Assembly: GCA_963924555.1 (NCBI GenBank)
Contig: OZ004598.1
Location: 558,001 to 622,000 of the forward strand
From: Crambe crambe
Lineage: Eukaryota > Porifera > Demospongiae > Poecilosclerida > Crambeidae
DNA length: 64,000 bases
Direction: 5' to 3'
Part shown: in pieces, positions 1-64,000 of the stretch
Layout of the letters: every line of letters starts with the position of its first letter
Numbering within the stretch: position 1 is the stretch's first letter
The notes under the pieces: generated by a model
Told to the model about the DNA's origin: nothing
Seen by the model: the letters and a program-made list of their open reading frames with translations, nothing else
Databases searched by the model: none
Translations under genes and position numbers: made by a program

Positions 1-2466
1 GCCTGCGAAATTTTCGGGGACTGTTGTGCGTCCTCCGGAGCCCCAGCTTCTTGTAATTCCTCTCAGATTAGCCCCTTGCAGTCAAGTGTCGGTTTGGAGT
101 GTCGTTCCATCTACCTGAATCCAGGTATTCCTGTTCTCTATGAAAATGAAGCATTCTTGATGATGGCCAGCTGTCCTGACTCTTGGTCCACTGCTAACAC
201 TATAGCTTCCAACTGTGTCTCTCGAGACCTTGAACTACCTCCAGTCACAGACAGAGAGAGTGGTATTGTGTACAAGAATGAACACTGTGCTCTGTGCAAT
301 GGAATCGGACAACTTGTAGCATGGCAGCCTAACTTAGCATGCACTCCACATGTCTACCAGCTACTGCGGGTACAATCACTCTCTCAAATCCTCCGAGATA
401 ATCCACGTATCTTTCAAACAGAGTGTCAAGGATGTTCGTACCAAATGCCCAGATTATCTTCCATTCCTTCTCCTCGATCCTGTGTGCCAAGAGTGAGTAC
501 CTGTCTGTCCAAGGGAGAACTAGAGAAGAGAATACATTGTACATTAACAAGGAGCAATTACACTGATATGGCAGAAAGATGTGAGACTGGATTTTTGGAT
601 CTGGTGACAGCCTCTAATGTGGTGTATAGGAATCGTGCCTGTGCTCTGTGCAATGGTGAAGATGAGGAAGAACTGCAGTGTACTACATTGGGGAGACAGA
701 GAGAGACAGTTCCCAACCAATGTGCTCCTTCTCCTCCAACACAACCAACTGAGAGAGTCACAAGATCTCCTTCTCCTCCTCCAACTACCGAGAGAGTCAC
801 AAGATCTCCTCTGACTACTGAGAGAGTCACAAGACCTCGACCCAATAGACCCGATAGCAATATTCGTACCATTATCCGTCAAGGTTATGAGTTCTGGGAA
901 GAGGAAATTCAACTTGCAGTCAAAGCCCTACATCCCCAAGAAATACCAGTTCAATCAACAGGAATCCCTTTCACCATAACCCTCAGCAACCTGGGGGGTG
1001 GACAAGTGACCATCTCTACTGAATCAGATACTATTGAGGTTCCTGTGAACTGCCCACCAGGGGAGGCTCCCATTGGACTGCAATGTCGACCCACTCAATG
1101 TCCTCAGAGCTACTTGCAAACTGGAGGAAGGTGTACTGTGCCGCAGAATCCTTCAAATGGTGGATCCTTAAACTGCTCAACAACGATCCTAGCTCTCAAC
1201 GAGTCAGAGTACACAGACCTTGGAAATGACACTATCTTATATCAAGAACAGGAACTAGTGGTGTTGGAGCGTGACCAGCTGGGAAGACCTCTGATTTGTA
1301 CGAACATTTCAAACACAACAATGCCGGAAGTTCTCAACTGTTCCACTGGTCTCCTGCCTCTGAACGAATCAGAGTACCAGGACCTTGGCAACAGCACTAT
1401 TACCTACAATGGAGAATTAATTGAAGTAATGTACTACGATGACTTTGGCCGCCCCTTAATTTGTCCTGATAATGAAAGTGTGGTGGAAGTGACTCAGAAT
1501 CGCACCATACTGTCCCTGAAGTCTCTCCCTGGTGTCGGAGAACTAACTTACATTGGTTGCTCTCTGTCTGTCTTGGGAACTCTTGCAATCCTCATCACTT
1601 ACGGACTCTTCAGTGAACTCAGAACACTCCCGAGTAAAATATTGATGAACTTATCAGTTTGTCTCCTAGCAACTAGCCTCCTCTTCATCATAGGTGGTCC
1701 AGTGGTTCAACGCTTTCCTAATTCTGACCTTTGCACTGCAGTGGCAATATGCCTCCATTTCTTCTACCTTGCTCAGTTCACATGGATGAGTATCTTTTCT
1801 TTTGAAGTGGCTCGAAACTTTCATCTTGCATCTAAGTTCATATCCGATACTACCAGGAAGAAATGTCAACTCTTGCTGTGCTACATCATCTTTGGCTGGA
1901 CTCTTCCCGTCTTTATTGGTGTGATTTGCATCGGATTGAACTTTAGCGGCAGGGGATTAGTGCTATATGGGGTTTTCAGTGATGGGAGAGTAGGTTTATG
2001 CTGGATTAACCACTTCACCTCTTTCATACTGGCCTTCCTGGTGCCTCTACTCCTCTCCATTGTTACTAATCTCGTCATGTTTGTAATAGTGACCATGCTC
2101 CTGTGCAAGGCCTCTAGAAACAAATCGAAGCAAAGCAAATCAAATCACTCGGCACTTATTCGAGTTTGGTTGGCAATTCTCTCGATTACTGGATTGACTT
2201 GGATATTTGGTTTCATTGCTATCCCAAACCAAGGCAACTGGGTTACATATCCTTTTGTTATCTTCAACAGCTCTCAAGGCTTCATCATCTTTATCGCTTT
2301 CCTTGCCACCAAGAAGACATTCCTTCTCTATCGAGACCTGTTGACTGGAAGAAGATCAAAGAAGAGTTCATCACCCAAGCAGAGTGCAAGTAGTAACATT
2401 CAGCTCTCCCAAAAAGTCTTTACAGATCCTGCCAAACCAGGACTCAATTTTTCTGAACATCTATAG
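1..2466 (+). CDS. Adhesion/secretin-like 7TM receptor, 5' partial
   Basis: The frame is open from base 1, so the start lies left of the window; 821 residues are visible without an intron. The first visible residues hold a CEIFGDCC motif like the end of a somatomedin-B domain. Two Cys-rich modules follow, each closing with CALCNG (residues about 96 and 214), then a Pro/Thr/Arg-rich linker with repeated ERVTRSP, a Cys cluster, and two tandem modules of about 50 residues centred on LNESEY (about 391-440 and 447-490). The seven-helix domain spans about 514-775 and carries family-B2 landmarks: LTWIFGF in TM6 and FNSSQGF in TM7. The cytoplasmic tail is short and Ser/Lys-rich. I see no GPS cleavage motif (C-x-C-x-H-L-T) before TM1, unlike typical adhesion GPCRs. 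A surface receptor role is inferred; the ligand is unknown. Confidence 0.85.
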   Translation, partial: ACEIFGDCCASSGAPASCNSSQISPLQSSVGLECRSIYLNPGIPVLYENEAFLMMASCPDSWSTANTIASNCVSRDLELPPVTDRESGIVYKNEHCALCNGIGQLVAWQPNLACTPHVYQLLRVQSLSQILRDNPRIFQTECQGCSYQMPRLSSIPSPRSCVPRVSTCLSKGELEKRIHCTLTRSNYTDMAERCETGFLDLVTASNVVYRNRACALCNGEDEEELQCTTLGRQRETVPNQCAPSPPTQPTERVTRSPSPPPTTERVTRSPLTTERVTRPRPNRPDSNIRTIIRQGYEFWEEEIQLAVKALHPQEIPVQSTGIPFTITLSNLGGGQVTISTESDTIEVPVNCPPGEAPIGLQCRPTQCPQSYLQTGGRCTVPQNPSNGGSLNCSTTILALNESEYTDLGNDTILYQEQELVVLERDQLGRPLICTNISNTTMPEVLNCSTGLLPLNESEYQDLGNSTITYNGELIEVMYYDDFGRPLICPDNESVVEVTQNRTILSLKSLPGVGELTYIGCSLSVLGTLAILITYGLFSELRTLPSKILMNLSVCLLATSLLFIIGGPVVQRFPNSDLCTAVAICLHFFYLAQFTWMSIFSFEVARNFHLASKFISDTTRKKCQLLLCYIIFGWTLPVFIGVICIGLNFSGRGLVLYGVFSDGRVGLCWINHFTSFILAFLVPLLLSIVTNLVMFVIVTMLLCKASRNKSKQSKSNHSALIRVWLAILSITGLTWIFGFIAIPNQGNWVTYPFVIFNSSQGFIIFIAFLATKKTFLLYRDLLTGRRSKKSSSPKQSASSNIQLSQKVFTDPAKPGLNFSEHL

Positions 2467-2504
2467 TTATAAAGAAGGAGGGAAGAATTGAACAACAAAG
2501 GAAC

Positions 2505-2510
2505 AATAAA
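2505..2510 (+). promoter_or_regulatory. Polyadenylation signal AATAAA of the GPCR gene
   Basis: A canonical AATAAA lies 39 bp after the GPCR stop codon and is followed by a T/G-rich stretch (GTTTTGTCGG), as expected of a cleavage region. Confidence 0.6.
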
Positions 2511-2583
2511 GTTTTGTCGGAGTTGAAAAATCCAAGGCCATTAAAATGATAGATAGCTAACTAGCCATAAAATTTATACATTA

Positions 2584-2805
2584 ATGCTTGTTCAAACTTG
2601 TCTCACAAACTTTTACACATTCAAACTTGTCTCACAAACTTTGCTTGTTCAAACTTGTCTCACAAACTTTTATGCATGTTCAAACTTGTCTTATAAACTT
2701 TGCTTGTCTCACAAACTTTTACACTTTGCTTGTCTCACAAACTTTTACTGCTTGTTCAAACTTATCTCATAAACTTTTACTTATTCAAACTTGTCTCACA
2801 ACTAA
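2584..2805. repeat. Minisatellite, TTCAAACTTGTCTCACAAAC units
   Basis: About eight imperfect copies of a unit built on CAAACTTGTCTCACAAACTT, with variable spacers (GCTTGTT, TTACACATT, TATGCATG), lie just downstream of the GPCR gene. The run is open in more than one frame but this is a by-product of the repeat. Nothing else is visible between 2511 and 2940. Confidence 0.85.
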
Positions 2806-2974
2806 CTAGTTATTTATGGGGGAAGAAGCATTGAGTTGTTTATTGATAAATCTTTGGTACGTGTTTTGACTTCGTTTTATCAGAACAGTTAAACATGCAT
2901 GCAGGTTGTGCAGTTGTAAAAATAGCTTAACTAGAATAGCTAAAAACAATAAAAATTAAGAGGTCCACCTGACT

Positions 2975-3090
2975 CACCACCATCCCACTAGCACCAGCCT
3001 TTCCATGGGGTCACCCATCCATGTACTAGGCTGGCCCAACACTGCTTAACTAGCCATCCATGTACTAGGCTGGCCCAGTACTGCTAACTA
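2975..3090 (-). pseudogene. 5S rRNA-like fragment with a partial internal duplication
   Basis: Read on the minus strand, the sequence follows the 3' half of eukaryotic 5S rRNA: AAGCAGTGTTGGGCC, then AGTACATGGATGGGTGACC, then a GGTGCTAG tail, matching the internal control region and loop E arm as I remember them. A second copy of about 35 bp (CCATCCATGTACTAGGCTGG on the plus strand) follows at 3053-3087. The 5' half of 5S is not recognisable, so this is a fragment or a 5S-derived SINE rather than a working gene. It lies between two convergent protein genes. The rest of the gap up to 3298 is AT-rich and holds nothing I can name. Confidence 0.55.
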
Positions 3091-3298
3091 GCAAAGCTAG
3101 TAGAGAGAACAAACAGCAACCGGGGGATCTTGCGTTGTTGCCATTTAGAAGTTGTTTACGATGTAAAATATTAATTTCATATGCTTTTGAGTGTTATGAT
3201 AACAATTATGCAGAGTGTTCATCATTTCAGCAAAACAAGTAGACTAAATCAATAAAATTAATACAAACACTGTGTTGGTTCTAATTAGCTATATCACA

Positions 3299-4051
3299 TC
3301 ATCTTCCAACCTGGCCCAATGATTGGTCAGTTTTGGGGTTGGAGGTAACGGCTTGCACAGCAACGATGAGTTCATTGATGTGAGTTTGGAGGTATCGTAA
3401 TTCCTGGATGTGAAGGAGGCGCAGAGTCTTTGCCGCCTCACTGAGAACAGGGTCACCAAGGTCAAATCCACACTCTTTAGCGGTAACAACATACTTCTTA
3501 CTCTTGTTCATTTTTCCGTGACTAGTTGGAACAGGTTGAGCGAGTTTTTCCTGGATTACGATCCTGATGGCTTCCAGCAGTACAGAGGGATCTGGATGCG
3601 AAGTAATCTTGAGAATCTTGGCTAGTTCTCGCGTTCCCGATATGAATGTGGGATCTGCTGGATCAATATCTAAAGGAGACTTAGTCAGTTGGGCTAGCTC
3701 CTCAGAAGGAGGTGTGACTTTGTGGCCAATGTCATGTTTGAGGTCTGGATTTGATTCCACCAGCTCTTCGAATTCGTATCTCACTGCTACACCCAATAAC
3801 CAGTCCACCACAGCAGGTAAATCCTGTTCTATGCTGTATGGACACTCCAGAGAAGTCAAGTAGCCCTTGAATGTCGTTATCCACTCCTTACCAGTTTTTT
3901 CTCTCAGTGGCTCTCTTTCATCTATCTTACAATAGCGGATCTTTTGGTCTTCCAGCCACACTATGAGAGGTTTAAGGTCTTCAATCTTTGATAATAAGAT
4001 CTCGTCATTTGGAGAGTGATACTTCAGAGCTCTGAGCTTTCTGCTAAACAT
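3299..4051 (-). CDS. RTRAF: RNA transcription, translation and transport factor
   Basis: Single-exon gene of 250 codons, close to the 244 of human RTRAF (C14orf166, hCLE, CGI-99). It starts MFSRKLRALKYHSP and contains FIVWLEDQKIR-like (LIVWLEDQKIRYCKI), the DWLLG block, LRLLHIQELR and the family ending AVQAVTSNPKTDQSLGQVGR, aligned end to end with the animal protein from memory. An in-frame start 20 codons upstream exists, but MFSRKL matches the family start. Known role: RTRAF is part of the tRNA ligase complex with RTCB, DDX1 and FAM98, binds RNA polymerase II and cap structures, and shuttles between nucleus and cytoplasm. It is divergently paired with POLR2C 141 bp away. Confidence 0.93.
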   Translation of the reverse strand: MFSRKLRALKYHSPNDEILLSKIEDLKPLIVWLEDQKIRYCKIDEREPLREKTGKEWITTFKGYLTSLECPYSIEQDLPAVVDWLLGVAVRYEFEELVESNPDLKHDIGHKVTPPSEELAQLTKSPLDIDPADPTFISGTRELAKILKITSHPDPSVLLEAIRIVIQEKLAQPVPTSHGKMNKSKKYVVTAKECGFDLGDPVLSEAAKTLRLLHIQELRYLQTHINELIVAVQAVTSNPKTDQSLGQVGR

Positions 4052-4192
4052 AATGTCTGCACCTAACAAGGAAGGGCGAAAATCAAAGAGCCAGGGCCTA
4101 GGGGGAGGCAAAAATTAACTTAGCTTGCGCGCGCGACTTTGTAACTCAGCGACCCTTTTCCGAGTTGAAAAGAGCCAGAGCACAGGGAAAAG
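4052..4192. promoter_or_regulatory. Shared bidirectional promoter region, RTRAF / POLR2C
   Basis: Only 141 bp separate the two start codons. The interval contains a CpG-rich GCGCGCGCGACTT block (near 4126) and no TATA box that I can see, so both transcripts must start inside it or overlap. Assignment as a promoter is inferred from position. Confidence 0.6.
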
Positions 4193-5233
4193 ATGCCTTA
4201 TGCTAACAACCCCACAGTCACTGTCACAAAAGCTACAGATGAAAATGTGCAATTCGTTCTGGAAAATACAGACCTCAGGTAGGTGTGCGCATGCATGATG
4301 AGCCTAAAATGTCAATTCCATTTATTGCACACCATGCTAGTGTTGCCAACTCCCTGAGGCGGATTTTCATAGCAGAAGTGCCTACTATGGGTGAGTCCTA
4401 TATTGTGGGGAAAGTGGGGAAAGTATCTGGATTAATAACTTTTTAAATCTGCTTTCAGCTATTGACTGGATTCATCTCATCAGCAACTCTACAGTGCTCC
4501 ATGATGAGTTCATAGCACACAGAGTAGGTAAGGAGAACCTCTGCATCAACAGTACCACTTGTGTATGTGATTACCTGAGGTATCTATACTCACTATTTCT
4601 CTCTTCCCCCTCCCTCCCTCCTTCCTTTCTCCCCTCCCCTCTCCCTCCCTCCCCTCTCCTCTCCCTCCCTCCCCTCCCCTCTCCCTCCCTCCTCCCCTCC
4701 CCTCTCCCTCCCTCCCCTCTCCCTCCCTCCCTCCCCTCTCCCTCCCTCCTCCCCTCCCCTCTCCCTCCTCCCCTCCCCTCTTCCTCCCTCCCTCCCCTCT
4801 CCCTCCCTCCTCCCCTCCCCTCTCCCTCCTCCCCTCCCCTCTCCCTCCCTCCCATCCCCTCTCCCTCCCTCCCCTCTCCCTCCCTCCCCCTCCTCTCTCC
4901 CTCCCTCCCCTCCTTCCCTTCTCCCTTCCTCTAGGACTGATCCCCTTGACAAGTGATGAAGTGGTTGACAAGCTAGCTTACTCCAGAGTAAGTTAACACA
5001 TTTTCAACCATTAATGTTACATTTAAAGCTCTTACCAACCCAAGCACTTTATTCCAGCATGATTGTTTGTTATCTAGGACTGTATGTGTGAGAATTTCTG
5101 CCATGATTGTGCAGTCGAGTTCAACTTGGATGTGAAGTGTTCGGATGAAACTTCACAATCAGTCACCACAAAAGATCTCATCTCCTCCAACTACAAATGT
5201 GTCCCTGTGAGAATCTGGAGAGAAAGAGAGACT

Positions 5234-5305
<72 letters not shown>

Positions 5306-6686
5306 GTTGTATATGTTAATTGTACTACTGTTGATTCTCACAGGTGACTTCTAGACCCAATGATGGAGAAACATCAGACTATGGACTAATCGATGGTAAG
5401 GAATATGCCACCATTTCTTCAGTCTTGTTACATCATATCAATTCTTGTAGATATTCTATTGGTAAAACTCAGGAAAGGACAGGTTAGTGCAAGCTTCAAT
5501 GTAGTGCAATTCCTCCTCATGTTATGGATTCACTAAGTCCCATTTGTTAGTTATTGGTCTTGTTTGTGTGTTATTGTTTATTTTTTGATCTTGTTTGTTT
5601 GTTTGTTATTGATTATTTGTTTATTATTGGTCTCTATTCAATTATTAGGAACTGAAGTTGAAGGCCTACGCTACGAAAGTAAGTGTGGGCTACAATGTGT
5701 TTCAAAATTCCAATATCACTAAAGTTCAATGGAGTGTGATTGTGTGATGTGGTTACAGGGTTTTGGGAAAGAGCATGCCAAGTGGTCCCCCACTGCTGGT
5801 GTGGCCTTCGAATATGACCCTGACAATGCCCTGAGGCACACGACGTACCCCAAGCCCGAAGAGTGGCCAAAGAGTACCTTTACTCAAATCAGTGAGGACG
5901 AAGGTAAATAAGCAAACAAGAATGTCTATCAGTTGTTCCTTCCTCCCCTCCATATTGATGTATGCTGTATGTAATGTAGAGTCATGTTTTGCATTTATTT
6001 TTTGTAGCACAAGCTCCATATGACTACCAGGCCACTCCCAACAAGTTCTATCTGAATGTAGAGGTGAGTCATGACTATGTGATTATAGAGAATTCAGCTT
6101 TCAAAATCAAAAACCATGCATACTCTTGATCCATTCGTTTTTAGCCGTACCTTTAGTTCTAACCACTCTATAGAACACATGATAGAATTTCAGAGCTTTA
6201 TGATAACAGCCTGACACCTGACATTTTCCGGCCAGTATTGGCATATGTCTTGTCATTTCTCATGACAAAAGTACTGGTCAAAATGCACACTGATGCAATA
6301 TCCAGTTAAATGTTAGGACAAAAACTATACTTTGTCATTTCCGGTCAATATCAAACTCATAAACACTGGACTTTCATCAAGGTGTCCTTTTGAGAAATAG
6401 CTATGAGCTGATGTTGTAGTGTGTTGTCGGTAACTTAGTGTAGCGTAAGATTTCAGCATATTAGAGGCTCAGTCAGTGATTTGTGTGGTTTGTGTTTTTT
6501 CATGGTAGCTATTAGCATCGAGTTGGATCAGTAAGTAAATCTCTCTTTCTCTTCTTCTAGAGCTCTGGTGCTCTCAGGCCCGAGAAGATCGTCTTATCCG
6601 GCTTGGATATCCTCAAACAGAAATTGAGCGACCTCCAACTTCATCACCAACACGAAATGTCTCAAGAAGCCCTACACATCCAGTGA
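4193..6686 (+). CDS. POLR2C: DNA-directed RNA polymerase II subunit RPB3
   Basis: Eleven exons: 4193-4278, 4341-4390, 4459-4527, 4935-4987, 5078-5206, 5344-5395, 5451-5482, 5649-5678, 5759-5903, 6008-6063, 6561-6686; 275 codons in total, the same length as human RPB3. It begins [20 protein letters not shown] and keeps the alpha-like dimerisation motif [14 protein letters not shown], the zinc-binding cysteines of the [12 protein letters not shown] block, and the conserved [20 protein letters not shown] stretch. RPB3 pairs with RPB11 to form the assembly platform of Pol II, the counterpart of the bacterial alpha dimer. All introns are GT-AG and phases agree. Intron 3 holds a 330-bp pyrimidine tract and intron 5 a GA microsatellite. 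A possible AATAAA lies at about 7052. Confidence 0.95.
4597..4931 (+). repeat. CCCTCCCTC polypyrimidine tract in POLR2C intron 3
   Basis: About 330 bp of nearly pure C/T, built from CCCTCC and CTCCCTCC units, running right up to the CTAG acceptor of exon 4. The long Pro/Ser- or Arg/Gly-rich reading frames in it are artefacts of composition. Confidence 0.9.
5221..5300 (+). repeat. (GA)n microsatellite in POLR2C intron 5
   Basis: An interrupted GA start at 5221 becomes a pure run from about 5238 to 5300, immediately after the exon 5 donor. Confidence 0.9.
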
Positions 6687-7210
6687 TTCGTGCAGAAAAT
6701 TGACTCACAGTCCTGCTACTCACCAACTCATTTCAGTAATAGACAGTCTATTCTCTTACATTAACTTTTCGTAAAATTTCTGGACAGCAGTTAGCTATTG
6801 TTCTGAAGGTTTTGACCTGACACCAGCCAGGTCCAAGGTTCTAAACTTCTGCACCAGCCCGGTACAAGGTTCTGAACTTCTGACACTAGCCAGGATCTAG
6901 GTTCTTGAGTGTTTAGTCATAGTGGATCCCAATCATTTTAATGTATTAGCTCTAGTTGATGCAGCTGCTGGTTTGAGTGACGTTATTTTTTATCGTCTAG
7001 CAGTAACTACAACAGTGAGCTTAGGTAGAATATGAAATCTAAAATCAAGAAATAAAACCATAATCTAAAAAATAGGGGTAGAATTATATGTGGCCTAAAA
7101 CTAGCAGCTGAAACTACAATAGAACCAGCAATGAACTAGAAATATAAAATGTGAGAGATATATAAATGGACTATAAATTCTATACTCAACTAAGGGCAGG
7201 TAGTTAGAAC
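6687..7210. other. Convergent intergenic region, POLR2C 3' side
   Basis: This is the shared 3' flank of POLR2C and the minus-strand LRR gene. It contains three imperfect tandem copies of a roughly 31-bp unit (6820-6905) built on CACCAGCCAGGTCCAAGGTT and CTAAACTTCTG, and a candidate AATAAA near 7052 usable by POLR2C. No other gene is visible. Confidence 0.5.
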
Positions 7211-9343
7211 TTAATAACTCTCTTCTTCAGATGATGAGACTATTGCTCTCAGTTTGTCCTTGTGTTTGGAGCTGTCCACCAAAAGAGATGCCAGTTTCTT
7301 CTCCCCTCCTGTTTCTCTCCATATCTTGAGCATGAGATCCAAATCTGCCTCACTCCACTGGCATCCTCTCAGGTCGATGGTGAGTTGCTGGAGATTATGA
7401 AAGGAGAGTAGAGTCCTAAAGAACAACTCCAGTTTTTCCCCTGGCAACTTGCTAAACTTGTATCCCTGGAACGACAGCTCCTTCAAGCTGACAGAATTCT
7501 TGTAAACGGCAGATAGCATCGCGCAAAATTTATCCACAAGAGAGAAAAATGAAGTGCATTTGTTTAACCGTAAGACTTTGAGGCTGCAATTGAGAGAAAT
7601 CTGGTCCAGATATTTAGAAGGTAATTGTAAACCTCCCTTGTAGTCTAAGGTGAGTGACTCACACGTGGATAGATATGAAAGCAAACACTTTTCATTATAA
7701 CCTTGAATGGAAGACGCAAGCTTTATGGAACGAAGAGGAGGCTTAGGGTCTCTTTCATGGAGCCAAGCAAACACAAGACCAGCTTGTGAAGAAACCAAGG
7801 GATCTCCTAAGTAAGAGAAGAATTGAAAAACTTTTCCATGGAGGTTTGCAGTAGATGTAGTGTTAGTTGTTGGAGGAATAACAACGTCATGGTTTAACAT
7901 TGACACTTCGATCTCATAGTCGGTATTGGCATCCAGGAATTGATCGAAGATCTTCTTGAAAGACTCGTTTTGGTGGCCTGGGACACGCCATTGTGAAAAC
8001 TTCAAATATTGCAGTTGTGGCTGGGAACTGATAGAAGTGACAGCCTCGATGACCTGATCAAGAGCAATTTTTCTTGAAGTACATCTTAACTCCAAACCTT
8101 CAAGAGCTTCTTGGTGGAGGATGATCGAGGACAAAATGCTGGCAGAATGCTTGTTATTGATAATACCACCAATATGCAACCTTTTCAATTGATTGTAAGA
8201 TGAAATAACTGGCATGGAATCGTCATCCTTTGGGTCAGAGGAAGAAAGAAGAGGCGCAATATTTCTCAAGCAGCTGTCGATGTTTGGCATGTAGTAGGAG
8301 GAATGGAAGGAGAACATGTTGATGGAAATGGTGTCCAATTTGGGGGAACTGGTTGCTAATGCAGCATCAAGGAACAACTTTGGCATATCAGTCATTGGAT
8401 TATTACTTGTAGTGTCCCCCATGGGATCAGTAGAGCTTTCATCCTTCAGGCCACCAATCCAGTAAAATTCCAAACGTTCTACACTGGAGAGGAACTCGAC
8501 AAAGAGGTCACTTACAAGATTATCCCATTGGTCACGATCGTGCAGGTAGAGCCGATACAACTCGCTATAGAAGAAGAACTCGCAGCGAACTGGGAGCAAC
8601 TTTGGCTGAAAGTGGCACGTTCTCACTAACATATCCAGAAGATCGATAGCAGAAGTATTGCAGTCTTCACCGAAGTACGGAGCATGTCGAAATGGGATGA
8701 GCAGGTGGCCATAATAATTGGACACAGCTGTGTCTTTGAAGTGATTCGATCGCCACTTCAGATCAGAATAGAACTTAGCGATGCTTGATTGTGGAGGCAC
8801 AGCCATCAATCGCTGAAGGATAATCTGGTGATCAGGATCCAGACCCAGCCCCCAGCAGTCACATTCAGCCGTTTCATTCAAGGAATTGCAGTTATTGCTA
8901 TGGACAACAGCTGTTGGAAGAGATGATGGATTGAAACTGTGCAATAAAATTTGAGCAGTCCTTGTGAAGAAATGGGACCTCCATTCACCTTTAACTTTGG
9001 AATTGCTATCAAGATCATCATTATTGTGCACCTTGTCTTCATCAAGTCGATAATCAAGGTAGCGTTTATCAAAGTTCTGATTTCCTGTGATACGAATGTT
9101 GTCAGTTTCATCGTACAACTTGCAAATGACATACCAGACTTCATTCATATCTATTCCCGCCACTATGGAAGTCTTTTCCAGCTTACATATGTCCAATGGA
9201 GGAAGACTTTTCAAAAGGTCTTTTCTCTGTCTGGTTGGAACGAGAGAGAGAAGGTTTTCCGGATACACTTCGAGATGATGGAGGATACAAGTGAGGCATT
9301 GTGTTTGGAGGGAGAGAACTTCCCTACTACTAGTAACAGCCAT
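7211..9343 (-). CDS. Leucine-rich, F-box-like orphan protein
   Basis: Intronless reading frame of 710 codons with an ATG start. The N-terminus (LSLQTQCLTCILHHLEVYPE, LLSLVPTRQRKDLLKSLPPL, DICKLE) has the spacing of a degenerate F-box-like helix bundle. The rest has irregular leucine-rich segments, such as LKELSFQGYKFSKLPG, LQQLTIDLRGCQWSEADL and LQYLKFSQWRVPG, consistent with an LRR solenoid. I associate this layout with lineage-expanded sponge proteins but cannot name a family. No catalytic motif, signal peptide or membrane helix is evident. A substrate-receptor role in ubiquitin ligation would be a guess. It is head-to-head with the Schlafen-like gene, 87 bp between starts. Confidence 0.7.
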   Translation of the reverse strand: MAVTSSREVLSLQTQCLTCILHHLEVYPENLLSLVPTRQRKDLLKSLPPLDICKLEKTSIVAGIDMNEVWYVICKLYDETDNIRITGNQNFDKRYLDYRLDEDKVHNNDDLDSNSKVKGEWRSHFFTRTAQILLHSFNPSSLPTAVVHSNNCNSLNETAECDCWGLGLDPDHQIILQRLMAVPPQSSIAKFYSDLKWRSNHFKDTAVSNYYGHLLIPFRHAPYFGEDCNTSAIDLLDMLVRTCHFQPKLLPVRCEFFFYSELYRLYLHDRDQWDNLVSDLFVEFLSSVERLEFYWIGGLKDESSTDPMGDTTSNNPMTDMPKLFLDAALATSSPKLDTISINMFSFHSSYYMPNIDSCLRNIAPLLSSSDPKDDDSMPVISSYNQLKRLHIGGIINNKHSASILSSIILHQEALEGLELRCTSRKIALDQVIEAVTSISSQPQLQYLKFSQWRVPGHQNESFKKIFDQFLDANTDYEIEVSMLNHDVVIPPTTNTTSTANLHGKVFQFFSYLGDPLVSSQAGLVFAWLHERDPKPPLRSIKLASSIQGYNEKCLLSYLSTCESLTLDYKGGLQLPSKYLDQISLNCSLKVLRLNKCTSFFSLVDKFCAMLSAVYKNSVSLKELSFQGYKFSKLPGEKLELFFRTLLSFHNLQQLTIDLRGCQWSEADLDLMLKIWRETGGEKKLASLLVDSSKHKDKLRAIVSSSEEESY

Positions 9344-9430
9344 TGTGGATTCTCTGATTCCTCAATCAAAAGCTCAAAGGTCAATCAATTAGTCTTTAGC
9401 TAATGCGCATGCTCAATTGAATGAGCTGCG
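9344..9430. promoter_or_regulatory. 87-bp bidirectional promoter with TGCGCATGCTCA box
   Basis: The whole space between the divergent start codons is 87 bp. It carries AATGCGCATGCTCAATTGAA near 9402, a box resembling half of an NRF1 site, which recurs in the promoters of both LRRK-like genes in this window. Confidence 0.55.
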
Positions 9431-11820
9431 ATGCAAAAGAAAGCATCTAGGTTTTATCAGTATGGCTGTGTTGTTCCATTCGAGGAGGACAGCACTCACG
9501 AGTTTAAGGCCCACAAAAACTTCTGCGTAGAAGATCTTCCGAAATGGGCATTTATCAAAGGAACGATGCGCAGATCTCGCAAACCAGTATCAAGGTTAAT
9601 AAATATCTGCTGGACATTGCTTGATATGTTATACATTGCTTGATAATATGTACTATAGGGCTCTGAATGGATTTTTGAACACAGGGGTTGGAGGTGTAGT
9701 TTATTTAGGAATTCTGGATTGTGGAGTTGTTAAAGGTCTTCAGCTAACAGATCATCAGGTCAGGTTGTTAAATCATTGTTCCAAGTCAAGGTATCAGGCC
9801 CCCTGGGCATCTTTCAAATTGCTCCCTTTGGTGTTTCCACTTGATTAATAGTATGTGTGTTGTTTATGCAGAAGGATCATGTTAAACTTGCCTTAGGCGA
9901 TCTGATGAGACGATATCAACCAGTAGTCAGGAAAACCCAATACAAGGTTGTAAAATACTTATTTTAAAGTTTGTATTATATCATCATTATTATTATTAGA
10001 TTGAGTTTGTCCCTGTAATTAGTGAAGGTGCAGCTGGTGTGCAACTCAATGACAGGTATAAAGGGTGGGGGGAGGTACTATTTGAGTCAATGATACTGTA
10101 GTGCACAATTATACAGTCACAACTTTGCTCACCGTTGACAAAACTAAAATGGATACTGGTATATACATATGATAATACCTCATGAACTGAGTGAATCTGT
10201 GACTTGTTGATTTACACTGTGGTGGAATAATTGACTGTCACTGTGGTGTGTTGATTCCCATAGTGGGTACTTGAGCAGTGGTCCCAGTAGTCCTGCCTCC
10301 TCAGACAAATCTCCCCCTTCAAAGGAACGGAAGTCTCATAAGTTGAGGTGCCCTTCCTTCTGCTGGTGTGATCTTAAAGCGTCATCTCTTCAGATGGAAG
10401 TATGCTGTGTTAGTTATTGTTGTTCAGATAGTAATAAGAGGTTCCAGTGGAGCCTCCGAGTAAAGGAGACCTACTACTGTAGAGAAGGTTGTCCTTTTCT
10501 CAGAGGTGATAGGGGCTCAAAGGTTAGGAGGTTGTCCTCTTCTTGGAGGGTCCTTTATCGGAGGTTCCACTGTGTACCCATTTCCTTATAGTGGTTACAC
10601 ATTATTAGTGACCAGTTTATTCTTTTCTGTACACAAGAAAGACAGATAATGTAGTCCGAGAGAGACAGGCAGAGGGTGAATTAGCCCCTGAAACACTTTT
10701 TGGTGTGGCAGCTGATTTAAAGTGGGTTTTTGTGGTCTTGTAAACCCATGGTTCCAGCTGCATCTTCAGGCAGCTAGCTAGTTACAACAATAATTATTGT
10801 AATGAGGTGAGGACACCTCTTTTACTGAGTCACAAACAAGGGGAGCATGGTAAATGATGTATCAGTACTTCCCTCACTGAGAGTGGCTAATCCCCCTAGT
10901 TTTGGATGGTGTGGGCTTGCTCTGGAAAAAATTTTTTTCATACATTCATCCCTTTGGCTGGCTCTCACCACAGTAGCTATAAATACCCACTTAGATTTCT
11001 TGTTTTTAAGCTCTCAAGAGCTTTCCAAAAAATTCTTACTAAGGACACATCGACCACATTACTCCACCAGTTGAAGGTGGTTAGGTGGTGTAGCTCCCAC
11101 TCTTTATACTCACACATGAGTGTTTCCATGTGTTGGATTTCATCTGCATACCTTGCAGAGTTAATTAATGTCTGTAAATAACATTATCTTTGGTACCATT
11201 GGTTACTCAAAGAACTGTACTATTAGGGAGTGAAAATTCCTTCATATGTGGTGGAGATTACAGTTCATCCTTTCGTCTATCGGTCAGATTTTGATCCCAA
11301 AGTGCTCCAACTGCATCCTCTTTACGAGGATGAGGAGGAGCGTGTCTACTTCCGAGGTGCTGCTTCTCTCCACTCAGTAAGCAACTTTATCTGTGTAACA
11401 TGGATGCCAGCTAGTACCAATACACGTGCAATGGAACCCTTTTGAAATGCTATACTTTCTCATCTCTTCGTGATATAAATGGCCCCTGAAGTGAGGACTT
11501 TCAACATGTCCCTCCAATGTGTGCATGCAAGAGGTCCCACTGTGAGCTGGGTAATGTTCTCATCTCTTGCAGATGACCCATCAAGAAGTTGCTGAAATGA
11601 CGCGGAGACAAGCCAGAGACCATTTTGAGAAAGTCCTTAAGAAGTATGTCTTGTGTGTTGCTTTAGTGAGAATGCCTTTGATAGTCCAAATTGGTTATAG
11701 CCACTCTGTAGGTTCTAGATACTAAAATAGGTCCCATATATTAAATGATGCAGCTTACGGAAGAAACTGCTACATTATGAAAAGATGTTGGCTTCCAAAC
11801 ACGACTTAGATGAGATGTGA
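9431..11820 (+). CDS. Schlafen AlbA_2-domain protein, SLFNL1-like
   Basis: Eight predicted exons: 9431-9594, 9659-9758, 9872-9946, 10000-10055, 10264-10399, 11227-11376, 11573-11643, 11754-11820; 272 codons, phases consistent. The core is an AlbA_2 fold: E-x2-ST-HEFKAHKNF, the glycine-rich ALNGFLNTGVGGVVYLGILD (like FLNSGGGxLxxGVxDxG), GVVKGLQL, then IEFVPVISEG and IPSYVVEITVHP strands and YFRGAASLHSMT. This order matches Schlafen-like protein 1. There is no helicase part. AlbA_2 domains bind nucleic acids and some Schlafens cleave tRNA; which applies here is unknown. Exon 5 is Ser/Pro-rich and its 3' end is the least certain junction. Intron 5 contains a dispersed repeat. Confidence 0.65.
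10441..10575 (+). repeat. Dispersed GAGGTTGTCCTCTT-type repeat (copy 1)
   Basis: The stretch alternates GAGGTT or GGAGG with TTGTCCTTTT and CCTC motifs, for example AGGAGGTTGTCCTCTTCTTG. It resembles longer copies near 54586-54760 (opposite orientation) and 62209-62440. Confidence 0.5.
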
Positions 11821-12062
11821 ACAGTCTGACTCTGTATACAATGCACCAATTTTTATTCAATAATTTTGTGTACCTACAGGGAAATAACTTTTTCCTGAAA
11901 TGAGTGGAACAATATTTAATACACTGTGCTTCTTCAAGCTTATACACTTGTTTCTTTCTTGCCAATAAATAACTATAATATACAAAACACTATCACATGA
12001 AAAGGATCGATCTAGGTAGGATAAACAGCTGTTTACTTGTGGATAGTTATGATACTGTGCTT
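11821..12062. other. Convergent intergenic region, SLFNL1-like / UQCRFS1
   Basis: The 242-bp AT-rich 3' flank of two convergent genes has AATAAATAA near 11964 that could end the plus-strand transcript. I see no other feature. Confidence 0.4.
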
Positions 12063-12933
12063 TCAGCCTACTACCAAAAGTTCGTCGGTTTGAAACTCGT
12101 ATTTTGGCACTTCCAGATTGGCAGGGGCTGGCCCTTTTCGGATCCTTCCCGAGGCATCGTAATGAGACCCGTGACAGGGACAGAAGTACCCACCGTATTC
12201 ACCAGCATGTGAAATGGGGACACAACCAAGGTGGGTACACACACCAATCAGAACAAGCCATTCTGGTCTGGTCACACGGGCATGGTCATGTTCTGGGTGC
12301 CGTAGAGTAGCAATATCTGTATCCCGAACGAGGTCAATCTCATCTTGGGATCGATGTCTAACGAACAGGGGTTTACCCTGCCACTTAAAAATGGCATTCT
12401 TCCCTTCCGGTATCTTTTCCAACTCTACCTCTATCTTGGCCATAGCAAGGACATCTGCAGAGGCTGCCATGGTCATCACCAGATTGGTCACAATGTTCTT
12501 AACACCATGGGCAGTGACTACTCCCCCTGCTCCCAGAATGAGGTAAGTAGCAGCACGTCGACCTGTGCTATCTGAATTCTTGGAAGCTTCCTTTGTGCTA
12601 TCACGTCTGTAAGCATCAAAATCTGGGTAACTGAGATCAGTGTGACCACATCGAGCTGGGATTCTCGCTGCAAGAGAAAATAGTATTATGGTGAGCTTTA
12701 AATAGAATAAATACCGCAGTAATTGGCATCGACTTACGTAGAAGTCTCACACTGTTGGTTATAGGTCCCCATGGTAGTAAAGACCTCTCTGTAGTCCGTT
12801 CAGGAAGGGGGGCAGGCTTGGACGAGACAGTAACAGGTACGAAGTTATTAGAGCTCACAGGCCCGCAACCCAATACGTTCGTTCCACGCAAGAAATTTGA
12901 CAGGGATCGGGAGATAGTTCTCGTCGAATACAT
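12063..12933 (-). CDS. UQCRFS1: Cytochrome bc1 complex Rieske iron-sulfur subunit
   Basis: Two exons (12738-12933 and 12063-12667) encode 266 residues; the human precursor has 274. The start is [17 protein letters not shown], an Arg/Ser-rich presequence without early acidic residues. The membrane anchor region is [21 protein letters not shown], and the hinge is [17 protein letters not shown]. Both [2Fe-2S] cluster motifs are intact: CTHLGC and CPCHGSH, followed by [19 protein letters not shown]. It transfers electrons from ubiquinol to cytochrome c1 in complex III of the inner mitochondrial membrane. Upstream reading continues open without an ATG, so this start is the first possible one. Head-to-head with ZC3H3. 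Confidence 0.96.
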
Positions 12934-13113
12934 GCCTATCCTTGTTCCTAACCACCTCCTCTCTCCTTCACAAGTAAGTTCCTCTACAATGTCCAAACAA
13001 GAAGGTCAGAGGTCAGCTAGCTATGACCGTAAATCGTAAAAGGAAAATTTTCTAATTAAGCAGATCTAGTTTAAGAAAATTTGAAATATTTTGCAATGAT
13101 GTTACCAAGGACC
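12934..13113. promoter_or_regulatory. Bidirectional promoter region, UQCRFS1 / ZC3H3
   Basis: 180 bp between the divergent start codons. No TATA box is obvious. The role is inferred from position only. Confidence 0.5.
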
Positions 13114-16100
13114 ATGACAGCAAAAAGCGATAGGAGTCTCTTGGAAGAAGTACAGTATCTTACTAGTGAGTTTATCTTTCTCTTAACCTCAACTTTGCTT
13201 CACCAATGCATTTTCACTACAGAATTGATAGAGTCACACAGGCAGCCCAAGGCTAAGGTTGTGGGTCAACAGTTCAGTAATAGCAGCAGCAAGCAGTATG
13301 GGAAGAAAGCCAAATACAAGTGGAACCCTAACACGTAAGAGAAATATCTTTCAGCAATTTATAGAGCTAGAAAAGGGTGACATAGTTTAAGGGTGCAGGC
13401 ACACTCCGCCCATGCATGGTTGCTAGGGAAAATTAACTTAAAAACTATTCATGATAGAAATTTCTAACTTGCACCACGTTATTAAGTATCAGAATAGTAC
13501 TACATACACAAAAAATAAAGGAGGACCAATCAAAATGACTGATATTACGACTGATTTCATTCTCAAGGTAAACTGCGTTGCATCTCAATGACTGATTTTT
13601 GATATACAGCTTCTTATACTTATTGCCATAAAAGTTACATTTAGTTTTTATCTATTCACATTCTACTTTTCAATTTATCCATATAAGATCTAGTGTCCTG
13701 CACATTCTGTACTAGCTATAAACTAAACCAAAATGTAACTTTTTAGACCTTCCCATGCATAGTTCCTGAGTTGCAATGACTTGTTCATTGATTTTATATG
13801 TGCCAAAGCAGCAGTTTACTATCTGTTATTTTAGCGCGGTAGTGTTTGTGGTTAATTAGTGCCTGTACTAGCGCATACTGTAGATTTCAGGATGGTTGTC
13901 AGTAAGGAATGAGAAATAGGTAGTGGCTTACAAGGACCCAAGAAACCTGATCCTTTCATGTCCTATACAATCCATGCAGTTGTGTAAACCATATGACAAA
14001 TTGTATCCACCTATTCCCCTAACCTTCCTGACAACCAACCTGTAATGGACAGTACTATGTGCCACCATTCTTAAGAAAGTGACTTAATGTTATGGTGACT
14101 AGGTCAAGACCCTCCACCACACAAAGGCATCACAAAGCTAGAAACAAGGTCTACAAACCATCAATGAAAGCACAACCACCACGTCCCAAAGCAAAGTCTC
14201 CTTCCTCTGTTCATTCAGCTCCACAACACAATGGCTCTCCCAGTAGACCTGTAACCTACTTACCACCAGTAAAAATCAAAGCAGAACCATTCAGTCCCCC
14301 TCCTCCTTCTTCTTCAGCCTTATCTGTCCCCTGGGCCCCGCCTGTATTTATAAAGACCGAACCTACGTCTTCATTCCAATATGACATCTCTTCTGAAACT
14401 CTAGCACATACAAGAACCATCAAGATAAATAAAGAGAATCCCCAACTATCTCAAAGGAACAAGCTTTTGAGACAGGAACTTGAAACTTATAGAAACTCTG
14501 ATAATTCTTCTCAAGCAAATAATGACCATTACCAACCTCACAGGTCAATAGTCGTACAGAAGTCAAGAACTTCCTCAGATTCTCTTCGTATTGTTATTGA
14601 GAACCAGTCACATGATTCCAGAGGGAATACAGGTTCTCATCGTACTGTCATTGATAACAGATCACGTGACCCAGGGGAACCCACGAGTGTGCAGGGTCCT
14701 CAGAATGCTGGCATATCTGGAGAAGGTTTGAATGTAAAGCAAGAGCCTAAGTCAAAACCCAAGAGAAGGCAAAGTGGAAAAAGAGGAAGAAAGAAAACCA
14801 AAATGTAAGGCAAACTTCCAAGCTGGTATAACTGAATGTGTGGCCAAGGTTCTATTTATGATCCCCCCTCTATCGTTAGACATGACTTGACAACCAACTC
14901 TCCTTTTGCAGTAAATTATCACTTTCATCGTTTGAGATTGTGTTTGCCGGTTGCTAATCATTTTTTTTATTGACAATCATTAGGAATCCAAACCCACCCC
15001 CTAAAGGTCACTACTTCCCTAAAAGGAAGCAACTCAAATGGCGAAGAAAATCGTCGTCTTCTCTCCCACTCCTTCCTCCCCAAGTTCCCCTCCTTTCATC
15101 CACTCCCACACCACCCTTTTTTCCTGCTGCACCCCCTCACCAATCTCTTCTCCCTCCTCCTCCTCTCTTCCCTCCCACTACCTCTCTCCTTACTGCAACC
15201 AACCCTCATCTCATGCCTTTGCCCCCTCATCTTCATCAAACAGCCACACCCCTCCTATCTCAGGTACTATCCACACCCCCTTACATATAACCACACTCCC
15301 AATCATCTCACTCCCCTCTCAGGTTGCACCCTTCTCCAGTACTAGATTGCCTAGTGGTGGTCCTGTTCGACCAGCATCTCGTCACAGAAAGAGGTCAACC
15401 ACTAATATTTTTAACCTCATCTGTAGCATATTCTCTTTGTAGAGCATGCATTTATGCTTGAGATAATACACCTATGCTGTCATGTGACATCCACCTGTAT
15501 GTATGTAGTGGCTAGTCAAGGTCATTATGACAACATATCGGTTGTATCATAACATAAAATGCTCTTAATTGTAGGAGGAGAAGATCTTTAAAGAAAGCTT
15601 CAGGTGGTAGACGGCGCTTTAAGAACAAAGTATGGGTCCCCCCTTGCATTGAGACCAATGAAAATGCAACCCCTTCTCACTCTGAGACTGAGACAGTCCC
15701 TACCAAGCCAGGCTCTCCAGAGAATATCCGGCCACTGGTCGGGCATGAGAAGAAAACAAAGCATGGGAACAAGCAATGGGTGGTAAATGGATTCTCTCCA
15801 GTGAAAGCTGTTGTGCAGAAGAGTCTTGGAACTAAACGAAGTCCTTATATGGTATCCATGAGTGGACGGCACTATGCTATGGATCCCTCCAGAAAGAGGT
15901 TGAAGAGACTCTCCTCATCACTGCAGGCAGCGACCAATTTGAGTCCTGTGGTTAGTAGGTACTTGGGAAAGGCAAGAGACACTTATGCCAAGAGACTAAT
16001 GGCAAGGTATGTCTTACAGTACTATGAGGTAAAGGATCTTCAATATTAATACTCTTTCGTTAGGTATTTACGGTAAAGGGTTTTTATATTTTAATTTGGT

Positions 16101-18057
16101 AAAGGGTCTCTATCACCTTTAGTGCATGCATGCGCATGGGTAGTTACCATTATTACAAGGAGGGGGCAGTCCATAGAGTTTTCCACCACCACCTTATCAT
16201 TTCATTTATTTTCAGTCGAGTGATAAGGAAGAGCAAAGCTTATGTGTGGCATGCAAAGATGAAAAACAAATCAAAACAGTATTGTCTCTTCTTCAATCGT
16301 TTGGGTGAGTTGTGCAGTGATTTATCACTGTAGATGTCTCCCAGTCTATAATATGTAGGTAAGTGTAACAGAGGGAAGGACTGTCCATACATACATGATC
16401 CTGAAAGAGTTGCTGTCTGCACAAAGTGAGTGAGAACTAGCTGTCTATGTATGTACCTATGAGCACTCTCTGTCATGTGATGACGTGAACTTTCAATTCT
16501 TGTGTGTTTACTGCAGGTTTTTGCGAGGCAGCTGTGACCAGACTGATGGCAAGTGTCCTTTCTCCCACAAAATCAGTAAGGAAAAGGTGAGAAATAGGAG
16601 GGAAGTTATGCTTGCACTTAAAGAATGAAACCAGGTTATCCTGATGTAACCGTAACATGGGCACTGAAAGTCTTTGAGTAAGTGCTAGCACAATGGTGTG
16701 AAATTAGCCAGTATCATTATCTTGACCTGATGTACTGATAAGTATGCTTACAAGTGTAGTCGGTAAGCTCCAGATGTCCATGTGGTATCACACACACTTG
16801 GAGAATAGACCTTATGTATCTGTACTTTTAAAGCACTTGGTGAGAAACATTTATGGCTGCTGTTGCCTGCATGTTATTATGTGCAGGCAACACGCTTGAC
16901 TGTTGGAGTCACATGATTGATGAGGATGTGATGACTATAGTGTGCATGCATGTACAGGTAGTATATCACATTCCCTGTACAGATCTTGATGAGTTTTATA
17001 GGCTAATTTTCAGGTCACATGCTGTAAAAACAATGAAAAGAGCAGACACACCCACTAAGAGACAGTGAAATGAGGCCACCCCTATAATATCAAGCCACTT
17101 AAAAATGTCTCATCTATGTGTGGAATTTCAATCTACCACTACCCCTCTAATCATAGTGACTTCACTTGTATATTGCAATGCATGGCTATTTTTAATGTGT
17201 ACAGATGCCAGTTTGTTCGTTCTTCTTGCGAGGGATTTGTACCAAGGATGACTGTCCGTACCTGCACGTCAGTGTTGGAACAAGTGCTGAGGTCTGCCCT
17301 GACTTTATCAAAGGTTATTGCTCCCTAGGAGAAAAGGTAACATCATGGTATACAGTGGAACCTAATCTAATCAGGACTAGCAGCCGGTCACATCTAATCA
17401 GGACAAGCCCTAGCCCTAATTAGGACATGGTCACATCTAATCAGGACAAGCTAATTAGGACATGGTCACATCTAATCAGGACAAGCCCCAGCCCTAATTA
17501 GGACATGGTCACATCTAATCAGGACACTTTTCTTGATCCCAACAGTGTCCTCATATTGAGAGATTACCACTATGATTGAATCATTTGAGGTTCACATTCA
17601 GTCTAGTATGAAGTACTCTTTTCTTCTTTTTCTAGTGCACACTGCAGCATATTCGAGACTGCCCAAAGTTCTTCCTCACTGGTACCTGTCCAGAGGGTTC
17701 AAAGTGCAAACTCAGACACAAAAAAAGAATGAGGAAATTGCAGAGAACACCAGCGGTACATAAGTCAAGTTGACTGGCCAGGAAGACTTTATTGTGAAAT
17801 TCCCTTTACTGTACATGTAACTATCAATGCAGCAACGTCTTGTTTCCAAGGTGAAGGAGCCCAGTGCCTTCAAAAGAATTCGTCAAAAGCAAGAAGCTAT
17901 TGCCAGCAGACACTCTGAAAAAGGACCAGGAGGGGATAGAGGAAATGAGGATACAAAGGAAGAAGTAGAAGGAGAGGAAGAGGTGGGGTCTGTTCCTGTG
18001 CTGATAGCCAGGGAACTGGACTTCCTGTCTTTGGATATCAATGCTGGTAACCATTGA
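13114..18057 (+). CDS. ZC3H3: CCCH zinc-finger protein ZC3H3 (Smicl)
   Basis: Twelve exons: 13114-13165, 13223-13334, 14103-14804, 14984-15263, 15323-15393, 15575-16006, 16216-16304, 16359-16425, 16517-16586, 17205-17336, 17636-17755, 17833-18057; 783 codons. A short N-terminal helix (LLEEVQYLTKLIESHR) and a long basic, Pro/Ser-rich region lead to the vertebrate-like block KAYVWHAKMKNKSKQYCLFF. Five tandem CCCH fingers follow, recognisable from YCLFFNRLGKCNRGKDCPYI, VCTKFLRGSCDQTDGKCPFS, VCSFFLRGICTKDDCPYLH, VCPDFIKGYC and CPKFFLTGTCPEGSKC. ZC3H3 acts in mRNA 3'-end processing and export of polyadenylated RNA. ATG 13114 has an ACC context; 13096 is an in-frame alternative. The 3' end could instead splice from about 18048 to 18145 and stop at 18167. 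Confidence 0.9.
17358..17524. repeat. Minisatellite TCTAATCAGGACAAGC / TAATTAGGACATGGTCACA
   Basis: Four to five imperfect units in ZC3H3 intron 10 alternate CACATCTAATCAGGACAAGC with CCTAATTAGGACATGGT. The run continues into a dispersed CAGGACACTTTTNNTGATCCC segment that reappears at 30991. Confidence 0.85.
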
Positions 18058-19219
18058 TTCATAATTAGTTTAGTCAACTGATAGCAGTAGTATTATATGG
18101 ATAGGTATAAGCATTGTAAATAAACCTTCATCCATCCCCCCCAGCTCCAGACTTTATCCCTTTATGATGGACACCACTAATGGATAAGCAACAACCACTA
18201 CATCATTTCCAGAAGTACATTATTATACAGAACATAAATCAGTCACTGTCCATATTGCCATGTCATGTCGACGTCAGACAATGTCATTGTAAATCCGTGA
18301 CGCATGCGCAAAGAGTAAGATCGTCACATCAAAAAGGGCATGCGTATTCAAACTAATCAACAAAAATGGGTGTGGTCACCAAAAGGCATACCATGCATGC
18401 AAGTGCATGACCGCAAAGTCCCACCATAGACTATAGCGGTTCCAGAATGGACTGGAAATGATTAATTACATCCGCCTTGCGGTGTTCCGTATATTTATGG
18501 TAATACTTACCGGATATTGTATGTATTCTGGGCGGCTGTTTCCATCAATTAATTAACTGTCTAGTGAATTTCTACAACCAAATATGTACCCAAAATGGAT
18601 AAAAACAATACCATGCAACACTGCAAACTTTATATGAACTGCTTATATTACAGTATGAGCTGGATTGGTTAAACTTGGTCCTAGAAAATTACACAAAGCA
18701 GGTATACTATTTGACAAAGAAAGGTGTAGTAGTTAGTAACAATGTAGTAGAAAGTTGATATGTATCTTTTAAAACAATTTACTAACATGTACTTCAAGTC
18801 CTCAACCACATTAACTATGGATGATAGAACTACTGTCTTCAGGAGATAAAATTACACAAAGCAATTTTAACTGCTAGAGCACACTTTAACTCGAGTTTTG
18901 CTATGACAATAATCCCAAGGTCTTGGCATCTTGTAGTATAGTCTCTCTGGCAGAGTTCAGCCTCTTCATAGCCACTTACAAGCTTGTATGTACGGTTAAC
19001 CTAGCTAGCTAGCTGGAGATACAGCCGCAGCGCGCGCAATAGGCGCAACACGGATATCACACGACCGGAAGTGCTTGTTAATATTAATAATTTAGTAGGC
19101 GTTTCCAGTCCAACCTATATAGTCTATGGCCGGTCCCACCAAATCTTCGATCCGAGCTACTCCCTGTGCATGTGACAACCGCGACCTGCAAATCAGTGTA
19201 ACACTCTTAGACCAATATT
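18058..19219. other. Intergenic region ZC3H3 to ZIP transporter
   Basis: An AATAAA at 18119-18124 is a candidate poly(A) signal for ZC3H3. The central part is a possible inverted-repeat element (18424-19129). The right part has a CTAGCTAGCTAGCTGG run (about 18998) and a CpG-rich GCAGCGCGCGCAATAGGCGC block (about 19026) that may belong to the promoter of the next gene. No reading frame here looks coding. Confidence 0.45.
18424..19129. mobile_element. Possible non-autonomous inverted-repeat element
   Basis: The left end CCATAGACTATAGCGG, followed by GGACTGGAAATGATTAATTA, is mirrored at the right end by TTAGTAGGCGTTTCCAGTCC followed by TATAGTCTATGG. The repeats are imperfect over about 45 bp and enclose about 700 bp with no coding frame. 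A CCCACC sequence sits beside both ends, but a target duplication is not clear. Decayed DNA transposon or MITE is an inference. Confidence 0.35.
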
Positions 19220-21073
19220 ATGGATGTGATCAGTCGGTCACTTCTCCTAGTAGCTATTCTGTTTGTAGGCACAGTCACAGCAGTGAGAGGATCAGCACAC
19301 CATGACCATGACCATGACCATTCAACCGAGAGTGAAGAATTAGTAAGTTCGATGCCACGACTGTAGCTTAGCAACTGCAGGACTCTACTGCAGCTGCTAT
19401 TGGTGCATGGGGAGCGAAAAATTTTTGGGGGTAGCTCTAGTCCCAGGCCAGGCCAGTTGAGTGTTGTTGCAATCCTAACCTTTTGTTTGCATGCATGATG
19501 CACACACATGCAGTGCCCCATCACTGAAGATGGATTTAAGTCGGGCTACTCTGCATTGGTGGAGGATATGGGAATATTCGATCCTGAAACTGGCCAGTCC
19601 TGCAGCCTGGAGGACTCTGACCTACAAGGACAAAGTCTGAAACGTGGTATGAGGGCAGGGATCACATTATTCGGTAGCTATATTGGGGATATAAACATAG
19701 CAGACTCCATTGAGATGATACCATGTCCCAAGTATAATGCTTTTCCATTCTAACTAGCTAGCTAGTTCAGATCCCTCACAAAAACAAAACTTAAACCCAA
19801 AGTATATAGTGAATTGCAAGTTGGTTGTAGGCTTAGGTAGATTATGCTCAAGATTTCTCCAGTTATTCTATTCCACAATGCTCCAAAATGCTACCTATTA
19901 TTCCCTCAAATGCACCAATTATTCCCTTAAATGCACCAATTATTCCCACTATTATTCTTAAATAAGCTAATGATTATGCTTCCCCAGCAGTAGCAGAGCT
20001 AGATTAGCCATTGCCATAAACTAACAGCTGCATGTAGTTGTCCATAATAATGATTCAGGTCTTAGGTATTGATATAGCTAGACACTGTCACAGTGTAGCA
20101 AGAAACCACCTCAGGCAGTAGAGAGTGACAGAAGTCTTTATTTTCAGGCTTGCAGAAGCTCCAATTATGCTCAAAATATGCCCCATTATTCTGGTATTAT
20201 GCTTGATTCCAGGAAGTCCCAATTATTCCCAAAATCATGCTGGCATAATCTACCTAAGCCTATATAGTTGGTTGTCCAAATGTAACTATTGAAGAAAAGC
20301 CACACATTATTCAAGAACAGCCTCAAGTTTACACAGCTCTTTTAGATTTTTGCTACAGGCTATGTGGGTTTTAGTATTCTGAATATATGTTGCAATCTGC
20401 AGCACCCAACTTGTAACTCAAAGGCAGTAGGGGCACTGAATAGAGTGAGCAAGGAACAGCTAATGTGTACAGCAAGTTTCTTCACTTTTGCCACTGCTAG
20501 AGCTATTGCAGTTTGCAAGTTGGTTGTCAGAGTCTAAGCTGCATGGTGTGGTTGGGCAAAAGTAAACAGTGCTATTGTGAGAGCTATTCATTAGTAGTGA
20601 GACCAGACCTTCATCAAGCAGATTCTACTCTGATAAGTGACAACCAACTCAATAGAGCCTTTAAACCAAGCACTCTGTGCTCAAAGAAATCACCCAGGTC
20701 TATGTACACTGTGACTAGGTTTGTGTCAACTGTGGTAAGACCGCTGGCTTTGCAGGAGGGCAGTGCTGTAGTCAATACATGCAAAGCCTCATTAGCTAAT
20801 AACCTTCACTTAGCTCAAGTATTGTTCTGGGGTATATTTTTGGAGTCATAGAAATAATTTTTATGCACTTTTTTATGTCCCACACAACAGCTGCCTCTAA
20901 TTCTGCTCAGCTTCTGGGAGATTATGAAGTATGTGACACTTTATTCAACTTCTCCATTCGTCTTCTGGTAGGCCTGAACGCCTCCTTGGAGTGCTGTCTC
21001 AACAGCTCCCTCAACTGCTCCGAGACGGATCACGACCACGAAAGATCTGTGGACACACTCAAAGGCAAGGTTC

Positions 21074-21111
<38 letters not shown>

Positions 21112-21884
21112 TCTCAAACAACCATTGTAGAGAGGTATCTTTATATGATCCATTCTAACTAGTATCCTTATTTAGAGGTTTGTCGCTTTATCTTTATTCG
21201 GAGACTGTGAATGATCCACTACTGGTTATTCTCTTGTATATTAGATTAGTAGATCATCATGCTGCATGTATCTGTTTTGTGTGTCATGCAGCATATGGAT
21301 ATGGGACCATGATGGTGGTGGGTCTGAGCCTCCTCTCCCTCCTGGGGATCATCATCGTTCCTCTCATGACACAGAACAAACACTGTGGGCGCAGTTATGA
21401 GTATGTCAATCTCTTTATGGTCGCTCTGGGAACATCAGCCCTCTTCAACGATGCCATTCTTCATCTCATACCACATGTAGGTCAGCTAGCTTTGCGATCA
21501 ACCCTCGTAGTTGTTGATGGATGATCACATGGTCACAGAAACTAAAGCCTTAATTAATCACGAAAGTATTAAAATTGACAGCATTAGCTAAATTTATAAT
21601 TGTGCCTGGCTGTCTTATCTTCATGATTCTACAGTAGTTTGTAGAACAATTGTCAAGGATCAGGCAGGGATAGGTGGTGGCCTTGAAGTATTTGTGGCTT
21701 GGGAACAATAATCATAGCCCTATTGTTCTTAGCCACTAGCTATTCCAGAGTATCTGCCTTATGCATGACAACTGTTCTGCAAACCTGCCTTATGCATGAC
21801 AACTGTTCTGCAAACTACTGTAGTGTGGCCTGGAGCCATGGCTGTTAATACTGTGATTGCAGCCAGGTAGGTAGCCCTTTCCCC

Positions 21885-21920
<36 letters not shown>

Positions 21921-24900
21921 TTGTGAGGCCATAGCTAGCTAGCTATATTCAGATTACTTCACCTATTGAGTGTGAACTATGTTCCATGTGATGTACAATA
22001 TTTCCCTTTGTTGATGAAGTTGTGAGAGATGTTTTTGAACTCCCATGCCCCATTCAGCTGACTGCCTGGCCCTGCCCCAACACAATCCATTATCAACATT
22101 AACCAAAATAGGGCTGTATACTATAGAGTACATGTCTCCAAACAGCTGTGTCTTTAGTGCTGGTGTCATGGTAGCATGTTGCTAGCGGCTGGCTATGAGC
22201 CATCAAGATGGAGGGTGCATTGACAATGGCCAGCAGCTGCTTGGACATCCTCTTAACTCAGGCCGGGATTGTATGTTCTAGATCTTTGACTCTTTGGAGT
22301 GTCACTTACTGGTGAAGTAAAAGTTACTCCAATAGTTATGCACCAAAAACCTTCCCCACCTTCTTTCCTTCTGCTTCCTCCCTCTTTTCCTTAACTTTCT
22401 CTCACTTTCTTCTTCCCCATTCCCTCCCTCTGTGCCCCTCCCCCTCCTTCCCTCCCTCACCCTCCCCTTCCCTCCCTCACCCTCCCCCTCCCCCTCCTTC
22501 CCTCACCCTCCCCCCTCCTTCCCTCACCTCCCCCCTCCTTCCCTCTCCTCTTTAGCATACTAGGCCACTCTTTACTCATAGCACTCTTTATCTTTTTGAT
22601 TTATCTTGTTTTTGAGCAGTTCTCTCTGTAACATGATTCATAGTCACCATTCCAAAGACAGTATCTATAGACACTGAATGGCCACAGAGTCTGCTTGAGA
22701 GAAAGACATGGTTATTCAACAACCTTGTATCAATTGACATGGTTATTCAACAACCTTGTATCAATTGACATGGTTATTCTAGGAGGCAGCAAATTATGAT
22801 GAAGAAGTGGTGTGGCTTGTACAATTAGTCATCAAATATCACAGCATCTGTCCTAGCCATAATGAATAGATTATAGCATGATACTATAATTAGACGAACT
22901 CTCTCTCCCCCCCCCCCCCCCCCCCTCTTCTATGTCGAATAGACAATCAGGACATATCAGGACACACTGTCTGCTATGATCAGGACACACTTTTTTGCCA
23001 CTTTTGTGTCCTGCTGTGTGGATTGATACCATAAATGTAGTTATTGCAATGGGACATGTACAGAAAAGTGTCCTGATTAGCATTTCAGAGAGTTCATAAT
23101 TAAAGAGTATGTGTTACTGACTTCACCTCTGAAACAGGACACATTTCCCGGGTGTCAGAGTGGAGAGGTTCCTGCACTGTTAATCGTACTGTGTTCATTG
23201 TAGAAGTAGCAATTGTAGAGGTCTTTACGCTGTCTAGGTGTTTGAGGTCTTTATGCTGTAGGTGTTTGAGAGTGTGCAAGAAGAAGGGGAAGCTAGACAC
23301 TTGGCCATTGCCTGGAGGGCGTGTGTGATAACGGCAGGCATGTATCTCTTCTATGTCTTTGAGACGATTCTCCACAAGTTGACCCAGCATTGTCCACATC
23401 GTGTGAACAGTGGAGACAAGGTATTCTGCATGTTTTGTTTTTTGTTTTTTGTTTTTGTTTGTTTTTGTTTTGTTTTTGTTTGTTTTTGCTTTTGTTTATT
23501 TTGTTTGTTTTTGTTTTGTTTTTGTTTTGTTTTTGTTTTTTCTATTCACAACAACTGCAATGCAGAGTCCAAATTCTGAGGAGACAGAGAGTAATGACCC
23601 TTCTCTGTACTTGATAAAAGGGGACCACCATGTCTCCTTCGGCCATGGCTCCATTGAAGATCCAAGCATTGCTTTTCAGGTCTGTCCCTTCTTCCTCCCT
23701 CCCTCGTATCTATGTACACTTCCTTTGCCACATTTTCACCCCTACCACATAGCACTCTCATACTCGTATCCTCCCATTCCCTCTGGCTCTCATGTCTGAT
23801 TCCATTTTCTCTCAATATCTGATTCCAGTTCCACTCATTCTCAATATCTGGTTCCATTTCAATTCTAATTCCACCCTTTTCTTGATAATTGATATCTGAT
23901 TCTAATTCCACTCTTTCTTGACATCCAATTATTCCACTCTTTTCTTAATATCAGATTCCAATTCCACCCTTTCTCAGTATCTAATTCCAATTCCACTCTT
24001 CTTGATATTCAATTCCAATAATTATATTGACCTTTTCCCTTCCATCCTACTCACTATATATTACCCCAACTCTCAATCCTTATCCTTATTCCATCAACCA
24101 TCGATCTCCCCACTTGTCTAGAAGAAGAAGGATCCCACCAAACAGGCCTCCTCTTTTCTACGGAAATGCAACTGCTGCGATATCAAGCCTCTAGCAGTGT
24201 TAATCATTGTTGGAGATGGCTTCCACAATTTTGCAGATGGACTTGCCCTAGGTGCCTCTATCTCACAGAGCTTTGCTCTCGGCGTCAGCACACTCATTGC
24301 CCTGGTTTTTCATGAAATTCCACATGAATTAGGTAACAGTTTAGTGTACCATAACCCTTTAGGTAAGGGGTCACTCATTTACTATGTCCCCTCCTTTTGA
24401 TCAGGTGACTTTGCCATCCTGCTGTCAACTGGAATGCGTTGGTACAAAGCGCTATTCTTCAACTTCCTCTCCTCCCTCACTGCCCTTGCTGGTTTCTACA
24501 TTGGTGTATCTGTTGGGTCCTTGAGCCAGGTGGCAAATGGCTGGATACTGGCTGTAGCTGCAGGCACTTTCTTGTACATCTCATTGGTCGACTTGGTACG
24601 TGCATAGAATAAATACAATTCTGGCCATAGCTAATTAATGTAATGTGTGGGTGGATCTTCGACTCCTTCTATGAATGAACTATATAACCGGGGAACGTTT
24701 TTGTACTGGTTAACTTGGTACGTGCAAGAAATAGAGTTTTGGTTACATTCAAAGGATGGAGCTGATCATAATATTAATCTGGATCTACAACTCTTTTTTT
24801 GTTCACGCACTTAAACTGAGGAGGCCATGGTATTCTATTTTATCCCAATCCCAGGTGATTATGTATAATACTTATTCTATATCCTAGTTTTACTATGATG

Positions 24901-25074
24901 GTATCTTAAATTTTGCCCATTTTTTCATTGCAGCTGCCGTTCATCCTGCACTCCAAACTGACGGGGATCGTGGCAGTGGTGCTAGCTCACCTTGGGTTCC
25001 TCCTCTCCTTTGTTATCCTCCTGGTCCTGGCCATCTTTGAGGAGAAACTAGGGTCACTAATCAGTGACCAATAG
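19220..25074 (+). CDS. ZIP zinc transporter, LIV-1 subfamily (SLC39A)
   Basis: Nine exons: 19220-19342, 19514-19646, 20891-21064, 21292-21476, 23262-23420, 23566-23679, 24122-24332, 24405-24595, 24934-25074; 476 codons. A signal peptide ([20 protein letters not shown]) is followed by HHDHDHDH, a probable metal-binding stretch, and a Cys-bearing ectodomain. Helix 2 has [18 protein letters not shown]; helix 4 has the metal-site motif [12 protein letters not shown]; helix 5 has [14 protein letters not shown], the HEXPHEXGD signature of LIV-1 ZIPs, with His rather than the Glu of ZIP8/14. Closest human relatives look like ZIP4, 12, 6 and 10. Role: zinc (or iron/manganese) import into the cytosol. 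Intron 3 fits only with a GC-AG donor at 21065. An acidic/His segment encoded by exon 6 is the cytoplasmic loop. Confidence 0.9.
19830..20260. mobile_element. TA-flanked inverted-repeat element (MITE-like)
   Basis: A perfect 18-bp terminal inverted repeat, GGCTTAGGTAGATTATGC on the left and its complement ending CCTAAGCC on the right, is flanked on both sides by TA (19828-19829 and 20261-20262), as for Tc1/mariner-type insertions. The 431-bp interior is AT-rich, carries repeated CCAATTATTCCC motifs and has no transposase frame. It lies in intron 2 of the ZIP gene. Confidence 0.65.
21077..21108 (+). repeat. (GA)n microsatellite
   Basis: A pure GA run sits 12 bp after the inferred GC donor of the ZIP gene. 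Confidence 0.85.
21750..21917. repeat. 33-bp direct duplication and a 31-base poly(A)
   Basis: CTGCCTTATGCATGACAACT is repeated as a unit of about 31-33 bp at 21755-21815. A pure A run of about 31 bases ends at 21917. It has no obvious retroposed body upstream, so I do not call it a SINE tail. Both lie in ZIP intron 4. Confidence 0.6.
22380..22924. repeat. Low-complexity and tandem repeats in ZIP intron 4
   Basis: A C/T-rich stretch (CCCTCACC units) runs from about 22380 to 22555. A 34-bp unit (GACATGGTTATTCAACAACC start) is repeated just over two times at 22706-22780. A pure C run lies at about 22903-22924. The next 170 bp carry several ATCAGGACAC / GTGTCCTGATTAG motifs shared with other minisatellites here. 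Confidence 0.75.
23430..23541 (+). repeat. (GTTTTTT)n tract in ZIP intron 5
   Basis: T-rich tract of TTTTGTTTTTTG units filling most of a 145-bp intron up to its acceptor. The Phe/Val/Cys-rich frame across it is compositional, not coding. Confidence 0.85.
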
Positions 25075-25403
25075 CATTCAAGCATTTGACTTCCATGGTA
25101 CTTGTTTGTTCTTTTTTTTTTAGAGTGGGTTAACGTCATTTAGCATGTACCAATTCTTTTTTGGATCAGCTAGACATCATCATGTTGGTATTATAAGTAT
25201 TAATAAGAATGCAAGTTTTCATTTTCACTGGAAAAAAAAAAAAAAGAAGTGTTTTGATCATGACATGACTTGCACAGATAATGTAATGTTGAAAACAGCA
25301 ATAAATTCAGCATAATTAGTTAGCTATGCATAATTATATGTAAGAACATTATTTTTTATTAGGATTCTGAATTATTAGCTATGTAGGTCCATTTATACAT
25401 TTT

Positions 25404-28400
25404 TTACTGTGCTGTTTTTTTTCTTGAAGCCACCTTGAGGTATATTCCATTCTTTGGCATTGTTGAAGTTCCAAGCACCATTTGCAAAGGTACCTGAGTG
25501 TCAAAAGAAGAGGTTCATTTGATAGCTATAGCGACTTAGTTAAAGGAATTCTTTGACCTCTGTGTCTGGAGCTCTAACGAAGGTGAATTCTTTTAGCAGT
25601 TCCATAAGAGTGATTCTTGCTTCAAGCATTGCCAGCTTCATCCCGATACAGTTACGTGGACCTATACCGAATGGCATGAAACACTGCTGGGGGCGTTTCG
25701 CTTTTTCTTCCGGGGTGAACCTGTGATAACGATTAGTTGGTAAAAGTGTTACACAGACACAATTGAATGCTCAACTCCTAAGTTCCAGGTAGCTATAGAA
25801 TATGCAAACTTGACTAAAGTGCATGTGTGAAGAAACTAACTATGTAAAGGTTGTTATTACATATACAATAGTTACTGCTACAATTTTATGTACTGTGTTT
25901 ATGTACAGCAAGTTTCCTCACCTTTGCCTTGTAAAGCCAGGTGGTATATCTATGCCAGAGGAACACACAGTGCTTGGTCTAAAGGCTAGCAGTGAGGAAA
26001 CTTGCTGTACATCTGGCTAGATCGTAATATCAAGCTAATATGCTTCCATTGAAGGAGAAAAGTGTATTCTTTTTATAGCATGGCCACATGACATGTACCT
26101 ATAGGGGTTGAATTTCTCGGGATCTTTCCAAAGTTCGGGGTCCTTGTGAAGAACAGGAATGGAAAGATAAACAGATGTACCCTTTGGGATTACGATATCC
26201 TTATACCTGTAGTCTTCCTGACACTCCCTATCAAGCCTAGAGCATTAAGGATTTGTGGGTCAGCTATAGCATTAGTCAACTACTGTAACACTGCATGCAA
26301 ATCTCACGATTCATCAGGCATATGCCTAAGACTCTCGTATATAACCATCTCCAATAAGCTTATATCTTGAATTGCTTGGTACTGCGAAGCATCCTGTATA
26401 AGATAAAGGTAGCCATTACCTGGTGGGTCATAGCAAGACTGCATGATTGAGACTTTAAATGACTGGTTAACCTTTTAGGTACAGTTAGCAGTTAGCTAGC
26501 TAGCTAGGGCTAGGGCTAGGGCTAGGGCAAGGGCATATACTAGCAGTTAGCTAGCTACAGCCAATAATTACAGGATTCTTCTCAAAATAGTCATCGATGT
26601 CTTCCTGCAGCTTCCTCTGGACATCAGGGTTCACGGCTAATTGGTAGGAAGTGAAACTGACGGCAATGGACGTGGTCTCGTAGGCAGAGAGCATGAGGAT
26701 TATAGCATGGGCATTGATCTCCTCATCTGTTAAGGTCTTCTTTTCCTTGGTTTTCTCATCCTCAATAGTTGCATCTATCATCTGCTGAAGGAGGTCCTTG
26801 TACTAGAAACGAGACAAACAAACAAACAAACAAACAAACAAACAAAATGAGAACACCTTATAGCCACAATTAATAATAAAGGAATGTTTTGTATTAGTGT
26901 AACAGAGCATTCCTGCAAAGCTGCACTACTCTTTGATACTACCATCCACCCCTGAAAATGAGGATACACCTCAGTGGTAACCTTTACCTAAAGGAAACAG
27001 ATACTTACCATACTTTGATCTTTTTCAACGCGACGTTCTTTTATGATTTGGGAAATAATGCTTTGAACAAGTTTGAAGGATTTCACATGAGGGAGTCTAT
27101 CAATAAAGGGCTTCATAACTGACTCCAACCATGGAAAATTATCTAGATAAAGTAATTTATAACACATTATTGTCATTTTTGTATTGTTGTTATGTTGTTA
27201 TTGACTCACTGAAAAACATGATAGTTAAGAAGGAGTGATCGTCATCCTCCCTAAAGCAGTGGAACAGGGTAGAACAAGCCTTTATCAGCTGGTCAGACTC
27301 ATTCCTTTGAACTTTTATGAATCGACCCAAAGAAGTTGCAATGAGTACTTCCATGGTGAAAGTGGAAATAGGTCTGAATTAAATAGTATGACTGGTAACA
27401 ATGCTGATTTTTCACCTCTATTAACTAGCATCTATTGGTTTAGAATTTGTCAGTTCCCTCACACTATAGCTATGCCCTGGCCAGCCACTCTTTCATCTAG
27501 CTACTGGTTATAATGGTCACTGTATAAGCAGGTCACCTCTCCATATAGCTAAACAGCCAGGGGTCCAATTAAGTCCCAAGAGGGCTTTTAGTGTATATTT
27601 CAACTAGTCTCGCACACGCAGCCCCCTCGAGACTACATTTCAACCTGAGTTAGCTGGTGACCGACCCAGGTTCCATTGTACTCTCCGTATGCATTTAGCT
27701 AGCTATGATGCTAAAGTATTACTTTGTGAATTCCATGCTCTTGTCTGTGTCAGCATTTTCTCTGAAGATCTCCACTAGTGTTTTCACACTGTTTTCGATC
27801 AGAGGTGTTAGCTGCATGGAGACATGGTGAAGAGGAAGAGGAGAGGAGGTGAAGAGGGAAGGAGACAGACATGGTGAAGAGGAAAGGTCAAGAGCATGGT
27901 GAGGGGAAAGGTGAAGACAGGGAAGGAGGTATGGTGAAGTGGGAAGGAGACAAGTTAGCGTGTGCGGGAGAACATGTAAGAGTCAGGTGGTCTAGCTACA
28001 AAGTAAGTGTGTACTGAAAATGCTATTTTCAAATTCAAGATCCTGAAAGAGGTTGTTATCTATAGAGATCATGTTGGATTTGAATAGTTTGGTACACCTG
28101 TGGCCTGCCAGTTATATCACCTCAGTGTCTCAGTATGTATGATGGGCACATGTGACCTTTGGCATGTACGTAGCCTCAGTTCTTAGTGTATATACAGGAG
28201 AATCTGACAAGTTTCAGGTAAGAGATCAAAGTACGATAAATACATACCGCACGCAACTTGGAACTAGAGAATGCCGGAGAGAGCATTTGTCGACCTACTC
28301 TCCACTTCTGGTCCCTGTCCTGTATAAGCCCTAGAGTTTCATCTGAACTTCGTCCCAATAACTCTGGACCTTTCTATCATCATGGGAGGAATCATTGTAT

Positions 28401-29825
28401 ATAGCTGAATTCCCACTAGTTGAAAGCTAGTCTGATACCTACTGGTCTATTTATGAAGTACTCAAAATCTTTTACTGTGATTTTCTTGATAAGGTTGATA
28501 TCTGTCACAGTGATATAAGGACGAATCCCCCAGTAGAACCTAACATGGTAGCCACAACTTATAATAAAAATTAAAAGGACGAACTGTAGCTACTCACCCC
28601 ACAATTGGTCCATATTTCTCGTGCAAGGAGTGGCTGAACTTGAAGAATCCCTTAGAACAAACATGCCAATTTTAAACAAGGAATGTTAATAGTTATACTA
28701 GCTATGTTTCCTGTCCTGTGCTGGTTTGAAACTAAACATTAAGTAACTAGTCCTCAAAATCAGGTTGTTTATTGATGTGTGGTTATAAGTAGACATTGTG
28801 ATGACTCAGAATGACTATCACAGGACAAAAGGCTGGGTCTCTTAGTATGCTCATTATTCAGAGATTCTAGAACCACTGTATTAGAGCTTAGCTGTAACCT
28901 TTTTTTAAATATGATAGCTAGCTAGCTAGATTGCTCTAGTGCAGGAAGGCAGAGGTAGGTAATATTACAATGTCGGAGGTAGCCGCAGTGTTATGGGATA
29001 ATTATAATCACTATGGGATGATCACTTACACTGACCTTAGAATCTGTACTGTTTAGCTATGTAGCTAGTCCATAAACTCAGTAACTGACCATACAGTTAC
29101 AACATTGAAGGTTCCTGGAGACCATGTGGCCCCACGGGAGATTTTTGTCCTCTTAGCTAAATCTAGTCCAGCTTGGTGAAAACCATCTTGCTAACGCAAC
29201 AAGTGATGTAGCCAGCAGAAAATCCATAATTCTGTATAGAGCTACTAAGTGTGAAGCTTCAGGTTTTATCATGCCCTCAGTAATACAGGAACTATCTGTT
29301 TGCTATCCATGTAAGTCTGGAGATCGAGAAGAGTCGGAAATATTCCATTGACGCCGGTTCAATTGACTCTAACCTCCATAGAGTCTTGAACACATAGATA
29401 TTTTTGTTCTTAAAGTCCCACATGTATATATTATGTGCATGCATGGTGGTTGACTAACCTCCTTAACCAATTGTGGGTAATTTCCAACAAAGAAGGAGGG
29501 AGGGGGACCTTTGATTCCACACTTTGCAAGCAGTTGATGAGGACAGGAATATCTGCCATACATAATACATGCATGCATGTAAAATTCAGCTAGTTCTAGC
29601 TAGCTGATGAAATAAGTAAACGTGTAATGGCAATGCATGATAGCTATAGCTAGCTAGCTAGCTAGCTATACTGTTAAAAAACTGCCTGATAGTAACTACA
29701 ACTTAACTAATGTATATTGATTATGCCTACTTGAGATACGAGAAGATCACTACCAGGAGAAGACTGAAGGAGGAGATAATGAATAAAGGAGAAGATACCA
29801 ATCCAGCGATTGTTGCTGCTAACAT
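25404..29825 (-). CDS. Cytochrome P450, CYP3-clan-like
   Basis: Thirteen exons in transcript order: 29731-29825, 29459-29552, 28598-28650, 28439-28539, 28248-28363, 27723-27811, 27210-27373, 27009-27142, 26572-26802, 26308-26393, 26099-26236, 25558-25720, 25404-25493; 517 codons with consistent phases. An N-terminal membrane anchor (LFIISSFSLLLVVIFSYL) leads to the hinge GIKGPPPSFFVGNYP. Helix C is WRVGRQMLSPAFSSSKLRA, helix I LSAYETTS, helix K ESLR, the PERF-like segment FNPYRFTPEE, and the heme loop FGIGPRNCIG with the cysteine ligand. The closing PKNGIYLKV is typical of CYP3/thromboxane-synthase relatives. It is a microsomal monooxygenase; the substrate is unknown. The I-helix has Ala where AGxET has the conserved Gly. 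Confidence 0.88.
25901..26012. mobile_element. Short palindromic MITE-like element
   Basis: A 21-bp perfect inverted repeat, ATGTACAGCAAGTTTCCTCA(C) at 25901-25921 and its complement at 25992-26012, encloses about 70 bp in a P450 intron. A one-sided relative, GTACAGCAAGTTTCTTCACT, sits at about 20470 in the ZIP gene, showing it is a dispersed family. No clear target duplication. Confidence 0.5.
26815..26846. repeat. (CAAA)n microsatellite
   Basis: Seven to eight CAAA units directly upstream (in transcript sense) of the acceptor for the P450 I-helix exon. Confidence 0.8.
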
Positions 29826-29961
29826 TATCCGCTCGGATATACGCTATGTCTGTGGATTGTTGTAGTTGGATCCTGCTCTTTTATTTGCTCCACACTGCGC
29901 ATGCTCAGAGGTAACATAATTGCTGGAAGGGAGCTCCCCTATTGCAGAGAAGACAGGGAAG
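29826..29961. promoter_or_regulatory. Bidirectional promoter, P450 / LRRK-like A
   Basis: 136 bp separate the divergent start codons. CACTGCGCATGCTCAGAGGT at 29893 is almost identical to 37411 upstream of LRRK-like B, so it was either carried along in the duplication or kept as a promoter box. Confidence 0.55.
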
Positions 29962-32900
29962 ATGGCGGTACAAGACGACGCTATAAAGCTACACAAACTC
30001 TGTCATGATGGGGACATAAAAAAAGTCAAGGCCTACGTTGAGAAATTAGACGATAATGTATTGCGAGACATGCTTGCCAGTAGAAAAGGCAGATCTGGAT
30101 ACACACCTTTGCATGAGGCAGTTGCTAGCGGAAATGCTGATGTGTTGGACTACCTGCTAAACAGAACATGGAATGCTCTCGTTAACTGTCGAACTAAGGG
30201 TGGTTTCACCCCACTTCACTTGGCGGCCAGTTCAGGCCACATATCATGTGTGAGAATATTACTAAATCATTCTGCCGATGTTTTCATAGTGGACAAGCAT
30301 GGCAAGACAGCCAAGGAGACTGCAAAGCTAAGTTCAAGGGCAGGTATTGTGCGACTGCTAAAGAGTGGAGGTGAGGGAAGTGGTCCTAGCCCATATATAG
30401 AAGTACCGTAGTCACTGTAATTCAAGCGCCAGAAAATAATAATTCCATGTAGGCGTGGCGCTTAGCTTATGGCTTAAAAAATGCACTTCCTCTGGGCGTG
30501 GCGCTTAAATTACAGTGGCGCTTAGTTAATTGTAGCTTATCTGGACTGCAAAAACGTGGAGATGGCTACTAGCAGTGCCAATCACTTTCAGCTGTCATTC
30601 AGCAGTGTTGTGAGGAGATTTCACGTGTATCAGGCAGTTTGGACCCCAGTGCTCAATGCTGAATACCTAACACAGCAAGAACATGGCAAAAAAGCTCTTG
30701 ATGGAAGTCTGCTTGGACGATATCACCTCTCAAAAAAGCTGCTTCAATAATGACCACGTGGGTTGCATATATTTAAGCGCCGCCTAAAAATAATACAGGA
30801 AGAGGTGTGGCGCTTTTCTAACAACTAATAAAATGTGATTAGTTGCTAGCTGGCGCTTAAATTATAGTGGCGCTTGAATTACAGTGACTACGGTAGTGTG
30901 GCTATCCAAAGTGCATGAGTTCACCAGTGTGTGACCTGGACAATAATATTTATAATAATATAGATTGGCACTTTTCTTTATCTCCCCTGAATCAGGACAC
31001 TTTTTATGATCCCAATATTGTCCATGTCACATTGAGAAGTTTCACGTTGAGAAGTTTCCACATATTAGTAATAAATAAACAAAACCTGTGTTGGGATGGT
31101 TAGACTATGGTGAGCAAGATTCACTGAATTTGGACAAATAATTGCTGATTCATACAAGAGAAAGTTGTCTATGACCTTATTTTGTGTATGACGACTAGAG
31201 CAACAATAGGTTGTAGCAGATGTCCTAATTAAGCACCATCGCTGCAGAATACCCTTATTCAGTTCTTGAATCACATGCACACTACAAGAAGTTGAATTAT
31301 GTAGACCTCATGCATGATATAACACTGCTTACTACAGAAGTGAAGTGCCACTAAGCTATTAAACTTGAACAATCTCAGAGTATGGAAGTAACTTTCATGT
31401 TGTATGTTTATAATATCAATCTGCATTGTTGTTGAAACTACACAATATTCAATCCTCTCTCTCAGTCTAGTGTTCAGAGATTCAACCAATATTGTTCACG
31501 ACTGTTATGCTAGACCTGGCAAGATATGCCAAAATTTGTTTTTATCTAATGCCGATATTTGACAGGAGGCATTTGAAAACTTTGAGAGGTCATAGAGGTC
31601 ATCCCATCCTTACATAGAGGCATTTAGAAGTATTTGAAACTAGTTACGTGCATTATATCATATGACATCTGAAGGTATCTCAGTGTTGTCAACTCCTTCA
31701 CTGTTAAATCATTTTCATAGAAATTCTTCAAGAGGTTGAAAGTGATGGTGATGGACTGACTGAGCTATTGAGGAATTCAACTGCAGACACCCTGGAACCA
31801 GACTGTCTTAACCGAGCTCTGGTGGCAGCCACTCGCAATGATAACCATCTTAATGTTGGTAAGCTGGTGGTGAAAGGAGCAAACAACCTCAGAGAATGCC
31901 TAGAGTACGCTCAACGAGAGAATAAGCCACATGCCTGTGCCATGCTTCTCATGATTAATGCAGCCATGACAGGAGATAAGTCTGTAGTCCAGAGGTTATT
32001 TGGACAAACTATGGACCAATCTCCAGAGTTTGCAGATCCTGGTTTCCCAGAAGTACAGAAAGCAGTGTTGAGTGGGAAGGTGACCACCGTTGTTCCTATA
32101 GAGATTGCTCGTAGAAGTGGCCACTTTGAAGTGCGTGAAGAGCTACTCTTGGTGACAGACGTGAACCAAGACGAAGGCTATGTGTACTGGCACGGGTTGA
32201 GGTTGTTGAAGCTGGAGGTGTCTTGGCTGAGGAGGATCACATGGGTGAAGCGGCTCAGACTGGCAAGAAATGGATTCAAGACTCTTCCTAATGAAATTGG
32301 AAACTACTTGAAGCAAGTAAGCATCAGAAATGTATGGTTGCACAAGGAGGCAATTTACTCAGGACTAACTGCAATGTGTATAATTACTTCTTGAAACTAA
32401 ATTTGTCTGAGTAATCTGTTATCCAAACTTGTAATGTTTGGATCAGTATGGTGTGTGGTATTCTTGTAAAACTGATGGTCTTATTTGTTTTAGGTCGTGA
32501 AGATTGACCTACAAAGCAATGAACTTTCTGTGATTCCTCACTGCCTCCTTGAACTTCCAAGCCTAGGAGAGCTCAACCTCTCACATAATCGACTCACAGA
32601 GATCCCAGATATCCCCGAGTGGTCTGCCTGCTTGACTGTGCTTGATCTCTCTCACAACCAGCTCAGCTCTCTGCCTCTCAAAGTGGTTGCTCCAACAATA
32701 CGTTCCCTCAATCTCAGCCACAACAACTTTCGAACAGTCCCTCTCTGCATATGTTCCTTTATCACCCTCCACTCCCTAAATTTGAGTGACAATCCTGACA
32801 TCCTCACCTTGCCAGCAGAAATGGGCAGGCTTAACATGCTGGCACGCCTCTACTTAAACAACCTCAAGGATCTCAAGGAACCCCCAAGAAATTTACAAAA

Positions 32901-35900
32901 GGACCCCCGCGATTGTATCCGCTATCTCAACAGCAAGCTGCGCTGTGCGAAGGGGTTCTTTCGTATGAAGATCATGATACTTGGGATGGCCAATAGAGGT
33001 AAAACAACATTGGTGAAGAGAATTCAAGGTAAGGAGTGTGGAAATGAATCCACTGTTGGCGTGGAGGTTACTGAATGGTGGTTCAAACCAAGCCTTGGGA
33101 AGAAACCCTTTCACTTTAGTATATGGGATTTTGCTGGGCAAGAAGAGTACTATGCCACTCACCAGTGCTTCCTCTCCCAACGCTCCCTTTACTTGCTGCT
33201 CTTCAACCTCACTGATGGTGAGGCAGGAGTTGAGGAACTAAAGCCTTGGTTGAATAATATTGCCCTCAGAGCTCCCCGATCTTGTGTGATCATTGCCGGT
33301 ACACATCTGGATGAAGTGCCTGAGGAAGAAAGGGAAGAAATTGATGCTCTTCTGCACAAGGTGAGACGTCTTGCTGAATCGTACAACAACAAACTACAAA
33401 TTGTGGAGGTTATGCCAGTTGGTCTGAAGAATCGAATTGAGAATATCGGTCTTTTAAAAGAGGCCATCTATAACCATGCTGCCAGCTATAAGACACGTGC
33501 TGGGCAGGTGATTATGGGGCAGAAGATCCCAGCTAGCTACCATGCTTTGGACAAACAACTGGAGGTTGTTCAGCAAGAGGTGAGGATGGGGTTGAGGGAA
33601 CCCATCATGCATGCTGAGGCGTTCAAGGCAATGGTGCAGCAGATGAGCTTGGCTGATATCCAGGATGAGGAGGAGTTGAAAACTGCCGCTCTCTTCTTGA
33701 CTGATGTGGGTTCTCTGCTTCACTATGATGACCGAAGTCACAACCTTCATGAGCTGTACTTCATTGATCCATGCTGGCTCTGTAACATGATGTCTAAAGT
33801 TGTCACTATCAAAGAAAGGAACCCATTCATCAAGAAAGGCATTCTCCACTCCAAATATATCCCCTTACTATTCAAGGATGAAAAATTTCCATGGAAGTAC
33901 TTTGAGCAATATCTTACTTTGCTTGATCGCTTTGAGATAGCACTGCCTCTCAATAATAAGTACATACTTATTCCGTCCATGCTTCCTGACGAAAGGCCAG
34001 CACAACTCACCCAGGAAGATACACCTCCAATGTACTCCAGATACATCTTGTTTAACTCAGCTGTCACACCCCCAGGCTTCTGGAGTCGCCTTCTCTCCAG
34101 AATCATGCACTCCATCCCACAGGTTTGCTTTGCTCTTGATAGAATCCTATCAGCTACTAATGAGGAGTGTTTGAATGAGTCATATGATGATGCACCCCAG
34201 ACCCTTCCTAACTTCCCTAATCCTCTGCTGATGACTATAGGAAGGTCATGCAATCTTCAAGATATCCAGCTGGAATACTGGCGTTCAGGGCTCTACTATA
34301 GTGACCTTGATATCACCTTTAGAATTGAATCTCTCATCAAGAGTCCACAGCAAGCTAAACACGAGAGGAAAGATGGTGTGCTCATTGTCGTCTCACCAAA
34401 TAACGAGTGGAAGAGGATCATTGGAGATTTGGTTGATCTTGTTCTTGCACTTATAAATGAGTGGTATCCTGGTCTGGCTGTGAATCAGCATGGAGCAACC
34501 AATTTGGAGCAAAGGATCCCATGTTTTGAGTGCATCAAAATGGAACGCTCCAAACCCTTTGAGTTTCAATCGGACCAATGTCTGCAGGCCATAGCCCAAA
34601 ACCTGTCAAGTATCAAGTGTGGGTATCACCGTGACAACCCTGCAGAGAACCACACAGTATTCCTGGCAGATATTGTCCCTGACTTTCTCCTTCAGGACAT
34701 AGATCCTGTCTTCTTGCTAAATGTGGAAGACATCAGTTATCAAGAAGGTGAGGCTTCTTTACTTGGTAAAGGAGGATATGGCAAGGTCTATAGAGGAAAG
34801 TATCAAGGCAGGGCTGTGGCCATCAAAAAGTACCTGACTCGTTATGAGGATGCCTTCATCGAGTTAAGATCAGAGGCTAAGTTACTGGAGCAGTCCTACC
34901 ATCCTTGCATAGTGTGTTTGATAGGGGTTTGTGTACAACCCATAATGGTCCTGGTCCTGGAGGAGGCTCCACTCAGGTCACTTGAATTTCCTCTCCTTAA
35001 GAAGAAGCTCCCTGTCCATCGCTTGACAATCTTCCGAATTGCAGCTGAAGTGGCTTCTGCTCTTTGCTTTCTGCATAGCCGAGGGATAATTTCCCGTAGC
35101 ATCAAAGCTGCAGATATCTTGCTATGGACCCTTGACCCTGCTTCCCTCTGCCACTGCAAATTGACTGATTTTGGAATTGCCACTCACATGGCTCCTGTAG
35201 GGGCCTGTGGGCTCCAAGGAACAAAAGGCTTCATTGCTCCAGAGGTCCTGCATATTGGCAAGAGAAAACAACGTTCTGTGTATGATCACAAAGCCGATAT
35301 CTTCTCGTTTGGCATGTTCCTTTACCAAATGATAGCTCGTCGCCACCCCTATCACAACATCCCTCCACACAGGATAGATGTTTCTGTGGAAACAGGAGAG
35401 AGGCCAAAACTTCAAGATGTTGATGTAGCTACAACAGGCTTTCATTACCTCACTATGCTCATGAAGAAGTGCTGGGAAGACAACCCCCAGAATCGTCCAG
35501 GTACAGAAGATATCATCAAAACGGTCTGCCTTGCCCCAGTGCAGTCCATCATGTGTGTCTTTCCTGTCAAGAGCAAGTTCTGTCTTTGTAAAGCTGTAGC
35601 TGTCACTCCTGGAGACTTTGCTGTAGCAGGTAACTACACAAAGCTGCATAATGAGTTGTGGGTATGTTGTGATGGGAAGGAAGGTGCTGAGCTAAACATC
35701 TTCAACTCGCAAACCATGAGCTTGATGAACAAGAATTTCATAAAGGAGTGCCAAGTTTGCTGCATAGCTTTGTGTAATGACCATATCTGGGTTGGTTCCA
35801 TGGCTGGGATCGAGTATGGGAGCATAGATATCTTCAATATCACATCTAGTGAATTGGTACACAGTATCAGGATGGGAGAGAACTTTGCATCATGTTTAAT

Positions 35901-37140
35901 TGCAGCAAAAGATAAAGTCTTATTGGGCACTCTTGAAGGCTACATATTCAGATTCAGCAGTGACATTAATGAAGTTCGTGCAAATGCTAACCCCAGTTAC
36001 AAACACATCTCAGAACATGCTGTGGATGGGATTGCTTGCACAAAAGATTTTATTTGGGTTTCAGAGAGCAGGTACATCCACTTCCTCAATCATGATAGCC
36101 TTGTCTTGGAAGGCACTGTCAGCCGTGATGAAGCTCAAGATGCCTTCATTGGTCAACTTTCAGCTTCTCCTTCAGAGGACATCATCTGGAGTGCTCATTC
36201 AGGTGGGACCATCCTCACTGCCTGGGATTCTCATAATCGAACTCACTTCTTTGACATCGATACTTGCAAGAGGCTGTTGAAGACTACTGATGGTATCAGT
36301 AAGCATGATGCAATCATCACTGCCATGTTGCCTGCCCTGGACAGTGTTTGGGTAGGCATGGCCACTGGTCACATCATGGTATTCCATCATGAAGAACTGC
36401 TGGCTTGGTACCAGCCGTATAAAGAATATGTGAGGTTCCTAACACTCATCCCAGGCAGTGGACCCTGTGAAATGGAAAAGTGCATGGTTGTCAGTGGAGG
36501 GAAGAAGTTTGTCCCTGTACTCAATGACGTGGGTCCTGACTATGAGGAGAAGGATGAGAAAGGGCAGTCACTGGATGGAACTGGTGTTCTGGTTATTTGG
36601 GAAGCCTATGAAGCCAAGACCATGAGGCAGATCAAACTGGTGGAGGAGAATGCTCCAGGCTTCTTGGACACTCATGATAGTGTGTGTCACATGATTCACA
36701 CTGGAGAATTCAAGGATGGCACTAAAATGATGCAAAAGAAAGACACTAGTCCTTCTTTTGAAGCTCATCCAAATCTCACTGACCTCTCCACTGATGCCGA
36801 AGACAAAACTCAGGACAAGGCATTGATACCTGATGATGTAAAGAATGTTCCTGATCTTGAAGCTCAAGAAAACCTTGATAACCTCACCACCTTCATCCCT
36901 GATGCTGAAGACCAAGTTCAGGACTCGTCGATGGTTACTGATAATGTGAAGAAAGACAGCACTCCTGCCTCTCTTGATCCCATAGCTCAAACAAACCTTG
37001 ATGACCACTCCACTGATGCTGCTGAGGACAAGTCAATGGCAATGGATGTGGTACACTCACCACTGAGCTTATCTGACAGCCAGAAGTATCCTGAAATGGA
37101 AAATGAAGAAATATTGGCCACAGATGATCAGCCAAGATAG
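29962..37140 (+). CDS. LRRK-like ROCO kinase, copy A (kinase loop degenerate)
   Basis: Three exons (29962-30370, 31721-32316, 32494-37140), 1883 codons. Order: ankyrin repeats (about 46-136, GYTPLHEAVASGNADVLDYL and GFTPLHLAASSGHISCVRIL), a linker, leucine-rich repeats (about 310-470), Roc GTPase (about 490, P-loop GMANRGKT, switch DFAGQEEYYATHQ, THLD), COR, a kinase (about 1090-1350) and a WD40-like propeller (about 1358-1720), then an acidic tail. This is the LRRK1/LRRK2 plan without LRRK2's armadillo part. The kinase keeps GKGGYGKV, VAIK, DFG and APE, but the catalytic loop reads ISRSIKAAD where active kinases have (H/Y)RDxKxxN: the proton-accepting Asp is Ser and the loop Asn is Asp, so catalysis is doubtful. 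ATG 29962 fits the AAGATGG context. Copy B lies 342 bp downstream in the same orientation. Confidence 0.9.
30404..30895. mobile_element. 492-bp TIR element with subterminal GGCGCTTA repeats
   Basis: A perfect inverted repeat of about 28 bp bounds the element: TACCGTAGTCACTGTAATTC at the left, then AAGCGCCA, and its complement at 30868-30895. Each flank also has several TGGCGCTTA(A) or TTAAGCGCC copies in both orientations, like the subterminal transposase sites of some DNA transposons. TA at each end may be the target. No transposase frame. It sits in intron 1 of LRRK-like A and is missing from the matching intron of copy B. Confidence 0.7.
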
Positions 37141-37482
37141 AGAGTCACAGAAACACCTTGATTCTTACCTGGCCATTTTCTTAACTTTTATAATTCATAG
37201 TATAAAATGTATGTGAGGGACTGGCTCTGCGCTGACATCATAGTGTGTCTACTTTTAACGATTTAATCATCTTTTTTTTTTTAATAATGGAATTCGATTA
37301 TACACAGACAAACAAACAAGTCCAAGTCATGGCACTCCGTCTAGAGAGAGGGGGGGGGGGGGGGGGGGGGGGGGAGGGGGGGGGGGAGAGTTGGGAGGCG
37401 ATGTCTACCACACTGCGCATGCTTAGAGGTAACGGTATCCTTCGCATTCCGATCCCTGCAATTTATTGCGAAGACAAGGAAG
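37141..37482. other. Intergenic region between LRRK-like A and B
   Basis: The first 45 bp (GAGTCACAGAAACACCTTGA, then TTCTTACCTGGCC) match coding sequence of copy B near 44647, so this is a relic of a C-terminal domain that copy A no longer encodes. A nearly pure G run follows at about 37351-37387, then a promoter box CACTGCGCATGCTTAGAGGT at 37411, just before the start of copy B. Confidence 0.7.
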
Positions 37483-40400
37483 ATGGCTGGGGCAGTACAA
37501 TGGCTGCTGCAAGACGACGCTAAGCTGCACAAGCTCTGTCACGATGGGAACCTAAAGAAAATCAAGGCCTACGTCGAGAAATTGGACGATGATGTACTGC
37601 GGGACATGCTTGCCAGTAGAAAAGGCACGTTTGGATACACACCTTTGCATGAAGCAGTTGCTAGTGGAAAGGCTAACGTGTTGGACTATCTGCTAAGCAG
37701 AACACAGAATGCTCACATTAACTGTCTAGCTAGGAGTGGCTTCACCCCACTACACTTTGCGACCAGTTCAGGCAGCATATCATGTGTGAGAACACTACTA
37801 CAACACTCTGCCGATGTTTCCATAGTGGATGAGTATGGCAAGACAGCTAGGCAGATTGCAGAGCTAAGTTCAAGGGCAGACATTGTGCGACTGCTATTGA
37901 GTGAAGGTGAGGGAAGTGGGCACCCTAGACCATAATACATGATGAGTGATGTCAGTCATTAGCTATCAGTTGAACAAAGTGAGGTAGCTCAATGTGGATT
38001 GCAATAATATGGCATTTCTCCCCTGAAGTACAGATAGCTAACTACCTTTTTTCTAATCAGGGCACTTTTATACTGTCAACAGAGATTTCATATCCCATGT
38101 GAATTTTGCATACTTTATATGTTTTGTATAGCTAGTATAGCTAGCTAGTTCAGAGTGAATTACAGATGTTTAATAAGAATTGAGCTGGTTTTGACTGGAT
38201 TTATGTGGCAGCAAAAATTTTATTTACAGTTGATTGACTTTTGAGGTTATAAATGGAGTAAGTCTTGAAGTTTAATCGTTAGTTGAATGTGTAGTTTTGC
38301 TTGCTCGTTTGGGCACACAATAATTATATGGACACCGTGAGCAATCACTTTACCCCTTGCTGTGCATGCGTGCACGGGGTAATAAAGAAGGCTTTAGAGT
38401 TGGCTGTGCAGGCTATTTTCAGAAAAGTAGCTGGTTAGATTCATGCAATCTCAGAGACTATCATGTAAATACGAAAGTGAAGGACTTTCATGCTACATGT
38501 TAAAATAACAATCTGGATAGTTGTGGAAATTATAAAACCACATCTAAACTATTATAGCTATTTCCCAATTTCCTCTAACTTCAACAGCTGCTGACCTTCA
38601 GTGTTCAGTGGTATAATCAACCAATGACCTGCTGCTGTCAGCTAGACATGGCAAGATTATGCCAAAATCTGTTTTTCCCATGATGATACCAATAAGAAAC
38701 CAGCTGCATGCATTGATATCTCCAGGTACTTCCAGGTATCTGTGTTGTTGCTCACTGTCAATTCATTTTCATAGAAATCATTCAAGAGGTTGAACATGAC
38801 GGTGATAGAGTGACTGAGCTATTGAGGAATTCAAGGGTAGACACCCTGGAACGAAACTGTCTTAACCGAGCTCTGGTGGCAGCCACTCGCAATGATAACA
38901 ACTTTAATGTTGGTAAGCTGGTGGTGAAAGGAGCAAACAACCTCAGAGAATGCCTAGAGTATGCTCAACGAGAGAATAAGCCACATGCCTGTGCCATGCT
39001 TCTCATGATTAATGCAGCCATGACAGGAGATAAGTCTGTAGTCCAGAGGTTATTTGGACAAACTATGGACCAATCTCCAGAATTTGCAGATCCTGGTTTC
39101 CCAGAAGTACAGAAAGCAGTATTGAGTGGGAAGGTGACCACTGTTGTTCCTATAGAGATTGCTCGTAGAAGTGGCCACTTTGAAGTGCGTGAAGAGCTGC
39201 TTTTAGGGACAGATGTGAACCAAGAAGAAGGCTATGTGTACTGGCATGGATTGAGGCTGTTGAAGCTGGAGGTGTCTTGGTTGAGGATGATCACATGGGT
39301 GAAGCGGCTCAGACTGGCAAGAAATGGACTCAAAACACTTCCTAATGAAATTGGAAACTACTTGAAACAAGTAAGCTTAATAGAGAGATGTATGCATGCA
39401 TTAGTAGAACTTGATTATTATTGTAGCTACTATCTCAATGGAGCCTGCTGGGTCATCCCCATGTCGAGCTTGTTCATAGCAAGGCATCGCCTTGTTGTGT
39501 ACCTTAGGAATTTTTTCAATAATTTATTCAAAACATTGAAACTGATAGCTAATAGCGAAGCATTCAATATCTGTTATGTAAATATATAATATTTGTTCTT
39601 GTGTGGTACTGTCATCATCTTTTCGTATTTTTCTTTCTGCATCTTTCTCATGTGCCTTCCTTCTTGATGGCTGTTATCATCATTTCACTCATTCTGAATA
39701 CATTGCTATTTTCTAAACTTTCTATTACAGGTGGTAAAGATTGACTTACAACACAATGAACTTTCTGTGATTCCTCACTGCCTCCTTGAACTTCCAAGCC
39801 TAGGGGAGCTCAACCTCTCACATAATCGACTCACAGAGATCCCAGATATCCTTGAGTGGTCTGCCTGCTTGACTGTGCTTGAACTCTCTCATAACCAGCT
39901 CAGCTCTCTGCCTCTCAAAGTGGTTGCTCCAACAATACGTTCCCTCAACCTCAGCCACAACAACTTCCGAACAGTCCCTCTCTGCATATGTTCCTTTATC
40001 ACCCTCCACTCCCTAAATCTGAGTGACAATCCTGACATCCTCACCTTGCCAGCAGAAATGGGCAGGCTTAACATGCTGGATCACCTCAACCTAAATAACC
40101 TCAAAGATCTCAAGGATCCCCCAAGGAATGTACAAAAGGATCCCCGTGATTGCATCCACTATCTCAATAGCAAGCTGCACTCTGTCAGAGAGTTCTATCG
40201 CATGAAGCTTATGGTAGTTGGGCAGGCCAATAAAGGTAAAACAGCTTTGGTAAAACGACTTCAAGGTAAGGAATGCGGGAATGAGGCTACAGTTGGTGTG
40301 GAGGTTAGCGAATGGTGGTTCAAACCAAGCATTCGAAAAAAGCCCTTCCACTTTAGTATATGGGATTTTAGTGGACTAAGTGAGTACTATGCCACTCACC

Positions 40401-43400
40401 AGTGCTTCCTCTCCCAACACTCCCTTTACCTGCTGGTCTTCAATCTCACTGACGGTGAGGCAGGAGTTGAGGAACTAAAGCCTTGGTTGAATAATCTTGC
40501 CCTCAGAACTCCCCAGTCTTGTGTGCTCATTGTTGGTACACATCTGGATGAAGTGCCTGCAGAGGAAAGGGAAGAAATTGATGCTCTTCTGCACAAGGTG
40601 GGACGTCTTGCTGAATCGTACAACAACAAACTACAAATTGTAGAGGTTATGCCAGTTGGTCTGAAGAATCGGATTGAGAATATCGGTCTTTTAAAAGAGG
40701 CTCTGTATAACCATGCTGCCAGCTATAAGACACGTGCTGGGCAGGTGATTATGGGGCAGAAGATCCCAGCTAGCTACCATGCTTTGGACAAACAACTGGA
40801 GGTTGTTCAACAAGAGGTGCGGCAGGGGTTGAGGGAGCCCATTATGCATGCTGAGGAGTTCAAAACAATGGTGCAACAGATGAGTTTGGCTGATATCCAG
40901 GATGAGGAGGAGTTGAAAAAAGTCGTTTGTTTTTTGACTGACGTGGGCTCTCTGCTTCACTATGATGACCGAAGTCACAACCTTCATGAGCTGTACTTCA
41001 TCGATCCATGCTGGCTCTGTAACATGATGTCTAAAATTGTCACTATCAAAGAAAGGAACCCATTCATCAAGAAAGGCATTCTCCACTCCAAATACATCCC
41101 CTTACTTTTCAAGGATGATGTATTTCCTTTGAGGTACTTTGAGCAGTATCTCTCTCTGCTTGATCGCTTTGAGATAGCACTGCCTCTCAATAACAAGTAC
41201 ATACTTATTCCGTCCATGCTTCCTGACGAAAGGCCAGCACAACTCACCCAGGAAGATACACCTCCAATGTACTCCAGATACATCCTGTTCAACTCAGCTG
41301 TCACTCCTCCAGGCTTCTGGAGTCGCCTTCTCTCCAGAATCATGCACTCCATCCCACAGGTTTGCTTTGCTCTAAATAAATCACTACCTTCCTTTCTTGC
41401 TGAGGAGTATCCGAGCAAGGAGGAAAAAGGAACTGATTTTAGCCTGAACATGCCAGGCACTCCACTCTCTCCTGACCCATCCTTTGCCACTAACTCTGAG
41501 TTAGGAGCTTCTTCTCTTTCTCACCCTCTCCCAGTGATTAGCAAACCAATGAGACAGGTTTCACAGGATCAATACCATCTTGATGGTGTACCCCAGCTCT
41601 GCCCAGGTTCACTGCCATCGAGAGGAATATATGATGCCAAAGATATCCAGCTGGAATACTGGCATTCAGGGCTCTACTATAGTGACCCTGATATCACTTT
41701 TAGAATTGAATCTTTCATCAAGAGTCCACAGCAAGCTAAACACGAGAGGAAAGATGGTGTGCTCATTGTCGTCTCACCAAATAATAAAGGGAAGAGGATC
41801 ATTGGACAACTGGTCGATCTTGTTATTTCACTTAGTAGTGAATTGTATCCTGGTTTGGCTGAGAGTCATCATGGGGCAAACTCTATGGAACAAAGGATCC
41901 CATGTTCCGAGTGCATCAAGATGGAGCGCTCCAAACCCTTTGAGTTTCAATCAGAGCAATGTCTGCAGGCCATAGCCCAAAACCTGTCAAGTATCGACTG
42001 CGAGTATCACTGTGACAACCCTGCAGAGAACCACACAGTGTCCCTAGCAGATATTGTCCCCGACCTTCTCCTTCAGGACATGGATCCTGTCTTCTTGCTT
42101 AATGCAGAAGATATTGATTATCAAGAAGATGAGGCTTCTTTACTTGGTAAAGGAGGATATGGCAAGGTCTATAGAGGAAAGTACCAAGGCAGGGCTGTGG
42201 CCATCAAGAAGTACCTTACTTGTAATGAAAAAGTATTTGCTAGTATCAGATCAGAGGCTTTGTCACTGCAAAAGTCTTACCACCCTTGCTTTGTGTGTCT
42301 TGTTGGAGTGTGTGTGCACCCCAAGTGGGCCCTGGTCTTAGAAGATGCTCCTCTTCAGCCTCTTGAACTTCTTCTCCTCAAGAAGAAGCTCCCTGTCCAT
42401 CGCTTGACAATCTTCCGAATTGCAGCTGAAGTGGCTTCTGCTCTTTGCTTTCTGCATGGTCAAGAGATCATTTTCCGTGACCTCACAGCTGCAAATGTTC
42501 TGCTATGGACCCTTGACCCTGCTTCTCTCTGCCATTGCAAGTTGACTGATTTTGGAATTGCCACTCATATGGCTCCCATGGGGGCCCGTGGATTCTGTGA
42601 TCACAAATGGTTCATTGCTCCAGAGGTTCCATATTATTGATAAAAGAGGACATTCTCCGTGTGATTACAAAGCTGATATCTTCTCATTTGGCATGTTCCT
42701 TTACCAAATGATTGCCCGTCGCCACCCATACCACAATATCCCTCTCCACAAGATCGATGCTTCTGTGAAAACAGGAGAAAGACCCATACTTCAAGATGTT
42801 TGTATTGCCAAAACAGGCTTCAATTACCTCACTATGCTCATGAAGAAATGTTGGGAAGACAACCCTCAGAATCGCCCAACTACTCATGAGATCATCAAGA
42901 CGGTCTGCCTTGCCTCAGTGCAGTCCATCATGTGTGTCTCTCCTGTCCAAAGGAAACTCTCTCTTTGTAAAGCTATTGCTCTTACTCCCGCGAGCTTTGC
43001 TGAAGCAGGCAACCCTGCAAAGTGGCATAATGAGTTATGGGTGTGTTGCAATGTGAAAGAAGGCACTGAGCTGAACATCTTCAACTCACACACAATGGAG
43101 AAGATGAGCAAGAACTTCATTAAGGATAACCAAGTTCAATGCATGGTTCTGTGTAACAACCATGTCTGGGTGGGCTCCAGAGCTGGGATCGAGTATGGTG
43201 TTATTGACATCTTTGATATTACTTCTCACGAATTGGTCCACAATATCAGATTGAGGGAGACTTCTGCATCATGTCTGACTGCAGCAAAAGATAGAGTTTT
43301 GATGGGCACACTTGAAGGCTACTGTTTCAGTTTCAGCAATGATGTGACTAAAGTTAGAACAGGAAATCCCAAGCCCAAATACAAGTATATCTCAGAGCAT

Positions 43401-44744
43401 GCTGTGGATGGAATTGCTTGCACGAAAGACTTTATTTGGGTTTCACATGGCAGACACATCCACTTCCTCAATCATGATAGCCTTGCCTTGGAAGGGACTG
43501 TCAGCCGTGATGAACCTCAAGATGCCTTCATTGGTCAACTCTCAGCTTCTCCTTCAGAGAACATCATCTGGAGTGCCCATTTGGGTGGGACCATCCTCAC
43601 TGCCTGGGATTCCACCAATAGGACCCATTCCTTGGATGTCGATACCTCCAAGAGGCTACCAGAACATGTCAGAGAGGATGCAATCATCACTGCCATGTTG
43701 CCTGCCCTGGACACTGTGTGGGTAGGCATGGCCACAGGTCACATCATGGTGTTCCATCATGAAGAACTGTTAGCTCTGTATCATCCGTACAAAGCAGAAG
43801 TCAGGTTCCTCACTCTCATCCCAGGCAGTGGACCCTGTGAAATGGAAAAGTGCATGGTTGTCAGTGGAGGGAAGAAGTTTGTCCCTGTACTCAATGACAT
43901 GGGTCCTGACTACAAGGAGAAGGATGAGAAAGGGCAGCCATTGGATGGAACTGGTGTTCTGGTTACTTGGGAAGCCTATGAAGCCAAGACCATGAGGCAG
44001 ATCAAACTGGTGGAGGAGAATGCTCCAGGCTTCTTGGACACTCATGCTAGCGTGTGTCACATGATTAACATTGGAGAGTTCAAGGATGGCACTGAAGTGA
44101 TGCAAAGTGTTAAAAGGAAAGACACTATTCCTTCTCCTTATCTTCCAAATCTCTCCATTGAAGCTGAAGACCAAACTCAGGACAAGGCATTGATGTCTGA
44201 TGATATAAAGAACGTTCTTGATCTTGAAGCTCTCGATAACAAGTCAATGGCAACCGATAATATAAAGAAAGAAAACACTCCTTCCCCTCCTGATCTCAAA
44301 GATAAAACAAGCCTTGATCACCTCTCCACTGATGCTGCTGAGGATAACCAAATGGGTGTACTTGAGGTGGACAATATCCGGATACACTCACCACTGAGCT
44401 TATCTGATGGCCAGAAGCATCCTGAAATGGAAGAAGAAGAAAAATTGGCTGCAGGCAATCTATTTTTCAGAGGTGAGGAAGTCTTTGAGATCACGTTGCC
44501 AGGATCCACTCAGCCTGTTCGTGTTGCATGCCCAAAGCCTCCCACTCTCAAGGACTTGTTGAACGAGCTGCAACTGAAAGCATCACTGAGTAAATTTGAG
44601 TGTCATCTGCAGTATGTGAAGGCCACAGGAGAAGTTGCTGAGCTAGAGTCACAAAAACACCTTGATTCTTACCTGGCCCTGCCAAATACACCCAAGTTAT
44701 TTGTCAGGGCCGATGAAACAGGAATGGAAATGCGTGTACTTTGA
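37483..44744 (+). pseudogene. LRRK-like ROCO kinase, copy B (one frame break)
   Basis: Tandem paralogue of copy A with the same three-exon plan: 37483-37906, 38775-39370, 39731-44744. Long stretches are nearly identical. Ankyrin, LRR, Roc (P-loop GQANKGKT; switch DFSGLSEYYATHQ, lacking the GQ of copy A), COR, kinase (GKGGYGKV, VAIK, FRDLTAAN loop, DFG, APE), propeller. After APEV at about 42628 the frame ends at 42640; compared with copy A, 2 nt are missing net, and reading resumes in another frame as HIIDKRGHSPCDYKADIFSF to 44744. Restoring length gives 2011 codons. The loop Asp is kept but the following Lys is Thr. The C-terminus has an extra domain of about 75 residues (EVFEITLPGSTQPVRVACPK, LKDLLNELQL), possibly ubiquitin-like. 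An assembly error or allele is possible, since both halves otherwise look intact. Confidence 0.75.
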
Positions 44745-45252
44745 ATTCCTAATTTTATTTTTACACTGTCAGTTGTTTTAGAGTGTGTTTAAACATTATG
44801 TAAGTCACCATTGAGAAAGCTGTTTTGACTAATTCCATGTTGTTGTTGTTTGAAGTGTCCTGATTAGATAAGTATCCTAATAATTAGAGAAGTGTCCTAA
44901 TAATTAGGGAAGTGTCCTGATTAGATAAATGTCCTAATAATTAGAGAAGTGTCCTGATTAGATAAGTGTCCTAATAATTAGAGAAATGTCCTGATAAGAA
45001 TAATAGCTAGCTACTGAGCTTGTTATGGATAGGAGGGTCAATTTAGCTGCAAGTGGTTAAGTATTATTATTGCTCAATAATAATATTGGTGAAATGAAGA
45101 AGGAAAATAGGCATTCAATATTGCAGGAAACTTATACAAAAATAAAGAGGAATGGATAAAATAGAAACATCACACTGATATATAGATAAGACTGAAAGGT
45201 GACAATAAATAATGACAAGATGAAGTGATGTCATAATTAGGGTTATGACCCC
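44745..45252. other. Convergent intergenic region with GTGTCCTGATTAG minisatellite
   Basis: From about 44856 to 45000, roughly 18-bp units alternate AAGTGTCCTGATTAGATA and AGTGTCCTAATAATTAGAG. The remainder up to the end of the aminotransferase gene is AT-rich and shows nothing further. Confidence 0.8.
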
Positions 45253-48200
45253 CTACACCTGCTTCCCATACTTCCGGAGAAAGTTCAAATGGAACTCTTC
45301 AAATCGTATCAACATGTCCTCCAATTGCTTGAAAGGAGGAAGAATAGTTGTCCTATAACATCAAATAACATCAAAGTACAAAGTACAAAGTACAGTCGTC
45401 ATTATCATATAGCTAGGCACGTACTGATTAGCCTCACCCCCAGGCCCTCCTTTTTAAATAATGATTGTGGAGGGCCTGGTATATATGCAAAAATTTCTAG
45501 AAACCATAGAAACCCATAGCATGGGTGTGTCCAAGGAAACGCATTCCTATCGCATATGTCACCATGACAAAATTTAATAGGCTAGCTAATTACAGAGGAA
45601 TCCATTAAATTTAATGAAGTGTTAAAACTAGCACTAAAGGGTCACTAAGCAGCCACTATTTACTTGTCTCCTTCAGGCTATTATGTTTAGCAAAATCGTG
45701 TCCCCTTTAATTATAAAGAGCGACCTTTCAACATTAGCTATACGTTATTATCCTACCTAAAGTGCCATTTTCCATCCAGCTTTCCAAATCCACTTCCTGG
45801 GACCACACACACCCCCTTCTGCCGTAGGAATTGCAAGCAGTAGTACATGTCCAACTGCATGTCAGGATCCTCCTTCTGCAAGGGGGGAGGGGGTAGGAAA
45901 ATTATGAATGACATCACATAGGCAGGGGTACGTGGAACACCCTGCACTTTACTATCAAGCAAGCCTTGTGGTCAGTCTCCTGGTGTCTCCCCCTCTCCCA
46001 AACTATGTGCAAGATATCTCACCTTGGCATCTTCCCATGCTTCCTCAGGGATTTCGATCCGGGGGTAGGCATACATTGCCCCCTGAACCTTGTTGCACGT
46101 CACACCTTTAATTTTGTTCATTCTTTCGTATACCAAGTCCGCCTTATCTGCAAGTGCTTTCAGAACTGACTCGAGTTCCTGTTTGTAGAGAGGATAAGAC
46201 GGGTCTCCTTCTTTTGGCCGTTTGACCAGTGCATCTGTCACTACCTAAAAATATATGAGAAAATGTCTACAATCTTGACAGGATACAAATGCTTGATGGT
46301 GCAAAAAAATTACTGTGAGAGTTTGTGACACTCACTTAATTTCACTACTACCAGGTTTTCTCATAGCTCACCTGTCCTGGTGTGTTAGGACAAAGGTTGA
46401 CTGAGACGTTTTTATATATCTGCTTCATTACTTCTTCGTCCATTCCTTGTATGTGCATGTAGCCTCCCCTGATGCCACACCTACAGAAAGAAACCATAGT
46501 AACATTAATCATCAACATTAACCAGTAACATTAACATTAACAGGGATTAATATTAACCATTTAATTTCCCTTTGATATCGATCTCCTCTTTAGGCCCATT
46601 CATGCAAAATGAGTTACACAGCTTCGTGAATAGAATGCTATTATAACACTAAGAGTCTAGGCCCTTTTCAGGAAAGGTGAGATACTATAACCTGGAATAT
46701 ACTGGCTGCAGGAGATGCCACCCAATGTGGAAACCAATCAGCTATTCTTCAACTAGTGAATGCTCATGCATTGTTGGGCGAGCGAGTAAAACTTACTGTT
46801 TTCTTTACTCTATGTGCCAAAGTAGAGATTGAAGATTGATGATTTTGAATACTTTTAGTTTCCTAGCAATGAGTTTGGAGCCTGCGCAGTATTATTAACT
46901 ATTGGAGCATGCCCGCTAGTTATTGACGTACCAAATTAATAAATAAATAAATATACATATCACGAATCTCAATTTGCATCACAAGTGTGTGGCTTGTTTG
47001 CTTCACTCGCTCGCCGAATATGTTTCAATGAATTTGTTCCAAACTTTTGTCATGTGTTCTATAATGATTAGACTATCTTTATATTATATTATACCAAATT
47101 TCCAGATCGTTGCTGTCACATAATATGAGAGGCAGATCTATCTAATGGCACACTCACTCTCCAAAGAATCCTTTAGAAGTAGAGTTGAAGGACACCATTT
47201 GCAGGTCCTTGTATTGGCTTCCCATATTGTGCAGGACTTTACGGAATGACTGGAACTCTGGTTTTGTGTAGACATTTTCTTGGTAGACCTCGTCGGTGAA
47301 GAGTAGCAGGCCTTCATCATGACAGAACTTAATAATCTTTCGCATATTCTCCACTGACAAATACTGACCTATGTAAGTGAAGAGATCACATGACCAGAGT
47401 AAAAAGTCACACCATTAATAATTAATTTTTGTTTCCTATAGTTGAGTCAGCAATATCTGATGGGAAAGTCCCTCCATGGTTCCTGAAGAGAGCAAGTATC
47501 ACTACCTAGCACATACTATAGTAACGGGTCACTATAAAAGCTGGACTCTGGACTAGCTGGACCATGGACTTAACTGAATTTGAATTTGGTTAGACCCCAT
47601 AGTCAGCTAGAGACTGCCTCAAAAATATAAAGTCTAAAAAATTATTCATAGGGATCATTGGATTCTGGACTGGACCATGGACTGAAGTACGAAAGAAATA
47701 AGCTCTAGCGGATAGTAACCCCCCCCCCCCCCCCCCCCCCCCCGGACTAACCAGTGGGGTTTCCTGGGTTGATGACCACCATTACTCTTGGTTCACATGT
47801 GTTTCTGGCCTGGTACAACTCATTTTTCAGCCCATCAATGTCCACTGCCCAGTTCTCCTCTTCTTTCAAAACATAACTTATCTATAAGTGATACACGAGC
47901 CATGACGACACTTAACGACCAAGGTTCATCCCATCTCCCTCTCAATTATATCTGAAATAGCTCACTCACCTTCTCTGCATTAAGTTGAGCGATGGCTGCA
48001 GAATAGAGGGGATATTGAGGGAGGGGTATCATGACCCCTGTCTTTTTGCCATCAGATACACTCCCCATAATGATATACAGCATGGTCTTGATCCCCTCAC
48101 TTGCTCCATTCAACAGGTACACGTTCTCGTAGGAACAAGAAACCCCATCACGTTCCGAAATAAAGCTGGCTACATGCTTACGGATGATGGGAATACCACG

Positions 48201-48401
48201 AGAGTCTGAATACGATCCTGTGTGGTTATGGGGAACTCAATAAGAGTTAGTCACTTCAAAGGGAAGGTTTCTCTCTTTCTCTCCATGAATACCTTCTCTT
48301 CTACCTCCCTGATCCTCTTACTTTTCTCTCTTCACTTAACCTCCTGTATTTCTTCTCCACTTCTTTCTCACAAACCCATACCACCCCTCCTCCTCCTCCT
48401 C

Positions 48402-48473
<72 letters not shown>

Positions 48474-50022
48474 ATACTGTTGCCTCCACAGTTATTGAGA
48501 ATAAGGTGTGCCCTCTCAATGACGTCCTCTGGGTACAGTCCCTTTTCCTCTAGGTCCTGTGGATGAGTGCAGGCTGCCAGCAGCTGTCTGACAAAGGTGA
48601 GAGGTTTCTGACCCATAGCATGGCAGTCACCAATATTACAGAACAAGACGCTGTCAAATGGATAAGTCTCTGTACGCTGAAAATAAGAATTATTAATGAA
48701 TTATTAACTATAATTATAAGGGAAATGCAAAATATTGTCAGCGGCGAGCGAAGCCATTGGCGTCACCTTATTGCAAAGGACAGAACTGGAAGAACGTACG
48801 TATGATGTAAATAATAATAGCACCCTCTCTCATATGACCCCCTAGTGACGCTTCGCTCGCAAGTAAAGTGCTAGTTTTGTGCTTAATTCAATGGTATCAT
48901 AGTGTAGAGTGTATGAAGACTACAGGCCTGAACATTTGAGAAGCCAGCACTGAGACACACAAGTAACTCATCACAGGAATTGACATTAACATGGCTACAA
49001 GAGCCCAGACCTTTCATTGATTACAAAAACTTGAATTTTAACAGTATGCACTATTAATATTTAGCTACCAGTGCCGAGCCAGAAGTCTTTTAAAGACTAA
49101 CTTGTTAAAATATTCCTCGTAGCCCCACGAGTTGCCTCTGGAAGCATTATTATGTGATTTGTAAAGGATGTATCAGGAAGTATTTGTTTAATGAGGTAGC
49201 CCATCGTAGGCATAGTAACATAATATCTGCATCCACATCAAAGCAAAGTGTTACCTATGAATTTAAACCACTACAAACATTATGAATACCAGCAAGCCAT
49301 AGCAACTCAGTGAACTGCTCTAAGGTTACCTTTCATTCAATCTTTCACACAGACTCATCATGCAAGAACTTGATGCATTGCATATAAATTTCCTTACAGG
49401 GTACAAGGTAGTGCATAATTCATATAAATTGCTAAGCAATTGGGAACTCTAGCTGTTAATTAATTGAGCAAGAAAAGGTGCTACTTATCAACTGGCAAGA
49501 AAGTGTTATAAAGTCATAAATCACATCTCTCCTAATACATGATGAGTGATGATAACAGAGACACAGTGTCTTCCTCAAACTACACACTCCATGGACCATG
49601 TAACTAGCCCCACCCACTAGCATACAAAAACATACCTTCTTTATGGCCCTCTCTATGTCAATAGCCTCCAGTGGCAACTTCCCCCTCACTGCATACTCCA
49701 TGCCCTTCACGTAGGGATTAATGGTCTCCATTGTAAGACGAAATTTCCTCCTAGCATTTATACTAATACTACTGTCAGTGCTACTACAAATAATACTGCT
49801 GCAACTCAGTTCTCTTCTGGATGCCATTCCCAAGCCTTTCAAAGTGTGGTATTTAGCACAACTGGAGGAGAATCCACAAGATAGAGTTCTTGGAAGTGCA
49901 AGTACTTGAGGGTGTTTTAGCGTTGCTAAGGTTCGAGATTCAGATCTTGTGTTTAGCAATGAGTTGCTTCCGACAAGTCTCAATACATCTCTGCCACGCA
50001 ATGCTCTCTCACAATGAAGCAT
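45253..50022 (-). CDS. GPT: Alanine aminotransferase
   Basis: Nine exons in transcript order: 49636-50022, 48472-48676, 47970-48217, 47752-47881, 47158-47368, 46372-46480, 46023-46244, 45757-45875, 45253-45352; 576 codons. The core follows ALT: INPYVKGMEYAVRG, NIGDCHAMGQKPLTFVRQLL, LNGASEGIKTML, INPGNPTG, TDEVYQENVY, then FNSTSKGFFGECGIRGGY with the PLP lysine in STSKG, VQGAMYAYPRI, and VCVVPGSGFGK. It interconverts alanine and 2-oxoglutarate with pyruvate and glutamate. The first 97 codons are an Arg/Ser-rich extension suggesting mitochondrial import. A second ATG at 49731 (ACAATGG) just before ETINPYVKG would give a 479-residue, ALT1-sized cytosolic form. Introns hold a CT microsatellite (48403-48469) and a C run (47720-47743) next to splice sites. 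Confidence 0.94.
47720..47743. repeat. Poly(C) run, G-tract on the GPT transcript
   Basis: About 24 C in a row, ending 8 bp from the exon 4 donor of GPT, so the transcript has a G run a few bases into the intron. Confidence 0.85.
48403..48469. repeat. (CT)n microsatellite in a GPT intron
   Basis: Pure CT run of 66 bp merging directly with the CTCAC donor complement of GPT exon 2, after a CTC-rich start at 48386. Confidence 0.9.
48677..49635. other. GPT intron 1, no recognised feature
   Basis: About 960 bp between exons 1 and 2 of GPT. AT-rich with no coding frame, repeat array or RNA gene that I can support. Two GCGAGCGAAGC/GCTTCGCTCGC segments near 48742 and 48848 form an inverted pair. 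Confidence 0.4.
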
Positions 50023-50390
50023 GTTATACCACAAGTCGGCGGTTTGAGCTACTCAGCACGTGTTGATCCCGTTCACTGATGATAGATAGATAGTAAATGC
50101 TTTATCCGCGATCCTATGAGCCTGACAGCCTGCCAAAAGAATTCCTGTAGAGCATCTGGTCTTTGAAGTCTTTCCTTAGCCTATAGTATTAAACTTTCTT
50201 CTGGATGTTTGCCTTGGTTTCACCAAGGACGCCTAATTACTTGGTATATGGACGCCTACATAGCATAGCTGCTTGACTCCACCTCCAAAAGCTAATTAAA
50301 TCGGAAGTTAACAATAATTAGAAACTGCCGGCCGGCCCCACCCACTAATCAGTCATTAGCAGCGCGCGCTAATTGAAAATTTTTCATACC
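50023..50390. other. GPT promoter side and 3' flank of the fusion gene
   Basis: Intergenic stretch with a short GATA run near 50080 and a CpG-rich AGCAGCGCGCGCTAATTG block near 50360. It should contain the GPT promoter and the 3' end of the transporter-glycosyltransferase transcript. Confidence 0.4.
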
Positions 50391-53084
50391 TCACCCACCA
50401 TGACAGAGAATGCAAAATGAATTTAGAAGTTGGCTGCAAATGGTTCTTTTGTTCAATTTGTCTTTGCCAATGCCTATAGAGCCAGTTATCTTTCCATTCA
50501 AATGTACACCATAAGCCTTCTCATTCAAAAGCTTCATCTTCATTCTAAAAACAACACCACTAGTAATAATATTAAAGCAATATTGCTTAAGCTCAGAATA
50601 ATGAAACACATAGAAAGTATAGTATGGGAGGACATGAACAGCGTTGCTGCTTGTGTAACTTTCCTGCCAAACTCGAGTGACAAGGAACGGTCCATTCCCT
50701 GCCCAGCTGTATGAATTGTATCCTCTCACAAACTCCTCCAAACATGACTTCAAAAACACATTACCTTTCTCAAAGAACAGAAAAGCAGTATTCAAGAGAT
50801 GATTGTGGTCATCTTGCCACCCTAGAGTGTTGACTGTAAGGGGGTCCAGTGGTTTCACCAGGATCACATCTGTGTCCATGTACACACCCCCATACCGATA
50901 CAGCAGAATCAGTCTAATCAGATCAGCTTCGTGAGCATACCAGTGTGGGCCTTCCCTGGCTAATTCTAGTTCGTAGACAAAATCATGAGCGGGTGTACCT
51001 GCAATCAATTTCCTCAGATCGTAGCCTTGAACTCTTATTGAATAACCTGCTGTTGACAAGTCTTCAAATGTGTCTCGTGTTAGTGTGTTACTATATATTG
51101 TGACGTGAGATGTAGGATGATGGTAGAAGATGGACTCGACTGTACGCATGTGTCGCCAGTTAAAAGCTCCTCTTAGCGTGATATTGTTAGAATAACGATT
51201 AACTATTGATTTATTGGAAGTGGTAAATATTAAAAAGAAGGATAATCGTTTCCCAACATGTCTTGATCCGAGTGATAATGTTGGTAGGGGGTCGAATTTC
51301 ATCAAGTCTATTCTCTTCACTTGTGCATCATCATACAGAGGGTCAAGCGTCGTTGAAACAAAACTTCTTGTCTTTAATAGGTTCACTCTCTCAAACCGTA
51401 TACCTCCAACTCTGTCAGGACAATGATGTATGCATGAAGCAAATAAAACTGAAATGGACTTCTTAAACTCCAGCAGCAAAGAAGCATTATTTATCGCCTC
51501 TATTGGATACTTGTTCATAAAGAAGTCGGCAAGCTTAAGAATGAAGGGATGAGTTCTTGGGAAGTATGAAATGTCGAGCAATCCAAGGCCCCCTCTCTCT
51601 TTCACTCCCTTCATTATCCAGGGGTGTTCACATGATCTGGGGAGAGGTAGTGGATCTGTGATTCGTATAGAAGGATCTACAAAGATTCCACCACGTGTCC
51701 ACAAGAGGTCAACTCTTCCCACCTCTTGGAGAAGAGCTTCTAATTCCTTATCATCTTCATGGAAAGGAAAGTGTGCAAGCCATCCACCAAACAGTACGCT
51801 TTTCGTGAAATCTGTGATTTCAGCACCCAGGTTCTTAATACTGAGCTTGGCAATTGCTTGATAGCACTGAGCTGTACCACAGTAGACATGTATTGGTGTA
51901 GCAGGGTTACTCCATGCTAAGTACTTTATATTTGTGATAACAACATCAGGAATGTCTTCCTTATAAATCCAAACTGTGAACACCTTTTTCTCCCAAGGAC
52001 ATTTCTCAACTGCTGTGGAAAGTTCGGTCAATCCAAGTTGGTTTTTATTTACTGCTCCTGCGATTAATGGTTGAAATAGCTTTTGTGAGTGAGTACTTGA
52101 CATAAGCAGGTACATAGTGAACAATGAAAAAGATTTGAATAAAACATGTTTCTTTTTCGATGTGATATTAAACTGATGCAAGTAAGAACCACCAATGAAC
52201 AAAAGTAGACCCAGTACTGCACTCGAGGAAATCGGGGTAAGAAAGTACAAAATGTTGGCTACTATGACAACTGCTTCTTTTGAGACAGTTAGGAAAGAAA
52301 AGGTCAAGGGGTTAAACATTTCCAATACTAATGTCGAAGTCACACTGTATATGCCTGTGAAGACACCAGATGCTATAGTTTCTAAGACTCGATTTGCAAT
52401 GGAAACTTCAGAAATCATTAGTTGCTTTATTAGTATGACTGGAAGCAAAAAGAGCATGCTATAAATGGACAAGAATACGAGTTTTTGCGATGGATTTTTC
52501 CACACATTACTCAGTTTGTTCAGATAGATATCACGAATTGTAAATGCTGTGTTTGAAATCAGTGCTGCTACTAAGCCCCAGATGATAAGAGTTGTATCTC
52601 TAAATATGAAAGAAACGGCTCCAAGACTTGTGATTACAATTGACAGTATTCCAAAGAGATCTTCGTGGTCACTACTGTGATCTCTGTGGAAGAGAAGGGT
52701 GAGTACAAACATGATGATAGGCTCACAACCTCGGATCACCTGCACTGTGCTGGAGGCAGCATAGGAATACGCAATGTTGCTTGCAAGACTTCCAAAGATA
52801 TTCCAGAATGCAGCCAGACACATGCACATTTTTTGATCGTTGGTATTAAACTTGGTCCAAATTGCTTTCCCCATTATCATCTTTGTCCAAGTTACAGCTG
52901 CAACTGATCCACAAAGGAGCTGAATTGCTGTCAGATCCACCCATCTTAGATCCTGGAATGATGATAGGTCCACGGGGCTATCATCCTCCATTATCATTAC
53001 ACTTTTGGAGGCAATGGTTGCTATGATGTGGGCAGTCCACCAGAGAGCCACAGCGATTAGTGGCTGATGGCAAGAGATATTCAT
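50391..53084 (-). CDS. TPT/SLC35-like transporter fused to two GT-like domains
   Basis: Intronless frame of 897 codons with an ATG start. Residues about 1-310 form a multi-helix transporter of the triose-phosphate/nucleotide-sugar family: VQVIRGCEPIIMFVLTLLF, the ALISNTAFTIRDIYLNKL helix, and a Lys-rich end (SKKKH). Residues about 345-600 start like a GT32-type fold (VFTVWIYKEDIP, NPATPIHVYCG), but the metal-binding site reads TRGGIFVDPS instead of a DxD. Residues about 615-880 are a second, better-kept domain resembling alpha-1,4-galactosyltransferase: VTIYSNTL, HEADLIRLILLYRYGGVYMD with TDVI giving D-T-D, and NGPFLVTRVW. The likely site is the Golgi membrane with the GT domains lumenal. Coupled UDP-sugar import and transfer is an inference from the fusion. 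No break or internal stop is present. Confidence 0.85.
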   Translation of the reverse strand: MNISCHQPLIAVALWWTAHIIATIASKSVMIMEDDSPVDLSSFQDLRWVDLTAIQLLCGSVAAVTWTKMIMGKAIWTKFNTNDQKMCMCLAAFWNIFGSLASNIAYSYAASSTVQVIRGCEPIIMFVLTLLFHRDHSSDHEDLFGILSIVITSLGAVSFIFRDTTLIIWGLVAALISNTAFTIRDIYLNKLSNVWKNPSQKLVFLSIYSMLFLLPVILIKQLMISEVSIANRVLETIASGVFTGIYSVTSTLVLEMFNPLTFSFLTVSKEAVVIVANILYFLTPISSSAVLGLLLFIGGSYLHQFNITSKKKHVLFKSFSLFTMYLLMSSTHSQKLFQPLIAGAVNKNQLGLTELSTAVEKCPWEKKVFTVWIYKEDIPDVVITNIKYLAWSNPATPIHVYCGTAQCYQAIAKLSIKNLGAEITDFTKSVLFGGWLAHFPFHEDDKELEALLQEVGRVDLLWTRGGIFVDPSIRITDPLPLPRSCEHPWIMKGVKERGGLGLLDISYFPRTHPFILKLADFFMNKYPIEAINNASLLLEFKKSISVLFASCIHHCPDRVGGIRFERVNLLKTRSFVSTTLDPLYDDAQVKRIDLMKFDPLPTLSLGSRHVGKRLSFFLIFTTSNKSIVNRYSNNITLRGAFNWRHMRTVESIFYHHPTSHVTIYSNTLTRDTFEDLSTAGYSIRVQGYDLRKLIAGTPAHDFVYELELAREGPHWYAHEADLIRLILLYRYGGVYMDTDVILVKPLDPLTVNTLGWQDDHNHLLNTAFLFFEKGNVFLKSCLEEFVRGYNSYSWAGNGPFLVTRVWQESYTSSNAVHVLPYYTFYVFHYSELKQYCFNIITSGVVFRMKMKLLNEKAYGVHLNGKITGSIGIGKDKLNKRTICSQLLNSFCILCHGG

Positions 53085-53289
53085 GACTTGACTCGCTGGT
53101 CACAACGTTACTCGCTCAGAGAATTCTAGGGCCAGGGCCCGGGAATCATGACGTCATGGACTTAATCTCGCGCGCACAGCCGGGCCATAGCCCACTCGAA
53201 CTCATTAAAAAAAATTATAGATAATAATTATTGTCTGTTTTTATGACAAAGTCTGCTTCAATGATTGTGTCAGGAACAGCTTAACAGCA
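53085..53289. promoter_or_regulatory. Promoter side of the fusion gene, 3' side of DDX27
   Basis: 205 bp with a CpG-rich CTCGCGCGCACAGCCGGGCC block near 53166 and an A/T-rich left flank of the DDX27 stop. Promoter role inferred from position. Confidence 0.4.
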
Positions 53290-56200
53290 TCATCTTCTCT
53301 TGTATCTGAAGATATTATAGTATTCAGTGCAACGCAAACACAAGAAACCTACACCTAACCTCTTCTTGGACTTAAATTTGTTTCCTTTTGCTCTTGATGT
53401 CATCCCCACAACACTTCTACAAGACACAATACAATATGGTAGCATGAATTAGGACTCTTGAGTGCAGCTCACCTTGAGTCCTTCACTTTTCTCCTGGCAT
53501 TAGTCAGTTCTTTATCAAACCCTTGATCAATAACAGGAGGAGGCCTTTTCACTTTAGCTAGGATATTAAAGTATACAAGAACCAACAGTACTGCTTAGGA
53601 TATTACAGTATACAAGAACTAGTAATATTACAAGAATAGCCCTTCAATGCTAATAGCCCTGGAGTGTGGAAGATTTGACTGGTACCTCTTTTCTGTGGCT
53701 TGTCATCCTGAAGCGTGGACTTCTTCTTCTTGCGAGCTCTCTTGGCCACTCTGGCAATGTACTCTTGCTCATGCTTCAGCTTCAGGGCAGCCTTCTCCTC
53801 TGGCTGAAACAAGACAAATAAATTATGCTGTTCCCTAGCTGTTATATATATTGCATAAACCTTCAAATACTGTCACACTGTTTAACAAATTATCATCACA
53901 TTTTTCACTCCATTCCTCCATTCTTTTAACTACACTTACTGTTTCAGCTTTTTTCATCTTCTTCTTGATTTCTTCCTTCTTTGCTCTCTTACTGAGAGGA
54001 GCATGTGGTGCATCCTTCCCCACCTCCCTGGCCCTTTTGCTTCCTGCTTGGATCCAAGTGCGTGCTGGCCTGCTCAAAATCTCTGCCTTGTGCTCTACAA
54101 GATTCTTGGCTTTGTTGACAGCCATCTCAGAGAGTCTGAGCTGTTTTTCCTCTTCTTCTTGCTTCAAGATGGCTTTAATCTCACTCCCTAGTTTTCGGAT
54201 CTTGTCACGATACTTCACTATCACCTCTGGGAAGAAGAGACAAGAGATGATGCTAGTTTATGGTTTGTGCTTGATCATAATGAATAACACTTACCAGGTG
54301 GAATGGTTCTACTTTTTACTGGACGTTTTGCTTGCTTTACTATCTCCTTCAACACTTTTCTTTCTTTCTCACCAACGAGTGAAATGGACCTTTTAATATA
54401 TGGTAAAGGGTCGTCAAAGGAATCTACTATGGATGCTGTACCTGCCACTTCTTCCTGCCCTGGCAGTCCGACCCACTCTGTGGATGTACTGCTTCAGAGA
54501 TGAAGGCATGGATATATTGATCACCTGCAGACAATGTCATTATATTACACACTGCAAAAGGAGAGGGAATGGTGACACTGAACAGGTAAAGTGGATCTTC
54601 AGATTAAAAGGACACTCTGAAAGAGGACCAACCTCTCTTTCAAAAGACAATCAAAGAGTACCTTTGTATACAAAATAACCTCCAAAAGAGAATAACCTCT
54701 ATTATTCAAAAAGACAAAAGGCTGGGTCCTCAAGTGTGCCCGGTTCCAATGTATCTGCTCTACTCACAGTCTTCACTCTTTCTATGTCCAAGCCTCTTGA
54801 TGCTAAGTCAGTGGCTAGCATAAAGTCCACCACTCCTTCTGCAAAGGCTTTCAACGACTCTATTCTCTTCAAAGCAAAACATAAAGATACCATTACATTG
54901 GCTCTCAGAATGTATGTATGTATGTATGTATGTATGTATGTATGTATGTATGTATGTATGTATGTATGTATGTATGTATGTGTTTGTACAGTACCTGTAG
55001 CTGAGTGAGGGCTCCATGAAGCTCAACGGCCTTGAGTCCGAGGAGACCAAAGATGATCCTCATGCGATGTGCCAGCTTCTTCGTGGGGAGGAACACCAAA
55101 CAGTGCTCCTTGAAGCTCCGACAACAAAGAGCTGTCAGTGTATCACAGCAAGCAAGTCACAAAAACAATCCCTTCCACGAGGTATTCTTATAATACTCTC
55201 TTCTTTCCCCACAATAAACCCTGTAATCATATACCTTACATATCCCTTAACCATAATTATGTCACAGCAAAAATATATTCCCCACACAGTGTAACCCCCT
55301 CACTATAACACCTTAGATATACCGTATGTAGATTTAATAAAGACACTTCTCTGATGTCCCGATTTTACAATCAGAACTGTCCCCGAGTGAGTGGGTGGGC
55401 TGGTCTCACTTACCTACTAAAATGGCTTCTCTGTCTTCCTCCTTATTGGGCTTGATCCGCACGAACTCCTGACGTAGGTTGCTGGCCACGTCTGTGTTCC
55501 CATCCACAAACAGCCTCACTGGATGCTTCAAACTCAAACGAACAAGTTCTTCCACCTGCAAGTAAAAAAACATGTCAAAAGTGATGATGAGTGAAAACAA
55601 TTGACTATCAGGACACCCCAATAAAGACGTCTCTCTGCTATCACTCCATCCTTGAATAAAGACATCACTTCTGGCCCCAAACGATTAACTTAAAAGTGTC
55701 TTAGAGAGCCACTTCTCTCTCACCTTGTCTGTCATGGTGGCTGAGAAGAGCATGGTCTGTCTCTTCACTGGACACAGCTTTATGATTTCATTCATTTGAT
55801 CCTCAAAGTGCTCATCAAGCATTCTACAGGACACAGAAAGATGGAAAGAAGTCTAGAGCACAGGATCTATAGGATCAACTTCAATATATACAATGCACAA
55901 TACATTATTACAAACTTGACTAGTTCAGAAATACACAACACTTTTGCCTGGCTGAGAAATACTTCCTGACCTGTCAGCTTCGTCCAGGATCAAGATTTCG
56001 ACTGTGCTCAGACTGAAGGAGGGGGCATTGTGAAGATGGTCTACCAGACGTCCAGGGGTTGCTATCACAATGTCAGGGTTCTTACGGAGCGCTGCCTCCT
56101 GGCTCTTGCTATCAAGACCCCCTTGGAGGAGAACAGATATTAAAACCAACATGTACTTCATTATGGGGCAATAGAAACATGGGTTTCGGGGCTAAAATTT

Positions 56201-56981
56201 TATTTATTTCTTCCTATGATATCAGCCATGAAAATGATTTCACACTTCACCTGTTGCCAAGCAGAAGTCGACATTCATGTGTTTAGCCAGTGCCTTCCCA
56301 ACTGAGTGCACCTGAACAGAAAACAAGAAACAAGTAACTTAACGTTATTAGAATGTTAAGGTTCTGTGTTTGGGGGAAGTCCCCGCCTACCTGAATGGCC
56401 AGTTCTCTGGTGGGTGTGAGGATGAGAACACGTGTGACTCGAGTGTAGGTGGGACGGAACAGGAGTCGTTCCAGGATGGGCAGAAAGAAGGCAGCAGTCT
56501 TTCCTGAAAGGAAATTTTTTGATTACATGATTTGCAGCAAGTGATTACCTAAGGTGTTATGGGGAAAACCCTGATAATCAGCGGTATTATAATTCTAGTT
56601 AGTCAAGGCAATAGCATTGCCATGGGGAAACCCTGATAATTAGTGAGAAATGGGGAAACCCTGATAATTAGTGAGAAATTGGGAACCCTAATAATTAATT
56701 AGTGAGAAATGGGGGAAACCCTGATAATTAGTGAGAAATAGGATAATTAGTTCTAATTAGTTGAGAAATGGGGGACCTTGATAATCAGTGTGGTTGCTGA
56801 TGGAGAGGTCTTGGAAATACTGTAGCTGTATTCTTACCACTTCCAGTGACGGCACAAGCACATATATCCTTCCCCAACAGTGCCACAGGCACTGTGCTCG
56901 CTTGGATGGGAGTTGGAGTCACATAGCCCAACGAGGTCACTGCCTGAACAGGAGAGATGACAGAAAGGTGAGTGAGTGAGT

Positions 56982-57079
<98 letters not shown>

Positions 57080-58050
57080 CATGTGACCAAACCTTGAGTA
57101 AGGGACGAGATATGTTCATATCAGTGAAATTGATTCCAGATTCTTGAACTGGAGCTTCTTCAAAGAAGGAACCAGAAATCTTTCGAGGATTCTTTTCCTG
57201 CGATGCAAATTAAGAGCTATGCACCATAAACTGTTGCCACAATATCATGTATGCACTTGCCTTGATCACATCTTCTTGCTCACCTTCTGACTCATCTTCT
57301 GCCTCTACCTCTTTATCTTGCTTTGTCCTCCTGCCACTGCCACACTTTTCCTCCTCTGTTTCTTCAACTTCGTCTTCCTCACTACTCTCGTCCTCCACCT
57401 CTGAGCTATTCTGAGATACATCAGAAGGAGTGCCCTTTGTGGAGCCTTCCCCAGATGACCCCTCCCCTTTATCCCGGCATTTCTGCTCTGTCTACAAAGA
57501 GGATAAAATCTTCTAACCATGGCACACATATCCACATTCCCAATCCTCACTGCTCAAGACAAACCTTCAGCTTTAGCATTTCTCTCGCTCGGAGTATTTT
57601 AGCATCCAAAGTGGAAGATTGAACTCTCTGCAAAGATGAAGGGTACATCAAATGCATACCAAATCATTCATTATAACTACTACAATTTTCATAAACCAGT
57701 CATGTTGATGACCCCTTGTGCATGCATGGGAATTTTTGGGTAAAGAATTATACTTTGTACCTGTCTTTTGACAGCCATTTCCATGACGTCTTCATCAGCC
57801 CCCCATTCCCATACACCACCTTTCTCTCCTAAACTTTCCACTGAAAATTCAAACCCGTCTACAAAATCTTTGGCCTTCTTCACCACTTTATTGCCTATTA
57901 CCTAATAAAAGGAATAAAAAAAGAAATATTGAAATACATACCAGCATGTAGTATTACTTCATCTTCTTCCGATTCATCACCATCTTCAATTTCAACTTCA
58001 TCATCGTCTTCAATAGTGCCAATGAAGCCAGGAGGTACGCACCCAGCCAT
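53290..58050 (-). CDS. DDX27: ATP-dependent RNA helicase DDX27
   Basis: Twenty exons in transcript order: 57942-58050, 57761-57894, 57565-57627, 57261-57491, 57093-57197, 56838-56943, 56391-56503, 56251-56311, 55971-56121, 55724-55823, 55414-55555, 54995-55131, 54768-54866, 54442-54524, 54295-54389, 53940-54226, 53686-53803, 53473-53557, 53360-53416, 53290-53305; 763 codons. DEAD-box motifs in order: Q motif TPTPIQ, I VTGSGKT, Ia PTRELAIQ, Ib [39 protein letters not shown]. The start [18 protein letters not shown] and the basic end KFKSKKRYKRR match animal DDX27. It acts with the PeBoW complex in nucleolar 47S rRNA 3' processing. Intron 4 has a GC donor (AAG|GCAAGT). The acidic exon 4 resembles the low-complexity part of the human protein. 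Confidence 0.95.
54586..54760 (-). repeat. Dispersed GAGGTTGTCCTCTT-type repeat (copy 2)
   Basis: On the minus strand it reads CACACTTGAGGACCCAGCC, CTCTTTTGGAGGTTATTTTG and TATACAAAGGTAC, parallel to 62265-62400 on the plus strand. It lies in a DDX27 intron. Confidence 0.65.
54911..54981. repeat. (TGTA)n microsatellite in a DDX27 intron
   Basis: About 17 pure TATG units next to the exon 12 donor. Confidence 0.9.
56545..56790. repeat. Minisatellite GGGGAAACCCTGATAATTAG
   Basis: Five to seven imperfect units of about 27 bp, each GGGGAAACCCTGATAATTAG plus TGAGAAAT, in a DDX27 intron. The CCTGATAATTAG core resembles other minisatellites in this window. Confidence 0.85.
56985..57077. repeat. (GA)n microsatellite in a DDX27 intron
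   Basis: About 93 bp of almost pure AG beginning after GTGAGTGAGTGAGAGTG and ending 15 bp from the exon 5 donor. Confidence 0.9.
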
Positions 58051-58220
58051 TCTTTCTCGAGCAGGCCACGTGGGTAAAATCCTGGGTGGACGATTCGTAC
58101 CTAATGTGAAGACGCGCGCACTGATTGGTTGAAATCAAATCAACCCGCGAAAAGAATTTAAATTTCAAATCGTGGTGTTGGAAATTATCGTGAAAACCTT
58201 CAAGTATTCCATTCAGCAAT
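58051..58220. promoter_or_regulatory. Bidirectional promoter, DDX27 / coiled-coil gene
   Basis: 170 bp between divergent starts, with GAAGACGCGCGCACTGATTG near 58108. The GATTGG that follows could be a CCAAT box on the other strand. Confidence 0.55.
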
Positions 58221-61200
58221 ATGACCAGTAAAAGAGAGATAGAGAAGCTAGAAGAAGAGAACAGATCCCTCAGTCGGCGCCTATCTGATGTGGAATTCCA
58301 ATTAACCAGGAAGGAGGAGAGTTTGAAAAATGCTAATCAAAGGTTAATATTAAACTAAAATTTGCTATTGTTTCAGCTCTTTTTGCCAAGAACTTTATAA
58401 GCTTACAGTTGATCAGCAGAAGTAAGTGTAAGAGGTGTTCCTTTTTCTTCAGGAAATCAGAATTGCTCTCTGACCTGCGAGAGTATCAACACAAGGTGAA
58501 GGATCTAAAGGTGCGTCTGGAGAGGACTGAGGTGGGAGAACTGGAAGCAAAGGGTGAGGCACACGACTGCCAGCTGGCCTTGGTATCTGCTGAGACAAGT
58601 CTTCACGAAAAGATAGCCTCTTCCAATGCCACCATTAATTCATTCCAGCAGGAGATAAGGGCTCTCAAAACACAGTGAGTCACACTCGTCTTTGATTAGT
58701 GTAAATCTACATTTTAAAATAGGGAAGGAAAATATACATTTTTAATGGGGAAGGACACACTACTTAAACCCTTCAGTGATTACAAAAACATAACTCACTC
58801 ATATTCCGTATAGATCACTCATATTTCCATATAACTAGCTACCCAGTGCCGACTCGGTGAGGCAGTCTGACTAGCTTTTCCTGCATGTACTGACCCCCTC
58901 CCATCCCATCCAGGTTGAATGAGAAGGATAACAAGTACGACAGTTTAACACTCGCCCTCCAAGACAAAGAAGAGCAGTTACACTCCCTCAACAATGAAAA
59001 GCTCCGAGTAGAGAAAGAGGCAACATCAAAGATAAATAATCTCAACCATGCTCTCATCCAGTCCAAGAAGACGTGTGCAGAACTGACTGAGCAGAATGAG
59101 ATGCACAGACGCAAGGAGTGGGAGCTGGCACAGAAGCTTGAAGATCTCCAGCTTGCCAATGTTGCTAACGAATCCAAGGTGAAGCTGGTGCCTTGTAAGG
59201 TATGCATTGAGAGGGAGGCACAGGTTCATAGTCCTGTCAAGAAGGAAGAGAAAGGAGGATCCTTCTCTTGCACACCTGCTAAGCCCCTCCCTGGGCACAC
59301 ACAGGCCGAATCTCTCCTGATCGAGAATAAAAGGTTAAAACAAGACTTGCTCTGCCTTCAGACGAACTTTGAACTCACCTCGCAGAAGTCTTCCCAATTG
59401 CGAAGTCAAGTGAAAGAAATGGAGGTGTCCATATCCGAGATTCAAAGCATATTAGACAAGACGCTTGCTGAAAAGGAAGATCTTCAGTGCAGCTTGGAAA
59501 AGATGAAGAGTGAATCTCGGAATCAGTTTGGCTTAGAGATGGAGAAGAAGAAGAAGGAGATGGCTGATATGAGTGAGCTAGTCCAGAAACTTCAGGAAGA
59601 GATGGAGCAACTGAAGACACAGAATACTGATCTTCAAAATAAACTCAAGAAAGAACTGAAGCAGAGGACCAACCATGACTTGGTGGACACTAAAACCAAA
59701 TCTCTCACAAATGAGAAACTCATGATGCAAGAAGAGGTGACTGCTCTTCAGGAGAAGCTTGGTGAGATGGAGGACAGATGTCAGGAGCTTGAAAGTAAGA
59801 GTAAGGCCCACTTGGATGAGAAGAAGAAGAGTAAGGGAGCCTTGGCCGCCTTGAAATCCAAGATATCTCAACTCACCAAAGAAAAGGCAGAACTTCTGGA
59901 GTGCCTTGATAATATTTCAAAGGAATTGGATCAGGCATACGATACGATCAAGTCTCATGATGAAGAAAAGAAAATGTTAGAAATAAAGATCAATGCCAAG
60001 GATAAGGAATTGCTGAATGCCAAGAGGAAAGAACAGCCTTGCTTGCCCAGTGTAGTGAAGAAACTTGAAGCTAAAATGGCCGAAATGGCAGATGAAATTG
60101 AAGAGTTGTGTTCAATTAATTGCACTCTTGAAGCTACAAAGGCAAAGTACGAGCAGACGATTGCTGAGCTGAACAAGAGCAACAGTAAGCTCAGTCGCGA
60201 ATCCAGACATGGATCAGATTTGGCAAGGAAGATGAACAGTGAGCTTGAGAAGATGGAAGAAAAAATCCAAGATTTGGAGGGTGATCTGGCGAGAAAGAGT
60301 CAAAAATGCAACACAATTCAGCAGAAGCTTGATGAAGCAAAATTGAAATTCTCCAAAGCAGCCAGTGCAAAGTCTGAGAGTGAAGAGGATGCTAAAAACA
60401 TGGCAGCTAAGTTGTCAGAATTGGAGCAGAGAAATTTCAAACTCTCTTCCAACTTCGAAAGCTGTCGTGCAGAGAGAGATCACGCAAAACTTGCAAGTTC
60501 CAATGTCGAGCAGAAGCTATCTGAAGTTGAAGCGAAACTTGATGCCGTCGAATTTGCAATTTTGGAAAGAGACTCTCAAATCTCAGACATGAAATGTACC
60601 ACCGAGCTAATGGAGGCAGAAAATTCAACCCTCCTCTCTCAAGTGACATCCCTTTCTGAAATGGTGTCCACAAGGAATTTGAAAATTGAATCCCAGCAAA
60701 TACAAATGGCTCGACATCAGTCTGAGGTTTTGGACATTATGGAGAAGATATCTGACCTGGAGACCGAGCATGGAGGTTGTGCCAAGGCTATCAGTGAGTT
60801 GAAGAAGTCAAATTGTGACTTGAAGGAGCTTCAAGAAAGCATTTATGCTGAGAAGGAAGAGATTGAAAAGAACTTGGCATCCCTTAAGCTGAAAGTGAGA
60901 GATCTTGCGGATTCCAATGCCGTCCTGAAAGTCTCCAACAGTGACCTACAGGATAAATTTTTGCAGCTGAGTGCAAAGAATGAAGAGCTTCTTCAAAAGA
61001 TTTCTTCTTCGGAGTCTTGTGTAGATCAGCTGGAGAAAGACCTCAAATCTGAGAAGGTTTCTCTACGAGCAAAAGAAGATGAACTGAGACACACTAAGAA
61101 AATGTACGAAGAAGAAAGTGCAAGACTTGAGGATAGGATAGACATATTGAAGTCCAAATGCTCAGATCTAGAGTATCAGTGTCAAGAATATCATCGAGAG

Positions 61201-61467
61201 AAAGTGGAGCTGAAATCATGTGTACTCGAGCTCCAAGCAGAAGTGAAGGAACAGGCATATATTAGCTCGGAGTTGAAGAAGGAGAGAGATGTTCTGACTG
61301 AGCAGTACGACCAGTTAAAGGAATCAGCTCTTTCGGTCCTGCATTCGGATGAGGAAGATATGGTATCTGTGGGAGAGGAGAATAAGACTCTCTCCAAGGC
61401 ACCCAAAACTATCCTTAAGAAAGGCAAGAGAAAGGCCCTAAAGCCAATTCAACAACTTGTAGATTAG
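58221..61467 (+). CDS. Long coiled-coil protein, family not recognised
   Basis: Three exons (58221-58342, 58453-58674, 58914-61467) give 965 codons. Almost the whole protein is heptad-rich and charged (Glu, Lys, Leu, Ser, Gln), from EIEKLEEENRSLSRRLSDVE to near the end, typical of a rod-like dimer such as a centrosomal, Golgi or kinetochore scaffold. A break at about residues 200-230 contains VPCKVCIEREA and a Pro/Gly-rich stretch. The C-terminus (TILKKGKRKALKPIQQL) is basic and could bind nucleic acid or carry a nuclear signal. No globular domain, signal peptide or motor is visible. Similarity to myosin-tail-like proteins is composition only. Its promoter is shared with DDX27. Confidence 0.85.
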
Positions 61468-61730
61468 GTACTGTCAGAATACTGGTAGCTAGTGTAAACT
61501 CATTTATCTCCATTTTTGCTGATTTTCATGTATGTACAAAAGAACTGCGTGCGCGCATACTATTTGTTGCGCATATGCATGCCACGCCCATCAAAACGCG
61601 CGTGTGAGTGGGTGTGGTCACTTCTGCTAACAACATCTTGTGGATCCCTATACCGGTATACCAGCAGTGAGCAGCCACCTTCCTGCTGCGGAAAGTTAGT
61701 TGAAAAAACACCCAGAGTGCTAACTGAGAC
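61468..61730. promoter_or_regulatory. Spacer with CpG-rich promoter-like block of TPPP
   Basis: 263 bp between stop and next start in the same direction. CGTGCGCGCATAC and TTGTTGCGCATATGCATGCC (61547-61580) followed by CACGCCC and CGCGCGTG give a CpG-dense patch about 150-180 bp before the TPPP start. Confidence 0.4.
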
Positions 61731-62985
61731 ATGGAAAACATCTTCGCGACTTTCTGCTCCTTTGGAGGCAGTAGTAAAGATGCCCCAATGCAGATGGATG
61801 GAGCCAAATTCGGCAAGTTTTTCCGCGATTTGAGGCTCTTGGACAAGAAGGTGACATCAACCGATGTGGATATCATTTTTGCAAAGACGAAGCAGTAAGT
61901 TTTGTGTTGGTACCAAAGGGATGAGCAAGGTAGAATATTTGACACCTTGTGCCCAGAATTACTATGTAGACTGTTTCTATGTTGGCATTTGTATGGTTTA
62001 CCTACATGCAGGAAGTCTGAGAGAAAGATCAATTTCCAGGAGTTCATGGTGGCCCTGGCGGCCATAGCAGAGAAGAAGTACCCTGGGGACAGTGATGCTA
62101 TGCGTCGGCTGGAATTGAAGATACTGGAAGGTCACGGTCCTGCCGTATCAGGAGTAACGGTCAGTTTTATTGGCCAGTATAATGCAATGTGATCAAGAAG
62201 TGTCCTCAATCTATCATTGACTTAAAGATTTGGCAGTATTATTGTGGAATGGACACATGGGACCCAGCCTTTTAAATCTCAGTCAGTATTATTGTGAACG
62301 GACACACTTGGGACCCAGCCTTTTATCCTTTGTAGAGAGGTTGTCCTCTTTTGGAGGTTATTTTGTATAGAGTGTATATACAAAGGTACTTTTAGATTTT
62401 CCTTTGTGGAGAGGTTATCCTCTTCTGGAGGCCTCTTTTGACACAATTATGGGGACTCCTTTCATGTATCTTCTACAATTTGTATTGTCATTTTCTTATA
62501 GAAATTTGCCAATCCTGACATCACTGGCCGAATGACAGATGCAAGTGCATACACTGGTACCCACAAGGAGAGGTTTGATGAAGAAGGGAAAGGGAAGGGC
62601 TTGGAAGGTCGGGACTACACCCCCAAGGGACCAGGTGCTATGCCTAGTTTAGTCAGTGGACAGGAAGGCTATGTGTTAGGTTATCAGAACGAAGGGACCT
62701 ACAACAAAGGCATTAAGAGGCCAGAAAAGGTATTAATTTTTAATGTGAATTTTGAGTTCATAGTGAAGTTAATTTTTATTCCAGGGTAATGTTGTAGATC
62801 GCCTCACAGACACTTCCAAGTACACAGGCTCTCACAAGCACCGATTTGATGCTGGTGGGCAGGGGATGGGAATGATGGGTCGTGACCTCCCTGCAAAAGG
62901 TCGAGGAATGGTTCCTGGCTCTGTTGCATCTCAAGCAGCCTATGTATCTGGTTACAAAAATGAAGGCTCTTATGGAAAAAAATAA
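61731..62985 (+). CDS. TPPP: Tubulin polymerisation-promoting protein (p25-alpha)
   Basis: Four exons (61731-61894, 62012-62159, 62502-62729, 62785-62985), 246 codons. The N-terminal EF-hand-like core has [20 protein letters not shown] and [20 protein letters not shown] followed by [15 protein letters not shown]. The C-terminal p25-alpha repeat motif occurs twice: [20 protein letters not shown] with [13 protein letters not shown] from exon 3, and [20 protein letters not shown] with [12 protein letters not shown] from exon 4. Human TPPP proteins have one such unit, so this one is longer at the C-terminus. TPPP proteins bind and bundle microtubules and are tied to ciliated organisms. The unit encoded by exon 4 is duplicated again downstream in a decayed copy. 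Assignment to TPPP rather than a specific human paralogue. Confidence 0.93.
62209..62440 (+). repeat. Dispersed GAGGTTGTCCTCTT-type repeat (copy 3)
   Basis: Contains GGACACACTTGGGACCCAGC, AGAGGTTGTCCTCTTTTGGA and TATACAAAGGTAC, plus an internal partial tandem (two GGGACCCAGCCTTTT and two GAGAGGTT segments). It lies in TPPP intron 2 and matches the reverse complement of 54586-54760. Confidence 0.65.
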
Positions 62986-64000
62986 CCCATCCACCATTTG
63001 CAAAACTCAGCAGACTAATGCACGTTTTAGATGTGCTGAAATCTCCTCTCCTAATAGCCATTTTATCGAAATCCTGTATTGCGCATGCTCGGCGATCAAT
63101 GACATAATCACAAACCTCGTGACACGTACACGTGACATGAATTAACAGCCGAAATAAGTTCACCATAGCTACCTAGTACATACAGAAGCACATTGCTATT
63201 CACTGAACAAAAGAAGGTAAGCTTACTGTAGCAAGTTATCAGGTAGGTCTAGCTTAGCAGCTGATACATTTCCACAGCTGGGCAGTGAGACATGAATTCA
63301 GATGAGAGTAAACCACTCCTCTCACCAAGGCTTACAACAAAGGCATCAAGAAGCCAGAAAAGGTATGTAATTTCACTGCACAGAATGTCAGAGCATAATG
63401 TGAATTTTGAGCTCATAGCAAAAGGCCACAACTTATGATGACAAAAGTATTAATTTTCATTCCAGGGTAATAATGTTGTAGATCGCCTCACAGACACTTC
63501 CAAGTACACAGGCTCTCACAAGCACCGATTTGATGCTGGTGGGCAGGGGATGGGAATGATGGGTCGTGACCTCCCTGCAAAAGGTTGAGGAATGGTTCCT
63601 GGCTCTGTTGCATCTCAAGCAGCCTGTGTATCTGGTTACAAAAATGAAGGCTCTTATGGAAAAAAATAACCCATTCACCATTTGCAAAACTCAGCAGACT
63701 AATGCACGTTTTAGATGTGCTGAAATCTCCTCTCCTATTATATTATTGAAATCTTGTATTGCGCATGCGCGCTCGGAGATCAATGATGTAATCATAAACC
63801 TCGTGACCCCTACACGTGACATGAATTAACATCCGATGAACTGGAAGTAAGTTCACCATAGCTACCTAGTACATACAGAAGCATACTGCTATTCACTGAA
63901 CAAAAGGAGGTAAGTTTACTGTAGCAAGTTATCAGGTAGGTCTAGCTAGCTAGCTTAGCAGCTAATACATTTCCATAGCTGGGCAGTGAGACATGAATTC
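62700..64000 (+). repeat. Tandem segmental duplication of about 0.7 kb
   Basis: Copy 1 (about 62700-63300) and copy 2 (about 63331-64000) share the end of TPPP exon 3, exon 4 and the 3' flank, up to the tail TGGGCAGTGAGACATGAATT, which occurs at 63280 and again at the window edge. Offsets grow from 631 to 699 bp through small insertions. More copies may lie to the right. Confidence 0.85.
63331..63668 (+). pseudogene. Decayed duplicate of TPPP exons 3 (end) and 4
   Basis: The tail of exon 3 (AAAGGCATCAAGAAGCCAGA, 63340) with its GT donor and a full copy of exon 4 (from 63468) are present. The exon 4 copy has gained AAT after the acceptor and a CGA-to-TGA change after DLPAKG, so any extra p25-alpha unit added by splicing to it would stop midway. 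Sequence is otherwise almost unchanged, so the duplication is recent. Confidence 0.8.

Follow-up and report, generated by a model that had tools for sequence, protein, structure and literature searches.

A predicted single-chain fusion of a TPT-family transporter, a degenerate GT-A-like domain and an A4GALT-type glycosyltransferase in Crambe crambe

Glycosyltransferases of the GT32/A4GALT type (PF04488 followed by PF04572) normally carry a single type II anchor and a single glycosyltransferase (GT) domain. Tandem GT-A transferases, e.g., LARGE and the chondroitin synthases, hold two GT domains in one chain, both of which are catalytic. Three reports (PMC6453868, PMC11994309, PMC9368800) describe mammalian Golgi transporters and transferases that associate as separate chains, SLC35A2 with B4GALT1 and SLC35A3 with MGATs. 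The locus described here is predicted to pair a donor importer with a donor user in the same manner as these complexes, yet would do so within one chain. No natural transporter-transferase fusion was found in open-access full text, as covered through titles and the starts of abstracts, and it is within that literature that the statement of the preliminary description, i.e., that no protein with this domain order has been described, holds. One article (PMC4654811) uses the wording ‘transporter fused to’, which was taken to denote a tag and not a natural fusion.

The fusion frame is located in the analyzed window, a 64-kb stretch of DNA (C21:558001-622000) that does not contain any N and that forms part of a 5.67-Mb contig in a 143-Mb assembly of 119 contigs. 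The frame starts with an ATG at 53084 on the minus strand, its stop codon ends at 50391, and it extends over 902 codons from stop to stop (Table 1). One unbroken frame had been claimed for this position and strand, and the claim was borne out in each respect. A first-order model gives a probability of approximately 3e-23 for 897 codons remaining open, and of approximately 3e-10 for the 340 codons (304-643) which link the two recognized ends. At the level of sequence, the fusion is thus confirmed as real and beyond chance. The domain order given in the preliminary description, i.e., a transporter, a GT-like middle part and an intact GT in a single frame, was reproduced by the frame and by the Pfam search proposed with it, in which TPT, Gly_transf_sug and Gb3_synth all scored above their curated cut-offs. 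Both motifs quoted there were also located, TRGGIFVDPS at residues 463-472 and YRYGGVYMDTD at residues 729-739. In codon statistics the coding frame did not stand out from the other frames, and codon usage, being uninformative, was dropped as support for the frame.

Table 1. Positions of the fusion frame, its predicted parts and other features of the window
Feature	Residues	Window positions	Strand	Basis
Whole fusion frame, 0 internal stops	1-897 (897 aa)	50391..53084	-	open-frame translation
TPT-family transporter domain	10-303	52176..53057	-	Pfam PF03151, hydrophobic segments
KKK and candidate membrane segment 11	310-312 and 313-331	52092..52157	-	hydropathy scales
Middle domain, diverged GT-A/GT32-like, probable pseudo-transferase	349-612	51249..52040	-	GT32 profile, shuffles, AlphaFold2, PDB matches
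Degenerate site EVGRVDLLWTRGGIFVDPS	454-472	51669..51725	-	alignments A2, A4
C-terminal transferase, part 1, Gly_transf_sug	644-751	50832..51155	-	Pfam PF04488
Intact active-site signature HEADLIRLILLYRYGGVYMDTD	718-739 (DTD 737-739)	50868..50933	-	motif position, alignment A5
C-terminal transferase, part 2, Gb3_synth (A4GALT conserved region)	771-894	50403..50774	-	Pfam PF04572
Splice-donor-like GGTGGGTGAGGTATG containing the fusion stop codon		50380-50400	-	
Flanking frame		53835-54224	-	no convincing Pfam match
Flanking frame		49456-50034	-	no convincing Pfam match
Two tandem LRRK-like genes (LRR, Roc, COR, kinase, LRRK2 beta-propeller)		31708-44744	+	Pfam
Rieske iron-sulphur subunit of complex III (UCR_TM and Rieske), one frame		12063-12746	-	Pfam
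Stop-free frame, 821 codons, entering from the window start		1-2466	+	

The gene had furthermore been called intronless, which applies to the open frame only, as a scan with a strict donor pattern and introns of 40-600 bases identified two donor-like sites inside it. For the one at residue 120, in-frame partners are acceptor-like sites at residues 216, 244 and 290, all three of which are located within the transporter part. These pairs would fit a gene that yields two separate products through a hidden splice, an internal promoter or an assembly join, with transporter and transferase never forming one chain, and the donor-like context of the stop codon points the same way, since the last few residues or the 3' end of the true protein may for that reason differ from the open frame. 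Among the listed in-frame donor-acceptor pairs, however, not one spans the transporter-GT join, and the single stop-free frame, the lack of any N, the length of the contig and the finding of weak matches only, with no close second copy of the three parts among the scored genome candidates, all argue against two products, an arrangement that we consider quite improbable. The region is best read as encoding a real one-chain transporter-transferase.

The match of the transporter part to PF03151 (E 9.7e-24, 84.7 bits against a cut-off of 30) covers profile positions 5-290 of 291, and thus the fusion shares 286 of the 291 positions of the domain found in TPT/SLC35-type transporters such as SLC35E and the plastid phosphate translocators; by this profile the TPT-family domain is predicted to be complete. 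Ten non-overlapping hydrophobic stretches were computed between residues 8 and 303 (Kyte-Doolittle maxima of 1.36-2.32 at 19 residues), the ranges of which were set partly from family knowledge, another analysis showing nine separate peaks there. The fusion differs from other members of this family by its two extra domains and by a KR pair that reads KE. The latter was seen in comparison with 5y78, the solved structure closest to this part by sequence (E 1.2e-6), a putative hexose phosphate translocator which we take to be from Galdieria. Its KR pair aligns with K269-E270 of the fusion and the Lys of its VVKS with R118; the KR pair and the earlier Lys are presumably phosphate contacts. An identity as a plastid phosphate translocator was rejected on the score for TIGR00817, which at 39.5 bits is a weak match and far under the cut-off of 317.9. 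The transporter part is therefore a TPT protein that is probably not a plastid-type phosphate carrier, and a nucleotide sugar is a plausible cargo.

The fusion could nevertheless be real and serve co-localization only, the transporter being an anchor that fixes stoichiometry or a carrier of something other than the donor (e.g., phosphate or another nucleotide sugar), with no direct handover. The TPT family does include phosphate translocators, the closest solved relative is a putative one and TIGR00817 matches, if weakly, while the sequence offers no sign that the substrates of transporter and transferase correspond. Set against this are the replacement of the presumed phosphate contacts by K269-E270 and R118, the shortfall in the TIGR00817 score, and the use of nucleotide sugars by A4GALT-type enzymes, such that co-localization without handover appears somewhat unlikely.

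The C-terminal transferase shares with the GT32/A4GALT type both Pfam parts, in the same order (PF04488, E 7.6e-17, 62.2 bits against a cut-off of 23; PF04572, E 2.1e-14, 54.2 bits against a cut-off of 22.3), with the DTD intact. In alignment A5, composed of 27 non-redundant rows and this domain, the GT32 invariants R, G, G, Y, D and D are all kept, and by profile and motif the domain is predicted to be an intact GT32/A4GALT-type transferase. The overall arrangement is nonetheless distinct from that type, as the anchor candidate comes after an entire transporter, and the intact domain is preceded by a degenerate one that is GT-A-like. The C-terminal domain is the sole Gb3_synth match among the scored genome candidates; the profile search of the genome scores the best candidates only, and its counts are thus lower bounds. 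Another GT32-like gene is present at C13:6430187-6431242 (locus L009, 1078-2136, minus strand), where a single frame encodes 352 aa with a hydrophobic, anchor-like N-terminus. This protein scores 20.3 bits, just under the Pfam cut-off of 23, and reads YGGVISDFDV where the C-terminal domain of the fusion has YGGVYMDTDV.

Alignments of the C-terminal domain recovered 159 viral stretches related to it, of which 80 were kept, and 196 from bacteria or archaea, of which 79 loci were kept. Nineteen of the 80 kept viral loci were left out of a subsequent scripted step, and four Clostridioides difficile loci among the 79 were excluded from all later work. Alignment A1 took in four of six phage or plasmid loci, alignment A2 consisted of 20 viral rows chosen by eye for length, and alignment A4 comprised 60 of 85 non-redundant rows together with two stretches from the window.

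No Pfam family matches the middle domain, even at E values as high as 10. It is nevertheless detected by a GT32 profile from which it had been left out (p 0.0009 for a single comparison); the transporter, used as a control, gave a p of 0.35. With a 126-row profile the HMMER score of the middle domain dropped from 4.3 to 3.3 bits, and the two best shuffles scored 6.8 and 6.6. AlphaFold2, supplied with a GT32 alignment, returned a GT-A fold with moderate confidence, 79 of the 264 residues being at pLDDT <50, and as these models rest on GT32 alignments they are biased towards the GT32 fold. A shallower model (22 rows, pLDDT 56.2) matched six PDB chains at E <=1e-3, all of them YeGT or SetA glycosyltransferase. 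The Foldseek TM-scores of the middle-domain matches at this threshold are low (0.34-0.47), and the packing in the models is consequently unreliable. Some of the PDB matches are to GT domains from bacterial toxins and effectors, which would reflect kinship of fold only, with no bearing on function. Comparisons with plasmids and phages gave one match each (E 6 and 7) and no credible relative, nor was a credible relative seen among viral contigs in a short-peptide scan or a BLASTP match obtained to the GT of locus L009 (E 1.7).

Taken together, the profile, the shuffles, the AlphaFold2 models and the PDB matches support the preliminary reading of the middle part as GT32-like, in the form of a probable degenerate GT-A/GT32-like domain. 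The accompanying claim that this part lacks a DxD requires amendment: the degenerate site keeps R457, G465, G466 and the first Asp, D470, and it is the second Asp that is absent, with S472 in its place. On account of this Ser, the middle domain is probably a non-catalytic GT-A domain. The fusion, with two predicted GT domains per chain, resembles LARGE and the chondroitin synthases, but differs from them in that one lacks the second Asp and in the added transporter.

The side of the membrane on which the GT domains reside depends on the candidate segment that follows the KKK. At 19 residues, and with a position weighting of our own, two of the three hydropathy scales put this segment in the range of the transporter segments: its GES value is 1.26 (0.78-2.30 for the ten transporter segments, at most 0.71 for the GT part) and its Hessa-type pseudo-dG is 2.09 (-0.04 to 3.03 for the segments, at least 3.96 for the GT part), while its Kyte-Doolittle value of 0.98 is under the GT-part peaks of 1.35 and 1.15. 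On the latter scale 15 residues is the only length at which it passes, with failure at 17, 19 and 21. A further membrane segment at this position is thus possible but marginal; if it does span the membrane, both GT domains would be carried to the lumen.

The low Kyte-Doolittle value, together with the one Lys and several Ser within the segment, would suit a single chain in which this stretch does not cross the membrane and both GT domains are cytosolic, on the opposite side from the imported donor. The GES and Hessa-type scores, however, group it with the ten segments of the transporter and set it off from the GT part, the preceding KKK agrees with the positive-inside rule, and approximately 35 residues separate it from the first strand of the middle domain, similar to the stem that follows the anchor in type II transferases; a cytosolic location is accordingly rated very improbable. 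The segment after the KKK also occupies a position like that of the signal-anchor of type II Golgi transferases, and the layout is the one to be expected had a type II transferase gene, anchor included, been joined onto the end of a transporter gene. Five N-glycosylation sequons are present in the whole chain, and three fall within the GT part; the sequons were judged, without computation, to be no more than chance and were dropped as a topology argument.

With regard to origin, the scored genome candidates contained only weak matches and no close second copy of the transporter, middle or C-terminal part, and nothing hence points to separate parent genes. The other clear TPT gene, on contig C12 and by eye SLC35E1-like, matches the transporter in three separate pieces as compared to the one frame of the fusion, as expected for an intron-containing gene, and no GT part was noticed beside it in the 3.2 kb inspected. 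The sole direct repeat found around the fusion gene falls within the frame, so that no flanking repeats point to retroposition; with no parent gene among the scored genome candidates either, a retrocopy signature was dropped. No relatives of the fusion were found in collections of prokaryotes, viruses and plasmids; these collections are without animal genomes, and the absence is therefore silent on conservation. In short-peptide scans, which start from single sequences and detect close relatives only, no relative of the fusion was obtained for the transporter or C-terminal part among viral contigs, or for the whole protein among bacterial and archaeal genomes.

Elsewhere in the window, the kinase of the second LRRK-like copy extends over a pair of overlapping frames, 39698-42640 and 42546-44744, a split that hints at a frameshift or at an intron left unmarked. 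By eye, the flanking frames at 53835-54224 and 49456-50034 resemble, as guesses, DDX27 (C-terminal part) and alanine aminotransferase (N-terminal part), respectively.

The overall explanation that we favour, with evenly balanced confidence, is that of one secretory-pathway membrane protein with lumenal GT domains and a transporter that supplies their donor. Both termini of ten-helix transporters are cytosolic. Because the transporter would thus end in the cytosol and be followed by one extra segment, both GT domains would be placed in the lumen, where the transporter would release its cargo; this eleventh segment would be what is left of the type II anchor that the ancestral transferase carried. 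The transporter would import a nucleotide sugar, the C-terminal domain would spend it in glycosylating a lumenal acceptor, and the nucleotide monophosphate would exit via the same transporter. The middle GT-A domain, having lost one Asp of its DxD, would most likely serve as spacer or scaffold, or hold the donor or the acceptor. The fusion would thereby couple supply to use in a one-to-one ratio and at a single site. True donor channelling is possible in such a protein. The preliminary interpretation thus receives partial support, for the domain order and the degenerate middle part, with the sugar-nucleotide cargo, the lumenal side, channelling and a regulatory middle domain as candidate features. 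A stronger proposal is that a Golgi transporter supplies the lumenal transferase of its own chain, and that the dead GT-A domain lying between the two takes up the imported donor and either relays it or controls when it is used. Such covalent substrate channelling across a membrane is unlikely.

Direct handover from a nucleotide-sugar importer to a transferase is an open question in Golgi biology, which has so far been studied with separate associating proteins. If true, a natural covalent pair would permit the linkage to be cut, and rate, product and donor competition to be compared. It would also represent a case of a pseudo-glycosyltransferase domain placed between an importer and an enzyme, and would mean that an A4GALT-type enzyme, the sole one among the scored candidates of this genome, is tied to its own transporter.
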